In this document: piece after piece, positions 1-57,199 of the stretch | Position numbering within the stretch: position 1 is the first letter of the stretch | Layout of the letters: the number at the start of each line of letters is the position of its first letter | NCBI RefSeq assembly: GCF_030530745.1 | Contig: NZ_JAUMUI010000016.1 | Coordinates: 1-57,199, forward strand | DNA: 57,199 bases | Origin: Neisseria sp. | GTDB lineage: Bacteria > Pseudomonadota > Gammaproteobacteria > Burkholderiales > Neisseriaceae | Direction: 5' to 3' | Made by a program: the position numbers and the translations under genes | Notes under the pieces: generated by a model | The model's database searches: none | The model's input: the letters and a program-made list of their open reading frames with translations, nothing else | Told to the model about the DNA's origin: nothing

Positions 1-337
1 AACACATGGTGCAGCGGCGGCCGCGTTCGGGGTCCATTTCCATGCCTTTGGCGCGCTCGAACCAGTTGTCGACATCATAGTCGGCGTCGATAAAGGGAAT
101 ATTGTGTTTTTTGGCAAAAGCGATGTTTTCGTTTTTGCGGATTTCGTATTCTTTTTTCGGGTGGATATTGGGGTTGTAGAAGAAAATGGTGTAGTCGATG
201 CCGCTGGCGAGCATAGCTTCCATCACTTCGCCCGAGCAGGGGGCGCAGCAGGAATGCAGCAGCACTTTTTTGTGGCCGCCCGGCGGGGTGAGCACGGGGC
301 GCTCGATGGGGGTTACTTCGGGTTTGTTGTCGTTCAT
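1..337 (-). CDS. queH: epoxyqueuosine reductase QueH (partial, N-terminal part)
   Basis: The first about 112 residues are visible; the rest lies beyond the left edge. QueH performs the last step of queuosine synthesis, reducing epoxyqueuosine in tRNA to queuosine. The motif [10 protein letters not shown] near residue 28 is the paired-cysteine metal-binding signature of the family, and a further cysteine pair (RRCTMCF) begins at the window edge. The start is the ATG at 335-337; the sequence before the cysteine motif is short and polar, with no signal peptide, as expected for a cytoplasmic enzyme. It is divergent from holB, and a DUS inverted repeat lies between the two genes. The identification is confident although the gene is truncated. 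Confidence 0.88.
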
Positions 338-357
338 GGTGTGTGGCCGTTGAAAGA

Positions 358-394
358 TTTTCAGACGGCCTCAATTAATCAGGCCGTCTGAAAA
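358..394. repeat. inverted pair of DUS (hairpin) between queH and holB
   Basis: Two complete AG-type uptake sequences face each other across a 9-base loop, giving 14-bp perfect arms. Such pairs usually act as terminators, but here the pair sits between divergent genes, about 20 bases upstream of the queH start. A queH promoter to its right would place the hairpin in the queH leader. Confidence 0.85.
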
Positions 395-447
395 AAGGTT
401 TTTGAATTCAGGCGTATTTTAGCAGAATCAAGGCCGTGTGAAACCTG

Positions 448-453
448 TATAAT
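448..453 (+). promoter_or_regulatory. possible -10 element for holB-pilZ
   Basis: A perfect TATAAT lies about 36 bases upstream of the holB start. The -35 position at 17-base spacing reads GAATCA, which is poor, so only the -10 is supported. A degenerate DUS (GGCCGTGTGAAA) overlaps the spacer. Confidence 0.4.
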
Positions 454-488
454 GGCTGCTTTTCCAGCCGTTTTCTGCGCTTTTATTT

Positions 489-1466
489 ATGATTTATCCG
501 TGGCACCAAACCCAATGGCGGCAGCTTGCCGGACACCGCCGCAACCTGCCCAACGCTTGGCTGTTTACCGGCAGGCAGAACACCGGCAAAACCGCTTTTG
601 CACGCCATACCGCCCAAGCCCTGCTGTGCGAGCGGCCTGATGCGGCGGGCGGCCCCTGCGGCGTTTGCCCCTCGTGCCATCTGTTCGCGCAAAACAGCCA
701 TCCCGATTTTTACGAACTCACGCCCGAAATTCCCGACGGCGAAGCGGTGGGGCGCAAGCTGTTGCAGATTAAAATCGACGCCGTGCGCGAAGTGGTCGAC
801 AACATCCACCTCACTTCCGTGCGCGGCGGGCGGCGCATCGTGCTGGTTCATCCGGCCGAAAGCATGAACCTCCAGGCCGCCAACGGCCTTTTGAAAGTAT
901 TGGAAGAGCCGCCCGAAAACGTGCTGTTTCTGCTGGTTACCCATGCGCGCGACAAACTGCTGCCCACCATCAAAAGCCGCTGCCGCCAAATGGTGCTGCC
1001 GCCGCCTTCGCACGAAGAAGCCTTGCAGTATCTGCGGCAGCAGGAAACCGACGATGCCGAAAACCTGCTGGCCTTTCACGGCGGCGCGCCCCTGTTCGAG
1101 CACCGGCCCGAACTCGACGGACTGCGCGAAGAACTGCTCGAACTTTTGGCCGCCCCGCGCCTGCTGGCGATACTCGACTACGCCGCCGGGTTCGACAAAC
1201 ACAAACAGCCGCTGGCCGTTTTTCTCGACTGGCTGCACAAATGGCTGATCGATGTGGGTTTGGCGCAACAGCATATGCCGCCGCTGTATTACCCGCAACA
1301 CGCGCAGGCATCGGCGCAAACGGGCAGGCGCACATCCGGCGCGACCCTGTTTGCACTTGCAGGCCGTCTGAACCGCCTAAGCCCTTACGGATATCACACG
1401 CTGAGTGTTAAAATGCAGATCGAAAGTTTGCTGACCGAATATCTTGAGTTTTGGCAAAACAAATAA
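489..1466 (+). CDS. holB: DNA polymerase III subunit delta'
   Basis: This 325-residue protein is the delta' subunit of the sliding-clamp loader. It has the AAA+ layout of the family: a modified P-loop GRQNTGKTAFA near residue 28, a four-cysteine zinc module between about residues 48 and 63 (CERPDAAGGPCGVCPSC), and the SRC motif in TIKSRCRQ near residue 164, which supplies the arginine finger. The start ATG gives the typical N-terminus MIYPWHQTQW. The gene is followed after 26 bases by pilZ in the same direction, the usual order in Neisseria and in Pseudomonas, so the two probably form one transcript. No anomalies were seen. Confidence 0.95.
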   Translation: MIYPWHQTQWRQLAGHRRNLPNAWLFTGRQNTGKTAFARHTAQALLCERPDAAGGPCGVCPSCHLFAQNSHPDFYELTPEIPDGEAVGRKLLQIKIDAVREVVDNIHLTSVRGGRRIVLVHPAESMNLQAANGLLKVLEEPPENVLFLLVTHARDKLLPTIKSRCRQMVLPPPSHEEALQYLRQQETDDAENLLAFHGGAPLFEHRPELDGLREELLELLAAPRLLAILDYAAGFDKHKQPLAVFLDWLHKWLIDVGLAQQHMPPLYYPQHAQASAQTGRRTSGATLFALAGRLNRLSPYGYHTLSVKMQIESLLTEYLEFWQNK

Positions 1467-1492
1467 CAACCGAACATTAAAAGGGAAAACCA

Positions 1493-1852
1493 ATGACGAA
1501 TGCCCCCAAAGACATACCCGGCCGCATGATGCGGCTGACACTGCGGGAAAAATCCGCACTTTATAACAGCTATATGCCGTTTCTCGAACACGGCGGCCTG
1601 TTCGTGCCCACCGACGATATTTTTTCACTGGGCGACGAAGTGCTGCTGGCTTTAGAGCTTGCCGACCACCCCGGCCAGAGATACCTGCGCACCAAAGTGG
1701 CGTGGATCAACCCTTCGCGCACATCGGTTAACCGCCCCAAGGGAGTGGGGCTGGCTTTCGGCGAAGACGAAATCTGCCAGCAGACCAAGATTCTGATCGA
1801 AGGCGAACTGGGCAGTGTGCTGCGCAGCGACAGGGTAACGTTTACCCTGTAA
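1493..1852 (+). CDS. pilZ: PilZ-domain type IV pilus assembly protein
   Basis: This 119-residue single-domain protein matches the length and pattern of type IV pilus PilZ proteins, with features such as YMPFLEHGGLFVPT and GDEVLLALEL, then KVAWINPS and GVGLAF. These pilus-type PilZ proteins lack the RxxxR c-di-GMP motif, and none is visible in the N-terminal part here, so nucleotide binding is not predicted. PilZ acts in the cytoplasm with the PilF/PilB extension ATPase complex. The AAAGGGAAAACC stretch before the ATG contains a plausible ribosome binding site. The gene follows holB closely and is ended by a DUS-like hairpin. Confidence 0.9.
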   Translation: MTNAPKDIPGRMMRLTLREKSALYNSYMPFLEHGGLFVPTDDIFSLGDEVLLALELADHPGQRYLRTKVAWINPSRTSVNRPKGVGLAFGEDEICQQTKILIEGELGSVLRSDRVTFTL

Positions 1853-1880
1853 GCGCAGATTATCTTTGTGCCGGATGATG

Positions 1881-1937
1881 TTCAGACGGCCCGAGTCCGA
1901 TTGGCGGATATTTCGGGCTGTCTGAACGCATTTTTTT
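1881..1937 (+). terminator. DUS-derived terminator after pilZ
   Basis: TTCAGACGGCCCGA and TCGGGCTGTCTGAA form a near-perfect stem, one arm holding a DUS and the other a one-base variant. The stem is followed by an 8-base T run. A second DUS at about 1998-2010 lies just before dapE. Confidence 0.75.
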
Positions 1938-2007
1938 TGCGCGGCTTTTTCACAACAAAGCATAGCGCGGTATTACTGCAGAAACACTGCCGGAGCAGGC
2001 CGTCTGA

Positions 2008-3165
<1,158 letters not shown>

Positions 3166-3231
3166 GCGGTTTTATCGAGCAGCGTAAATCCGTTATGATG
3201 CCGTCTGAAATAACCATATCAACGCCCAGCC

Positions 3232-3963
3232 ATGCCGCAAACCCTGTTTATCGCCGATTTGCACCTGTCTGACGACACCCCCGCGCTCAACCGCCTGTTC
3301 CTGCAGTTTTTACAGGAACAGCAGGGCAGGGCGGACGCGCTGTATATACTCGGCGATCTGTTTGAAGTGTGGCTGGGCGACGATATTCTCAGCAACACCG
3401 CCGTTGAAGCAGCCGCCGCGTTAAAAGCATTCGGCCGCACCGCGCCGGTGTATTTTATCTGTGGCAACCGCGATTTTCTGATCGGTAAAAATTATGCCGA
3501 ACGGGCGGGGATAACGCTGCTGCCCGACATCCGTGAAATCGAGCTTTACGGCACACATTATTTAATCAGCCACGGCGACGAAATGTGCACCGACGATGTG
3601 TCTTACCAACGTTTCCGCCGCATTATCCGCAACCCCTTGCTGCAAAAACTGCTGCTCGCCCTGCCGCAAAGCCGCCGCCGCAAAATCGCCGCCAAAATCC
3701 GCGCCGCCAGCAAAGGGAAAAAACAGGCGGTGGGGTATACGCCCGTTTCCGACGTAACCGGACAAGGCGTTCAAGCGGCCTTAAACGACCATCCGCAAAC
3801 CGAGGCCCTTATCCACGGCCACACCCACCGGCCGGCGGTGCACGAACACGGTTTCAACGGCCGCACGGTGAAACGCTATGTGCTGCCCGATTGGTACGGC
3901 GGCAGCGGCGGCTATCTGAAGGTGTCGCCCGCAGGGGTGGAAATGGTGGTGCTGAAGGGGTGA
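3232..3963 (+). CDS. lpxH: UDP-2,3-diacylglucosamine diphosphatase
   Basis: LpxH is the peripheral inner-membrane enzyme that hydrolyses UDP-2,3-diacylglucosamine to lipid X in lipid A synthesis. The 243-residue product shows the calcineurin-like phosphoesterase metal motifs in order: IADLHLSDD near residue 6, LGDLFEVWLGDD near 42, CGNRDFLIG near 80, a histidine in SHGDEMCTDD near 113, and HGHTHRPAVH near 195. A basic stretch (SRRRKIAAKIR) near residues 147-157 is the usual insertion-lid region. Length is standard. An AT-type DUS lies 35 bases upstream, and a cluster of Correia-like elements starts about 20 bases after the stop. Confidence 0.95.
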   Translation: MPQTLFIADLHLSDDTPALNRLFLQFLQEQQGRADALYILGDLFEVWLGDDILSNTAVEAAAALKAFGRTAPVYFICGNRDFLIGKNYAERAGITLLPDIREIELYGTHYLISHGDEMCTDDVSYQRFRRIIRNPLLQKLLLALPQSRRRKIAAKIRAASKGKKQAVGYTPVSDVTGQGVQAALNDHPQTEALIHGHTHRPAVHEHGFNGRTVKRYVLPDWYGGSGGYLKVSPAGVEMVVLKG

Positions 3964-3980
3964 ATATTCTATATTTTCAA

Positions 3981-4050
3981 TATAGTGGCTTGAATTTAAA
4001 CCAGTACAGCATTGCCCCGCTTTGTCCTCTTTTAAATTTAAGCCACTATA
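3981..4050. repeat. short Correia-like element
   Basis: A 70-base palindromic element begins TATAGTGGCTTGAATTTAAA and ends with its reverse complement, with one mismatch in 20. TATAG/CTATA ends and this terminal sequence are typical of Correia (CREE/nemis) elements of Neisseria, but nearly all of the internal part is missing. It lies just after lpxH. Confidence 0.8.
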
Positions 4051-4150
4051 GCGGATTAACACATCAATACAAGGCAGCAAGCCGCAGACAGTACAAATAG
4101 TACGGCAAGGCGCAGCAACGACGTATCGGAAGTTAAGTTAATCCGCTATA
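4047..4150. repeat. Correia-like element, second copy overlapping the first
   Basis: The element starts TATAGCGGATTAAC and ends GTTAATCCGCTATA. It shares its TATA end with the previous copy. Its core (about 4070-4120) is a 50-base match, in reverse complement, to the core of the element before waaF. A third half element, ending CCGCTATA at 4167, abuts it on the right. Confidence 0.85.
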
Positions 4151-4185
4151 TAATTGAATCCGCTATAGGGTATTGGAATATAAGA

Positions 4186-4231
4186 AAACTGCACCTTTCG
4201 TAAGTTGGGGACAACTTTCGGGGTGCAGTTT
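4186..4231. terminator. bidirectional hairpin between lpxH and the DUF883 gene
   Basis: Arms AAACTGCACC and GGTGCAGTTT enclose a second perfect stem (AAGTTG/CAACTT), with a T run on the minus strand. It sits between convergent genes. The arms resemble terminal sequences of IS3-family elements, as in the hairpin after ccoI; that resemblance is from memory. Confidence 0.6.
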
Positions 4232-4286
4232 AAAAGTGTTTTCAGACGGCCTCCGGCTCTGCCTCAGCGTTAAATGTCGACAGCTC

Positions 4287-4598
4287 CTAGCGGCGGTTGA
4301 GCAATACGCCCACCACTAATCCGGCCAAGGCGGCGAAGCCCATGGCGTAGTAGGGTTTTTCCTGTACCAGTTCATCAGCCTGTTTTGCGGTATGTTTCAC
4401 TTTGCGGGCGGCCTGCTCTTCGAAATCATACAGTTTGGTTTTGGCCGAGCTCAGTTTGTCTTGCAGTTTGGCTTTTAAGGCTTTGGCTTCTTCGCTGCCG
4501 CTTTCCACGCCGCTGTTGTATAACTCTTCCACATCGTTGAGCACGGAGCGGATTTCTTTCATCAATGCTTCTTTTTGCTGTTCAAAATCGTGTTTCAT
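4287..4598 (-). CDS. DUF883 (ElaB/YqjD-like) membrane-anchored protein
   Basis: This 103-residue protein has the layout of the ElaB/YqjD/YgaM family. A long charged amphipathic helix spans residues 1-75, and a single C-terminal membrane segment with small residues (YYAMGFAALAGLVVGVLL) ends in NRR. Enterobacterial members are inner-membrane proteins that can bind ribosomes and appear in stationary phase; whether this one does so is unknown. The ATG at 4598 is preceded by an AAGGAGA ribosome binding site. It is a single gene, convergent with lpxH, with a hairpin between them. Confidence 0.88.
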   Translation of the reverse strand: MKHDFEQQKEALMKEIRSVLNDVEELYNSGVESGSEEAKALKAKLQDKLSSAKTKLYDFEEQAARKVKHTAKQADELVQEKPYYAMGFAALAGLVVGVLLNRR

Positions 4599-4804
4599 AA
4601 AATCTCCTTGCGGGTTTTGACTATAAGGTAAGGCTTCGGTATTGGCCGATATAAGGCTAAAGCATGTTTCAACACACAGGACGGCACATAAAGCGTCGCC
4701 CTACGTGTTGCCCTGATTGGGAATGGGTTACGTCCCTCCCCAATAAGCTCAAATTCTACCGCCATAAATAACGGGGTTTCAACCGCAAAGGAATTTTTGA
4801 TGAA

Positions 4805-4833
4805 AAACCCTTGCACAAAATCTGCAAGGGTTT
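4805..4833 (-). terminator. terminator of the CoA-hydrolase gene
   Basis: An 11-bp perfect stem (AAACCCTTGCA with TGCAAGGGTTT) and 7-base loop lie 17 bases past the stop, followed by a T run on the minus strand. Confidence 0.85.
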
Positions 4834-4849
4834 GCGGATGCAAATGAGG

Positions 4850-6373
4850 TTATTTGATGCGCATATCGCCGGTTTCGACGAAACGCTGGTGCCAAGAAAG
4901 GGCTTCCGGCAGCAGGTGCGGCGTGTGCAGGCCGCCTGCTGTTTCGGCACGGTCGAAATAATCGTTCAACTGGTCGCGGTATTCGGGGTGGGCACAGTTG
5001 TTGATAATCAGCTTCGCACGCTGGCGCGGTGATTTGCCGCGCAAATCGGCCATGCCCTGTTCGGTTACGATAAACATCACGTCGTGTTCGGTGTGGTCGT
5101 GGTGGGAAACCATCGGCACGATGCAGGAAATCGCACCGTCTTTGGCCACCGAGGGCGACACGAAGAACGAGAAGAAGGCGTTGCGGGTGAAGTCGCCGGA
5201 GCCGCCGATGCCGTTCATCATTTTGGTGCCCATCACGTGGGTGGAGTTCACGTTGCCGTAGATATCCGCTTCAATCATGGCGTTCATGCCGATAACGCCC
5301 AAGCGGCGGATAACCTCGGGGTTGTTGGTGTATTCCATCGGGCGCAAGATGATTTTGTCGCGCAGAAACTCGATGTTGTCGTTGAAACGTTGCAGCGCAT
5401 CGGGGCTGAACGAGAGGGCGGTGGCGGAGGCCGATTTCATTTTACCGGCGATAATCAGGTCGAGCATACCGTCTTGCAGCACTTCGGTGTAGCCGGTTAA
5501 ATCATCGAACGGTGCGTCTAACAGGCCGGCCAATACGGCGTTGGCCACATTGCCCACGCCCGATTGCAGCGGCAGCAGGTTTTTCGGCAGGCGGCCGGCT
5601 TTCACTTCGTGGGAGAAGAAGTCGATGATTTGCGCGGCGATGGCTTTAGAATTTTCATCGGGGTCGGCGAATTTGCTGTTGCGGTCGCCGCTGTTGGTGA
5701 GCACCACGGCCACGATTTTATTTAAATCGCATTCGAGATAGGGCGAGCCGATGCGGTCGAACGGGCCGGTAATCGGAATGGGTTTGCGGTGCGGCGGTAC
5801 GCCGATGTCGTACACCACGTCGTGCATACCTTCCAGTTTGGCGTTTTGGGCAGCGTTTACTTCAATAATCACTTTTTTCGCTGCTTTCAGCGCTTCGTTA
5901 CAGTGGCCGATGCCCATGGCGGGAATGATTTTTCCGTCGGCGGTGATGCCGGAGGCTTCGATGACGGCCATGTCGAAATCGCCGTAGAAGCCTTGGCGCA
6001 TCTGCTGCTCAACGTGCGACAGGTGCATATCTTGATAGGCGATGTTGCCGGCGTTGATGCTGTTGCGGATGCCGGGGTCGGACTGGAAGGGGTTGCGGAA
6101 GCTTACACAATTGGCGGCAGCCAGCACGCCGTCGCATTCGGGGGCGGTGGAGGCACCGGTGATTATGCCGATGGCAAACGCTTCGCCGCGTGCGTGGGCG
6201 GCTTTGGCGCGTTCGGCAATGGCGGTGGGCAGCTCTTTGGGATAGCCCGCGCCGGTAAAGCCGCTGACAGCGACGGTCATGCCGTTGTGTACAAATTCGG
6301 CAGCTTGTTCGGCCGGCATGATTTTAGCGCGCAGGCCTTCGTGTTTTACGCGTTCTGATGCGTTGGCAGTCAT
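4850..6373 (-). CDS. acetyl-CoA hydrolase / succinyl-CoA:acetate CoA-transferase family
   Basis: This 507-residue protein is of the Ach1/AarC family, class I CoA-transferase-like enzymes that exchange CoA between acetate and other acids or hydrolyse acetyl-CoA. The N-terminal domain carries FVHNGMTVAVSGFTGAGYP, the centre has LPLQSGVGNVANAVL, and the C-terminal domain has VMGTKMMNGIGGSGDF and YVTEQGMADLRGKSP-like sequence (seen as IVTEQGMADLRGKSP). The ATG at 6373 is chosen because a GAGGAGACACTC ribosome binding site precedes it; an upstream in-frame ATG (6412) would put that site inside the gene. The sequence cannot separate hydrolase from transferase; neisserial proteins of this type are usually labelled acetyl-CoA hydrolase. 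It is monocistronic, with its own terminator. Confidence 0.9.
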   Translation of the reverse strand: MTANASERVKHEGLRAKIMPAEQAAEFVHNGMTVAVSGFTGAGYPKELPTAIAERAKAAHARGEAFAIGIITGASTAPECDGVLAAANCVSFRNPFQSDPGIRNSINAGNIAYQDMHLSHVEQQMRQGFYGDFDMAVIEASGITADGKIIPAMGIGHCNEALKAAKKVIIEVNAAQNAKLEGMHDVVYDIGVPPHRKPIPITGPFDRIGSPYLECDLNKIVAVVLTNSGDRNSKFADPDENSKAIAAQIIDFFSHEVKAGRLPKNLLPLQSGVGNVANAVLAGLLDAPFDDLTGYTEVLQDGMLDLIIAGKMKSASATALSFSPDALQRFNDNIEFLRDKIILRPMEYTNNPEVIRRLGVIGMNAMIEADIYGNVNSTHVMGTKMMNGIGGSGDFTRNAFFSFFVSPSVAKDGAISCIVPMVSHHDHTEHDVMFIVTEQGMADLRGKSPRQRAKLIINNCAHPEYRDQLNDYFDRAETAGGLHTPHLLPEALSWHQRFVETGDMRIK

Positions 6374-6634
6374 GAGTGTCTCCTCTTGGGAATGGGAAAC
6401 CGCTTTCCCCAAATTATTCGGGCGGTTCCGTTAAACGTTCAATAATGGTGTTCGGGAAAACGGCTGCCGTGTAGTAGGGTGTAGCCGTTCCATTCGGCAA
6501 TATATAGTAAAGGTTTTGCGGTGTAAAGAAGGCGGCGGCCGTCGGGTTGCTGCGGTATGTTGCCAAACGTTGAAGTGTCCGGCGGTGCGCGGCCGGCCGG
6601 GGGGGTACCGTTTGATTGTGCGGCAGGGCAAGCT

Positions 6635-7411
6635 TTAATCTTCTGCGGAAACGGCCAGCAGCACGCTGCTGATGTCGGCAGGCAGAATGGCCAAAGCCTG
6701 TTTTACGATTTCGTGGGGAATTTCGCGGTAAAACGCTTCGGCGATGCTGCCGGCAATGGCGGCCAGCGTGTCGCTGTCGCCGCCGAGCGAAACGGCCAGG
6801 CGCACGGCGTGTTCGAAACTGCTGCTTTCCAAAAATGCGGTTAGCGCCTGCGGCACGCTGCCCGCGCAGCTTGCATCGAAGGTGTAGCCGGGGCGGATTT
6901 CGTCGCAGCTTCTATCCAAACCGTAACCGAACATTTTTTCGGTTTGCCGTTTGATAAAGGCTTTGCTGCGCCCCGTGCGTGCCCAGTAAACGGCAGCGGC
7001 CACGGCTTCGGCGCCTTTGGTGCCTTCGGGGTGGTTGTGAGTGATGACGGCGGAGGCGCGGGCGCAGGCAAGGGTTTCGGCCAGCGTGCCGAATGCCCAG
7101 CCCGCCGCCGATACGCGCATGGCAGAACCGTTGCCCCAGCTGCGGTAGGGTTGCGGATCGGGCTGCATAATCCAGCGTTGGAACGATGCGCCGTAGGCGC
7201 CGCGCGGTTCGGGATAGCGGCGGCACCATGCCTGCATCACGGCGGCCAGATCGGTGCGGCAGCCGCCGAGTACCCAGTCGGCCACGGCGGCAGTACAGAC
7301 GGTGTCGTCGGTAAAACCGCTTTCGGGTGTGAAGAAAGTGAAGCGGGTACTTTTGCAGGGGGCGTGTTCGAAACGCGAACCTGCAATGTCGCCGATGGCT
7401 GCGCCTAACAT
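6635..7411 (-). CDS. ADP-ribosylglycohydrolase (DraG/ARH) family protein
   Basis: The 258-residue product has the signature metal sites of ADP-ribosylglycohydrolases. GAAIGDIAGSRFE lies at the N-terminus, FTDDTVCT near residue 34 holds the first Asp pair, and GGDSDTLAAIAGSI near residue 218 holds the second. Members remove ADP-ribose from protein Arg or other acceptors using two Mg ions. No ADP-ribosyltransferase partner is seen nearby, so the target is unknown. The protein is cytoplasmic with no signal peptide. The gene stands between the CoA-hydrolase gene (222-base gap) and msrAB (34-base gap). A DUS precedes the start, and co-transcription with msrAB is possible. Confidence 0.87.
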   Translation of the reverse strand: MLGAAIGDIAGSRFEHAPCKSTRFTFFTPESGFTDDTVCTAAVADWVLGGCRTDLAAVMQAWCRRYPEPRGAYGASFQRWIMQPDPQPYRSWGNGSAMRVSAAGWAFGTLAETLACARASAVITHNHPEGTKGAEAVAAAVYWARTGRSKAFIKRQTEKMFGYGLDRSCDEIRPGYTFDASCAGSVPQALTAFLESSSFEHAVRLAVSLGGDSDTLAAIAGSIAEAFYREIPHEIVKQALAILPADISSVLLAVSAED

Positions 7412-7445
7412 GGTTCTGCCTTGTTTGTGCGGGTTTCAGACGGCC

Positions 7446-8438
7446 TTAACGCGTTTGCCCGGTTACGGCGGCTTTCAGACGGCTGTAGCCTTCTTCGTCC
7501 ATTTTATCGAGCGGGATAAAGCGCAGGCTGGCGCCGTTGATGCAGTAGCGCAGGCCGCCTTTGGCCGGCGGACCGTCGGGGAAAACGTGGCCCAAATGCG
7601 AATCGGCGGCGGCGCTGCGCACTTCGGTGCGGCGCATGTTGTAGCTGAAATCGTTGTGTTCGGTAACGGATGAGGCGTTAATCGGGCGGGTGAAGCTCGG
7701 CCAGCCGCAGCCCGAATCGTATTTGTCGGCGGAACTGAACAGCGGTTCGCCGCTGACCACGTCGACATAAATGCCGGGCGCGGACAGGTGGTCGTATTCG
7801 TGGCTGAAGGCATATTCGGTGCCGTTTTGCTGGGTGATGCGGTATTGCTCGGCGGTGAGCCGTTTTTTCAGCTCGGCATCATTCGGTTTGCGGTAGGCGG
7901 CGGCATCGAAGCCTTTGCCGTTTTGCGGGGCGGTTTTGCCGGGCAGCGGTTCGTCGGCTTTGCGGATGTCGATGTGGCAGTAGCCGTCGGGGTTTTTAAC
8001 CAGATAGTCTTGGTGGTATTCCTCGGCTTCGTAAAAATGTTTCAGCGGCAGGTTTTCCACCACTAAGGGTTGGGCGTATTTCTGCTGTTCCTGCTTCAGC
8101 GCGGCGGCAACCAAGGCCTGCTCGGCCGGGTCGGTGTGATACACGCCGGTGCGGTATTGCGTGCCGCGGTCGTTGCCCTGTTTGTTGAGGCTGGTGGGGT
8201 CGATAACGCGGAAAAAATATTGCAGGATATCGTTAAGGCTTAGTTTGCCGGTATCGTAAACCACGCGCACGGTTTCGGCGTGGCCGGTGTTGCGGCGCAC
8301 CACGTCTTCATACGAAGGGTTTTCGGTGTTGCCGTTGGCGTAGCCGGAAACGGCGTCAACTACGCCGTCGATGCGTTGGAAATAGGCTTCCAAGCCCCAG
8401 AAGCAGCCGCCGGCAAGGTAAATGGTTTTGGTGTTCAT
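7446..8438 (-). CDS. msrAB: fused peptide methionine sulfoxide reductase MsrA-MsrB
   Basis: The 330-residue protein joins MsrA (S-sulfoxide) and MsrB (R-sulfoxide) reductases, which repair oxidised methionine. MsrA opens with [12 protein letters not shown] (catalytic C12). MsrB starts near residue 195 and has SGCGWPSF with the recycling Cys, SHLGHVF, and [11 protein letters not shown] with the catalytic Cys. The zinc-binding CxxC pairs of many MsrBs are absent. The ATG at 8438 fits the start of MsrA; an upstream in-frame extension to 8663 has no family match. Unlike the well-studied gonococcal and meningococcal PilB, there is no thioredoxin-like domain and no signal peptide, so this version should be cytoplasmic and rely on cell thioredoxin. 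Confidence 0.92.
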
Positions 8439-8917
8439 CGCAGCAGGTTCCTTTTTCTGAGTGGGTGTGTAGAAGGTGTGTTTCAGACGGCCTATATCGG
8501 CTTCATGGTTTTCTATAGCAGTATTTTCCAACATACGGGCAGTTGCACGGAGGGCCTCCTGTTTTTTAAATGATTGGAGAAAAGCGGCCTGTTTCGGTAT
8601 TTTAAGAGAACGTGATGCTGAAAACCATGCTTTTCCGTTATATGGCAAGCGTCGGAAACTCACACGGTTTGATGTAAAACTGACGGGAGGATGGATGCGG
8701 CTTGTGGTTTGGGGCTTGGCGAAATTCGCTCAGGCCGTCTGAATATTTTCAGACGGCCTGTTTTGCCTCTGATAAGACATTAAACGCCAAACGGTTTAAA
8801 ATAACCGCTTCAGGCCTGTCTGACAAGCCTGAAGCGGCAGCAGGATTATTTGTACTGTCTGAGGCCCGCCGCTTTGTATTTGGCCTTAAACCGAATCAGT
8901 TATAAACAGGAATCCAC
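8439..8917. other. 479-base intergenic region between msrAB and the carboxypeptidase gene
   Basis: The region holds a DUS after the msrAB start side (8483), an inverted DUS pair at 8731-8760, and an 11-bp perfect stem-loop at 8805-8837 (CCGCTTCAGGC with GCCTGAAGCGG). A stretch at about 8845-8880 (ATTATTTGTACTGTCTGAGG) matches the Correia core with changes, so a decayed element is likely. No credible gene is seen. Confidence 0.6.
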
Positions 8918-10045
8918 ATGAAAATCAGCACCCGGTTTGATGCCGGCGCCGTAACCGTAATCAATGCGGAAAACCCCGCCGATATCCGCCTGCAACTGCG
9001 CCCCGACAACGCCTCCGATTTCGCCCAATGGTTTTATTTCCGCCTACAGGGCGCGGCTTATCAGAATTGCGTGATGCACTTTGAAAACGCCGCTTCCGCC
9101 GCCTATCCCGCCGGTTGGGAAGAATATCAGGCCGTGGCTTCTTACGACCGCCAAAACTGGTTCCGCGTGCCCACCCGCTACGAAAACGGCGTGCTCACCA
9201 TCGAGCACACGCCGCTGGCCAACAGCGTGTATTACGCCTATTTCGAGCCGTATTCCCATGAGCAGCACCTCAACCTGCTCGGCGACGCGCAAGGCAGCGG
9301 GTTGTGCCAGATAGATGACTTGGGCAGCACCGTGGAAGGCCGCGACATCAACCTGCTCACCATCGGCAATCAGGCTGCCAGCGATGTGAAAGTATGGATA
9401 ACCGCCCGCCAGCACCCCGGCGAAACTATGGCCGAATGGTTCGTAGAAGGCCTGCTTTCGCGTCTGCTCGACCCGCAAGATCCCACCGCCCGCGCGCTGC
9501 TGGATCAGGCCACGTTCTATATCGTTCCCAATATGAACCCCGACGGTTCGGTGCACGGCAACCTGCGCACCAATGCCGCCGGTGCCGACCTCAACCGCGA
9601 ATGGCAAAACCCGACCGTGGCGCGCAGCCCCGAAGTTTATTATGTGCGCGAAAAAATGCTCGAAACCGGCGTGGATTTGTTTTTAGACATCCACGGCGAT
9701 GAAACCATCCCTTTCGTGTTTGTGGCGGGCACCGAAGGCGTGCCCTCGTATAACGGCCGTATCGCCGGATTGGAAACCCGCTTCAAAAACGCCTTCGCCG
9801 CCGCCAGCCCCGATTTCCAAGACGAACACGGCTACGCGCAAGACGCGCCCGGAGAGGCCAATATGGCCATGGCCGCCGCTTGGGTGGGTGAGCAGTTCAA
9901 ATGCCCGGCCTACACGCTGGAGATGCCGTTTAAAGACAACGACAACCTTCCCGACGACGATTTCGGTTGGAACGGCCAACGCTCGCTGCGTTTGGGCGAA
10001 GCGGCGCTTTCCGCCATTTTGAGCGTGTTGCCGCAGCTGCGTTAA
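8918..10045 (+). CDS. M14-family carboxypeptidase, cytosolic (CCP/Nna1-like)
   Basis: The 375-residue protein has an N-terminal beta-rich domain (about 1-130) and a C-terminal zinc carboxypeptidase domain, the layout of bacterial cytosolic carboxypeptidases. The zinc ligands are H166 and E169 in ARQHPGET and H259 in LFLDIHGDE. Substrate residues are in NMNPDGSV and GADLNREW, and the general base is E335 in TLEMPFKD. There is no signal peptide, so it acts in the cytoplasm; bacterial substrates are not established. The start follows an AGGAATCCAC stretch. It is a single gene, and its 3' flank is invaded by a Correia-like element right after the stop. Confidence 0.9.
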   Translation: MKISTRFDAGAVTVINAENPADIRLQLRPDNASDFAQWFYFRLQGAAYQNCVMHFENAASAAYPAGWEEYQAVASYDRQNWFRVPTRYENGVLTIEHTPLANSVYYAYFEPYSHEQHLNLLGDAQGSGLCQIDDLGSTVEGRDINLLTIGNQAASDVKVWITARQHPGETMAEWFVEGLLSRLLDPQDPTARALLDQATFYIVPNMNPDGSVHGNLRTNAAGADLNREWQNPTVARSPEVYYVREKMLETGVDLFLDIHGDETIPFVFVAGTEGVPSYNGRIAGLETRFKNAFAAASPDFQDEHGYAQDAPGEANMAMAAAWVGEQFKCPAYTLEMPFKDNDNLPDDDFGWNGQRSLRLGEAALSAILSVLPQLR

Positions 10046-10049
10046 AAGA

Positions 10050-10182
10050 GGCCGGGCGGCGGAGCCGAAGACAGTACAGACAGTACGAAACCGGTTCTGT
10101 TACCGCTTCAGCGGCTTACAAAATCGTTCTCTCTGAGCTGAGGCGGGGCAACGCTGCACTGTTTTAAATTTAAGCCGCTATA
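10050..10182. repeat. Correia-like element, longer form, left end worn
   Basis: This region carries the reverse Correia core (GACAGTACAGACAGTACG), the longer-form interior (AAAATCGTTCTCTCTGAGCT), and a clean right end (TTTAAATTTAAGCCGCTATA). The left end cannot be matched and starts almost at the carboxypeptidase stop. Confidence 0.7.
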
Positions 10183-10190
10183 AAATTATC

Positions 10191-10223
10191 AGGCCGTCTG
10201 AAAACCTGTTTTTCAGACGGCCT
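10191..10223. terminator. DUS-pair terminator between the carboxypeptidase gene and pyrG
   Basis: Fourteen-bp perfect arms made of two facing AG-DUS (AGGCCGTCTGAAAA and its complement) with a 5-base loop lie between convergent genes. Confidence 0.85.
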
Positions 10224-10250
10224 TGAAGTATTTTGCAAAGGTGTTTCAGC

Positions 10251-12014
<1,764 letters not shown>

Positions 12015-12055
12015 TTATGCGCGGGTCGGGTATGCCTGACGGCTGTATTTTTATC

Positions 12056-12165
12056 CCGATACCCTTGCACAACCTCCGGATGCGGATGCAGTTCAAGGCG
12101 CAGTAGCGCAGCGGGCAACGCAGAAATGCGCGGCAGATGGGGATTTTGCGAAAGCTTCCGTCCTG
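12056..12165. repeat. possible decayed copy of the CCTTTGCAAAA miniature element
   Basis: CCCTTGCACAACCTCCGGATG, then GTTCAAGGCGCA with AGCGCAGCG, then GGATTTTGCGAAAG resemble in order the left end, core and right end of the 82-base element at 49570-49651. The ends no longer pair perfectly. The call rests on by-eye alignment only. Confidence 0.35.
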
Positions 12166-12174
12166 TGTTGCCGT

Positions 12175-12324
12175 TTAAACGGCGGTATGTTGTGTGTGTG
12201 TTTGGGTGGTTTTTTTCTTGTTTGAAAACAGGCTGTCGTAAACAGCCCAAGCCGCAAGGCCGGTGTAGCCGAGCATGGACAGCACGCCGATAACGGCAAA
12301 AATGGGCATCAGGCGGTCAATCAT
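12175..12324 (-). CDS. 49-residue single-span membrane protein (unknown)
   Basis: This short gene begins at the ATG at 12324, with a CCGGAGATACCC ribosome binding site, and ends in TAA. The product opens MIDRLMPIFAVIGVLSMLGY. Residues 5-27 form one hydrophobic segment, followed by a short polar tail with KKK and several His and Thr residues. It is not recognised. Size and topology recall accessory subunits of respiratory oxidases, but no sequence match to CcoQ, CcoS or CydX was seen. It diverges from the copper ATPase ccoI across a 318-base AT-rich region with a palindrome, which hints at shared control. A DUS hairpin follows it. The evidence for coding is the ribosome site, a clean hydrophobic pattern and its position. 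Confidence 0.6.
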   Translation of the reverse strand: MIDRLMPIFAVIGVLSMLGYTGLAAWAVYDSLFSNKKKTTQTHTQHTAV

Positions 12325-12642
12325 GGGTATCTCCGGGTAAAGAAACGTTTGGATATGTATTGATTTATGATCTTGCTTTTTTTGGGGCTGCTTGCGCAGC
12401 CTGTTTTTTATTTTCAGTCAATATTTTTAAATATTAAAATTTTGTTGTCAATTTATATGACAATAAATTGATATTTTTAGAGAATAGTGTTGTAAATTTA
12501 TGTAATCAATAGTTTGGAATCGATAACGTTGTTGGCCGGACGATGGGAACAAAACATGCAGCGGGCAGCGGAAAGTCCGAGGCCGTCTGAAAGGGCGGCG
12601 TGTCGTTGCCCGTGCCAAGCGCTGCGCGTACAATTCCGGCCT
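12325..12642. promoter_or_regulatory. divergent AT-rich control region with palindrome
   Basis: The stretch between the small membrane protein gene and ccoI is far richer in A+T than its surroundings. It contains TTGTCA, seven bases, TGACAA at 12445-12463, a perfect dyad suited to a dimeric regulator. It is not a clear FNR box. A DUS lies at about 12580-12591, near the ccoI start. Confidence 0.45.
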
Positions 12643-15105
12643 ATGAAAAAAACATGCTTCCATTGCGGGCTGGATGTGCCCGACAACATTTCTTTAACCG
12701 TGGTTTACGAAAACGAACCGCGCGACACCTGTTGTGCGGGCTGTCAGGCCGTGGCGCAGGGGATTATTGATGCGGGGCTGGGCAATTACTACAAACAGCG
12801 CACGGCCGATGCCGAAAAAGCGGCGCTGCCGCCGCAGGAAATTCTCGACCGCCTGAAACTTTATGATCTGCCGGAAGTGCAGGCCGGTTTTGTGGAGGCG
12901 GGAACGGGCGAAGAGCGCGAGGCGGTGCTGATGCTGGAGGGTATCACCTGCGCCGCCTGCGTGTGGCTGATCGAGCAGCAGCTTCTGCGCACGGCGGGGG
13001 TGTTGCGGGCTGATCTGAATTACAGCACCCGCCGCGTGCGCGTGTTGTGGGACAACAGCCGCGTGCTGCTTTCCGATATTCTGCTGCGCATTCAGAAAAG
13101 CGGTTACAGCGCTGCTCCTTACGATGCCCATAAAATGGAAGAGCAGGTGCAGGCCGAACGCAAGCAGTTGCTGATACGTTTGGCGGTGGCGGGTTTGTCG
13201 ATGATGCAGACAATGATGTTCGCCGTGCCCGAATATCTTTACGGCAATGAAATCGAGCCGGTTTATTTGGGCGTTTTGCATTGGGGCGCGTTTTTGATGG
13301 TGCTGCCGGCGATGTTTTATTCGGCGGTGCCGTTTTACTGCGGCCTATGGCGCGACCTCAAAAACCGCCGCACCGGCATGGATACGCCGGTGGCGGTGGC
13401 TCTGATTCTGACGTTTTCGGCCGGCGTGTACAGCCTGCTCAGCGGGGCGGGGCAGGGCATGTATTTCGAATCGATTGCCATGTTTGTGTTTTTTCTGCTC
13501 GGCGGCCGCTATATGGAGCAGATCGCAAGGCGCAAGGCGGGGGATGCGGCCGAGCGGCTGGTGAAGCTGGTGCCTGCGTTCTGCCATAAGCTGAGCGGTT
13601 ATCCCGACAACGAAACGGCCGAAGAGGCGGCGGTGGTACAGCTGCGCCCGGGCGACGTGGTAGCGGTGTATCCCGGCGAAGTGATTCCGGTAGACGGTAC
13701 GGTGCTGGCCGGTGAGAGCGAGGTAAACGAAGCCATGCTCACCGGCGAGAGCCTTCCCCTGCCCAAACAGGCGGGCTCGGCAGTGGTGGCGGGCACGCTC
13801 AACACGTCCGGCCCGCTGGTTGTCCGCACCGATCAAGTGGGCGGCGGCACGCGGCTGGCGCATATTGCGAAACTGCTCGACCGCGCTTTGGCGCAAAAAC
13901 CGCGTTTGGCCGAGCTGGCCGATAAATATGCCTCATCGTTTATTTTGACCCTGCTGGTTATGGCCGTGCCGGTTTTTGTGGGGTGGACGATATACGCCGG
14001 CCCCATGCAGGCGTTGTGGATTACCGTGTCGCTCTTGGTGATTACCTGCCCGTGCGCGCTTTCGCTGGCTACGCCCACCGCGCTGGCCGCTTCCACAGGC
14101 GTGCTGGCTTCAGACGGCATCTTGATCAGCGGCAGCGGCAGTTTGGAAACTCTGGCTCAGATTGACGATGTGGTGTTCGACAAAACCGGCACGTTAACCC
14201 GAGGCACTTTGTCGGTTATCGAGGCGCGCCCGTTAGGCCGTCTGAACAGCCGCCTGGCCGCTGCCGTTGCCGGTGTGCTGGAAGCACAGTCGGAACACCC
14301 TGTGGCCAAAGCCATTCTGGATTATGCCGAACGTTCGGGCGCCGAAGGGCAGCACGAAATCCGTGCCGGACAGCGCACCAACCATGTGGGCAGCGGCGTG
14401 AGCGCACGGCTCACGGTAAACGGCGAAACGCAAATCTGGGCGTTGGGCAAGGCGGATTTTGTGGCGGGCATATCCGGCAAGCTGCCCGAAGCGGGCATGA
14501 TCGAGCACGGCGGCGGTTTGGTTTACCTCGGCAACCAACAAGGTTTTCAGACGGCCTTTCTGATGGCCGACGAAACCAAAGCAGGCATTGCCGATATGCT
14601 GGCCGAACTTAAAGCGCAGGGTGTGCGGCTGCACCTGCTCAGCGGCGACCGCAGCCCCGCCGTAGAAAACCTTGCCCGCAGTTTGGGTTTGGACAGCTAC
14701 CGCGCGGAAGCCTCGCCCGAAGACAAACTGGCCTATGTGGAAACCCTGCAGCGGCAGCAGCGCAAAGTGCTGATGGTGGGCGACGGCATCAACGATGCCC
14801 CCGTGCTGGCGCAGGCCGACGTTTCCGTGGCCGTATCGGGTGGTGCCGACGTTGCCCGCGAAGGGGCTGATGTGATACTGCTGAACGAAGATATGCGCGT
14901 GTTGCCGAAAACCATACGGCAGGCACGCCGCACCCGTTTGGTTATCCGCCAAAACCTGGTTTGGGCCAGCGTTTACAATCTGATTGTGGTGCCCTTGGCC
15001 GTGTGCGGTTACGTTACCCCGTGGGTGGCCGCACTGGGCATGAGCCTGAGTTCGCTGGTGGTGGTGGCGAACGCTTTAAGGCTGTTGAAAAAAGAGGCCG
15101 TCTGA
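12643..15105 (+). CDS. ccoI: copper-translocating P-type ATPase, CcoI/FixI type
   Basis: The 820-residue P1B ATPase supplies copper to cbb3 oxidase-type enzymes in the cell envelope. The N-terminus has a cysteine-rich metal-binding module (C5-C8, C30-C31-C34) followed by an HMA domain with ITCAAC (C103, C106). About eight membrane spans follow, with the transport motif CPCALS, phosphatase motif TGES, phosphorylation site DKTGTLT, SEHPVAKA and the hinge GDGINDAPV. The cysteine-rich N-terminal module is typical of CcoI rather than CopA. The start at 12643 is set by the family N-terminus MKKTCFHCGL. The TGA stop is contributed by a DUS that is also the base of a 40-bp hairpin. Confidence 0.93.
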   Translation: MKKTCFHCGLDVPDNISLTVVYENEPRDTCCAGCQAVAQGIIDAGLGNYYKQRTADAEKAALPPQEILDRLKLYDLPEVQAGFVEAGTGEEREAVLMLEGITCAACVWLIEQQLLRTAGVLRADLNYSTRRVRVLWDNSRVLLSDILLRIQKSGYSAAPYDAHKMEEQVQAERKQLLIRLAVAGLSMMQTMMFAVPEYLYGNEIEPVYLGVLHWGAFLMVLPAMFYSAVPFYCGLWRDLKNRRTGMDTPVAVALILTFSAGVYSLLSGAGQGMYFESIAMFVFFLLGGRYMEQIARRKAGDAAERLVKLVPAFCHKLSGYPDNETAEEAAVVQLRPGDVVAVYPGEVIPVDGTVLAGESEVNEAMLTGESLPLPKQAGSAVVAGTLNTSGPLVVRTDQVGGGTRLAHIAKLLDRALAQKPRLAELADKYASSFILTLLVMAVPVFVGWTIYAGPMQALWITVSLLVITCPCALSLATPTALAASTGVLASDGILISGSGSLETLAQIDDVVFDKTGTLTRGTLSVIEARPLGRLNSRLAAAVAGVLEAQSEHPVAKAILDYAERSGAEGQHEIRAGQRTNHVGSGVSARLTVNGETQIWALGKADFVAGISGKLPEAGMIEHGGGLVYLGNQQGFQTAFLMADETKAGIADMLAELKAQGVRLHLLSGDRSPAVENLARSLGLDSYRAEASPEDKLAYVETLQRQQRKVLMVGDGINDAPVLAQADVSVAVSGGADVAREGADVILLNEDMRVLPKTIRQARRTRLVIRQNLVWASVYNLIVVPLAVCGYVTPWVAALGMSLSSLVVVANALRLLKKEAV

Positions 15106-15181
15106 AAAAACTGAGCTGTCCCCCCAAAAGTTGGACACCCGCCAACTTTTGGGGGGACAGCTCAGTTTTTTCAGACGGCCT
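15095..15181. terminator. 40-bp perfect inverted repeat between ccoI and infB
   Basis: Two 40-base arms are exact reverse complements around a 7-base loop (ACACCCG). The outer 13 bases of each arm hold a DUS; the inner part includes CTGTCCCCCCAAAAGTTGG. The repeat contains the last bases of ccoI, including its stop, and lies between convergent genes, so it can terminate both. Confidence 0.9.
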
Positions 15182-15200
15182 TTGTCCTTATCGGGCAGCT

Positions 15201-17945
15201 TTACAACGAACGTGCCACTTCAACGATTTCAAACACTTCCAGCGTATCGCCTTCCATGATTTCGTTATAGTTTTTCAGCATCAGGCCGCATTCGTAGCCC
15301 ATGCGCACTTCTTTAACGTCGTCTTTGAAGCGTTTGAGCGAAGCAAGCTCGCCGGTGTGGATAACCACGTTGTTGCGGATGAGGCGGACATGGGCGTCGC
15401 GCTTCACGATACCGTCGGTAACCATACAGCCGGCAATATTGCCTACTTTCGACACGCTGATAACCTGACGGATTTCCACCGAGCCGATAACCTGCTCTTT
15501 CTGCTCCGGTGCAAGCATGCCGCTCATAGCGGCTTTTACGTCGTCGATGGCATCGTAAATGATGTTGTAGTAGCGGATTTCCACGTTTTCGGTTTCGGCG
15601 AGTTTGCGGGCGGAGCCGTCGGCGCGCACGTTAAAGCCGATGATGAATGCTCCCGAAGCAATCGCCAGGTTGACGTCGCTCTCGGTGATGCCGCCCACGC
15701 CGCTGTGCAGCACGTTGACTTTCACCTCGTCGGTAGAAAGTTTTTTCAGGCTGCCCGACAAGGCTTCGTAAGAACCCTGAACGTCGGCCTTGATAATCAC
15801 CGACAGAGATTGCGCCTGTCCCTCGCCCATATTGCTGAACATGTTTTCCAGCTTGGCCGCCTGTTGTTTGGCCAAACGCACGTCGCGGTATTTGCCTTGG
15901 CGGAATAGGGCGATTTCGCGGGCTTTTTTCTCGTCTGCCAGCACCATCGCATCTTCGCCGGCATTGGGTACGTCCGACAAACCCAGAATTTCCACAGGAA
16001 TAGACGGGCCGGCCTCATCGATTGATTTGCCGTTTTCGTCCAGCATCGCGCGCACTTTGCCGAAAGCAGTACCGGCCAAAAGCATATCGCCTTTTTTCAA
16101 TGTGCCGCTTTGTACCAGCAGTGTGGCAACGGTGCCGCGGCCTTTGTCGAGACGGGCTTCGACGATAATTCCTTTGGCGGGTGCATCAACAGGTGCGGTC
16201 AGTTCCAATACTTCGGCCTCGAGCAGCACCGCCTCAAGCAAGGCGTCAATGTTGATACCCTGTTTTGCCGATACATCAACAAACTGGGTATCGCCGCCCC
16301 ATTCGTCGGGTACTACCTCGTGCGCGGTCAGTTCTTGGCGGATGCGCTCGGGGTTGGCGGCTTCTTTGTCGATTTTGTTTACGGCCACCACCATCGGTAC
16401 GCCTGCCGCTTTGGCGTGGGCGATGGCTTCGATGGTTTGCGGCATTACGCCGTCATCGGCAGCCACCACCAGAATCACGATATCGGTGGCTTTGGCACCG
16501 CGTGCGCGCATGGCGGTAAACGCTTCGTGGCCGGGCGTATCGAGGAAGGTGATCACGCCGCGCGGGGTTCCTACATGGTAAGCCCCGATATGCTGGGTAA
16601 TGCCGCCCGCTTCTCCCTGTACCACTTTGGCGCGGCGGATATAATCGAGCAGCGAGGTTTTGCCGTGGTCGACGTGCCCCATTACCGTTACCACCGGCGG
16701 GCGCGGCAGCTGTTCGGCTTCTGCATGTACGGCTCCGTCGTCTAAAAATGCTTCGGGATCGTCGGCAGCGGCGGGCTTGCCTATGTGGCCGAGTTCTTCC
16801 ACCACAATCAGCGCGGTATCTTGGTCGATGGATTGGTTGATGGTTACCATCATGCCCATCTTCATCAGAGCCTTCACCACTTCTACGCCTTTTACTGCCA
16901 TTTTGTGTGCCAAATCGGCCACGGTAATGGTTTCAGGTACCAATACTTCATACACCACAGGTTCGGTCGGTGCTTGGAAAGCGTGCTGGTTGGGTTCGAG
17001 TTTGAGTTGTTTTTTGCCTTTTTTACCGCCGCGCACACGATCTTCCCGGCCGGTATTTTGGTTGCGGCCTTTGCCGGCTTTACCGCCGCGCGGGCGGTTG
17101 TCGGCATCGTCCCTGCTGTGGCGTTCGTCTTTTTTCGAACGTACCGGAGATTCGGATTTACCCGGCGACACGGTTGAAAGCGGAGCCTTTTCAGACGGCT
17201 TGGCAGAACGCTGTTCGGCCGCTTTTCCTTCTTTGGCTGCTTTCGCGTCCTGCTGTGCCTGCAGTTTGGCCGCTTCCCGGCGGGCCTGGCGCTCCTGCTT
17301 TTCTTTCAACAGTGCTTCCTGATGGGCACGCATGGCGGCGGCACGGCGGGCTTCTTCGTCGCGCTGCGCCTGCTCTTCCGCACTGATTACCGGGCGGGTT
17401 GCCGCAGGCTGCTGTTTTGGCTCTTTGCTTTTGCCTTCTGCTGCTTTTTCTTTTTCGGTTTCGGCTGTTTGAACCGCTTTTTCTTCCTGTTTGGCCTGTT
17501 GTGCAGCCCGCTCTTCCTGTTCGGCCTGCAGGCGTGCAGCTTCGGCCGCCGCTTTTTCGGCCTCGGCACGTTCTGCCGCTTCCCGTTCGGCCTGTGCGGC
17601 TTCTTCGGCCGCCATCTGCTCCCGTGCCACCTGCTCTGCTTTGGCCCTTGCCTCGGCCGCCAAGTCTTCGGATGGCGGAATCACCACTTTGCGGCTGCGG
17701 CGGCGGGTTTCCACCTGCACCCCGCCTACGGTGCTGACTTCGGCTTTTTTACGGCTGATGCTGATGGTGCCGCTGTCGCTGCCGTGCGATTTTTTCAGGT
17801 AGGCCAGCAACTGTTGTTTGTCGTCGGAAGTGATGCTGTCGCTGCCGCTGCTTTTGTTCACGCCGGCGCTGGCAAGCTGCTTCAGCAAGTCTTCCACGGG
17901 TTTTTTAAGTTCGGCGGCAAATTGTTCTACGGTTGTGTTACTCAT
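15201..17945 (-). CDS. infB: translation initiation factor IF-2
   Basis: IF-2 is the GTPase that brings initiator tRNA to the 30S subunit. The 914-residue protein has an IF2N domain at residues 1-50 and a long Ala/Glu/Lys/Arg-rich coiled region to about 300. A second N-terminal module follows, then the G domain with [20 protein letters not shown] and NKID, then beta-barrel domains ending [16 protein letters not shown]. Length is usual for Neisseria. It is the last gene of rimP-nusA-infB, 11 bases after nusA. A DUS reads through the coding sequence near 17190. The 40-bp inverted repeat follows the stop. Confidence 0.97.
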
Positions 17946-17956
17946 ACTTCACCCCC

Positions 17957-19462
17957 TCAGTTTTCTTCGGTAAACCAGTGTTCGCGGGCAGCCATAATTA
18001 CCTGTTTGGCCTCTTCTTCGCTCACTCCGGTGATTTCTATCAGCTCGTCAACGGCCAGTTCTGCCAAATCGTCGCGGGTGGTAATGCCTGCCTGCGCAAG
18101 GTCGCGCAGCATTTCCTGGTCGATGCCTTCGAGGTTGCGCATATCTTCGTCGATATCGTCGAGCTTTTCTTCCGAAGCAATGGCCAGTGTGAGAATGGCA
18201 TCGCGTGCCCTGTTGCGCAGTGTTTCTACGATGGCTTCGTCAAAACCTTCAATTTCCAACAGCTCGGCAGCAGGCACATAGGCTACTTCTTCCAATGTAG
18301 CGAAACCTTCCTGCAATAGCACTTCGGCAGTTTCTGCATCCACGTTCAGATGCTCGGTAAACAGTTTGCGGATAGCTTCGTCCTCGGCGGCATTGCGTTC
18401 TTCGGCTTCAGCCACAGTCATGATGTTAAGTTCTTTATCTGTCAGCTCGGCTGCCAGACGGACGTTCTGCCCGCCTTTGCCGATGGCCAGTGCAAGTTGG
18501 TCTTCGGCAACAATTACATCAACCGACTCTTTGCCGTCGTCTTTTTCGTTTATGACGATACGGTTTACCTCTGCGGGCGACAGTGCATTGATAACAAATT
18601 GTGCGGTTTCGGGCGACCACAGCACTACATCGATGCGCTCGCCAGCCAGCTCATTGGTTACGGCATTTACGCGCGACCCCCGCACGCCGATGCAGGTGCC
18701 CTGCGGATCGATACGCTGGTCGTTGGCTTTGACGGCGATTTTGGCGCGGTTGCCGGGATCGCGGGCAGCTTCTTTGATTTCAAGAAGGCCGTCTTCGATT
18801 TCAGGCACTTCCATTGCAAACAGCTTCACCAGAAAGTCGCGCGAAGTACGGCTTAGAATAACCTGCTTGCGGCCGGAGTTGCCGATTTCGTCAACCCGAA
18901 GGAACAGTGCGCGCACGCGGTCGCCGTTGCGGAAGTTTTCGCGCGGAATCATCTGATCGCGCGGCAGCAGGGCATCAAGCCTTCCGATTTCAATAATGGT
19001 GCCGTGGCGCTCCACGCGCTTCACGGTGCCCATAACTATATCTTCTTTCCGTGCCAGAAATTCTTCTAAAATCTGCTCGCGTTCGGCATCGCGGATGCGT
19101 TGCAGGATAATCTGCTTGGCGGTTTGTGCGGCTTGGCGGCCGAAACCTTCGTTTTCCAGCTGTTCTTCGTAATACTCGCCGATTTGAATGGTGGTTCCGG
19201 GGATTTCTTCTTGGATTTCTTCAATGGTTTTTTCCACATCGGGATAGGTGTAGTCTTCGTCGGCAACTATCAGCCAGCGGCGGAAAGTTTTATATTCGCC
19301 TGTATCGCGGTTGATTTCCACGCGCACATCCATATGCTCGCGGCCGGCTTTTTTCTTGGCGGCGGTGCTCAACGCGAATTCCAGCGCGTTGAATACCACT
19401 TCGGAATCCACGTTTTTTTCGCTAGCCAGCGCTTCGGCCAGTTGTAACATTTCACGACTCAT
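17957..19462 (-). CDS. nusA: transcription termination/antitermination factor NusA
   Basis: NusA binds RNA polymerase and nascent RNA, affecting pausing, termination and antitermination. The 501-residue protein has the N-terminal polymerase-binding domain (1-130), an S1 domain (about 135-200), two KH domains ([18 protein letters not shown] and [17 protein letters not shown]), and two C-terminal acidic repeats (about 370-495), as in E. coli. It lies between rimP and infB in one transcription unit, 29 bases after rimP. The start [12 protein letters not shown] is the family start. Nothing unusual was seen. Confidence 0.97.
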
Positions 19463-19491
19463 TTTTTTAATTCTCCGTTATAACGATATTT

Positions 19492-19923
19492 TTAAAATTT
19501 AAATTCGGGGCGCAGGCGGGCTTTGTCGATATTGTCCAACCCGATTTCGGCGGTTTTGCCGTCGAACGAAATGCGCACGGTATTGTTTTCGCAGGCTTCG
19601 ATGCGGCCGATAAAGTTTTTCTGGCCGTCTATCGGCAGGCGCGTTTTGATTTTGGCCTGCTGCCCGGCAAAGCGCACGAAGTCGGCGGCTTTTTTCAGCG
19701 GGCGGTCGAGACCCGGGCTGGAAATTTCCAAGCGTTTGTAGTCGATGTCTTCCACCATAAACAGGCGGCTCAAATGGTTGCTCACGGTGGCGCAGTCTTC
19801 CACGGTGATGCCGCCTTCTTTATCGATAAACACACGCAAATCACCTTGCGCGGTCAATTCGAAATCCACCAGCTCGTAACCCAAGCCGGGCAGGGTTTTA
19901 TCGAGAATTGTTTGAATATCCAT
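19492..19923 (-). CDS. rimP: ribosome maturation factor RimP
   Basis: RimP (YhbC) assists maturation of the 30S subunit. The 143-residue product has the two-domain pattern, with [23 protein letters not shown]-type sequence (residues about 15-37), [10 protein letters not shown] and [12 protein letters not shown]. The ATG at 19923 is selected because CCGGAGCACT just before it is a ribosome binding site and the family begins here; an in-frame extension upstream has no match. It is the first gene of rimP-nusA-infB. Confidence 0.95.
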
Positions 19924-20405
19924 AGTGCTCCGGAAACAAAAAAATGGCCGCGGGGCCATTTTTCGTGAAAACTGAAAAATTTTCTTATTATAACCGCTCT
20001 GCCTGCAAAAGCAAAGTAAAGATGTTGGCGGAGATTGAAATTCGGGCCGGTGTTTCGGCGGAACTCTGTCCGCCTCACCCGCCCTTGCGCTAAAGCCATG
20101 CCGTATCCAATATTTTCTTGACCAAGTTTGGCGGTTTCTATATTATCCGCGTTTCGTCTTTTTGAAGCCATCGTCTTCAGCCAACTTCGTATATCTTTCA
20201 AGCTTTCCGTTAAAAAGCTTTCTTACATGATTTGCTCCGCTTAAGGGCATATTTGCAGGTTGTCGCCGATGTTAACCACAAGCCGTAGGGCTTGCGACAA
20301 CCTTGCGTACATCTTTTTCATTAGTAAATAAATACGTTATCCCATGCTTCAAGGCCGTCTGAAAACGTTCGGACGGAATGCGTTGTTGTTCCTTCCAGGA
20401 AAACC
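19924..20405. other. 482-base intergenic region upstream of rimP and the helicase gene
   Basis: The region separates divergent units. On the minus strand an open stretch from about 20201 (MKDIRSWLKTMASKRRNAD...) runs without stops toward rimP, but it has no recognised family and ends out of register with any gene, so it is not called. A structured element lies at 20257-20303. A DUS lies at 20352, near the helicase start. The rimP operon promoter must be here but was not identified. Confidence 0.5.
20257..20303. other. nested stem-loop, possible structured RNA
   Basis: An outer 10-bp perfect stem (AGGTTGTCGC with GCGACAACCT) encloses a 6-bp inner stem (CAAGCC, loop GTAG, GGCTTG). No T run follows, so it does not look like a terminator. 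It lies about 100 bases upstream of the helicase start. Confidence 0.4.
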
Positions 20406-21752
20406 ATGTCTGTAAAATTCGCCGACTTAAATCTCGATAAAAATATCTTGTCCGCCCTTTCGAGCGCGGGCTACGAATCGCCCACACCCGTTCAGGCACA
20501 ATCTATCCCCCATGCTTTGGAAGGCTGCGACATCATGGCCTCGGCCCAAACCGGCTCCGGCAAAACCGCCGCTTTTCTGCTGCCCACCCTGCAACGCTTA
20601 ACCCGCCGCAGCGACAAACCCGGCAAAGGCCCGCGGGCGTTGGTGCTTACGCCCACCCGCGAATTGGCGGCGCAGGTAGAAAAAAACGCCCTCACTTATG
20701 CCCAAAATATGAAATGGTTCCGCACCGTGAGCATTGTGGGTGGCTCTTCGTTCGGTTATCAAATCCGAGCCCTATCCAAACCTATCGATTTGATTGTGGC
20801 CACTCCGGGCCGCCTGATGGATTTGATGGACAGCGGCAAAGTGGATTTCAGCCGCCTTGAAGTGCTGATTCTCGACGAGGCCGACCGTATGCTCGATATG
20901 GGCTTTATCGACGACATCGAAACCATCGTCGCCGCCACCCCCGAAACCCGCCAAACCCTGCTGTTTTCCGCCACTTGGGACGGCGCGGTGGGCAAACTCG
21001 CCCGCAAGCTCACCAAAAACCCCGAAGTGGTGGAAGTGGAACGTGTTGACGAGCAAGGAAAAATCGAAGAGCAGCTTCTGTATTGCGACGATATGCGCCA
21101 TAAAAACCGCTTACTCGACCACATTCTGCGCGATACCAATATTGATCAGGCGGTTATTTTTACATCTACCAAAGCCATGACCGAAGTGTTGGCCGACGAG
21201 CTCTACGACAAAGGTTTTGCCGCCAACTGCCTGCACGGCGACATGCCGCAGGGCTGGCGCAACCGCACACTGATGGATTTGCGCAAAGGCCGCTGCAAAA
21301 TCCTGGTCGCCACCGACGTGGCCGCACGCGGCATCGACGTGCCCGCTATCACCCACGTTATCAACTACGACCTGCCCAAACAGGCCGAAGATTATGTGCA
21401 CCGTATCGGCCGCACCGGCCGCGCCGGCCGAACCGGTTTGGCGATTACGTTTGCCGAAGTAAACGAATATGTGAAAGTGCACAAAATCGAAAAATATATC
21501 GGCCGCAAACTGCCTGAAACGGCCATTGAGGGCATGGAGCCCACCCGCCGGCGCAAACCCGCCGGTAAAGCTAAAGGCAAAGGCGGCTGGGACGGGCGCA
21601 GGTTTGGCAATAAAAAAAACGGTGAAAAGAAATTCGACGGCAAAAAGCACGGTGGTAAAAAATTTGCAGCAAAAAAAACCGGTGCCGCCGACGCTTTCGG
21701 CAAGAAAAAAACGGCAGGGGGAACGGGCAAGAATGCCCGCCCGTCGAGATGA
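20406..21752 (+). CDS. rhlE: DEAD-box ATP-dependent RNA helicase (RhlE/SrmB-like)
   Basis: The 448-residue helicase shows all core motifs in order: Q motif (FADLNL, PTPVQAQSIP), AQTGSGKTAAF (I), PTRELAAQ (Ia), TPGRLMDL (Ib), DEADRMLD (II), SAT (III), HGDM, ARGIDVPAITHVINYD (V) and HRIGRTGRAGRTG (VI). Residues from about 385 form a Lys/Gly-rich tail with repeated KKNGEKKF and KKHGGKKF units, likely RNA-binding. Such helicases act in ribosome assembly and RNA turnover. Assignment to RhlE rather than SrmB is tentative. An AGGAAAACC ribosome site precedes the start. A 29-bp inverted repeat lies 100 bases past the stop. Confidence 0.9.
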   Translation: MSVKFADLNLDKNILSALSSAGYESPTPVQAQSIPHALEGCDIMASAQTGSGKTAAFLLPTLQRLTRRSDKPGKGPRALVLTPTRELAAQVEKNALTYAQNMKWFRTVSIVGGSSFGYQIRALSKPIDLIVATPGRLMDLMDSGKVDFSRLEVLILDEADRMLDMGFIDDIETIVAATPETRQTLLFSATWDGAVGKLARKLTKNPEVVEVERVDEQGKIEEQLLYCDDMRHKNRLLDHILRDTNIDQAVIFTSTKAMTEVLADELYDKGFAANCLHGDMPQGWRNRTLMDLRKGRCKILVATDVAARGIDVPAITHVINYDLPKQAEDYVHRIGRTGRAGRTGLAITFAEVNEYVKVHKIEKYIGRKLPETAIEGMEPTRRRKPAGKAKGKGGWDGRRFGNKKNGEKKFDGKKHGGKKFAAKKTGAADAFGKKKTAGGTGKNARPSR

Positions 21753-21852
21753 TTTCTGTCGGGGCTTATTGGATTGGCCCCTGCGGCGCAGCAACGCCGT
21801 GGCAGAAATAAAGTTTTACGCTATATAATCAAGCCCGCTATGATCCGACTAT

Positions 21853-21919
21853 AGCTTCAAACGTTATGAGGCCGTCTGAAAACAAAATACTTTCAGACGG
21901 CCTCATAACGTTTGAAGCT
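21853..21919. terminator. 29-bp perfect inverted repeat between helicase gene and purF
   Basis: Two 29-base arms pair exactly around a 9-base loop. The inner part of each arm is a DUS, while the outer 16 bases (AGCTTCAAACGTTATG) are unique here. The repeat lies between convergent genes and should end both transcripts. Confidence 0.88.
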
Positions 21920-21958
21920 GAAACGGAAACGGGAATGGGTTTCGCAGCAGGTAAAAGA

Positions 21959-23494
21959 TTATTCGTCGTCTTCCCGTTGGCTGTTGATGCGTATTGCCGT
22001 GTGAACGGTGCCGGTGAGTGCGGCGGGCAGGGATTTGTCGGCAGAAAGTTTCTGCAGGTAGGCTTCGTCGATATCGCCGGTGGGATAGCGGCCGCTGAAG
22101 CATGAGGTGTCGAACGAACCAATGGCGGGATTGAGTGATTTCACCGCTTGTTCCAGTTCGGCCAAATCTTGAAAAATGCAGCCGTCGGCACCGATTTCGC
22201 GGGCGATTTCGTTTTTGTCGCGGCCGTTGGCAATCAATTCTTCGCGGGTCGGCATATCGATGCCGTATACGTTGGGATAGCGCACTTCGGGTGCGGCCGA
22301 GGCGAAATAGACTTTGCGGGCTCCGGATGCGCGGACCATTTCGACGATTTCGCGGCTGGTGGTGCCGCGTACGATAGAGTCGTCGACCAGCAGCACGCTT
22401 TTGCCTTTGAATTCGGACTCCATCGGGCTGAGTTTCTGGCGCACCGATTTTTTTCGGGTTGCCTGCCCGGGCATGATGAAGGTGCGGCCGATATAGCGGT
22501 TTTTAATCAGCCCTTCGCGGTAGGGTTTGCCCAAGTGGTGTGCCAGTTCCATCGCGCTCGGGCGACTGGTGTCGGGAATCGGCATGACAACGTCGATATC
22601 TTCGGGAGGCAGCTCGCGTTTGACCTTTTCGGCCAAGGCCACGCCCATATTCAGCCGGGACCGGTAAACGGATACGCCGTCGATTACCGAATCAGGACGT
22701 GCGAAGTAAACATACTCAAACAGGCAGGGGCTGAGGCAGGCGTTTTCGGAGCAGGGGCGCGAGAAAAACTGCCCGTCCAGAGAAATGAAAACGGCTTCGC
22801 CGGGAGCGATGTCGCGCGCCAAATCAAATTCGATTGCATTAAAGGCAACCGATTCGGAAGCCACGGCATAGGCGGTGCGGCCGTCTGGACCGGTTTGTGT
22901 GCCCAGCACCAGCGGGCGGATACCGAGCGGGTCGCGGAATGCCACCATGCCGTAGCCGGCTATCATGGCCACTACGCCGTATGCGCCGCGCACGCGTTTG
23001 TGCAGTTTGGCGACGGCATCGAAAATATTGCCGACGCTGAGCTGGGAAGTGCCGGAATCGGTTACTTCGCGGCGCAGTTCGTGGGCAAACACGTTGAGCA
23101 GCACTTCCGAATCGGAGCGGGTGTTGATGTGGCGCAAGTGTTTGTGGCACACGTTTTCATACAGCTCTTCGGTGTTGGTGAGGTTGCCGTTGTGCCCCAG
23201 CACGATGCCGAACGGCGAGCTGACGTAAAAAGGTTGCGCTTCGGCGGTGCTTTCGGCATTGCCTGCGGTGGGGTAGCGCACATGGGCGATGCCGGCGTTG
23301 CCCGTCAAATCGCGCATATTGCGGGTGCGGAATACGTCGCGCACCATGCCTTTGCCTTTGTGCATATGGAAAATGCTGCCTTCCACGGTAACGATGCCGG
23401 CGGCATCCTGTCCACGGTGTTGCAGCATTTGCAGGCCGTCGTAAAGGCTTTGGTTTACAGGTTGGTAGGCTACCATGCCCAATACGCCACACAT
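21959..23494 (-). CDS. purF: amidophosphoribosyltransferase
   Basis: PurF commits PRPP and glutamine to purine synthesis. The 511-residue protein starts MCGVLGMVAY with the catalytic Cys2 directly after the initiator Met and no propeptide, as in enterobacteria. The N-terminal Ntn hydrolase domain has HVRYPTAG and GHNGNL. The phosphoribosyltransferase domain has the PRPP loop LLVDDSIVRGTTSREIV near residue 365. It is the last gene of a folC-SPOR-cvpA-purF unit, 17 bases after cvpA. Length and motifs are normal. Confidence 0.96.
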   Translation of the reverse strand: MCGVLGMVAYQPVNQSLYDGLQMLQHRGQDAAGIVTVEGSIFHMHKGKGMVRDVFRTRNMRDLTGNAGIAHVRYPTAGNAESTAEAQPFYVSSPFGIVLGHNGNLTNTEELYENVCHKHLRHINTRSDSEVLLNVFAHELRREVTDSGTSQLSVGNIFDAVAKLHKRVRGAYGVVAMIAGYGMVAFRDPLGIRPLVLGTQTGPDGRTAYAVASESVAFNAIEFDLARDIAPGEAVFISLDGQFFSRPCSENACLSPCLFEYVYFARPDSVIDGVSVYRSRLNMGVALAEKVKRELPPEDIDVVMPIPDTSRPSAMELAHHLGKPYREGLIKNRYIGRTFIMPGQATRKKSVRQKLSPMESEFKGKSVLLVDDSIVRGTTSREIVEMVRASGARKVYFASAAPEVRYPNVYGIDMPTREELIANGRDKNEIAREIGADGCIFQDLAELEQAVKSLNPAIGSFDTSCFSGRYPTGDIDEAYLQKLSADKSLPAALTGTVHTAIRINSQREDDE

Positions 23495-23511
23495 TTTTCT
23501 CTCCGGATATT

Positions 23512-24009
23512 TTAAAGGGGTTGATACTGTATTTTATCTGCAACGGCACCCGGCAGATAGGGGACCGCGAATTGGGCCAGCGACTCGAAATAGCCGGCGC
23601 TGAGCGATTGGCGCCAGCCGTCGGTTTGCGGCAGGTCGGTAAACGAGCAGGCGATTACCGCCAGCGTAACCAGCAAAACACCTTTGAGTGCGCCGAATGC
23701 GCCGCCGAGCAGGCGGTTGAGGCCGCCCAAACCCACTGTTTTCGCGGCGCCGGTGAGCAGCGAACGTAAAAAACGCTGCACCAGCCATGCAGCGGCAAAC
23801 AGAACAATAAAGGACAAGGCCACAGCCAAGGGGCGTGATTCGAACGAACTGAAGGCGGTTTCCGAAAACGGCACGGCAAATGTTTTGGCCGCAACAAACG
23901 CCACAATCCAAGTGATTAAAGAGGCCGCCTCGGCGATCATGCCGCGCATCATCGAAACGATGGCGCACAGGCCGATCAGGCCGAAGGCGAGAAGGTCGAA
24001 AGTTGTCAT
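23512..24009 (-). CDS. cvpA: CvpA family inner-membrane protein
   Basis: The 165-residue protein has about four hydrophobic segments (residues 5-20, 28-48, 64-84, 100-120) and the family pattern FDLLAFGLIGLCAIVSMMRG. It lies immediately before purF, as in E. coli and Pseudomonas. CvpA was named for a role in colicin V production; newer work links it to envelope stress and bile resistance. Its start overlaps the stop of the SPOR gene by one base (TGATG), suggesting translational coupling. Confidence 0.9.
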   Translation of the reverse strand: MTTFDLLAFGLIGLCAIVSMMRGMIAEAASLITWIVAFVAAKTFAVPFSETAFSSFESRPLAVALSFIVLFAAAWLVQRFLRSLLTGAAKTVGLGGLNRLLGGAFGALKGVLLVTLAVIACSFTDLPQTDGWRQSLSAGYFESLAQFAVPYLPGAVADKIQYQPL

Positions 24010-25256
24010 CAGGGCTGTCCGATCACGATACCGTTGGCGCCTTTTTTGCGCAGTCTCTCCAAAGCCTTGCCGGCGGTTTCCCGGTCGGGGTAGTGGCCGG
24101 TGCGCACGCGGTAGACTTTGCCTTTTTCGGTTTCTACTTCGGTGATGTAGGCGCTTACGCCCGCATCGGCCAGTTTCTGCTGCATTTGCTTGGCTTGGTC
24201 GCGGTTACGGTATGCGCCGGCCTGGATAATGGCTTTGGAGGAGGATCTGCCTTCCAAAATGGCTTTGGGATCGCTTTTTTCGACCGATGCCTGCGCGGAT
24301 TTGTTGCTTAGTGCGTCTTGTGCGGCTTTGCGGTTGGCTTCCTGCTGTTTTTTCCTGGCTGCTTCTGCGGCGCGCTTTTCAGCTTCGGCTTTGGCGCGGG
24401 CTTCTTTTTGCGCTTTCAGACGGCCTGCTTCCTGTTCGGCCGAACGGGCGGCTTTCCGGCGTTCGGCTTCTTTGGCTGCGGCCTGCTCGCGCGCTTTGCG
24501 CGCCTGTGCTTCCTGTTGGGCTTTTTGCGCCGCTGCTTTTTGCTGTTCTTGGTGTTTCAAACGCTCGCGTTCTGCTGCTTTTTGCTGTTCCTGCTGTTTC
24601 AAACGCTCGCGTTCGGCCTCCGCTTTTTGCTGTGCCTGCCGTTTCAGGCGTTCGGCTTCGGCTTTTTTGGCGGCGGCTTTGCGTTCGGCTTCGGCATCGG
24701 GTTCGACGCGGTTGTTAATCACCACCACGGGCGGCGGGGCGGTTTCTTCGGGTTTGGGCTGCGGCTTGGATTGCGGTTTCTGTTGGGGTTTGGATGCTTC
24801 GGCCTGAACGGGTTTGGCAGCGGGTTCGGCTTCCGCCGTTTTTTTCCCTGCTGCTGCTTTTGCGGCTGCGGCCGTTGTGGCGGTTTGGGCGGCGGATTCG
24901 GATGCCGTTTGCCCCGCAGGTGCCGGCGGGGTGGCAAGCGGATTGTTCAGTTCGGTGGTTTCGGTGTCGGCCGGAGCGGGTTCCAGCACGGCGGCGGGCG
25001 ACAAATCGGAAGCATCGTCGGAAGAGGCGGCCTGATTATTGGCCGGTGCTGCCTGCGGCGCAGTTTCTGATGCGGCGGAGGCGGTTTTTTCGATGCTGAT
25101 GTTTTCGGCGGCTTCGTCTCCGCCGCCCCGGTTCAGAACATTGGCGAGCAGGATGCCTGCCAATATCACCAGCGCGGATGCGCCTACCAGGCGGCGGCGG
25201 TTTTTGCGTTTCAGTTTTTCGTATTCGTTCAGTGAATGGAAACGGTTGTCTGACAT
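24009..25256 (-). CDS. SPOR-domain envelope protein (DedD/FtsN-like)
   Basis: The 415-residue protein has a short basic cytoplasmic start, one membrane span at about 22-42 (LVGASALVILAGILLANVL), and a long periplasmic region rich in Ala, Lys, Glu and Gln with coiled-coil character (about 60-325). A C-terminal SPOR domain (about 335-415) includes AIIQAGAYRNRDQAKQM and YRVRTGHYPDRETA. SPOR domains bind denuded septal peptidoglycan. Position between folC and cvpA matches dedD of enterobacteria. The low-complexity middle contains many repeats of QKAEAERERLK type. Start spacing to folC is 12 bases. Confidence 0.9.
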   Translation of the reverse strand: MSDNRFHSLNEYEKLKRKNRRRLVGASALVILAGILLANVLNRGGGDEAAENISIEKTASAASETAPQAAPANNQAASSDDASDLSPAAVLEPAPADTETTELNNPLATPPAPAGQTASESAAQTATTAAAAKAAAGKKTAEAEPAAKPVQAEASKPQQKPQSKPQPKPEETAPPPVVVINNRVEPDAEAERKAAAKKAEAERLKRQAQQKAEAERERLKQQEQQKAAERERLKHQEQQKAAAQKAQQEAQARKAREQAAAKEAERRKAARSAEQEAGRLKAQKEARAKAEAEKRAAEAARKKQQEANRKAAQDALSNKSAQASVEKSDPKAILEGRSSSKAIIQAGAYRNRDQAKQMQQKLADAGVSAYITEVETEKGKVYRVRTGHYPDRETAGKALERLRKKGANGIVIGQP

Positions 25257-25268
25257 GAATCTGCCTTG

Positions 25269-26555
25269 TTATAAAGCGGCCATGACTTCGGCCACGGTAT
25301 GGAAAGAACCGAAAACGGTGATTCTATCATTTTCCCCGGCTTGCGCCAAAGCTGCCTGATAAGCCGTCTGAATATTGTCGAAGCTGTGCACGGCATCAAT
25401 GCCGCAGCGGTTGAGTTTTTTTTCTATTTCTGCCGCAGACATGCCGCGCGGCAGATGCAGCGGCGCGATATACCATTGGTCGAACTGGTCTTTCACAATG
25501 TCGATAACGCCGTCTGAATCTTTGTCGGCCAGAATGCTGAACACGGCGGTGCGCTTTTCGGCGAAAGGCAGGGCAACCAGCCCTTGGCGCAGGGCACGGG
25601 CGGCGTGCGGGTTGTGGGCGACGTCGAGAATGGTGAGCGGGCGGCCGGGCAGCACTTGGAAGCGGCCGGGGTTGTGAACCAGCAGCAGCCCGCGTTTGAT
25701 GGAGCCGATATCGATGGGCAGGTGATGGTTGAGGCATTCGATAACGGCCAGCGCGCAGGCGGCATTACCCAATTGGCAGGCGCCGCGCAGGGCGGGCACG
25801 GGCAGGGCGTTGCGGTTGCGTTTGAGGCCGTCTGAACGCCCCGATGCGGCGTCGGGGTGGAAGTGGAACGACCATTGCTGCTGTTCCAGGCGGCTGAAAC
25901 CGAAATCGCGTTTGGCCAAGAGCAGGTTGGCGCCTATGCTTTCGGCGTGCCGGCGCAGCGATTCGGGCGGCGGGTTTTGGCCGCAGACGGCGGGTTTGCC
26001 GCTGCGGAACACGCCGGCTTTTTCGTAGCCGACCGCTTCGATAGTGTCGCCCAGAAACGATTGGTGGTCGAGATCGACGCTGGTTACGACGGCGCAGTCG
26101 GCATCGAAAACGTTTACCGCATCCAAACGCCCGCCGAGGCCGACTTCCAGCACCATCACGTCAACGTTTTCGCGCATAAAGATATCGACGGCGGCCAATG
26201 TGTTGAATTCGAAATAAGTGAGGGAAATTCCGCCGCGCGCCGCTTCGATGCGCTCAAACGAGGCTGTAATCGCTTCGTCGCTTACAGGTTCGCCGTTGAT
26301 GCAGATGCGTTCGTTGTATTTGAGCAGGTGCGGGCTGGTGAGCGTGCCCACTTTGAAGCCGGCCTGCCTGTAAATCTGGGTGAGAAACGCGCACACCGAG
26401 CCTTTGCCGTTGGTGCCCGCCACTACCACCACGGGGCATTGCGGCTCGAGCCGCATGGTGTTTTTCACTTCGCCCACGCGCGACAAACCCATGTCAATCA
26501 GCCCCGCGCTATGGGCGGTTTCGAGATGCGATAACCAGTCGTTTAATGTTTTCAT
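25269..26555 (-). CDS. folC: bifunctional dihydrofolate synthase / folylpolyglutamate synthase
   Basis: FolC joins dihydropteroate with glutamate and then adds further glutamates. The 428-residue Mur-ligase-like protein has GTNGKGSVCAFL (ATP loop, near 48), the omega-loop region LTSPHLLKYNERICING, EVGLGGRLDAVNVFD, SVDLDHQSFLGDT, and the C-terminal domain with LDVAHNPHAARAL. Length is standard. No strong ribosome binding site is visible before the ATG. It begins the folC-SPOR-cvpA-purF unit and is separated by a DUS hairpin from the small operon upstream. Confidence 0.95.
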   Translation of the reverse strand: MKTLNDWLSHLETAHSAGLIDMGLSRVGEVKNTMRLEPQCPVVVVAGTNGKGSVCAFLTQIYRQAGFKVGTLTSPHLLKYNERICINGEPVSDEAITASFERIEAARGGISLTYFEFNTLAAVDIFMRENVDVMVLEVGLGGRLDAVNVFDADCAVVTSVDLDHQSFLGDTIEAVGYEKAGVFRSGKPAVCGQNPPPESLRRHAESIGANLLLAKRDFGFSRLEQQQWSFHFHPDAASGRSDGLKRNRNALPVPALRGACQLGNAACALAVIECLNHHLPIDIGSIKRGLLLVHNPGRFQVLPGRPLTILDVAHNPHAARALRQGLVALPFAEKRTAVFSILADKDSDGVIDIVKDQFDQWYIAPLHLPRGMSAAEIEKKLNRCGIDAVHSFDNIQTAYQAALAQAGENDRITVFGSFHTVAEVMAAL

Positions 26556-26589
26556 TTTGAAGGTGATAGAAGGTAATAAATGTGTGTGG

Positions 26590-26636
26590 AGGCCGTCTGA
26601 AAACAGGAAGTGCAGGAACGGTGTTTCAGACGGCCT
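26590..26636 (-). terminator. DUS-pair hairpin between the YgfX-like gene and folC
   Basis: Thirteen-bp arms (AGGCCGTCTGAAA and complement) lie around a 21-base loop, in the 93-base gap downstream of the YgfX-like gene. Confidence 0.7.
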
Positions 26637-26648
26637 TGAAAGATAGGG

Positions 26649-27071
26649 TTAATCTTTAGGCTGCCCCCAGCGTGCCCAAACCAGCAGGCGGCGGAAGTTT
26701 TCGCGATCCGCCATATCGGGCAGCACAAACTGCCACAGAGTGCGGCCGCCCAAATCCCATTTCAAAAACAAGGCATAAGGCGAAATCAGGCTGCCCGGGC
26801 GCAACACGGCTTCGAAAGCGGTTTGCGGCCTGCCGACAAACACTACCGCACGCCCCTGCGGGCTGACGGCGATTTTGTGCACGGCATCGGCACGGCGCAG
26901 GTTTTGGTTGTGCCACGCCCGGAAAAAGGTGGCGGCCAGCAACAGCAAACCGATGATGCGCGCCGCGCCGTGAAACGCGGTAAGGCAGAGATAAGCCGCC
27001 CAAAGGTGCAGAAACACAGTCAGGGCTTTGCCGGTGCGTGAAGGTTTGAAGGCTGTCTGAAAAGGGCGCAT
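26649..27071 (-). CDS. YgfX/CptA-like inner-membrane protein
   Basis: This 140-residue protein has two close hydrophobic segments (about 18-35 and 38-52) followed by a soluble beta-rich C-terminal part (VLRPGSLISPYALFLKWD, WQFVLPDMADRENFRRLLVW). This is the layout of the YgfX (CptA) family, whose E. coli member is reported as a membrane toxin that affects cell shape and is encoded next to SdhE. No SdhE gene is next to it here. Its start is one base after the stop of a 119-residue unknown gene, so the two are certainly co-transcribed. Family assignment is by eye from layout and tail pattern. Confidence 0.65.
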   Translation of the reverse strand: MRPFQTAFKPSRTGKALTVFLHLWAAYLCLTAFHGAARIIGLLLLAATFFRAWHNQNLRRADAVHKIAVSPQGRAVVFVGRPQTAFEAVLRPGSLISPYALFLKWDLGGRTLWQFVLPDMADRENFRRLLVWARWGQPKD

Positions 27072-27072
27072 C

Positions 27073-27432
27073 TTACCTCATGTTGTCGAATACGGGGGTA
27101 ATGTCCAGCCCGGCTTCTTCCATATCGAGCACCATGTCGTGGATTTCCACTTCGAAATATTCCCAAAAGGCTTTCAGGCCCATATCGGCCGGCCACCGGC
27201 TGCGGGGGATGTCCCAACCGGAAATTTCGGCTTCAAAAATGGTTTGGTAGCGATCGTGGAAATAGGAAACCACCGCTTCGGGTTCGTCGAACTGCGGCAC
27301 GAGAAACACCGAGCAGTTGGCGCGGATTTGTTCCAGCGTCAAATCGGGCATATTTTCATCGGCCTGTTTGAGCCAGTCGAGAAAGTTTGCGGTGGGCTTC
27401 AGCACCACGGCGGTGCGGTCGACAAAATACAT
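27073..27432 (-). CDS. conserved small acidic protein (unknown)
   Basis: The 119-residue product is soluble and acidic, with no signal or membrane segment. It starts MYFVDRTAVVLKPTANFLDWL and has a Trp- and acid-rich C-terminal half (FWEYFEVEIHDMVLDMEEAGLD). I do not recognise a named family. The gene lies one base upstream of the YgfX-like membrane protein gene and is presumably its partner. A DUS lies about 30 bases upstream. Codon use and composition match the neighbours, so it looks native. Confidence 0.8.
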   Translation of the reverse strand: MYFVDRTAVVLKPTANFLDWLKQADENMPDLTLEQIRANCSVFLVPQFDEPEAVVSYFHDRYQTIFEAEISGWDIPRSRWPADMGLKAFWEYFEVEIHDMVLDMEEAGLDITPVFDNMR

Positions 27433-27584
27433 GGCTTGTCCTTACGGGTAAATTTCAGACGGCATTGTACTGAATATCGGCAAGGTGCGGGGGCTTTCTT
27501 GGCGTCCCGGTGCCGGGTATGCCGCAGGCGGCTGTTTGTAAAGGCTACGGCAGAATATTTACTTATAATCTTTCCAAGCATAGA

Positions 27585-27603
27585 ATAAATAAAAATTATT
27601 ATC
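27585..27603 (+). promoter_or_regulatory. possible Fur-like box upstream of the outer-membrane receptor gene
   Basis: An AT-rich stretch ending AAATTATTATC agrees with the 19-base Fur consensus at about 13 positions by hand count, better on the right half. It lies 18 bases before the start codon. AT-rich DNA gives such matches by chance, so this is weak. Confidence 0.25.
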
Positions 27604-27620
27604 TTTATATCGGAAAGGTA

Positions 27621-29540
27621 ATGAGAAGGGTTTTATGGATGCTTGCTGCGGGTTGTGTGGCGCAGGTGTCGGCGCAAGGGCAGGAACAGTTGGCTGATGC
27701 CGGCGAAATCAGATCCTTGAAAGAGTTTGCTCCGCCCAAACCGGTTACGCCCGATGCGGCTCAGGGCTATATGCCCGAAAACCAGTTCGACCGAACCGAC
27801 CGCAGCGGTTACTATTTTGTAACCGGCAATATCGACAAAGCCATGCGCCCGGTGAAGGCCAACAGTGGCTTTTACGGCCGCAGCTTCTACAATTCGGCCT
27901 CAATCCAGGCGCGCGGTGCGCGGTTTTACGGCAACGCCAATATCAACCACACCAAGGCCGGCGACTATAAAGACGGCGGGGGCAGTAAAGCCGGCTGGGG
28001 CTACAGCCGTTTCAACCAAGCTTTGGTGTTGGGTTTTGTGCCGTCTGAAAACCAGGAATACCGCCTGACTTATCTGCACGACCGTATTGATGACGACAAA
28101 CAGCCGCAGTTTGCCAACGATGCGGTTAAAACCGACCGCAATATCGTCCGGATGGGTGCGCGCTGGGGCGGTTCGGATTTAAACAACACCCTGCGCGCTG
28201 AGGCGGGCTTTACCCGCCTGGACCGCCGCGCCGACAATTATTCGCTGCGAAGCGGCGGTACCAACCGGATATTTGTCGGCCTCGACCGCAAAATCTTCAA
28301 TTTTTCCCTCAAACACGATTATGGCAGGGGAAAATTCCACAATGCTTTCATTGCGGGCTACCAGCACGACAGCCACGACGGCATCCGCCATACCCGTACC
28401 GACGTGCTTGACTTTCCCAATGCCTACCGTTTCGCCGGCATCCGTACCGGCAGCTACCGCCTTTCCGATACGCTGGCCTACCGTTTCGACAACCGCCACA
28501 AACTCGGTTTGGGGTTGGGCTATGAATACAATGATGCCGAGGTGCGCAAAAATACTGCGCAACTGCCCAACCCTGCAAACCCTGCCCTGGCTTTCGCCAG
28601 TGCACAGCAGGTGTGGCGGGATTATTACGGTTTCGACTTTAACGGCAAAGTTCGCCGCGAGGCCTTTTCGGGGGAGCTGAAATATGATTTCACCCCGTCG
28701 GAACTGCACAAATACAGCATCAGTGCCGCCCATATCGAACGCATCGGCGACAACACCGAACGTTTCAATTCGCTGGCCTCGTTGGTATACGACCGCCGCA
28801 GCGGCGCGCGGCGCAATCAAAATCCTGCCGCCGCCATGGTCGGAAACCCGTTGCTCAAGCCGGAAGGGCATAACTTTGTCAGAATCAGCGCCGATCTGAA
28901 AAACAGCGCCTACAACGGCTACATGGATTCCCTCATGGGACGGGGCTGGAATGCCGGCGGCTCGCTGATGTACGACAAAGTGAAAAACCTGATTATCTTC
29001 GACCGTGCGCGCGGCCAGGCCGGTGTGGCGGCAGACAACGGCGGCATCATTGTACGCAATGCGGATGCAGACATCGTGTCGGCCGATATTTATGCCCGCT
29101 ACAATTTCAATCCGCGCTGGGCGGCCGGGGCAAAAGCGTTTTACCGTTACGGCCGCAATGCGGACGACGGCAGGCCGCTCTACCAGATACGGCCGTTCGA
29201 GCTGGCCGTGCAGGCCGACTATAAAAATTATTTCCGCTACGGAAGCTACAGCATGGGTGCGGCAGGGCGTTATGTGGCGAAGCAGGCGCGCGGCGATTTC
29301 GACACGGCGTCGGGTCTCGGCATCGACCGGCGCGAGGCTGCCAAAAGCTTTGCAACGGCCGATGTTTATGCTGCGGTGAACGTGAAAGACCGCTACGGCC
29401 TGCGCGCGGGTGTCAACAATATTTTCAACCGCAGGTATGCCGACTTTATCAGCGGCGATCATGTGGAAGCGCTCGCGCCCACACGGGTGGTATATGCGCC
29501 CGGGCGGACTTATTGGCTGAGCCTGCATGCGGCGTTTTAA
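27621..29540 (+). CDS. NosA/OprC-like outer membrane receptor with reduced plug
   Basis: The 639-residue protein has a signal peptide (about 1-18, ending VSA) and a long beta-barrel ending in aromatic F (SLHAAF). The barrel carries patterns shared with TonB-dependent copper receptors: GDYKDGGGSKAGWGYSRFN near residue 115, LLKPEGHNF near 415, VRNADADIVSADIYARYNF near 475, LYQIRPFEL, GVNNIFNRRYADF and PGRTYWLSL. Fewer than about 70 residues lie between the signal and the first barrel-like strand, so a full plug domain (usually 120-150 residues) is missing or cut down, and no TonB box is evident. The mature part has no Cys. The start at 27621 follows GGAAAGGTA. First gene of an apparent operon with an ABC importer. 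Confidence 0.75.
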   Translation: MRRVLWMLAAGCVAQVSAQGQEQLADAGEIRSLKEFAPPKPVTPDAAQGYMPENQFDRTDRSGYYFVTGNIDKAMRPVKANSGFYGRSFYNSASIQARGARFYGNANINHTKAGDYKDGGGSKAGWGYSRFNQALVLGFVPSENQEYRLTYLHDRIDDDKQPQFANDAVKTDRNIVRMGARWGGSDLNNTLRAEAGFTRLDRRADNYSLRSGGTNRIFVGLDRKIFNFSLKHDYGRGKFHNAFIAGYQHDSHDGIRHTRTDVLDFPNAYRFAGIRTGSYRLSDTLAYRFDNRHKLGLGLGYEYNDAEVRKNTAQLPNPANPALAFASAQQVWRDYYGFDFNGKVRREAFSGELKYDFTPSELHKYSISAAHIERIGDNTERFNSLASLVYDRRSGARRNQNPAAAMVGNPLLKPEGHNFVRISADLKNSAYNGYMDSLMGRGWNAGGSLMYDKVKNLIIFDRARGQAGVAADNGGIIVRNADADIVSADIYARYNFNPRWAAGAKAFYRYGRNADDGRPLYQIRPFELAVQADYKNYFRYGSYSMGAAGRYVAKQARGDFDTASGLGIDRREAAKSFATADVYAAVNVKDRYGLRAGVNNIFNRRYADFISGDHVEALAPTRVVYAPGRTYWLSLHAAF

Positions 29541-29543
29541 GGC

Positions 29544-29577
29544 TTTCAGACGGCCTGCATGAAAATGCCGTCTGAAA
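29544..29577. repeat. facing DUS pair between receptor and binding-protein genes
   Basis: TTTCAGACGGC and GCCGTCTGAAA form 11-bp arms around a 12-base loop, in the 54-base gap. It could weaken read-through from the receptor gene into the ABC genes. One DUS is AG-type and the other AT-type. Confidence 0.7.
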
Positions 29578-29594
29578 CAATATAGGAGAAAAAA

Positions 29595-30566
29595 ATGCAC
29601 AGACGCAGATTTTTAAAATGGGGCGCGGCACTGGCGGCGGCAGGCGTTCTGCCTCCGGTATCCGCCGCCAGAGCCAAAGAGGCGTTTACCGTATACGGTG
29701 CACCTGCACTGCCGACCATGACCATCGCCGTAGCCGCCCTGCAGGGCAGGCTGGCGAAGCAGGCGGCGGTGTCGGTAAAAACCTGGCGTTCGCCCGACCA
29801 GCTGCGGGCGGGCGTGGCGGGCGGCACGTTCAAGGTAATGATGAGCCCGAGCAACGTGGGCGTTAATCTGCGCAACCAGGGGCGCAAAGTCGGCATGGTG
29901 AACATTCTCACCAACGGCATCATTCAGCTGGTGGGCAAGGGTAAAGCCATTGCGCATCCGCGCGAATTGGCGGGAAAGCGGGTGATTATCCCGTTTAAAA
30001 ACGATATGCCCGACATTGTGTTCCAAGCCTTGCTGAAAAAGCTGGGTATCGATGCGCGTCAAGTGCACATCACCTATGCGGCGACGGGCGCGGAAGCCGT
30101 GGGGCTGTTTTTGAGCCGCAACTTTGATGCCGCGCTGGTGCCCGAGCCGCTGGCCGCCGCCGCCGTATTGCGCGGCAAAACCATGGGGGTGAACGTGGTG
30201 CGCGGTTTCGACGTTGCCCGCATGTGGGGGCAGGCTTTCGGCACCCGGCCGGTGATTCCGCAGGCGGGGCTGATTGCCGATACGGACTTCTACCGCGCCA
30301 ACAAAGCCAAATTCGACCTCTTCCACCAAGACTTGAAAAACGCGCTGGTGTGGATAAACGCCAACCGCCAAAGCGCGGCGGAAATCGGCAAAAACTATCT
30401 GGCCGCGCCCGTGCCCGCGATTGTTTCGGCCATTCCCCACGCCAACCTTACGGTAACCAAAGGCTCGGAGCTGAAAAACGGCATCATGGCGTTTTATGAA
30501 GAACTGATGCGTTTCAACCCCAGGCTTTTAGGTGGCAGACTGCCCGACGACGGCTTCTTTTTATAA
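29595..30566 (+). CDS. Tat-exported ABC substrate-binding protein (NMT1/SsuA-like)
   Basis: The 323-residue protein begins MHRRRFLKWGAALAAAGVLP, a twin-arginine signal with RRRFLK, cleaved near residue 25-29 (VSA or ARA). The mature part has the two-lobe pattern of the nitrate/sulfonate/thiamine-precursor class: TIAVAALQGRLAKQ, then NILTNGIIQLVGKG, LAGKRVIIPFKNDMPD, AATGAEAVGLFLSRNFDAALVPEP. The ligand is not evident. Tat export suggests folding or cofactor loading before transport, which is unusual for this class. It has a GGAGAAAAAA ribosome site. A GC hairpin after the stop could keep this gene's message in excess over the permease. Confidence 0.82.
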   Translation: MHRRRFLKWGAALAAAGVLPPVSAARAKEAFTVYGAPALPTMTIAVAALQGRLAKQAAVSVKTWRSPDQLRAGVAGGTFKVMMSPSNVGVNLRNQGRKVGMVNILTNGIIQLVGKGKAIAHPRELAGKRVIIPFKNDMPDIVFQALLKKLGIDARQVHITYAATGAEAVGLFLSRNFDAALVPEPLAAAAVLRGKTMGVNVVRGFDVARMWGQAFGTRPVIPQAGLIADTDFYRANKAKFDLFHQDLKNALVWINANRQSAAEIGKNYLAAPVPAIVSAIPHANLTVTKGSELKNGIMAFYEELMRFNPRLLGGRLPDDGFFL

Positions 30567-30576
30567 GGACTTCCGG

Positions 30577-30598
30577 CCGCCCGTACAAAAACGGGCGG
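30577..30598 (+). terminator. GC-rich hairpin between binding-protein and permease genes
   Basis: CCGCCCGT, loop ACAAAA, ACGGGCGG form a perfect 8-bp stem 11 bases past the stop, with no T run. It is more likely an mRNA-stability or attenuation element within the operon than a full terminator. Confidence 0.5.
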
Positions 30599-30641
30599 GG
30601 CGGCTTTCAGACGGCCTTTTCGCAAAAACGGAACGGTAACG

Positions 30642-31439
30642 ATGATTAAAACCGACAAAATACGCAAACGCCAGGCGGCAGTGTTTTATGTGGCCGACTA
30701 TCTGTGGGGCGGCTTCGCCGGCTTGGGTGTGGCCATGATGGCGGTGGCGCTGTGGTCGTGGGGCAGCACCTTGGCCGGTGAATTTATACTGCCCGCACCG
30801 ACCGGCGTATTCACACAGGCCGTTGCCCTGCTGCGGGATTACGAAACGGGCGGGTTGGGTGTTTCGCTGTGGAGGGCGGCCGCCGGTATCGGCGTATCGC
30901 TGCTGCTGGGTACGGCGGCAGGGCTTTTGGCAGGCAGTTTTCAGACGGCCATGGCCATGCTGAAACCCGTGATTACCGTTTTATTGGCGATGCCGCCGAT
31001 TATCTGGGTGGTGATGGCGCTGTTTTGGTTCGGTTTCGGCAGCCCGAGCGTACTGTTTACCGTGATCATTATCGTTACGCCGCTTACTTTTGCAAGTGCG
31101 GCGGCAGGCATGGCGGGCATCAACAGGCAGTACGGGGAAGTGTTTGACGTTTACCGCACGGGCCGTCTGAAAAAAATCCGCTATTTCTACCTGCCCCACC
31201 TTACCGGCTACATGATTTCCAGTGTGGGCGTGGCAGTGGCGATGGGGGTGAAAGTGGTGGTGATGGCGGAACTTCTGGGAGCGGAGGAGGGGGTGGGCGC
31301 GCGTATCGCCGATGCCCGGACGATGCTGGAAACTTCTACGGTGATGGCCTATGTGTGCCTGATAGTCGCGCTGGCGGCGCTGTTCGAATATCTGGTAACC
31401 AAGCCTTTGGAAATCCTGTTTATGCCGTGGAGGAGGTAA
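30642..31439 (+). CDS. ABC transporter permease (NitT/TauT type)
   Basis: The 265-residue inner-membrane protein has about six spans and the cytoplasmic EAA-like loop GMAGINRQYGEVFDVYRTGRLKK (near 168-190), where the coupling helix contacts the ATPase. Patterns such as LPAPTGVFTQAVALL, MPPIIWVVMALFWFGFGSPS and GVGARIADARTMLET are typical of SsuC/TauC-type permeases. Two DUS are read in frame here, giving SFQTAM and GRLKK. The stop overlaps the ATPase start by one base (TAATG), so the two are translationally coupled. Confidence 0.88.
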   Translation: MIKTDKIRKRQAAVFYVADYLWGGFAGLGVAMMAVALWSWGSTLAGEFILPAPTGVFTQAVALLRDYETGGLGVSLWRAAAGIGVSLLLGTAAGLLAGSFQTAMAMLKPVITVLLAMPPIIWVVMALFWFGFGSPSVLFTVIIIVTPLTFASAAAGMAGINRQYGEVFDVYRTGRLKKIRYFYLPHLTGYMISSVGVAVAMGVKVVVMAELLGAEEGVGARIADARTMLETSTVMAYVCLIVALAALFEYLVTKPLEILFMPWRR

Positions 31440-32131
31440 TGTTGGAAATGTCGCATGTGCGGTTCGACATCCTGCGCGATGTCGTGGTACGCGATTTCAG
31501 CCTCACCCTGAGGCCGGGCGAAGTGAAAACCCTGTTCGGCCCCAGCGGCTGCGGCAAAACCACGGTTTTGCGCCTGATCAGCGGCCTAGAAACGCCCAAG
31601 ACAGGCCTTATCCGCAACGGTTTTAAAAAAACCGGCTTCCTGTTTCAGGAAAACCGGCTGTTGGAAAACCTCAGTGCGATGCAGAACATTACCGTTTTTA
31701 TGGAAAAAGCCGATGAAGGCGCAGTGGCGGAATTGGCTGCCGAGGTGGGATTGGGCTCGGGCGACTTGAACAAATACCCGGCAGAACTGAGCGGCGGCAT
31801 GGCCAAGCGGGTGGCTTTTCTGCGGCTTTTACTCAGCGGCTGCGGCCTGGCCCTGCTCGACGAACCTTTTGTGGGGCTCGACAGGGATCTGCGCGATATT
31901 CTGGCCGGAATGCTGACAGAAAAAATCCGCCGCCGCGAACTGGCCTGCGTACTGGTAACGCACGACCGTTTCGAAGCGGTGCGGCTCAGCCACGAAATCA
32001 TGCTGCTCGCCCCCAAAGGCATGGCCGTTTGCCGGCGGGTGTGTTTGAACGAAGATTTGGCAGATCGCGATACGGCCTATGAAACAAGGGTGGCGGCGGA
32101 GCAGTTTCACGGAATCCGCTATTATGAATAA
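31439..32131 (+). CDS. ABC transporter ATP-binding protein
   Basis: The 230-residue ATPase has Walker A GPSGCGKTT near residue 34, a Q-loop region FLFQENRLL, the signature LSGGMAKR, Walker B LALLDEPFVGLD and the H-loop VTHDRFEA. It powers the adjacent permease. The start at 31439 is chosen because a GGAGGAGG ribosome binding site lies just upstream, within the permease gene, and the protein matches the family from here; an open frame runs further upstream but is not needed. The last 8 bases overlap the NnrS gene. Confidence 0.9.
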   Translation: MLEMSHVRFDILRDVVVRDFSLTLRPGEVKTLFGPSGCGKTTVLRLISGLETPKTGLIRNGFKKTGFLFQENRLLENLSAMQNITVFMEKADEGAVAELAAEVGLGSGDLNKYPAELSGGMAKRVAFLRLLLSGCGLALLDEPFVGLDRDLRDILAGMLTEKIRRRELACVLVTHDRFEAVRLSHEIMLLAPKGMAVCRRVCLNEDLADRDTAYETRVAAEQFHGIRYYE

Positions 32132-33221
32132 TTTCTTCAGCCACCCCATGCGCGGCTTTTTTACCGCCGCAGCCCTGTTCGGCATTCTCGGCAGCGCCTG
32201 TTTTTTCGTCAGCCGCGATGCTGTTACGGTGCACCGCCTGTTTTTCCTCAACCTGCTGCCTGCCTGTGCCTACAGCGGCTTTCTGCTGACCGCCATGCCA
32301 AGTTGGACGGATTACCGCGGCAGTATTGCCGGCGCGGCCAAAATGCTCGGCGGCACCGTTGCGGCGGCATGGGCGGTTTCGTTTTTCAATGTACGGGCGG
32401 GTGCGGCTCTGCTTGCCTGCTTGTGGCTGATGCTGTTGTTTTTTTGCGCCCGTATGGTTTTTTTGGGCAAAGACCGCCGCAATTTTTCTGTTTTAATGCT
32501 GCTCTTTTTGTTGGCCGCGTTTCAGACGGCCTATGCTTTCAGCCTCGACGGCCGCTTTCTCAGGGCGCAGCTGCACCTGAACATTGCCGCCACCGTGCTT
32601 ATCGGTTTCCGTATCAGCATCGTGATGGGGGCGGAAGCATTGAAAGAATGCCGTCTGAAAGACCCGCTGTTTGTTCCCAACGCCGTTTATAAAAACATGG
32701 CGGTTGTTTTTCTTGCCGCCTATGCCTTTATCGAGCTGCTGCTGCCTGCCGAAGCGGCGGGCTATGCCGCTTTGGGCTGCGGCTGCATCCTGCTGGCAAG
32801 GCTCAAAGAGCTGCACCACCGTGAGCTGCTGCGCAAACACTATCTGGCTCTGTATTACGCCGTGCAGCTTTCCGGCGCATGCGGTTATTTGTGGCTGGGT
32901 GTCGGAAAAATCCGCATGATGCCGGATACCCCGCCGCTGCACCTGATTGCTTTGTGCTGCATGTTCGGCACTGTTTTGCTGGTTTTTATTACGGCGGGTT
33001 TGCGCCACAGCAGCTTCGTTCGCCTCGACTACCCCAAACTTTCCCGCGCAGCGTTCGCCTGTCTGGCCGCCGCCGCCGTATCGCGCACGCTGCTGTTCGG
33101 GCACGGCGCATGGTTTTATCTTTATCTGCCCGCGCTGTTCCTTGCCGCTGCCTTTACCCTCTACCTGGCCGATTTTGTGCCGGTTTTTAAAAACCGGCCG
33201 TTTTACGGCGATCCTGAGTAA
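32124..33221 (+). CDS. nnrS: NnrS family membrane protein
   Basis: The 365-residue protein is almost entirely hydrophobic, with about ten to twelve spans and the NnrS pattern: HPMRGFFTAAALFGIL at the start, LPACAYSGFLLTAMPSWTDY, LHLNIAATVLIGFRISIVMG and GLRHSSFVRLDYP. NnrS proteins are haem- and copper-containing inner-membrane proteins found with denitrification genes and linked to protection from nitric oxide stress. Several His residues sit in or near spans. The start overlaps the ATPase gene by 8 bases, so it belongs to the importer operon. In-frame DUS give AFQTAY and CRLKD. A DUS-pair terminator directly follows. Confidence 0.87.
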   Translation: MNNFFSHPMRGFFTAAALFGILGSACFFVSRDAVTVHRLFFLNLLPACAYSGFLLTAMPSWTDYRGSIAGAAKMLGGTVAAAWAVSFFNVRAGAALLACLWLMLLFFCARMVFLGKDRRNFSVLMLLFLLAAFQTAYAFSLDGRFLRAQLHLNIAATVLIGFRISIVMGAEALKECRLKDPLFVPNAVYKNMAVVFLAAYAFIELLLPAEAAGYAALGCGCILLARLKELHHRELLRKHYLALYYAVQLSGACGYLWLGVGKIRMMPDTPPLHLIALCCMFGTVLLVFITAGLRHSSFVRLDYPKLSRAAFACLAAAAVSRTLLFGHGAWFYLYLPALFLAAAFTLYLADFVPVFKNRPFYGDPE

Positions 33222-33262
33222 CAACAGGCCGTCTGAAAGTGTTTTTTCAGACGGCCTGTTGT
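33221..33262. terminator. 18-bp perfect hairpin with DUS pair, after nnrS
   Basis: ACAACAGGCCGTCTGAAA pairs exactly with its complement around a 6-base loop. It begins at the last base of the nnrS stop codon and serves both nnrS and the convergent oxidoreductase gene. Confidence 0.88.
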
Positions 33263-33272
33263 CCGGCAGGGT

Positions 33273-36200
33273 TTACAGCCGCACTTTCTCGATGCCGCCG
33301 TTGTTGGCTTTTTCAACGAAGTCGTTCTGCCAGTTGTCGCCGAGGATATGCTTGGCCATTTCCACTACGATGTAGTCGGCGGGCAGTTGGTTGTCGTCGG
33401 TGTAGCGGCTTAAGCCTTGCAGGCAGGCGGGGCAGGAGGTGAGCATTTTCACCGGCCCGCCCTGCGGCAGTTGGTTGAGGTTTTTCTCGATTTCTTCCTG
33501 CTTGCGGAATTTCACCTGCGTGGCGATGTCGGGCCGTTTGACGGCAAACATGCCGCTCTCACCGCAGCAGCGGTCGCTCAACACCACTTCTTTGCCCATC
33601 AGCTCGCTGGTCATTTTGGCGGCGTTCATGGTTTTGATCGGGCTGTGGCAGGGGTCGTGGTAGAGATATTGCTGACCGCTTATGCCGTCGAGCTTGATGC
33701 CTTTTTCGAGCAGGAATTCGTGGATGTCGATGATGCGGCAGCCGGGGAAAATATCCTCGAAGCGGTATTTTTCGAGCTGGTCGTAGCAGGTGCCGCAGCT
33801 CACCACCACGGTTTTGATGTCGAGGTAGTTTAAGGTGTTGGCCAAACGGTGGAACAGCACGCGGTTTTCGGTGGTCATCTGCTCGGCTTTGGCTTTGTTG
33901 CCGCCGGCATCCTGCGGATAGCCGCAGCAGAGGTAGCCGGGCGGCAGCACGGTTTGCACGCCGGCGTGCCACAGCATGGCTTGGGTGGCCAGCCCCACTT
34001 GGCTGAACAGGCGCTCGGAGCCGCAGCCGGGAAAGTAAAACACGGCTTCGGCGTCTTCGCCGGTTTGCGGGTTGCGGATAATCGGCACGGTTTTGGCGTC
34101 TTCGATGTTCAGCAGCGCGCGGGCGGTTTTAATCGGCACGTTGCGCGGCAGCGGGCGGTTGATAAAGTGCACTACCTGCTCTTTTATCGGGGCTTTGCCG
34201 GTGGTGGCTTTGGGGGCGGCTTTCTGGCGGCATGCGCCGATGTGGAGTTTTTTGCCCCATTGGTAGCCTATGTTTTGCAGTTTGAAACCGGCTTCCACCA
34301 CGCCTTTGCGCAGAATATTGATGGTGCGCGGGTCGGTGGCGTTGAGAAAGGCCATGCCTGCGGCCACGGCGGGGTTGAATTTGCGTTTGCCGGATTTGTG
34401 CAGGTAGTTGCGGATGGCTACGGTAACGTCGCCGAAGTCGATGTTGACGGGGCAGGGTTTGACGCAGCGGTGGCAGACGGTGCAATGGTCGCCCACGTCG
34501 TTGAGTTCGTCGAAATGTTTGACCGACACGCCGCGGCGGGTTTGTTCTTCGTATAAAAACGCTTCGGTTAACAGGCCCACGCCGAGGATTTTATTGCGCG
34601 GGCTGTAGAGCAGGTTGGCGCGGGGAACGTGGGTGCTGCACACGGGTTTGCATTTGCCGCAGCGCAGGCAGTCTTTCACCGATTCGGCGATGGTGCCGAG
34701 GGCGGACTGCTCCATAATCAGCGATTCCACGCCCAATAATTCGAACGAAGGCGTGTAGGCGTTGCGCAGATCCGAGCCTTTCATCAGCTTGTGGCGGTTG
34801 AAGCGGCCTTGCGGGTCGGTTTTGGCTTTGTAGTCCCAGAAGGGCTGCATTTCTTCGTCGGTGAGGAATTCGAGTTTGGTGATGCCGATGCCGTGTTCGC
34901 CGGAAATCACGCCGCCTAAGCTGCGGGCGATGGCCATGATGCGCTCCACGGCTTTGTGGGCCGTCTGAAGCATGTCGTAATCGTCTGAATTAACAGGGAT
35001 GTTGGTGTGCACATTGCCGTCGCCGGCGTGCATGTGCAGCGCCACAAACACACGCGATCGCACCACTTTGGCATGGATTTTTGCCAAGCCCTGCATGATT
35101 TTGGTGTCGGTTTTGCCGCTGAAGATTTCAGACAGGGGTTTCATCACGTCGGCTTTAACCGATACGCGCAGGCGGAAATCGCGGAAGGCGGTAAAGCTGC
35201 TTTCGCTGTCGCTCGCTTCGGGTGCGGCGTGCACGGCGGCGCCGTAGCGCTGTTTATAGCCGGCCAGCGGCGCGTCGAGATGGGCGAGCAGCCATTGCCA
35301 GCGTTCCTGCACGGCCTCTACATGCGCGAGGGCGTGGTTGGCGCGTTCGCCCAACAGTTCGCTTTTGGGCAGGTCGGTGCCCATCTGCTCGACGGGCAGG
35401 TTGCCTTGCAGGTATCGGATCAGCGCTTCGCAGAGGGCGAGTTTGTTTTTAATCGACAATTCGATGTTGATGCGTTCGATGCCGTCTGAATACTCGCCCA
35501 AGCGTTCCAACGGAATCACCACGTCTTCGTTGATTTTGAAGGCGTTGGTGTGTTTGGCGATGGCGGCGGTGCGGCTGCGGTCGAGCCAGAAGGTTTTGCG
35601 CGCTTCGGGGGTAACGGCGGTAAAACCTTCGCCGTCGCGCGCTTGCGCCAGCTTCACGATGTGGTCGGCCGCTTCGTTTACGGCAGCTTCGTCGTCGCTG
35701 ACGATGTCGGCAATCAGCACCATTTTCGGGCGGCCCCTGCCCGCCGCTTTGGTGGCGTAGCCGACGGCGCGCACATAGCGCCAGTCGAGGTGTTCCAAGC
35801 CGGCCAGTTGCACGCTCTCGTGGCCGAGCAGGTAGTCGCGGATTTCCACAATGGAAGGCGTGGCGTTGGCGACGGTGCCGAAAAATTCCAAACAGATGGT
35901 GCGGATGTGTTTGGGCATGGTGTGCAGCACAAAGGCGCAGCTGGTGATGATGCCGTCGGTGCCTTCTTTCTGCACGCCGGGCAGGCCGCTTAGGAATTTG
36001 TCGGTAACGTCTTTGCCGAGGCCGACTTTGCGGAATTGCCGGCCGGGGATTTCCAAACGCTCGGTTTTCACGGTGTTCAGGCCGTCTGAAGTGAGCGTGT
36101 GCACGTCGAATATCGCGGTGTCTTCGTCGTGGATTTTGCCGAAGTTGTGGCGCACGCGCTCGATTTTCAGCCATTCGCCCTGCGGGTTGACCATTTTCCA

Positions 36201-37100
36201 ATAGGCGAGGTTGTCCAGCGCCGTGCCCCACAGCACCGCTTTTTTGCCGCCGGCGTTCATCGCTACGTTGCCGCCCACGCAGGAAGCGTCGGCGGAAGTG
36301 GGGTCGACCGCAAACACGAGTTTGGCGGCGGATGCTGTTTCTTCCACCCGCCGCGTAACCACGCCGGCGCCGCAGTGGATAATCGGATGCGTGCCCTCGA
36401 GTCCGGGCAGTTCCACATATTGCACGCCGTTGTGTTTGTCGAGTTTTTCGGTGTTGATCACCGCGCTCATCGCATCGAGCGGCACCGCGCCGCCGGTGTA
36501 GCCGGTGCCGCCCCCTCGCGGAATAATGGTCAAATCCAGCTCGATTAAGGCGCGCACCAGCGGAGCGATTTCGTCTTCGCTGTCGGGGTTGACCACTACA
36601 AACGGATATTCCACGCGCCAGTCGGTGGCGTCGGTAACGTGGCTCACGCGGGCGAGGCCGTCGAACATGATGTTGTGTTTGCGGGTGATTTTGCTCAAAC
36701 GCGCCAGAATCTGCGCCCGTTTTTGGCGGGTGGTTTCGAAGCTTTTCTCAAAACGGGCCACGGCCGCTTCGGCTGCTTCAAGCAGTTCGGCCACCTGCTC
36801 GTTGTTGTCGCGCCGTTTTTGGATTTCTCCCAAACGGTGCCGCATTTCACCTACCAATGCGGCCAGGCGGGCAGGGTGGTCGAGTAAGTCGTCGACCAGA
36901 TAGGGGTTGCGCACTACCACCCAGATGTCGCCGAGCACTTCAAACAGCATGCGCGCCGAACGGCCGGTGCGGCGTTGGCTGCGCAATGCCTGCAATATGT
37001 CCCAAGCGTGCCCGTCCAGCAGGCGGATAACGATTTCGCGGTCGGAATAAGAGGTATAGTTGTAAGGGATTTCGCGGATGCGTTGGAGGGCGGCAGTCAT
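33273..37100 (-). CDS. large FAD-linked oxidoreductase with Fe-S and CCG domains (DUF3683; D-2-hydroxyacid dehydrogenase type)
   Basis: At 1275 residues this is one of the longest genes here. Residues 1-160 form the DUF3683-type N-terminal extension. Next comes a PCMH-type FAD-binding domain ([29 protein letters not shown] near 200) and an FAD-linked oxidase C-terminal domain ([29 protein letters not shown]). A ferredoxin-like segment follows with [11 protein letters not shown] and [13 protein letters not shown], then cysteine-rich CCG domains ([25 protein letters not shown]). Such proteins oxidise D-lactate or related 2-hydroxyacids and pass electrons onward. The substrate cannot be told from sequence. 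It probably supplies electrons to the quinone pool. It is a single gene with a DUS pair upstream. Confidence 0.88.
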
Positions 37101-37147
37101 AAGCGGGCGGTTCCGGAATATTTGTGTTGTGTTTGCGGATTTTGTTT

Positions 37148-37186
37148 TTCAGACGGCCTCTCAAACCGGATGAGGCCGTCTGAAAG
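37148..37186. repeat. facing DUS pair upstream of the oxidoreductase gene
   Basis: TTTCAGACGGCCTC and GAGGCCGTCTGAAA flank about 11 bases. The pair lies between divergently oriented units (the oxidoreductase gene and ffs). Confidence 0.7.
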
Positions 37187-37329
37187 CATAAACAAAAAGG
37201 TTCAATGTAATGTAATTTCCGGCTGTTTTCAATGGAAAAATATGGAAGTGCAATATGCAGGGCGTTCATGCAGGCCTGTTTTTTGTTGACAATCCCGCCG
37301 TACCGGCACGCGGCGGGCGCAATTATGGC

Positions 37330-37358
37330 TTGGTATGCACGGGTAAAGCAGATATAAT
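37330..37358 (+). promoter_or_regulatory. promoter of ffs
   Basis: TTGGTA and TATAAT are separated by exactly 17 bases, with the predicted start a few bases before the RNA. The -10 is perfect and the -35 matches four of six positions. Confidence 0.75.
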
Positions 37359-37369
37359 GCGAACCTTAC

Positions 37370-37463
37370 GGCGGGTCTCCCCGCATGGTAATCCGGAACA
37401 ACGGGTCAGGGGCGGAAGCCAGCAGCCCACTCCGGTGCGCCAGTGCCGGGGGTTTGGCTCGCC
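37370..37463 (+). ncRNA. ffs: signal recognition particle RNA (4.5S-type)
   Basis: The RNA carries the universal SRP domain IV core, seen as GGTCAGGGGCGGAAGCCAGC then AGCC at about 37404-37427, which binds the Ffh protein. The 5' GGCGGGT and 3' GCTCGCC ends pair to close the long hairpin. About 94 bases is the small bacterial form without an Alu domain. A good promoter lies just upstream and a strong terminator just downstream. Exact ends could be a few bases longer on each side, since GCCGCC also follows. Confidence 0.92.
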
Positions 37464-37474
37464 GCCCTAATCTG

Positions 37475-37515
37475 AAAAACACCGGCGCATTGAATAATGC
37501 GCCGGTGTTTTTTTT
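37475..37515 (+). terminator. terminator of ffs
   Basis: A 13-bp perfect GC-rich stem (ACACCGGCGCATT with its complement, loop GAAT) is followed by eight T. The A run on the left also lets it serve apbE from the other side. Confidence 0.95.
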
Positions 37516-37539
37516 GATCCTTACCGTTTCATATTTTTG

Positions 37540-38544
37540 TCATACAGTTTCTATTCTGCCCGTTGCCGTTACCAGCCATGCCTTCAAACCGGGGAGGGCG
37601 GCGGCGGTTTTTTCAACGGCGGTTTTGTCCATTACTGAAAATGCGGTAGACAGTGCGTCGGCAACGGCGGCATCGGCAGCCGTTACGCTGACGCTGCGGT
37701 AACGCGGGCTGCTGCTGCCGGTGTGCGGGTTGAAAAGGTGGGTGAACCTGCCCGCTTCGTCCATGTGCGTGCCGTAGCCGCCAGAAGTGGCAAGGGCTTG
37801 GTTTTGCAGCTCAATGTTCAGCAATACGGCGGTTTCGTCATCAGGGTTGCGGATGCCGGCCTGCCATGTGCGGCGGCGTGCGGTATCCAAGGCGCGGATT
37901 TCGCCCAAGTCCACCAGCGCCTGTTCCAGCCCGGCATTGCGCAGCATATCGGTGATGCGGTCGGTGATGTAGCCTTGGGCGATGCCGTTGAACGACAAGG
38001 CCATGCCGGGCTTGTCAAGGCGGACGCTGCGGCTGTCGAATCCGACGGCGTTGAAATCCGCCAGTGTCAGGGCAGCCGCCAAATCGGCGGACGGCGGGGC
38101 GGACGTGCTTTGCGGATGGCGGGCGAAGTGCTTGGCGTAAACGTTCCACAGGGGCTGTATGCCGGGGTTGAACGCGCCCTGCGTGAGCGCGTGGATGCTG
38201 CGGCTGAGGCTGAGCAGGGCTAAAAAGTCGGCGGGCGGGTTGTTCAGGCGGCCTGTTTGGTTCAGGTGCACCAGCAGGCTGTCGTCGCGGTAGAGGCTGA
38301 AGGTTTTTTCTAAACGCGCTATTTCGGCCACGGCTTTGACAATCAGGTTTTCGGCAAAACGGCGGTCGGGGTGGTAGAGGCGTATTTCGGCACCTGCGCC
38401 CAGCGCGATACCCTGCCAGACTACGGGTTCGGGCAGCGTTTTGCCGGCTGCCGCGCCGTGCCGCCAGACGGAGGGTACGGCGGCAAGGGCTGCGGCTGCG
38501 GCGGTGATGCCGATAAAGCGGCGGCGGGAAAACTTCGTGGTCAT
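37540..38544 (-). CDS. apbE: FAD:protein FMN transferase, Tat-exported (NosX)
   Basis: The 334-residue ApbE-family protein attaches FMN covalently to a Thr of partner flavoproteins in the periplasm. It starts MTTKFSRRRFIGITAAAA, a twin-arginine signal (RRR at 7-9), with the ATG at 38544 after a CGGAGCCG ribosome site. Family motifs are LEKTFSLYRDDSLLVHLNQ, GAFNPGIQPLWNVY, LSFNGIAQGYITDRI, LVDLGEIRALD, ALATSGGYGTHM and TAADAAVADALSTAFSVM. The Gly usually seen in the GGD/GGE FAD site is replaced by L-x-x-G-E here (DLGEI), close to the norm. It ends the nos cluster and most likely flavinylates NosR at T156. Confidence 0.92.
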   Translation of the reverse strand: MTTKFSRRRFIGITAAAAALAAVPSVWRHGAAAGKTLPEPVVWQGIALGAGAEIRLYHPDRRFAENLIVKAVAEIARLEKTFSLYRDDSLLVHLNQTGRLNNPPADFLALLSLSRSIHALTQGAFNPGIQPLWNVYAKHFARHPQSTSAPPSADLAAALTLADFNAVGFDSRSVRLDKPGMALSFNGIAQGYITDRITDMLRNAGLEQALVDLGEIRALDTARRRTWQAGIRNPDDETAVLLNIELQNQALATSGGYGTHMDEAGRFTHLFNPHTGSSSPRYRSVSVTAADAAVADALSTAFSVMDKTAVEKTAAALPGLKAWLVTATGRIETV

Positions 38545-38647
38545 GGTCGGCTCCGTTTTTGGGGAGGGAAGGTTTGTTTGGCGGCAAAAAAAAACCGCAT
38601 CTTCCTTCCTGCCGTTTTCAGACGGCTTCAGAAGGCATTGCCGTTTT

Positions 38648-39142
38648 TTACCTGAAAATATATTCGTCGGGCATTTCGTCGAATGCCACCACCCTGCCGC
38701 CTTTTTCGGCGGCGAATTTCTGCGCCTGTGCTTTGTCGGCAAAGGGCAGTGCGTCTTCCGCGCCCATGCCGCCGATAAAGCCGCTTTCAATCACATAATG
38801 GGCTTTGCGGGCGTCTGTCCAGTGGTTGTCGGCATCGGGCGTGTTCCAGTCGGCCACTTTGCCCATATCGGTTACATAGATTGCGGCAATGCCTTTGGGT
38901 TCTTCGGGCAGCCTGGTGTAGCCGAACATCTGTTTGATGGTGGAAAACCACACCGGTTTTTCGGGGCGGCCGTTTAAGAAAATCTGGGCTTTGGGGCCAA
39001 CGTGTTCGGAAAGGTTCATGGTGCAGTAATGGCCGACGGCTTCGTCGGTAATCTGCTGCGGCGCGGGCGGTGCGGCTTCGGGTCCGCTGCCGCAGGCGGC
39101 CAGAAGCAGGGCTGCCGGCAGCAGGTAAAGAAAAGGTTTCAT
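38648..39142 (-). CDS. nosL: NosL copper-binding lipoprotein
   Basis: NosL delivers Cu(I) for assembly of the NosZ copper centres. The 164-residue product has a lipoprotein signal with lipobox LAAC (C17) and the conserved copper site HYCTMNLSEH (C40, M42), followed by YVTDMGKV-type and FADKAQAQKFAAEKGGRVVAFDEM patterns of the family. The ATG at 39142 follows AAGGAAAACAGA; a longer upstream frame is not supported. It lies between nosY (73-base gap with a DUS) and apbE, the usual place in nosRZDFYLX clusters. Confidence 0.93.
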   Translation of the reverse strand: MKPFLYLLPAALLLAACGSGPEAAPPAPQQITDEAVGHYCTMNLSEHVGPKAQIFLNGRPEKPVWFSTIKQMFGYTRLPEEPKGIAAIYVTDMGKVADWNTPDADNHWTDARKAHYVIESGFIGGMGAEDALPFADKAQAQKFAAEKGGRVVAFDEMPDEYIFR

Positions 39143-39215
39143 TCTGTTTTCCTTTTTTATGTTGGGGCGGATACGGTTTTCAGACGGCCTGAAACGGTGC
39201 ATAAGCCCCGATCCT

Positions 39216-40046
39216 TTAAATCTGCCGCTTCCCGAATACCCATGATGCCAGGACGAAAGGGACGGCAATCCACAATAATTGCGCCGCCAGCAGCACGGGC
39301 CGGCCCAGCGACAGCTGCGAGCTCAACCCCGCCATGCCGGCATACATGGCGGTGTTTTCGTAGCCGGTCAGGTTCAGCAGGCGGTAGATGTCGGCAGGGT
39401 TGAACAGCAGCACGGCTTCCAGCATGGGGGCGGTGATAAGCTGTTTGGTGTCGGCAACCAAAACGCCCAACAGCGCCATATCGAAAATCACCACGAAAAA
39501 CAGCCATACGCCTACGGCAACGCCCGCCGCCGTGCCGCGCTCTTTAACTTTGGCACTGATCAGGTAGCCCATTGCCAGAAAAGCGGCGCCCAGCAGGATG
39601 CTGGCGGCAATCAGCAGCAGAAACGGCTTCCATGCGGCGGGGTCGGATGCGCCGTTTGCCAGTTGCAGTGCGACGCCCGCCAAGCCGTAGCCCGCCCCGG
39701 TGGCTAGTGCGAGCACCGCCAGATGGCCGGCAAATTTGCCCACCAGCACCTGCCCGCGCGAAACGGGGTAGCTCAGCAGCAGCGCCATGGTGCCGCGTTC
39801 GATTTCGCCGATCAGCGCATCGTGGGAAAGCAGCATGGCAATCAGCGGAATCAGGAAAATCGACAGGCTGGAGAGGCTGACCACGGTAACGGTGAGCGGA
39901 TCGGCCTTCACTTCGCCGGCGGGTGCGCTGCCGAGGAAGCCCAGCGACAAGGCCAGCGCGGCCAGAAGGAGCGTGGCGGCCAGCACCCAGCGGTTGCGCA
40001 GGCTGTCGCGGATTTCTTTTGCGGTGATAATCCAAACGGGGTTCAT
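39216..40046 (-). CDS. nosY: NosY ABC-type permease for NosZ maturation
   Basis: The 276-residue inner-membrane protein has about six spans and the ABC-2 permease pattern: ITAKEIRDSLRNRWVLAATLLL at the start, then LIGEIERGTMALLLSYPVSRGQVL near residue 85, and LLFNPADIYRLLNLTGYEN. With NosF and NosD it forms a membrane complex that supports copper-sulfur centre assembly on NosZ. It starts 39 bases after nosF, with a DUS in the gap. Length matches the family. Confidence 0.94.
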   Translation of the reverse strand: MNPVWIITAKEIRDSLRNRWVLAATLLLAALALSLGFLGSAPAGEVKADPLTVTVVSLSSLSIFLIPLIAMLLSHDALIGEIERGTMALLLSYPVSRGQVLVGKFAGHLAVLALATGAGYGLAGVALQLANGASDPAAWKPFLLLIAASILLGAAFLAMGYLISAKVKERGTAAGVAVGVWLFFVVIFDMALLGVLVADTKQLITAPMLEAVLLFNPADIYRLLNLTGYENTAMYAGMAGLSSQLSLGRPVLLAAQLLWIAVPFVLASWVFGKRQI

Positions 40047-40085
40047 GGTGTGCGGTTTCCTTAATTTTCAGACGGCCTGAACCGG

Positions 40086-40976
40086 CTATACGTCTTCGCG
40101 CTTGAGCAGTTCGGCATACATATCGTCCAAGGTCGGCGTGCGGATGTCGATTTGGGCGATATTGTCCATGCCGCCCAAGCCCTGCAACAGCAATGCTTTG
40201 TCTTCCACGCGGCATTGCGCGGTGTGGGTGAGGCCGTCTGAAACCCATTCGGGCGGCATGGCGGCGGGCTGTTTCAGACGCACGGTTACGGTGGCGGGCA
40301 GGCCGCTTTGGGTTTGCAGCTCGTTCATGCTGCCGTCGGCGATTTTGCTGCCGTTTTTCATCACCACGATGCGTTCCGCCCTGCCGTCCAATTCGCCCAG
40401 GGCGTGGGTACTGAGCAGCACGGTGGCGCCTTCCCTGCCCAGCTCGTGCACGATTTCGTAAAACAGCTGCCGCGATGCGGGGTCGAGGCCGGTGGTGGGT
40501 TCGTCGAACAGCAGCACTTTCGGTTTGCCGAGCAGTGCCTGTGCCAAGGCCAGCCGCTGGCGCATTCCTTTTGAATAGGTGCCGACGCGGCGGCCTGCGG
40601 CTTGGGCGATGCCGACGCGTTCGAGCAGGGCGGTGTTTTTGGCGGTGGGCTGTTTTTTCAGCTTGGCGTAAAAATCCAAAGTTTCCCTGCCGGTGAGCGA
40701 GGGGTGCAGCGCCACGGTTTCGGGCAGGTAGCCGGTCTGGCTGCGCACGGCGGCGGCGCGGCGGCCTGCCGCACCGCCGCCCAGCAGCGACACGCTGCCG
40801 GAGTCGGGGCGGATCAGGCCGAGCATCAGTTTGATCAGGGTGGATTTTCCCGCGCCGTTGTGCCCCGCCAGCCCGACGCACTCTCCGGCATTCAGGGTCA
40901 GGTCGACGTTTTTTACGGCAAAGCGGCCGCCGTACTGTTTGCTGACTGCGTTTAAAACAACGTGTGCCGTACCCAT
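40086..40976 (-). CDS. nosF: NosF ABC-type ATPase for NosZ maturation
   Basis: The 296-residue ATPase has Walker A GHNGAGKST (near 38), signature YSKGMRQRLALAQALL, Walker B VLLFDEPTTGLDP and H-loop STHALGE. The C-terminal 80 residues form the accessory domain of this class. It partners NosY and NosD. RBS-like AGGAGCAGC precedes the start. It lies 97 bases after nosD, with one DUS between. An in-frame DUS falls in the C-terminal part (VSDGLTH region). Confidence 0.94.
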   Translation of the reverse strand: MGTAHVVLNAVSKQYGGRFAVKNVDLTLNAGECVGLAGHNGAGKSTLIKLMLGLIRPDSGSVSLLGGGAAGRRAAAVRSQTGYLPETVALHPSLTGRETLDFYAKLKKQPTAKNTALLERVGIAQAAGRRVGTYSKGMRQRLALAQALLGKPKVLLFDEPTTGLDPASRQLFYEIVHELGREGATVLLSTHALGELDGRAERIVVMKNGSKIADGSMNELQTQSGLPATVTVRLKQPAAMPPEWVSDGLTHTAQCRVEDKALLLQGLGGMDNIAQIDIRTPTLDDMYAELLKREDV

Positions 40977-41073
40977 TGCTGCTCCTTGTGTGCCGGTGTT
41001 TTCAGGCTGCAGGCTGCCTTGCGGCAGGCCGTCTGAAAATATTTTGGAAAACGGAATACTGCCATGCCGTTTG

Positions 41074-42351
41074 TCATATTTTTCCCTTCATGGTCCGGTA
41101 GCGCTCGAACGTTTCGTTTTCGGGCGGCACCATCAGCGGTTTGCTGTCGGTTACGCCGCCGGGCAGGATGGCGGGAAACTGCGACTGCGCCCATTTGACG
41201 ATGCTTACGGCAGGGCTGTTCATCAGCAGGCGGGCGGCGGGGGCGCGCCAGACAATCTGGTCGATGATGCCGTTGGGGCGGTAGGCATGATCGCCGAAGC
41301 CGTCGCCGTCGAGGTCGAAGGCGCTGTTGTCGCTCCAATAGTTGCCGCGTCCGCCTTCCGCCCAATCAATGTGGCGGGTGCTGACGTATTTAATCTGGTT
41401 TTGGTTGTTGACAAAGGCGTTGTCGTGAATGGTGTTGCCTTCGGCGGCGGCGGTGAAATGGATGCCGATGGCGCAGGATTCGAAACGGTTGCCGGTCAGG
41501 CGGTTATAGTTGGCGTTATATACGAAAACGCATTTGCCGGCTTTGTCTATCACGTTGCCGCGTATTTCGGAATGGTTGGCATAATTGAGCATCAGCCCCT
41601 GGTTGGTGCTGTTGACGGCGATGTTGTCATTCACTTTCAGCCGTTCGGAAAACATGATGGCGTAGCCGATTTCGTTGCCGTCCGAAAAATTGCCGCTCAC
41701 CTCGCTGTCGTGGGTATACATATAGTGCACGGCGTAGCGCAGTTTGGAAAACCGGTTGCCGCTGAACACGTTTTTGGTGCTGGCGTTGGAAAAAATGCCG
41801 TCGCGCCCCTGAGAAATGTCGTTGCCGATGACTTTGGAGCCGGGCGCGTTCCACACGGTTACGCCGTTGCCGCGCTCGTTGCGGCGCAGTCGGGTGTCGC
41901 CGACAATGGTGTTTTCTTTCACCAGCGCATCGGGCGCGCCGTGCAGGTAGACGCCGACGGAGTTTTCCAGAATATTGTTGTGTTCCACCAGGGCGCGGGC
42001 GGCGCTTTGGTGCAGGTAGACGCCGGCATCCATGGCGGGCAGGCTTAAGCCGGAGCGGGTTACGGTGAGGTTGCGCAGGGTAACGTCGGGCGCGTGCACG
42101 GATACGGTGCGCCCCGTGCGGTCGCCCTCGATTTCGGCGCTCCTGTCGGCAGGCCCCTCAATCGTGAGCGGTTTGCCGATAACGATTTTGCCGGGGTATT
42201 TTCCCGGGGCAAGGCGCAGGATGTCGCCCGCCTGCGCGCGGTCGATAACGCTTTGCAGGCTGCTGCCTGCGGCAACGCTGACCGTGGCGGCGGATGCCGT
42301 CTGAAAGGCGGCGGCGGACAACATCAGGAATATTCGGATGCGGATGTGCAT
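41074..42351 (-). CDS. nosD: NosD periplasmic copper-site maturation protein
   Basis: The 425-residue protein is a right-handed beta-helix of the NosD/carbohydrate-binding (CASH) type, required for building the CuZ centre of N2O reductase. A signal peptide spans residues 1-22 (IRIFLMLSAAAFQTASA), partly encoded by a DUS that reads FQTA. Repeated helix rungs (NNILENSVGVYLHGA, NGVTVWNAPGSKVIGNDIS, NRFSKLRYAVHYMYTHDSEV and so on) fill residues 40-340. The ATG at 42351 is chosen for the signal peptide; no strong ribosome site is seen. A DUS-pair hairpin separates it from nosZ. Confidence 0.94.
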   Translation of the reverse strand: MHIRIRIFLMLSAAAFQTASAATVSVAAGSSLQSVIDRAQAGDILRLAPGKYPGKIVIGKPLTIEGPADRSAEIEGDRTGRTVSVHAPDVTLRNLTVTRSGLSLPAMDAGVYLHQSAARALVEHNNILENSVGVYLHGAPDALVKENTIVGDTRLRRNERGNGVTVWNAPGSKVIGNDISQGRDGIFSNASTKNVFSGNRFSKLRYAVHYMYTHDSEVSGNFSDGNEIGYAIMFSERLKVNDNIAVNSTNQGLMLNYANHSEIRGNVIDKAGKCVFVYNANYNRLTGNRFESCAIGIHFTAAAEGNTIHDNAFVNNQNQIKYVSTRHIDWAEGGRGNYWSDNSAFDLDGDGFGDHAYRPNGIIDQIVWRAPAARLLMNSPAVSIVKWAQSQFPAILPGGVTDSKPLMVPPENETFERYRTMKGKI

Positions 42352-42437
42352 GGTGTCGGTTTTTTTATTTACGGATAGGGCGTATGCTTTCGCTGCCGGT
42401 ACTGCAAAACCGCCCGTTTCAGGCTGCTTTGCACCGA

Positions 42438-42475
42438 AGGCCGTCTGAAACGCCGTTAAACGGTTCAGACGGCCT
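42438..42475 (-). terminator. DUS-pair hairpin between nosZ and nosD
   Basis: AGGCCGTCTGAA and its complement pair around an inner CCGT/ACGG stem, 11 bases past the nosZ stop. It could reduce transcription into nosDFYL relative to nosRZ. Confidence 0.7.
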
Positions 42476-42485
42476 CTTTGGTGCG

Positions 42486-44462
42486 TTATTTCGGTTTCAC
42501 AATCATCTGGCCCGACATTTCCATATGCAGCGCGTGGCAGAACCACTGGCAGTAATACCAGTGCACCCCGGGGCGGTCGGCGGTGAAGGTTACCGAGGCG
42601 GTGGCCTGCGGGCCGATTTCCATGGCGATGCCGTAGCCTTCGAGCGTGAAGCCGTGGGTGAGGTCTTCGATGGTTTCCGTGTTGGTAACGTACACGGTTA
42701 CCTCGTCGCCCAGTTTCACTTCAAACTGCGGCACACTGAACACAGGCGCGACGGCGGTCATGTATACGCGCACTTTGTTGCCGTCGCGGATAACGTTTGC
42801 GGCACTCTCCAGCTTCACGCCGTCTTTTTCGGCCTGCTTCACCGCATCTTCCCACATCCACGGGTCTTCGCGGTTCCACGTTTTCAGGGGCTTCACCTTG
42901 GAGGCGGCCACCAGCAGCATATCGTGCGGTTCGGCAAAGCTCGGGCCGTCGTGCACCAGCTTCATTTCGTCGCCGGAAATATCGATGAGCTGGTCGTTTT
43001 CGGGTTTTAAGGGGCCTACGTTCAGGAAACGGTCTTTCGAGAATTTGTTCAGCGACACCAGCCATTTGCCGTCGGCCTCTTTGGTTTCGCCCATGGTGGT
43101 GTGGTTGTGGCCGGGCTGGTAGTGCACGTCGAGCTTCTGAACGATGTAGTCGCCTTTTTTATCCTGATTCTTATAGGCCTCAATGGCTTTGGCGATGTTC
43201 CATTTCACCATCTGGCTGTCGATAAACAGCGTGGTGTAGGCATTGCCGCGACCGTCGAAGGCGGTATGCAGCGGCCCCAGACCCAGCTCGGGTTCTGCCA
43301 CGACCACGTCGCGCTCTTTGATTTTGCTGGCAAACAGATCGTCGAGCCTGTGTACGTCCAGCACGGTAACGGTGGGCGAAAGCTTGCCGTTGAGCATGAT
43401 GTAGTTGCCGTCGGGAGAGGCGTTGCAGCCGTGCGGCGAGTTGGGCACGGGAATGTAGCGGGTGTATTTGGAGTTGGCTTCGGCGCGGCCGTCCAACACT
43501 TTCACACCGCCGATTTCTTTGAAATCGCCGTTTTTAATGCCTTCTTCAATGGCGGCAATATTGAACACCACGCACCAGTCCTGCTCGTTGGCCGAGGCTT
43601 CGGTAACGGTAACGCCTTTTTCGGAGTTGTAGCAGGTGGCAAACGAATATTTGCCCTGATAGTCGGCATCGCCGTTGTCGAGGTTGCCGTCGACCATCAC
43701 CTGCCAGGCCACTTCCATGGTTTCGCCGTCTACCGCCGTGTAAACCGCCCACCAGTTTTTCTTGGGGTCGTCCAAAAGGGTGCCGTTATTGGGCACAGGC
43801 ACGATATGCTCGCCGTTGGCAAACACATAGCCCGTTTTCGGATAACGCTGCGGACGCAGGCCGTGCACGCCGGAAACATTGGGGATTTCCAGAATTTTGT
43901 CGGTTTTCATCACATCGCAGCGGATGCGCGCCACACGGTTGTTGGCTTTGTCGTTCACATACACATAGCGGCCGTCGTAGGTTTGATCGGTAAACGACAT
44001 GTGCGGGTGGTGCAAATCGCCGTTGGGCATCACCGGCTGGCCGGTTTTTCTCAGGTATTCGCGGGTTTCGGGCGTGAGGTTGGCATTGAGGATTTTGCGG
44101 CTCTCATTGGTGCGCCCCCAACCGGTGGCACTGCACATGTTGAACACGGGGATGCGCAGCAGTTCGCGCATGGAGGGCACGCCCAAAACACGCAGCTCGC
44201 CGGTTTGGCCGCTGGAGTTGAAAGCGTAATACTGGTCGAGCTCACCCGGCCCCACATGATAAGACTGGCCGCCCGCCGCACCGCCTGCTTTGGCCGCGCC
44301 CGACGCGCCCGATGCCGCGCCGCCTTCGCCGCTGCTGCCGGAGCAGCCCGCCAGCCCCAAAAGGCCGGCACCCGCCAAACCCGCGCCAGATACTGCGGCC
44401 GTACCTAAAAACGATCGCCGGCTCAAGCCGACCGGATCTGGTTTCTCTTTGTTTTCTGACAT
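42486..44462 (-). CDS. nosZ: nitrous oxide reductase, Tat signal plus lipobox
   Basis: NosZ reduces N2O to N2. The 658-residue protein is a clade I type: a twin-arginine motif SRRSFLG (R15, R16), a seven-bladed propeller with CuZ histidines in [37 protein letters not shown] and EPHDM, and a C-terminal cupredoxin with the CuA ligands C638, W640, C642, H646 and M649. Unusually the Tat signal ends in a perfect lipobox LAGC (C40), followed by about 25 Gly/Ala/Ser-rich residues, so the enzyme is predicted to be lipid-anchored. An AGGAGAG ribosome site precedes the ATG. It follows nosR by 84 bases. Confidence 0.96.
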
Positions 44463-44546
44463 TTCAACTCTCCTGAGTTAGTGGGAAAATTCCGGCGGCC
44501 TTTCAGACGGCCTGCCGTAACGGATGAAACGGCTTGTTTTTCCGTA

Positions 44547-46868
44547 TCAAAAACATTTGTTGTTTTCAGGCGGCTTCTTCACAAACCGCACCACCTGCTC
44601 CTGCGGCCCTGCCGCCGTTTCGGTTTTGGCCGCCGCCTGTTTGGCTTTTTTCTTCAGCGTGGCGACAACCTGCGGGCAGCGGGTAGTGTGGTGGTAGAGC
44701 ACCTGGCAGTGCAGGCACTGGATGCATTCGTTGGGGTTGATTTCGCCTTCGGGGTGAATGGCCTGCACCGGGCATTCGTTGGCGCAGAGCTGACAGGGGT
44801 TGCCGCACATATGGTAGCGGCGCAGCCAGTCGAAAATCCGCAGCCGCGCGGGAATGGCCATGGCCGCACCCAGCGGGCACAGGTAGCGGCAGAAAAAGCG
44901 TTCTATAAACAGCCCCGCAGCCAACAGTGCCGCCGCAAACAAAACCCACCACCATTCGCGCATAAATTTGAGGATGACCGCCGTTTTAAACGGCTCGATT
45001 TCAGAGAGCTGTTCGGCCAGCCCCAAGTCATACAGCGATACGCCGAACAGCACCATAAAAACCACGTATTTCAGGGCGGCCAGGCGGGTGTGCACGCCGA
45101 AAGGCACGTTGATCTGCTTTACGCCCAGTTTTTTGGCGATGCGGTTAGACAACTCCTGCATGGCGCCGAACGGGCACAGCCAGCCACAAAACGCGCCGCG
45201 GTTCCAAAACAGCAGCGACACCGCCGATGCGCTCCACAGGATGAACACAATCGGATCCATCAGAAAATAGTCCCAGCTGAAACCCGTGCGCAGCGAAGTG
45301 GTGAAGGTGAGCACGTTCACCACCGAAAGCTGGGCCTGCAGGTACCAGCCGATGAAAAACAGGCTGAATGCGAGGTAGGCCAGGCGGAAACGGTCGTAGA
45401 AAACGGGATAACGCGCCAGCGTGTCCTGAAAGAAAAACACCGCCGCCAGCACCAGCAGCGAAAACGACACTACGGCAATCTGCCATGCTTTGCCCGCCCA
45501 AACCTGTTTCCACAGGTGCGCCTGCGCACCGTTGTCTTCGGGGGCTGCGGCAGGATCGGCAGAGGCCGTCTGAACAGGTGCGGCCTCAGGCGGGATTTCC
45601 ACTGGCGGCGCATTCGGATCGTCAATATAGAAACCCGGCGGCAGTTCGTAATCCAAATCGGCGGTAACGAAGGCTTTGTCGTGTACGCCGGTGGTGCGCT
45701 GTATCACCAGCTGCGCCCGCCACGGCTCCGCACCGTCGAAACCGGCATCATCGGGCACGGTAAACAGCGATACTTCTTTAAACTGCGGCGCTCCGGCGGC
45801 TTCCAGAGCGGTCAATCGTTCGTGTTGTGCGTCGGTAAAGCGGAAGCTGGTGTCGCCCTGGATAATCTCGATGCGGTCGAAAATGCCGCCGCGCACATAG
45901 CCCGAACCTTTCCACGAATAACGCCCTTCGCCTGCAATCACCAATGCCGACTGATTCGGTTTCAGACGGCCTTGAAGGGCGTTCCAGCCCGCTTCGCCGA
46001 GCAGGCTTTTGCCGACGGCAGGCTGAGAGGCCAGCGCCACATACAAATCGACAAACACCGCATCGCCGGGGCCGGGTTCGGGTTGTTGTGCGGCTGCGGC
46101 TTTGCCGCCGGTTTCAAACAGTTTATTGGCTTCGTCTACGGTAAGGTGCAGCTTTGCCACCGCTTTCTGCGCCAGCAGTTCTTCCCACGAAAGCACGTCC
46201 TGCTTGTCGGGATTGACGGCGCGGCGCGGGCGGGAGGCTGCTGCCTGCGGTGCTGCCTGTGCGGTTTGGGACGCGGCACCCTGCGTTTCGTCAGATGCCG
46301 TCCGAACCACCCCTGCCGCCTGCGGCGTGCCGAGTTTGTAGGCGGCGGCAACGGCTTTAATGGAACGCTGGATGCTGTCGTTGATTACCATCAGCGTTAC
46401 CGTAGCGCCGCTGACGATATCGGAAGGCATGCTGCCGGGTTTGAGCGGTGATTTCACCAGGTTCAGACCCACATAATCCTGAATGAATTTGTCTACTTTC
46501 GACTGCGGGATACCGATCAGCACAATCGGCTCGTTGTGCGCCACCAGTTTGGCGCCGACGATTGTGCCGTCATTGGCCAGCGCCACCATCGTATCGATAG
46601 GCTTGCTCGAGTAGCCGCGCGTATTCACCACATCGGTGGTAATGTATACCAAGCCCAGCTGCTCCTGTCCTTTATAAACGCGGGCCGCCATCGGCTTGCC
46701 TTCCGGTTCGCCGTAACGGTCGGCATTCGGAAAGATTTCTGACGGCGGTATTTTTTTCAGAAATTCAGGCAGCCGTTCGGCGTATGCCGCGTCGGGAAAC
46801 AGCAGCAACACCAGTAAACCGAATATGCAGAGCCCGATCCGCACTCCACCCGAAAAAAAAGCAGACAT
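44547..46868 (-). CDS. nosR: NosR membrane flavo-iron-sulfur protein
   Basis: NosR passes electrons from the quinol pool to NosZ and is needed for its expression and activity. The 773-residue protein has a signal segment (about 8-30) and a periplasmic FMN-binding domain with SGATVT at 153-158 (T156 is the expected flavinylation site). Long Ala/Gln/Pro-rich linkers follow (about 190-230 and 395-425), then about six spans with two CxxxCP motifs (FCGWLCPFGA, FCRYLCPLGA) and a cytoplasmic two-cluster ferredoxin part (CGNPCQLCANECPV, CIQCLHCQVLYHH, CP). The frame is open throughout. The ATG at 46868 is preferred over one 27 bases upstream. A perfect FNR box drives it. Confidence 0.95.
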   Translation of the reverse strand: MSAFFSGGVRIGLCIFGLLVLLLFPDAAYAERLPEFLKKIPPSEIFPNADRYGEPEGKPMAARVYKGQEQLGLVYITTDVVNTRGYSSKPIDTMVALANDGTIVGAKLVAHNEPIVLIGIPQSKVDKFIQDYVGLNLVKSPLKPGSMPSDIVSGATVTLMVINDSIQRSIKAVAAAYKLGTPQAAGVVRTASDETQGAASQTAQAAPQAAASRPRRAVNPDKQDVLSWEELLAQKAVAKLHLTVDEANKLFETGGKAAAAQQPEPGPGDAVFVDLYVALASQPAVGKSLLGEAGWNALQGRLKPNQSALVIAGEGRYSWKGSGYVRGGIFDRIEIIQGDTSFRFTDAQHERLTALEAAGAPQFKEVSLFTVPDDAGFDGAEPWRAQLVIQRTTGVHDKAFVTADLDYELPPGFYIDDPNAPPVEIPPEAAPVQTASADPAAAPEDNGAQAHLWKQVWAGKAWQIAVVSFSLLVLAAVFFFQDTLARYPVFYDRFRLAYLAFSLFFIGWYLQAQLSVVNVLTFTTSLRTGFSWDYFLMDPIVFILWSASAVSLLFWNRGAFCGWLCPFGAMQELSNRIAKKLGVKQINVPFGVHTRLAALKYVVFMVLFGVSLYDLGLAEQLSEIEPFKTAVILKFMREWWWVLFAAALLAAGLFIERFFCRYLCPLGAAMAIPARLRIFDWLRRYHMCGNPCQLCANECPVQAIHPEGEINPNECIQCLHCQVLYHHTTRCPQVVATLKKKAKQAAAKTETAAGPQEQVVRFVKKPPENNKCF

Positions 46869-46895
46869 AACGTCCCCATTACCCGATGCTTTCAA

Positions 46896-46944
46896 ATATG
46901 TACATTATATGAATCTTTGTTGGCATTTGTTTGATTTAAATCAA
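46896..46944 (-). promoter_or_regulatory. FNR-dependent class II promoter of nosR
   Basis: TTGATTTAAATCAA at 46931-46944 is a perfect FNR box. On the minus strand a perfect TATAAT (46909-46904) follows, with 31 bases between the two centres. That places the box at about -41.5, the classic site for FNR activation at low oxygen, with transcription starting near 46896. Confidence 0.9.
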
Positions 46945-47397
46945 GAAGCACAATATTCCATATTTTTATCTGTGAAAAGTTTGTTAATAAATAATCAATA
47001 ATATCAAATGGTTTAAAGTAAACTGAAAAACAAACAGGCCGTCTGCCTTAATCAATGTGCAATGCCTGCGGGAAATGCCGCCGGTGCAAGATTTTTATAT
47101 TTTCTTTTTTTAAAACAGTTGGTTTTTAATTGGTCGGTATCTTTAAGAATTAAAGATTCGGAAAATTTGAACGTTTTTCAGAAAGAAGGGCGGCCAACTC
47201 CGCCGGTATGAAGATTTCAGTCTTTGTTCGGCCTGAAAGCGATATTGTGATATAAAGGCCGTCTGAAAATGAAAATACCGTTATTTTGTTTACTGGGGAG
47301 TGCCGGCATCCTGCACGGCGGCTGCTTGATCAAAAAGCCGTTTCGCCGGCCGATGCCGGCATACCTTGGAACTGATGGATTACAGAGAGGTTTTTTT
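46945..47397. other. intergenic region between nosR and the DUF3108 gene
   Basis: The region is AT-rich next to nosR. It contains a DUS-like GGCCGTCTGCC (47038) and a full DUS (47257). A perfect dyad ATCTTTAA, GAA, TTAAAGAT at 47139-47157 could be an operator. The open frame from 47269 is continuous with the DUF3108 gene but has no ribosome site and is taken as leader. No other gene is seen. Confidence 0.5.
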
Positions 47398-48075
47398 ATG
47401 ATGAAAAAATTCAGTTTCAGCATACCGTTTCTGGCCGCGGCTGCAATTTCAACCGCTTCCGTATCGGCCGCACCGCTTCCGCAGTCGGCAGAGCTGCACT
47501 ACACCGGCAACTACGGCATTCCCGCCGTGATGACCTTCACCCGCAGCGGCAGCCGCTATAAAGTGGTTTCCAACATCAAAGTGCCGCTTTACAGCATACG
47601 CTTCGAATCAGGCGGAACCGTTTCCGGCAGCCGCCTGATTCCGTCTTACTATCAAGACGTGCGCGGCGGCAAACCTTATGCCGGTGCCAAATTCGGCGGC
47701 GGCAAAATCAGCTACGGCAAGGCAGGGCAGCAGCAGACCCGGGCCGCTTCGGGCACCACCATGGATTTGTTCACCCTCGCTTGGCAGCTTGCCGCCGCCG
47801 ACGGCAAGCTGCCGCCCGGCCTTAATGTAACCAACGGTAAAAAAATCTACCCGGTCAGCGGCCTGACCCGCACCGGCAGCGGCAGCTATAAAATTGCAGG
47901 CAGCAGCACCCCCGTCAACAAATACCGCCTGCGGCGCGGCGACAGCACCGTCAATTACGCCTTTGCTCCCGAGCTGGGCAATATTCCCGTGCAAATCAGC
48001 TACACCGACGAGGGCAAAACCTATAACCTGAAGCTTACCAAGGCGAAAATCAACGGCCGGGCGGTGCAAAAATAA
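47398..48075 (+). CDS. DUF3108 family exported protein
   Basis: The 225-residue protein has a signal peptide (MMKKFSFSIPFLAAAAISTA, cut near residue 25 after VSA). The mature beta-rich domain has the DUF3108 pattern ELHYTGNYGIPAVMTFTRSGSRYKV, then YSIRFESGGTVSGSRLIPSYYQ and a C-terminal DSTVNYAFAPELGNIPVQISY. The function of the family is not known; members are periplasmic or envelope proteins. AGAGAGG seven bases before the ATG at 47398 sets the start. It is followed by a DUS-pair hairpin and then hpnC. Confidence 0.85.
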   Translation: MMKKFSFSIPFLAAAAISTASVSAAPLPQSAELHYTGNYGIPAVMTFTRSGSRYKVVSNIKVPLYSIRFESGGTVSGSRLIPSYYQDVRGGKPYAGAKFGGGKISYGKAGQQQTRAASGTTMDLFTLAWQLAAADGKLPPGLNVTNGKKIYPVSGLTRTGSGSYKIAGSSTPVNKYRLRRGDSTVNYAFAPELGNIPVQISYTDEGKTYNLKLTKAKINGRAVQK

Positions 48076-48097
48076 AAATACAGCCTCCTTGTTTGCA

Positions 48098-48142
48098 GGC
48101 CGTCTGAAAGAATATGCCGCTTTTCATTTTTCAGACGGCCTC
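48098..48142 (+). terminator. DUS-pair terminator after the DUF3108 gene
   Basis: AGGCCGTCTGAAA and TTTCAGACGGCCT pair around an 18-base loop. It lies 22 bases past the stop and before hpnC. Confidence 0.7.
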
Positions 48143-48187
48143 AAAGCTTTTTCTGCCATTGAACGGATTTTTAGAAAGAACACCGGT

Positions 48188-49003
48188 ATGCCGGCCAACC
48201 ATTATGAAAACTTCCCCGTCGGTTCGATTGTGCTGCCGCGCCGCCTGCGCAAGCCCACTCATGCCGTTTATGCCTTTGCCCGAACTGCCGACGATATTGC
48301 CGACGAAGGCAGTGCAACCGATGCCGAACGCCTGCACGGCTTGGACGGCCTGCGCGCCGAATTAGACAGAACCGGCCGCGGCGAAACGCCTCAAACCGCT
48401 TTGGTTCAGCGTTTGCAGGCCGAAGCGCTGCAACCTTTCGGCCTGCCTTTGCAGCCGTTTTACGACCTGCTTTCCGCATTCGGGCAGGACGTGCGGCAGA
48501 AGCGTTATCAGAATTTCGGCGAGCTGGTGGATTATTGCCGCCGTTCCGCCAACCCCGTGGGCCGCATCATGCTCCACCTTTACGGCGAACACGATCCTTT
48601 GAGCAAGGCGCAGAGCGACGGCATCTGCACCGCGCTGCAACTGGTTAATTTCTGGCAGGATGTGGCCGTAGACTGGCAAAAAGGACGCGTGTATATCCCG
48701 CAGGACGATTTGCAGAAATTCGGCGTGAGCGAGGCGCAGATTGCCGAGGGCAGGGCGGATTTCGCTTTTCAGCGGCTGATGGCCTATGAATGCGGGCGCG
48801 CCCATAAAATGCTCAAGGCCGGTTCGCCGCTGGCCAAAACGCTTAAAGGACGGATGGGGCTGGAACTGCGTATGATCGTTCTCGGTGCGCAGCAGGTTCT
48901 GCACAAACTCGAAACCAACCGCTACGACGTGTTCAACCGCCGCCCTGTGCTGGAAGCCAGAGACTGGTGGGTGGTGGTGAAGCGGGCGCTGCTGAAGAAA
49001 TAG
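48188..49003 (+). CDS. hpnC: squalene/phytoene synthase family protein, HpnC-like
   Basis: The 271-residue protein is a trans-isoprenyl head-to-head synthase. It begins MPANHYENFPVGSIVLPRRL, a pattern typical of HpnC, which in hopanoid bacteria converts presqualene diphosphate to hydroxysqualene. The first Asp-rich motif is ADDIADE (near 34-40) and the second FWQDVAVDWQKGRVYIP (near 156), with RSANPVGRIML between. The ATG at 48188 is chosen by the family start; no strong ribosome site is visible. No hpnD, hpnE or squalene-hopene cyclase gene is nearby, so its product in this organism is uncertain. A hairpin with a T run follows. Confidence 0.85.
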   Translation: MPANHYENFPVGSIVLPRRLRKPTHAVYAFARTADDIADEGSATDAERLHGLDGLRAELDRTGRGETPQTALVQRLQAEALQPFGLPLQPFYDLLSAFGQDVRQKRYQNFGELVDYCRRSANPVGRIMLHLYGEHDPLSKAQSDGICTALQLVNFWQDVAVDWQKGRVYIPQDDLQKFGVSEAQIAEGRADFAFQRLMAYECGRAHKMLKAGSPLAKTLKGRMGLELRMIVLGAQQVLHKLETNRYDVFNRRPVLEARDWWVVVKRALLKK

Positions 49004-49015
49004 CTTTGAAAAAAT

Positions 49016-49048
49016 CAAAGAAAGCGCCTTTGGCGTTTCTTTTTTATT
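49016..49048 (+). terminator. terminator of hpnC
   Basis: AGAAAGCGCC, loop TTT, GGCGTTTCT form a stem with one bulge, followed by a T run. Confidence 0.8.
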
Positions 49049-49285
49049 TTAATGTAATGGAAATCCTGCATCTGAAACATTTTATGGCCTGCGGCGGTTT
49101 TCCGGGCGGGAAAACGGGGGCGGTATGCGCAGCCGCCCGAGGTCTGCTTTGCGGGGCAGGCACGGCGGGGCAGGAATCCGAAAACGGGCTGGATAAGTAA
49201 GGCTGCTTTGTTATAAAATGTAGCGGAACTCAGGTAAGCAAGAAATTGCTTGTTTTTTTAATTTTCATGTTAAGAGGAAAACGAA

Positions 49286-49510
49286 ATGTTCCCCGAATAC
49301 CGCGATTTGATTTCTAAATTAAAACAAGAAGACGGCCATTTCGCCCGTTTGTTTGACGAGCATAACGAGCTGGACGACAAAATCACCGGCCTGACCAACA
49401 ACCCGGTTACCGAGGGCTTGAACGAAATCGAAGAGCTGAAAAAACAGAAACTGCATCTGAAAGACCAACTGTATGCGATTTTGCTGAAAGCCGACAAAGG
49501 AGGCAGATAA
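49286..49510 (+). CDS. DUF465 (YdcH-like) small helical protein
   Basis: The 74-residue protein has the DUF465 pattern MFPEYRDLISKLKQEDGHFA, then FDEHNELDDKI and LKKQKLHLKDQLYAILLK. It is predicted to be an all-helical hairpin. The family is widespread in proteobacteria, with no settled function. AGAGGAAAACGAA before the ATG is a ribosome site. It is monocistronic, with a DUS-pair terminator 13 bases after the stop. Confidence 0.92.
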   Translation: MFPEYRDLISKLKQEDGHFARLFDEHNELDDKITGLTNNPVTEGLNEIEELKKQKLHLKDQLYAILLKADKGGR

Positions 49511-49522
49511 GCATTATCGGGC

Positions 49523-49556
49523 AAGGCCGTCTGAAACATGTTTTTCAGACGGCCTT
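49523..49556 (+). terminator. DUS-pair terminator after the DUF465 gene
   Basis: Fourteen-bp perfect arms (AAGGCCGTCTGAAA and complement) with a 6-base loop, followed by TTTG. Confidence 0.85.
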
Positions 49557-49569
49557 TTGCCGTTTGAGG

Positions 49570-49651
49570 CCTTTGCAAAACCGTCAGATGTGGATGCGGT
49601 TCAAGGCGCAACAGCACAGCGAATGCGCCGCATCTGACGGTTTTGCAAAGG
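49570..49651. repeat. 82-base miniature element with 21-bp perfect terminal inverted repeats
   Basis: The ends CCTTTGCAAAACCGTCAGAT+G and their exact complement flank a 40-base core containing GTTCAAGGCGCAACAGC. The outer CCTTTGCAAAA resembles, from memory, the ends of neisserial IS5-family elements such as IS1106. There is no coding capacity. It abuts the 3' end of the cupin gene, so it could also act as its terminator. Confidence 0.75.
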
Positions 49652-49658
49652 TTTCCGT

Positions 49659-49997
49659 TTACAGGCAGCAGCTGCCGAAACGCAGTTTTTTGCTGAATAC
49701 CAGTTCGTGTGTGAGTTGTTTTACCACCAAAATATTGGTGCGGTCTTCCAGCGCGCGGATACTGTGTGCCTCGTGCGGTTCCAAACGCACCACCTGAAGC
49801 CCGCGGGTGTCGAGGGTTTCTTTTCCGGCGGTGATTCGCGCGCTGCCGTTGAGCACAATCAAAAGCACGATGGCATCGGTTTCGTAAACGGGGATTTCAT
49901 TGCCGCATTGCAGCGAAAGCTGCACGAGCTGCTGATCGTTGTCTTCGGCGATTACGCCGCCGATAAGGGCTAGAGGATCCAAGGAATATTGTTTCAT
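49659..49997 (-). CDS. small cupin-domain protein
   Basis: The 112-residue protein is a single cupin barrel: IPVYETDAIVLLIVLNGSARITAGKETLDTRG forms the first motif region and LEPHEAHSIRALEDRTNILVV the second. Possible metal ligands are fewer than in enzymatic cupins (two His in EPHEAHSI), so a binding role is possible. It ends FGSCCL, with a terminal Cys pair. The specific function is unknown. It is a single gene, divergent from waaF across a region that contains a Correia-like element. Confidence 0.8.
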   Translation of the reverse strand: MKQYSLDPLALIGGVIAEDNDQQLVQLSLQCGNEIPVYETDAIVLLIVLNGSARITAGKETLDTRGLQVVRLEPHEAHSIRALEDRTNILVVKQLTHELVFSKKLRFGSCCL

Positions 49998-50110
49998 GGC
50001 GTCGGTTTTCTGTGAAATTTAATTACGCCGACCATTATAAAACCGCCGCAAACGACGGGCGCGTTTTTTCAGACGGCCTTTTGATATAAGGCAAAGGCAC
50101 GGCTTTGCAG

Positions 50111-50219
50111 TATTAGTAAATCCACTTAATTTCCATTACGGCGTTGCTGCGCCTTGCCGTACTATTTGTACTGTCTGCGGCTTGCTGCCTTGTACTGAAA
50201 ATTAATTGGATTCACTATA
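50111..50219. repeat. Correia-like element upstream of waaF
   Basis: The element runs from TATTAGTAAATCCACTTAAT to ATTAATTGGATTCACTATA with the standard core (CCGTACTATTTGTACTGTCT). The 50-base core is identical, in reverse complement, to that of the copy near lpxH. Its right end lies 43 bases from the waaF start, so promoter sequences at the element end could drive waaF. Confidence 0.88.
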
Positions 50220-50262
50220 CAATACGCGCCATCTTCAAATACTCCAAACCATGCCGATAACC

Positions 50263-51273
50263 ATGCCGAAAAAAATCCTGATTATTTCCCCCAGCTGGAT
50301 AGGCGACTGCGTGATGACGCAGCCGCTCTGCCGCCGCCTGCGCGAGCTGCACCCCGGAGCCGTTATCGACGTGTTCGCCCCCAAATGGTCGATGGCCGTG
50401 TTCGAGCGTATGCCCGAAATCAGCGAAATCATCGAAAACCCGTTCGGCCACGGCGCGCTGGAACTGAAAAAACGCTGGCAGACGGGGCGGCAGTTGGGGA
50501 AGCGCGGCTATGATCAGGTTATCGTGCTGCCCGGCTCGCTCAAGTCGGCCCTGATTGCGGCGGCTACCGGCATCAGGCAGCGCACGGGCTATGTGGGCGA
50601 ATCGCGCTATCTGCTGCTTAACGATATCCGCAAACTCGATAAAGCTGCGCTGCCGCTGATGGTTGACCGCTATACCGCACTGGCTTATCCCGCCCAAGCC
50701 GGATTCAACGGCTGTTCGGATAATCCGCAATTGCAAATCAATGCCGCCGGCCGGGCTGCCGCACTGGCCGGACACGGTTTAAACACAGCCAAACCCGTTC
50801 TGGCTTTCTGTCCGGGGGCCGAATACGGCCCCGCCAAACGCTGGCCTGCCCGCCACTTTGCCGAACTGGCCCGCCGCTATGCCCGATCGGGCTGGCAGGT
50901 TTGGCTGTTCGGCTCGCAAAAAGACTTTGAAACCGCAGAAGAAATCAACACGCTTTCAGACGGCCTCTGCATCAATTTGTGCGGTAAAACCAGCCTTGCG
51001 GAAGCCATCGATTTATTGTCCTGCGCTGAAGCCGTGGTCTGCAACGACAGCGGCCTGATGCATCTGGCGGCCGCTTTGGGGCGCAGGCTGGCGGCAGTAT
51101 ACGGATCGTCCAGCGCAGATCACACACCGCCGTTAAGTGATAATGCCGCCACCGTCAGCCTGAATTTAGACTGCTCACCCTGTTTCAAGCGCGAATGCCC
51201 GCTGGGGCATACCGACTGTTTGAACAAGCTTGCGCCTGATTTGGTGGAGCAGGCTTTAAAATTGCCGGAATAG
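50263..51273 (+). CDS. waaF: ADP-heptose:LPS heptosyltransferase II
   Basis: WaaF (RfaF) adds the second heptose to the lipooligosaccharide inner core at the inner membrane. The 336-residue GT9-family protein begins MPKKILIISPSWIGDCVMTQ and has FAPKWSMAVFERMPEI, VIVLPGSLKSAL, FCPGAEYGPAKRWPARHFAEL near residue 185, VCNDSGLMHLAAALG near 263 and the C-terminal cysteine cluster CSPCFKRECPLGHTDC. The ATG at 50263 matches the usual neisserial start and length; upstream in-frame ATGs lie in the leader. The gene is monocistronic, with a Correia-like element at its promoter. Confidence 0.95.
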   Translation: MPKKILIISPSWIGDCVMTQPLCRRLRELHPGAVIDVFAPKWSMAVFERMPEISEIIENPFGHGALELKKRWQTGRQLGKRGYDQVIVLPGSLKSALIAAATGIRQRTGYVGESRYLLLNDIRKLDKAALPLMVDRYTALAYPAQAGFNGCSDNPQLQINAAGRAAALAGHGLNTAKPVLAFCPGAEYGPAKRWPARHFAELARRYARSGWQVWLFGSQKDFETAEEINTLSDGLCINLCGKTSLAEAIDLLSCAEAVVCNDSGLMHLAAALGRRLAAVYGSSSADHTPPLSDNAATVSLNLDCSPCFKRECPLGHTDCLNKLAPDLVEQALKLPE

Positions 51274-51588
51274 GCCGGAGTCTGTAAATTTGTTTCACTG
51301 TAAATTATGAGGCCGTCTGAAAGGTGCAGTGCCGTTGCTGCGTTCCGAACAGGGTGTGCTTTACCGGATGCATGTTTATCGGGCAAAGCCGGCGGAGAAA
51401 GGCATGGTGCAAAGTATGTCGCGCAAAGGCACGTAGGGACAATGCGCGGTTAAATTTAAAAAAGCTGAGTCCTGTTGCCTACAGAATTCAGCTTTGAATA
51501 GGCTGTTTGAGAACGGTTCTTAACTTGTCCGAATTTTTGTGGACAGTTCGTAGTTTTCAGACGGCCTCCGGCTTTCCGTATACGCGCT
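51274..51588. other. 315-base region between waaF and purK
   Basis: The region contains one DUS (51310) that is not paired, the purK terminator at 51455-51495, and a second DUS at 51557. The sequence TGTTTGAGAACGGTTCTTAA near 51506 may be an insertion-sequence remnant but is too short to assign. No gene is seen. Confidence 0.5.
51455..51495 (-). terminator. terminator of purK
   Basis: Read on the minus strand, AAGCTGA pairs with TCAGCTT around an inner CTGT/ACAG stem, followed by six T. It lies about 95 bases after the purK stop. Confidence 0.7.
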
Positions 51589-52725
51589 TTACAAACTGCC
51601 GTGCAGTATTTTTGCACTTTCAAACGCCGCATCCGCATCGGCGGCCAACACCGTGAAGTGCCCCATTTTTCGGCCTTTGCGGGCGGCTTTTTTACCGTAT
51701 TGGTGCAAGTGGGCGGCGGGGTGGTTTTGCAGCGGCAGCCAGTTCGGCCCTCCGCCGTTTTCACCCCACACGTCGCCTAGAATATTGGCCATGCAGCAGG
51801 CCGAAAGCAGGCGGGTGTCGGCGGGCGGCAGGCCGCACATAATGCGCACCTGCTGTTGGAACTGGCTCGCGGCGCAGGCATCAATGGTGTGGTGGCCGCT
51901 GTTGTGCGGGCGCGGGGCGATTTCGTTCACCACCAATTCGTGCATGTCGCCGACCACAAACATTTCCACCGCCAACACGCCCACATAATCCAGCTCGTCG
52001 GCCAAGCGGCGCGCCATCTGCCGCGCCTGCTGCTGAACATCGGCGCTGAAGCGGGCAGGAACGATGGAATAGGCGAGAATGCCGTTTTCGTGAATGTTTT
52101 CGGCAGGATCGAAAGTTTGCACGTTTTCGCTGTTCAGACGGCATATCACCACCGAAATCTCGCCGCGCAAATCCACCGTTTTTTCCAGCACGCAGGCTAC
52201 GCCGCCCAGTTCGGCAAACGCGGCACGCAGTTCGGTTAAGGTTTTCACGCGGACTTGGCCTTTGCCGTCGTAGCCCAGCGTGGCGGTTTTCAGAATGCCG
52301 GGCAGCAGCGCCGCGCTCGCGTCGGTAATGTCTTCGGGTTTGCAGACGGCCTGATACGGCGCGGTTTGCAGGCCGGCTTTTTGAATCCACGCTTTTTCCT
52401 GAATGCGGTTTTGGGCAACGGCAACGCAGTCGCCGCTCGGCGAAACGCGGGTGTGTTGTGCCAAAAAACGCATCGCATCGGCACTCACGTTTTCAAATTC
52501 TGTGGTTACGGCGGCACATTTCGCCAGCTCGTTCAAGGCCGTTTCATCGTCGAACGGCGCGCACAAATGACGGTCGGCAAATTCCGCCGCTGGTGCGTTC
52601 GGATCGGGGTCGAGCACGGTAACGCGGTAGCCCATGGTTTTGGCGGCAACGGTAAACATACGGCCGAGCTGGCCGCCGCCGAGTATGCCGAGCGTGGCGG
52701 GGGGGAGAATGGGAGTGTTTTGCAT
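51589..52725 (-). CDS. purK: 5-(carboxyamino)imidazole ribonucleotide synthase
   Basis: PurK uses ATP and bicarbonate to carboxylate AIR in purine synthesis. The 378-residue ATP-grasp protein starts near PATLGILGGGQLGRMF and has VTVLDPDPNAPAAEFADRHL, AVTTEFENVSADAM, LKTATLGYDGKGQ (glycine loop), CVLEKTVDLRGEISVVICR and VVNEIAPRPHNSGHHTIDA, the conserved metal and substrate site. The ATG at 52725 begins MQNTPILPPA; six more residues upstream are possible. Codons 7-9 contain a run of seven C. It stands alone between waaF and the Nudix gene. Confidence 0.95.
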   Translation of the reverse strand: MQNTPILPPATLGILGGGQLGRMFTVAAKTMGYRVTVLDPDPNAPAAEFADRHLCAPFDDETALNELAKCAAVTTEFENVSADAMRFLAQHTRVSPSGDCVAVAQNRIQEKAWIQKAGLQTAPYQAVCKPEDITDASAALLPGILKTATLGYDGKGQVRVKTLTELRAAFAELGGVACVLEKTVDLRGEISVVICRLNSENVQTFDPAENIHENGILAYSIVPARFSADVQQQARQMARRLADELDYVGVLAVEMFVVGDMHELVVNEIAPRPHNSGHHTIDACAASQFQQQVRIMCGLPPADTRLLSACCMANILGDVWGENGGGPNWLPLQNHPAAHLHQYGKKAARKGRKMGHFTVLAADADAAFESAKILHGSL

Positions 52726-52755
52726 AATATTATTTATTCTCAATATTTTATCGGG

Positions 52756-52784
52756 AGGCCGTCTGAAAAGTTTTCAGACGGCCT
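52756..52784 (-). terminator. DUS-pair hairpin between the Nudix gene and purK
   Basis: AGGCCGTCTGAAAA and its complement abut with a single base between, lying downstream of the Nudix gene on the minus strand. Confidence 0.75.
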
Positions 52785-52887
52785 TGCTGTTGTTATCCGC
52801 TCTGGTTGCGTATTGTGGGCTAACTTTATTTCCGCTGCAAATTACCGTGTGCAAGCATATCATGCCGTGCAGTTTTGTGTTGCGGCT

Positions 52888-53490
52888 TTATCCGCGCCTC
52901 CTGTGTTGCTTGTACCTTTCCGCCAAGTCATAAAGAATCATCGCCGTCATGCCCCAAATATCGTAATGCAGATAGGGCAGAAAAGGGGTGGAAACGGTTT
53001 GACCGTTATGGCTGAAGTCGCGGTGGCGGTAAAGGCTTTTATCGAGGGCGGAATCAAGCGGTAGATAGAAAACCTCGTCCACTTCGTCGGCATTCGGGTA
53101 AACGGGCGGGCTGGTGGTGCTTAATGCCGGCACGGGCGAAACGGTATAGCCCGACGGAGTGAAATAAGGGGGCAGCGGCGGAAAGGTTTGCCAGTAGCCG
53201 GCGGTGATGCCTGTCTCTTCGGCGGTTTCGCGCAGGGCGGTGTGGATGAGGTCGGTGTCGCCCTCGTCGCGCCGCCCGCCCGCAAAGGCAACCTGGCCGG
53301 GGTGGTGGGGCAGGGTGGCGGTGCGGCGGGTGAGCAAAACCTGCCATTGCCGCTCGCGGAACACCACGGCCAGCAATACGGCGGCCTCGTGCATTTCGAT
53401 GCCGTTAATCAGGGCGTTGCGCAGGTTGCGGGTTGCGGCGGGATAATCGGCGGCGTGGCGGAAAAATCGGGTTAGTTCGGCGTGGGTCAT
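52888..53490 (-). CDS. Nudix hydrolase, CoA-pyrophosphatase (NudL) type
   Basis: The 200-residue protein carries a Nudix box from GGRRDEGDTDLIHTALRETA to EETGI near residue 90, with the REtaEE catalytic core. It is preceded by AAVLLAVVFRERQWQVLLTRRTATLPHHPGQVAFAG, in which LPHHPGQVAFPGG-like sequence marks the CoA-pyrophosphatase (NudL/YeaB) group. These enzymes hydrolyse CoA and related dinucleotides in the cytoplasm. Length is typical. A DUS lies just upstream of the start. Substrate remains inferred. Confidence 0.88.
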   Translation of the reverse strand: MTHAELTRFFRHAADYPAATRNLRNALINGIEMHEAAVLLAVVFRERQWQVLLTRRTATLPHHPGQVAFAGGRRDEGDTDLIHTALRETAEETGITAGYWQTFPPLPPYFTPSGYTVSPVPALSTTSPPVYPNADEVDEVFYLPLDSALDKSLYRHRDFSHNGQTVSTPFLPYLHYDIWGMTAMILYDLAERYKQHRRRG

Positions 53491-53657
53491 GATGTGTTAT
53501 CTGTTGTTTTCAGACGGCCTGCATACTTTTACATAGGTAGGGGGCGGTAGGCAATATCAACAAAGCCGCGGGCTTGTGATAAAGTATTGCACATTTGTAT
53601 ATCGGGGTACAGGCCGTCTGAAAGCGTGCCGGTTTTGCCCGCCATTAAGGAAAGTGT

Positions 53658-55514
53658 ATGTTTTTTGGCCGAACCGAAATCCATTCTGCCGCGCTGGCGG
53701 TGATGCTGCTGTTTGCCGGCAGCGCTTACGCCGTGGGTGAAACGTCAAAACAGCCGCCCCAGGTTGTGCAGAAGGCTGCAAAAAAGAGTTTTTATTCGCC
53801 CGAGGAGCGGGCCTTGGAATACGAACGCCGGGCGGGTATCGTCGAACGTGCCAACGATATGTTTACCTTGCTGGGCGGAGAAATGGCTTTGCAGAAAGGC
53901 GAACCCGGCACGGCGCTGGCCACTTATCTGGTGATGCTCAACCGCACCAAAAGCCCCGAGGTGGCCGAGCGTGCGATGGAAATGGCAGTTTCGCTGAACG
54001 CCTATCAGCAGGCGGAGCAGATTTATCGGAAATGGCGCGAAATCGAGCCCGTGCCGGGTAATGCGCAAAAGCGTATGGCGTGGGCACGCGATTTGGTTAC
54101 CGGTAAAACCGACCGCACAGGCAAAGATTTGGACGATATTCTGAAACATGCCAACGAAGAGCAGGTGCGGCGCATTTTCTTGTTGTTGTCGCAAATCAGC
54201 GTGCAGCAGCCTGCGCTGGCAGGAAAAATCGGTAAAGACGTACACAAAGCCACCAAGCGCCATACAGATCTGCCTGAAGCGGCCATCGCCGATTTGATTT
54301 TCAGCGCGCAAACCAATAAAGAACGCGATGCCGTGCGTGCTTTGCAGCGTTTGGCCAGGCTCGACACCGAAATACTGCCGCCCACCGAAGCCACCCTGCG
54401 TTTGGTAGCGCAGCACAGTCCGAAAATCCTGCGCCGCTTTTTTGCCGAAACCGACACTGCCAAATTGTCGCCGGTGTGGCAGGAAATGGAAATCAGCAGC
54501 CTGATGGCCGACGGTCAGAACGACAAGGCCTACCAACGCCTGCAAACCCTGCTGAACCAAAACCCGAATGCTGATTTATACATTCAGGCGGCCATTTTGT
54601 CGGTCAGCCGTGAAGAAAACATTTCAACGGTGGGCAACTATCTTGATAAAGCCTACCGTACCGGCACCAGCGAGCAGAAGAGCCGTGCGGCGGTAATCGG
54701 CGCAATGCGTTATGCTGACGCCAAAGATTTCAAACAGGCCAGAGCTTGGGCGGATAAAATCAGCGCGCCCGAATATGTGTTTGACAAAGCCGTGCTCAAA
54801 GCCTCTATCGAGGCCGAGCAGGGCAACGGCAGCAAGGCGCTGGCAGAAGTCCGGCGAGCCCGGCGCCTGCCGGAACAGCAAGGCCGTTTTTTCAGTATGA
54901 GCGACGTGCAGCGGGTGTATCTGTTTGCCTTGAGCAAGCACAACAGCCCGCGTGAGGCGTTGGCAGAATTGAACGTTTTGGCTGCCAATGCAGAAAAACA
55001 GCCTGACGGCAAAGAGCATTTGCCCGATATCCTCTACCAGCGCGCCATGCTGTATGCCGACAAACTCGGCCAGCCTGAAAAAGCCGTGGCCGATTTGCGC
55101 CGTTATCTCGAGCTGAATCCGAACAGCGCCGCCGGCCTGAATGCGTTGGGCTATACCATGTTTTCGTTGCCGGAATATGATGTAGAAGAAGCCTTCAGGC
55201 TGATTCAGGCTGCCTACCAGCAAGAGCCGGAATCCGCCGCTATCAACGACAGCATGGGCTGGGCGTATTATCTGAAAGGCGACGCACAGGCAGCGCTGCC
55301 GTATCTCGAATACGCATACGCCCAGTTTCCCGATCCCGAAGTGGCCGCCCACTTGGGCGAAGTGCTCTGGAAACTGGGGCAGCAGGAAAAAGCCAAATCC
55401 ATATGGCGTGAAGGTTTGCGCAAAGGATCCAATGATGCCGTGCTGCAAAAAACCTTGCAGCGCTTGGGCGTGAAGCTGTCGGCTTCCGGTTCGAAAAACA
55501 ACCGCAGAAAATAA
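53658..55514 (+). CDS. tetratricopeptide-repeat periplasmic protein
   Basis: The 618-residue protein has a signal peptide (MFFGRTEIHSAALAVMLLFAGSAYA-type, residues 1-25). TPR-like helical repeats fill most of the rest: KGEPGTALATYLVMLNRT and the following helices near 75-120, and clearer TPRs at 460-600 (LGQPEKAVADLRRYLELNPN, LKGDAQAALPYLEYAYAQFPDP, GQQEKAKSIWREGL). It precedes lolB, as in other Neisseria and in Pseudomonas, where a TPR protein lies before lolB-ispE. A role in envelope assembly is likely but unproven. AAGGAAAG before the ATG is the ribosome site. Confidence 0.88.
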   Translation: MFFGRTEIHSAALAVMLLFAGSAYAVGETSKQPPQVVQKAAKKSFYSPEERALEYERRAGIVERANDMFTLLGGEMALQKGEPGTALATYLVMLNRTKSPEVAERAMEMAVSLNAYQQAEQIYRKWREIEPVPGNAQKRMAWARDLVTGKTDRTGKDLDDILKHANEEQVRRIFLLLSQISVQQPALAGKIGKDVHKATKRHTDLPEAAIADLIFSAQTNKERDAVRALQRLARLDTEILPPTEATLRLVAQHSPKILRRFFAETDTAKLSPVWQEMEISSLMADGQNDKAYQRLQTLLNQNPNADLYIQAAILSVSREENISTVGNYLDKAYRTGTSEQKSRAAVIGAMRYADAKDFKQARAWADKISAPEYVFDKAVLKASIEAEQGNGSKALAEVRRARRLPEQQGRFFSMSDVQRVYLFALSKHNSPREALAELNVLAANAEKQPDGKEHLPDILYQRAMLYADKLGQPEKAVADLRRYLELNPNSAAGLNALGYTMFSLPEYDVEEAFRLIQAAYQQEPESAAINDSMGWAYYLKGDAQAALPYLEYAYAQFPDPEVAAHLGEVLWKLGQQEKAKSIWREGLRKGSNDAVLQKTLQRLGVKLSASGSKNNRRK

Positions 55515-55675
55515 ATGCGCGGGCCGAAAAGTTTAAAACCAGCCTATTTCATTTTTCATTTTCAGACAGCCTTAAATGAACTTAACCGCCGGCCAGTTGT
55601 CAACAGACCCTAGATATTGAAACCGGCCGTTGCAGGTTTTGCAGGCCGTCTGAAAAACAACCAAACAGGTATTTC

Positions 55676-56269
55676 ATGAAAAACAAACACACTAAATTTA
55701 TTTTGTGCAGTGCTGCCGCATTGCTGCTTGCCGCCTGTGCCCAGCCGCGTTTGACGGATAAAGCAGGCTGGCGTGCACAAACCGATATAGCCGATTTTAC
55801 GGCCGACGGCCGGTTGGCTGTGAAAGTGAATGAAAAAGGGTCGTATGCCAACTTCGACTGGACTTACCAGAACCAAGTCCAGACCATCAACGTCAATACC
55901 CCGCTGGGCAATACGTTGGGGCAGCTTTGCCAAGACAGCATAGGAGTGTTGGCTGTTGACAGTAAAGGTAAAAAATACCGGGCAGCTACCGCCCAAGAGT
56001 TGAGCGAACAATTGCTGGGTTTCTCCATGCCGGTGCAATACCTGCATATATGGGCGAACGGCCAATGGGTGAAAAACGCCCCCTACCGGCTCCTGCCCGA
56101 CGGCCGTCTGCAGCAGTTTGAATGGACTATTTCGCGTTCGCTGAATGAAAACGGCACACCGCGCATACTGTTGCTTGAAAGCTCCAAACTGACCCTGCGG
56201 CTGGTGTTCGACCAAATGGAAAAAAACAAAGATGCCAATGCCCCCGCACAGTGTGCGGCCCGCCGTTAA
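55676..56269 (+). CDS. lolB: outer membrane lipoprotein LolB
   Basis: LolB receives lipoproteins from LolA and inserts them in the outer membrane. The 197-residue precursor has a lipoprotein signal ending LLAAC (C20), then the LolB pattern FTADGRLAVKVNEKGSYANFDW, a beta-barrel-like fold, and RLLPDGRLQQFEW. Length matches the family. It lies 161 bases after the TPR gene, with a DUS just upstream, and 9 bases before ispE, a standard neighbour. Confidence 0.93.
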   Translation: MKNKHTKFILCSAAALLLAACAQPRLTDKAGWRAQTDIADFTADGRLAVKVNEKGSYANFDWTYQNQVQTINVNTPLGNTLGQLCQDSIGVLAVDSKGKKYRAATAQELSEQLLGFSMPVQYLHIWANGQWVKNAPYRLLPDGRLQQFEWTISRSLNENGTPRILLLESSKLTLRLVFDQMEKNKDANAPAQCAARR

Positions 56270-56278
56270 GGGTGCACC

Positions 56279-57127
56279 ATGGCACTGATTGTGCCTGCCG
56301 GCGTACAAGCTTATCCGGCTCCGGCCAAGTTGAATTTAGATTTGAGAATCACCGGCCGCCGTGCAGACGGTTATCATGAGTTGGAAAGCATATTCTGCCT
56401 GATCGATTTGTGCGACACGGTTTACATCGCTCCGCGCAACGACGGACAAATCATATTGCACACCCCGGTTAGCGGCGTGCCTGCCGAAGCCGATTTGTCC
56501 TACCGTGCTGCAGCTGCCTTGCAGCCTTTTTCAGACGGCCCGTGCGGTGCGGACATTTGGTTGGAAAAACGCATTCCGATGGGCGGCGGTTTGGGGGGCG
56601 GCAGTTCCGATGCCGCTACCGTGCTGATGGTGTTGAACAAACTGTGGCACTGTACGCTGACGAAGCAGCAGTTGATAGACCTTGGTGTGAAACTTGGTGC
56701 GGACGTGCCGTTTTTCATATTCGGTAAAAACGCGTTTGCCAAAGGTATAGGTGAAAAGTTGACTGAACTGCATATTCCGCAGCAATGGTATGTGATAGTG
56801 AAGCCTCCCGTACACGTCAGCACTGCCGCGATTTTTTCTCACGAACGCTTGACACGAAATTCCGAACCCAGCATAATGCCGTCTTTCCAATCTCTGCAAC
56901 CGTTCAGAAATGATATGCAGGCAGTAGTTTTTCAGGAATATCCCGAAGTTTCAGAAGCTTATGGCGATCTTGAAAAATTTGGAAAAACATTAATGACGGG
57001 CTCCGGTGCCTGTCTGTTTGCTGCTTTCGGCAGCGAAGGCGAAGCTGCTGCCGTATTCGGCTTGGTTTCAAAAAGCCATGAAGCATATTTTGCGAAGGGT
57101 CTTACCCGTCACCCGTTGCAGATATAG
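56279..57127 (+). CDS. ispE: 4-diphosphocytidyl-2-C-methyl-D-erythritol kinase
   Basis: IspE phosphorylates CDP-methylerythritol in the non-mevalonate isoprenoid pathway. The 282-residue GHMP kinase has [24 protein letters not shown] at residues 12-35, the ATP loop [17 protein letters not shown] near 100 and the C-terminal [13 protein letters not shown]. The start is 9 bases after the lolB stop. A DUS is read in frame (FSDGPC). It is followed by a tRNA-Gln gene 18 bases after the stop. Normal in every respect. Confidence 0.96.
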
Positions 57128-57145
57128 ATACAAGTTTTATTGCGT

Positions 57146-57199
57146 TGGGGAGTCGTCAAGTGGTTAAGACACTGGATTTTGATTCCAGCATGCGAAGGT
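57146..57199 (+). tRNA. tRNA-Gln (TTG), partial at the right edge
   Basis: The first 54 bases are visible. The acceptor strand is TGGGGAG, the D-arm includes AAGTGGTTAAGAC, and the anticodon stem CTGGA/TCCAG encloses the loop TTTTGAT with anticodon TTG. The 3' half is outside the window. The ispE-tRNA order is common in beta- and gammaproteobacteria. Confidence 0.9.

Follow-up and report, generated by a model that had tools for sequence, protein, structure and literature searches.

An operon of Neisseria sp. encoding a plug-free OprC-type barrel, a Tat-type binding protein, an ABC importer and NnrS, with a predicted Fur-type box at its start

In the stretch of DNA analysed here (57,199 nucleotides of Neisseria sp. 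contig NZ_JAUMUI010000016.1; hereafter the window), five consecutive + strand genes encode an outer membrane receptor, a binding protein, the permease and ATPase of an ABC importer, and NnrS (Table 1). The coordinates and the sequence confirmed the order given in a first-pass annotation, as well as the 1-base overlap between the permease and ATPase genes and the 8-base overlap between the ATPase and NnrS genes, both of which are exact. The same annotation placed the operon beside the nos cluster. The nos genes are indeed present in the window, but the adjacency is loose: NosZ, NosD and NosR are encoded on the opposite strand, the nearest gene of the nos group (ApbE-like, from 37540) lies 4.3 kb from the operon, and a 3.8-kb gene (33273-37100) separates the two. 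The candidate promoter listed in Table 1 belongs to a class of sites (9/12) found five times in the region scanned, compared with 2.7 expected.

Table 1. Genes and predicted control sites of the operon (positions in the window)
Feature	Position	Strand	Description and basis
Receptor gene	27621-29540	+	639 aa; plug-free OprC/NosA-type outer membrane barrel; TIGR01778 match, alignment, model
Binding-protein gene	29595-30566	+	323 aa; Tat-type, periplasmic, NMT1/SsuA-like; PF10518, PF13379, PF09084
ABC permease gene	30642-31439	+	265 aa; PF00528
ABC ATPase gene	31439-32131	+	230 aa; PF00005
NnrS gene	32124-33221	+	365 aa; PF05940
Candidate promoter, sigma-70-like, TTTACT-17-TAGAAT	27558..27586	+	Predicted; consensus scan, 9/12
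Fur-type box, 11/14 to TGATAATNATTATCA	27590..27604	+	Predicted; directly downstream of the -10

The receptor had been described as plug-poor, and our results go further. Its alignment with the copper receptor model TIGR01778 begins no earlier than profile position 143 of 637 and runs from there to the end, so that the plug is absent rather than merely poor; in an alignment with full-length OprC types, a gap stands in place of the plug. A Pfam scan of the receptor gave no match. Its best solved relative is OprC, and it shares the barrel family of the TonB-dependent copper receptors OprC and NosA. However, its score of 152.5 bits is below the family cut-off of 472.45, which leaves it outside TIGR01778 as defined by that cut-off, and, unlike OprC and NosA, it adjoins a binding protein, in most cases one with a twin-arginine start. 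The structural model, albeit of low confidence (mean pLDDT 58.6, pTM 0.57), has 22 strands of at least 8 residues from residue 78 onwards. In OprC structures, the copper site consists of CxxxM in the plug and HxM in the barrel. Both motifs are kept in all eight full-length ordinary OprC types of Neisseriaceae, whereas all 16 plug-free receptors compared lack the plug region and have no HxM at the corresponding place. A plug supplied by another gene was also considered; all four Plug matches in the window's genome fall within open frames of 716-765 aa, and none stands alone. In G670, one of five other genomes in this search, there are Plug matches within frames that are 165 and 490 aa long.

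The binding protein carries a Tat signal scoring above the cut-off (PF10518, 27.3 versus 22.7 bits) and falls just below the cut-offs of two NMT1 models (PF13379, 24.0 versus 24.7; PF09084, 20.2 versus 20.5), while the permease and the ATPase exceed those of BPD_transp_1 and ABC_tran, respectively. A profile match to 3hn0 was obtained with an E value of 5.6e-10, and the nearest named relatives of the binding protein are nitrate-, sulfonate- and taurine-type proteins. Thus binding protein, permease and ATPase are of the same class as those of SsuABC, TauABC and NrtABC, but they lie far below the equivalog cut-offs (SsuA_fam, 34.9 versus 163.5 bits; taurine model, 20.3 versus 304.25), with no curated cut-off of Ssu/Tau/Nrt-type importers reached by the binding protein. 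Also in contrast to those importers, the one described here is tied to NnrS and an outer membrane barrel and is accompanied by Fur- and FNR-type boxes. With TonB-dependent iron and haem uptake it has in common a Fur-type box and the order receptor, binding protein, permease and ATPase; it differs in its NMT1-like binding protein and in that a plug-free or porin-like barrel can replace the receptor. In an alignment of 11 binding proteins from both clades of the importer, none of the His, Cys or Met residues after the start is invariant.

The five-gene set, with its plug-free receptor and Tat-type binding protein, recurs in Neisseria, in Campylobacterota and in one alphaproteobacterium; it is therefore a real operon that has moved horizontally, and no truncated gene. 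Carriers include the commensals Neisseria elongata and N. polysaccharea. In a sister (Sec) clade of the importer, the binding protein lacks the twin arginines and is accompanied either by a TonB receptor with a plug or by a porin-like barrel. By pattern search, the twin-arginine pattern is present at the start of the binding protein in 43 of 45 Tat-clade loci and in 0 of 27 of the sister clade. Receptor and binding protein are adjacent in most loci, including four without the usual ABC genes and NnrS. Gene counts per locus come from a six-frame pass. The plug, barrel and NnrS models behind the counts derive from members of the locus set itself, and the binding-protein tree leaves out three Neisseriaceae loci (L071, L072 and L073). 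A scan of viral contigs found no copy of the operon. NMB1880 and NMB1882 were considered as the same locus. In the literature these are fetB2 and the gene of a TonB receptor, with an AraC-like regulator next to them, and it was this context, rather than a comparison of sequences, that led us to judge the locus a different one.

The ABC importer has a constant partner in NnrS, in line with the first-pass annotation, which placed NnrS in one operon with the transport genes. The protein of the window is a clear member of its family (PF05940, 134.7 bits, cut-off 28). Among Campylobacterota loci, the six-frame pass placed NnrS beside the importer in 39 of 45 of the Tat clade and 26 of 27 of the Sec clade. 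It also accompanies the importer in 6 of 10 other loci from Pseudomonadota outside Neisseriaceae, where one of the four without it is cut by a contig end. The 8-base overlap with the ATPase gene is conserved in 38 of 38 Tat-clade Campylobacterota loci with both genes readable (7 of the 45 were not read by the script) and in all four Neisseriaceae tested, the window among them. NnrS has been known for long, and we know of no agreed mechanism for it. Several proposals are in print, as is a link between nitric oxide and the iron pool. NnrS is reported to lower the level of dinitrosyl-iron complexes (PMC4601167; PMC9246220), is listed among cuproproteins (PMC6769254), and is placed in NsrR, NnrR, DNR or NorR regulons, at times sharing an operon with nsrR or hmp (PMC1274295). 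The protein studied here is of the same family as these nitric oxide protection proteins, but it is encoded by the last gene of an importer operon.

Control sites were predicted with consensus sequences. A Fur-type box matching 11-13 of 14 positions lies at -24 to -32 in all 14 Neisseriaceae promoters (8 of 8 distinct ones), compared with 3 of 90 controls. The box of the window, with 11/14, is the weakest of this set, and sites of that level occur twice across the window against 0.71 expected. In Campylobacter Tat-clade promoters, a Fur-type box of at least 12/14 was found in 2 of 28, under the control rate of 35/141. An FNR-type box (9 or 10 of 10) is present in 20 of 53 distinct Campylobacterota promoters versus 8 of 141 control promoters, the latter not reduced to distinct ones (p 1.5e-7); the promoter count keeps some loci in which the operon start was placed at the binding protein (e.g. 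L205, L136, L157 and L158). An FNR-type and a Fur-type box abut at one fixed spacing in 16 of the 27 Sec-clade loci, and in none of the 45 Tat-clade loci or the 141 controls; here every system gene per locus was scanned against one promoter per control gene. Between 27433 and 27620, before the operon of the window, there is no FNR-type box within 3 mismatches, whereas an exact one lies before nosR (46931-46944); thus low-oxygen control is unsupported in the window itself. NssR-, Neisseria NsrR- and Irr-type boxes showed no consistent excess at the promoters scanned, the start being placed at an unrelated ATPase for L205, L135, L158 and L099, while that of the window was set too far upstream. 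Of the Fur, FNR, NssR, NsrR and Irr types sought, it is the predicted Fur-type sites that suggest a connection with iron.

The first-pass annotation had further proposed that the operon is dedicated to denitrification, and had named co-occurrence with nosZ as a check. nosZ is over-represented among carriers, being present in 49 of 67 carriers versus 40 of 231 other genomes in Campylobacterota, and in 18 of 23 versus 13 of 61 in Neisseriaceae; the set is therefore not one found mainly in genomes without denitrification genes. However, 18/67 Campylobacterota and 5/23 Neisseriaceae carriers lack nosZ, which rules out a strict link. With these carriers, and with an FNR-type box before nosR and none before the operon, a dedication to denitrification or N2O reductase is not supported. 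Nor is qNor (PF22085) supported as the common factor of carriers, as it was found in 7 of 51 genomes searched: 2/18 and 3/5 of the nosZ-lacking carriers in Campylobacterota and Neisseriaceae, respectively, 2/9 other Pseudomonadota carriers, and 0/19 Campylobacterota without the binding protein.

With somewhat less than even confidence, we favour the view that this mobile module takes up an iron-related ligand and, jointly with NnrS, keeps the iron supply usable under nitric oxide. The ligand, possibly an iron chelate, a haem-like compound or a chelator, would pass through the open OprC-derived barrel to the Tat-exported binding protein and on to the ABC importer. The barrel, because it has no plug, would not need TonB. 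The boxes would be bound by Fur and by a protein of the FNR/DNR family, and NnrS would act alongside the importer so that usable iron is retained under nitric oxide and, for many of the carriers, at low oxygen; its place in the same process is suggested by the protection of the iron pool against nitrosyl-iron complexes described in published work. A more elaborate form, which we regard as very unlikely, is a TonB-independent device in which the binding protein, once folded, would dock at the periplasmic side of the barrel's mouth and replace the plug as gate and ligand acceptor, the module recovering nitrosylated iron lost under nitric oxide while NnrS removes nitric oxide at the inner membrane.

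An importer of an iron-free organic anion (a sulfonate, a nitrate-like or another nutrient), with iron and oxygen only timing its making, seems rather unlikely to us. It would agree with the NMT1/SsuA/TauA-type binding protein and the NtrB/TauC/SsuC-type permease, whose scores are below cut-off except for the general permease model, but such a role alone leaves unexplained the Fur- and FNR-type control, the constant NnrS partner and the hemin and CirA-like types, below cut-off, of the sister-clade TonB receptors. Copper, which had been put forward as a possible ligand and which could serve N2O reductase, copper nitrite reductase or NnrS itself, is an unlikely choice: although the barrel is closest to OprC/NosA, nosZ is enriched in carriers, NnrS appears among the cuproproteins listed in PMC6769254, and L141 has a CopD-like neighbour (below cut-off), the OprC-type motifs are lost, the control sites resemble Fur among the types sought, some carriers lack nosZ, and the binding protein has no invariant Cys, His or Met beyond its start.

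Uptake of haem or a haem precursor, to be used by NnrS as a haem protein, is quite unlikely in our judgement. Four of the five plug-bearing sister-clade receptors scanned score best against haem/haemoglobin-type models and the fifth against CirA, none of them reaching the cut-off. A second copy in L138 combines receptor and binding protein with a FecCD permease, a methyltransferase and a FecB/IsdE-like protein, and four further loci have genes that match these in size. Against this, no haem-specific gene caught the eye in passing beside the operon, and the aligned binding proteins share no invariant His. Plain loss of the plug in a decaying TonB receptor is an extremely unlikely explanation. 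The receptor is indeed split over two frames in G023, as it is in 7 of the 40 Tat-clade loci that contain it (L132, L134, L157, L169, L172, L178 and L181), some of which may reflect assembly errors, and several Neisseria lack it while keeping the rest of the operon. However, it lies in a single frame in the other 33, a single supported clade spanning two phyla takes in 16 of 17 plug-free barrels, the N-terminal motif is conserved, and well over 100 residues are invariant across nine sequences.

NnrS gains a testable setting for its role from its steady association, by an overlapping gene, with one importer whose predicted control sites are of iron type. The conserved TonB-receptor barrel without a plug raises the questions of how a wide pore stays shut and whether TonB is dispensable, and the sister clade, in which this position is taken by a receptor with a plug or by a small porin-like barrel, permits direct comparison. 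Among single loci, a ferritin gene lies between receptor and binding protein in L101, a FUR-family gene is a neighbour in L144, and haemerythrin, NnrU and a nor-type cluster are neighbours in L216.

The binding-protein tree of 96 sequences contains two deep clades, one of importers whose binding protein has a twin-arginine-type signal (Tat clade) and a sister clade whose binding protein lacks the twin arginines (Sec clade). At the 45 Tat-clade loci of Campylobacterota, a plug-free receptor, that is, an OprC/NosA-type barrel without the N-terminal plug domain, lies nearby in 40 cases (in two frames in 7) and a plugged receptor in none, and the permease, ATPase and NnrS are found at 40, 39 and 39 loci, respectively. 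At the 27 Sec-clade loci there are no plug-free receptors and 11 plugged ones; 26 loci have NnrS, in two cases on the opposite strand (two Sec-clade NnrS proteins were checked in Pfam). Nine have a conserved porin-like barrel of ~320 residues, which takes the receptor's place ahead of the binding protein (L148, L183-L185, L189, L191, L193, L195 and L196) and matched PF13557 in all six scanned. Thus, the outer membrane component varies while NnrS stays constant; the importer and NnrS belong together as a unit.

The six Tat-clade loci without NnrS are five second copies and one locus cut off by a contig end. In the second copies (L138, L161, L163, L164 and L165), four of which have the plug-free receptor with the binding protein, FecB/IsdE-like, FecCD, ATPase and methyltransferase genes replace the usual ABC genes and NnrS, an assignment made by gene size except in L138, where families were tested. 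The ATPase and NnrS genes share an 8-base overlap at all 38 Tat-clade loci readable by script and in all four Neisseriaceae tested, and an extra gene separates them in several other Neisseria, where L061, L064, L068 and other loci encode a ~221-aa membrane protein, judged by eye to be a CadD-type transporter. The 23 Neisseriaceae loci include a receptor or its fragment in 15 and NnrS in 19; of the other four, two regions stop short of NnrS (for one of them, from N. elongata, the longer locus L083 includes it), another consists of a short contig, and the last lacks ABC genes.

In the window, sequence and family searches bore out what the first-pass annotation described: five genes, two overlaps and a Tat signal. 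The receptor aligned with TIGR01778 only from behind the plug (position 143 of 637; 152.5 bits, cut-off 472.45) and matched no Pfam model, and its closest relative of solved structure is OprC by sequence and profile searches. A low-confidence AlphaFold model (pLDDT 58.6, pTM 0.57) places 22 strands of at least 8 residues, all from residue 78 onward, and scant structure ahead of it. With the Plug model, no separately made plug was found in this genome, because all four matches lie in open frames of 716-765 aa. The plug-free receptor is not a truncation. All eight aligned receptors have, after the signal peptide, a motif close to K-x-F-x-PP-x-P together with ENQFDR, and 16 of the 17 plug-free barrels group in a single clade (support 100) beside full-length OprC types, the alphaproteobacterial one being an unplaced long branch.

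The first-pass annotation took the operon for the uptake route of a denitrification ligand, perhaps a copper complex. Copper has lost its main support, because the OprC copper motifs are kept in all eight ordinary OprC types of the family but missing from all 16 plug-free receptors. Among 11 aligned binding proteins of both clades, no invariant His, Cys or Met follows the start, and the named proteins nearest to them are of the nitrate, sulfonate and taurine types. NnrS is reported to guard the iron pool against dinitrosyl-iron complexes (PMC4601167, PMC9246220, PMC5710167). Given this role, the putative Fur-type sites and the FNR-type sites of many Campylobacterota, the operon is most economically read as taking up an iron-related ligand while NO is present.

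Across 14 receptor promoters of Neisseriaceae, 8 of which are distinct, a putative Fur-type box directly follows the -10 element, and all 8 score at least 11 of 14, compared with 3 of 90 distinct control promoters. The window's own box (27590-27604) scores 11, a level reached at 110 sites per strand in its genome versus 32 for the reversed pattern, so a lone site is weak evidence and it is the conservation that counts. An FNR-type box (9 or 10 of 10) precedes 20 of 53 distinct Campylobacterota promoters versus 8 of 141 controls (p 1.5e-7; the controls were counted without reduction to distinct promoters). At 16 of 27 Sec-clade loci it abuts a following Fur-type box at one fixed spacing, a composite absent from all 141 controls and all 45 Tat-clade loci. 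Two observations count against such control: most Campylobacter promoters of the Tat clade have no evident Fur-type box (2 of 28 score at least 12, versus 35 of 141 controls), and no FNR-type box with up to 3 mismatches precedes the window's operon, although an exact one precedes nosR (46931-46944).

Features of the nos cluster in the window
Feature	Position	Strand	Remark
nos cluster	37540-46944	-	
NosR	44547-46895	-	
NosZ	42486-44462	-	Tat-type
NosD	41074-42546	-	
ABC ATPase	40086-40976	-	
Gene	39216-40046	-	no NCBIfam match
Gene	38648-39268	-	no NCBIfam match
ApbE-like	37540-38790	-	

The proposed tie to denitrification agrees with the distribution of nosZ, which is over-represented in carriers of the binding protein, both in Campylobacterota (49/67 versus 40/231 others; p 3e-17) and in Neisseriaceae (18/23 versus 13/61; p 2.5e-6), although these p values overstate because the genomes are related. 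Of the 9 other Pseudomonadota carriers, 5 have it as well. Among the 18 nosZ-less Campylobacterota carriers, 2 have qNor, and neither gene was found in two deer Neisseriaceae. The operon lies at no conserved distance from nosZ: about 25-28 kb in genomes G017, G048, G031 and G013, but >1 Mb in G022, G033 and G044.

The binding protein matched in 28 of 84 Neisseriaceae genomes at E 0.001, of which 23 (E 5.2e-75 or better) were taken as carriers, and the plug-free receptor is present in 14 of the 84, split over two frames in G023. Carriers that could be named are N. viridiae, N. polysaccharea, N. elongata, N. bergeri, a strain of N. gonorrhoeae in which receptor and nnrS are both broken, two deer-stomach Neisseriaceae MAGs, and two Campylobacter MAGs, one from roe deer omasum. 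In broken copies from single Neisseria genomes (L065, L072 and L080), the interruption affects the binding protein (G022 and G016) or the receptor and nnrS (G023). Campylobacterota have the binding protein in 67 of 298 genomes (E 1e-20), at 72 places, all fetched as loci. Elsewhere it is rarely seen: of 378 Pseudomonadota genomes, 10 have the importer at E 1e-40, including the window's and one other Neisseria. In the tree, 19 of 20 Neisseriaceae binding proteins nest within the Campylobacterota part, the two from deer grouping with Campylobacter L205 (support 100) and the Neisseria set forming a separate branch (support 99); the remaining one, L204, groups with gammaproteobacterial copies. By inference from this topology, the tree is consistent with at least two inter-phylum transfers. 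We found no recognisable description of the operon in the accessible part of the open-access literature on NnrS contexts and plug-free TonB receptors.

Some loci differ in their neighbours. In a Campylobacter MAG, a small cupin (PF07883; L087:9855-10178) separates receptor and binding protein, and at L099:6902-7720 a 272-aa protein without Pfam or NCBIfam match directly follows a receptor/binding-protein pair that has no adjoining ABC permease. Adjoining the operon at L141:9017-10522 are a Crp-family regulator, a CopD-like protein and a 127-aa protein, which matched no Pfam family and by eye resembles a truncated haemoglobin; a Crp-family gene is also nearby in L132, L147, L180 and L201. The alphaproteobacterial locus L218 has all five genes in identical order, its receptor being plug-free and proline-rich at the N-terminus. 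In another, L216, the genes for haemerythrin, NnrU, the importer and two NnrS-like proteins lie divergent from a nor-type cluster.
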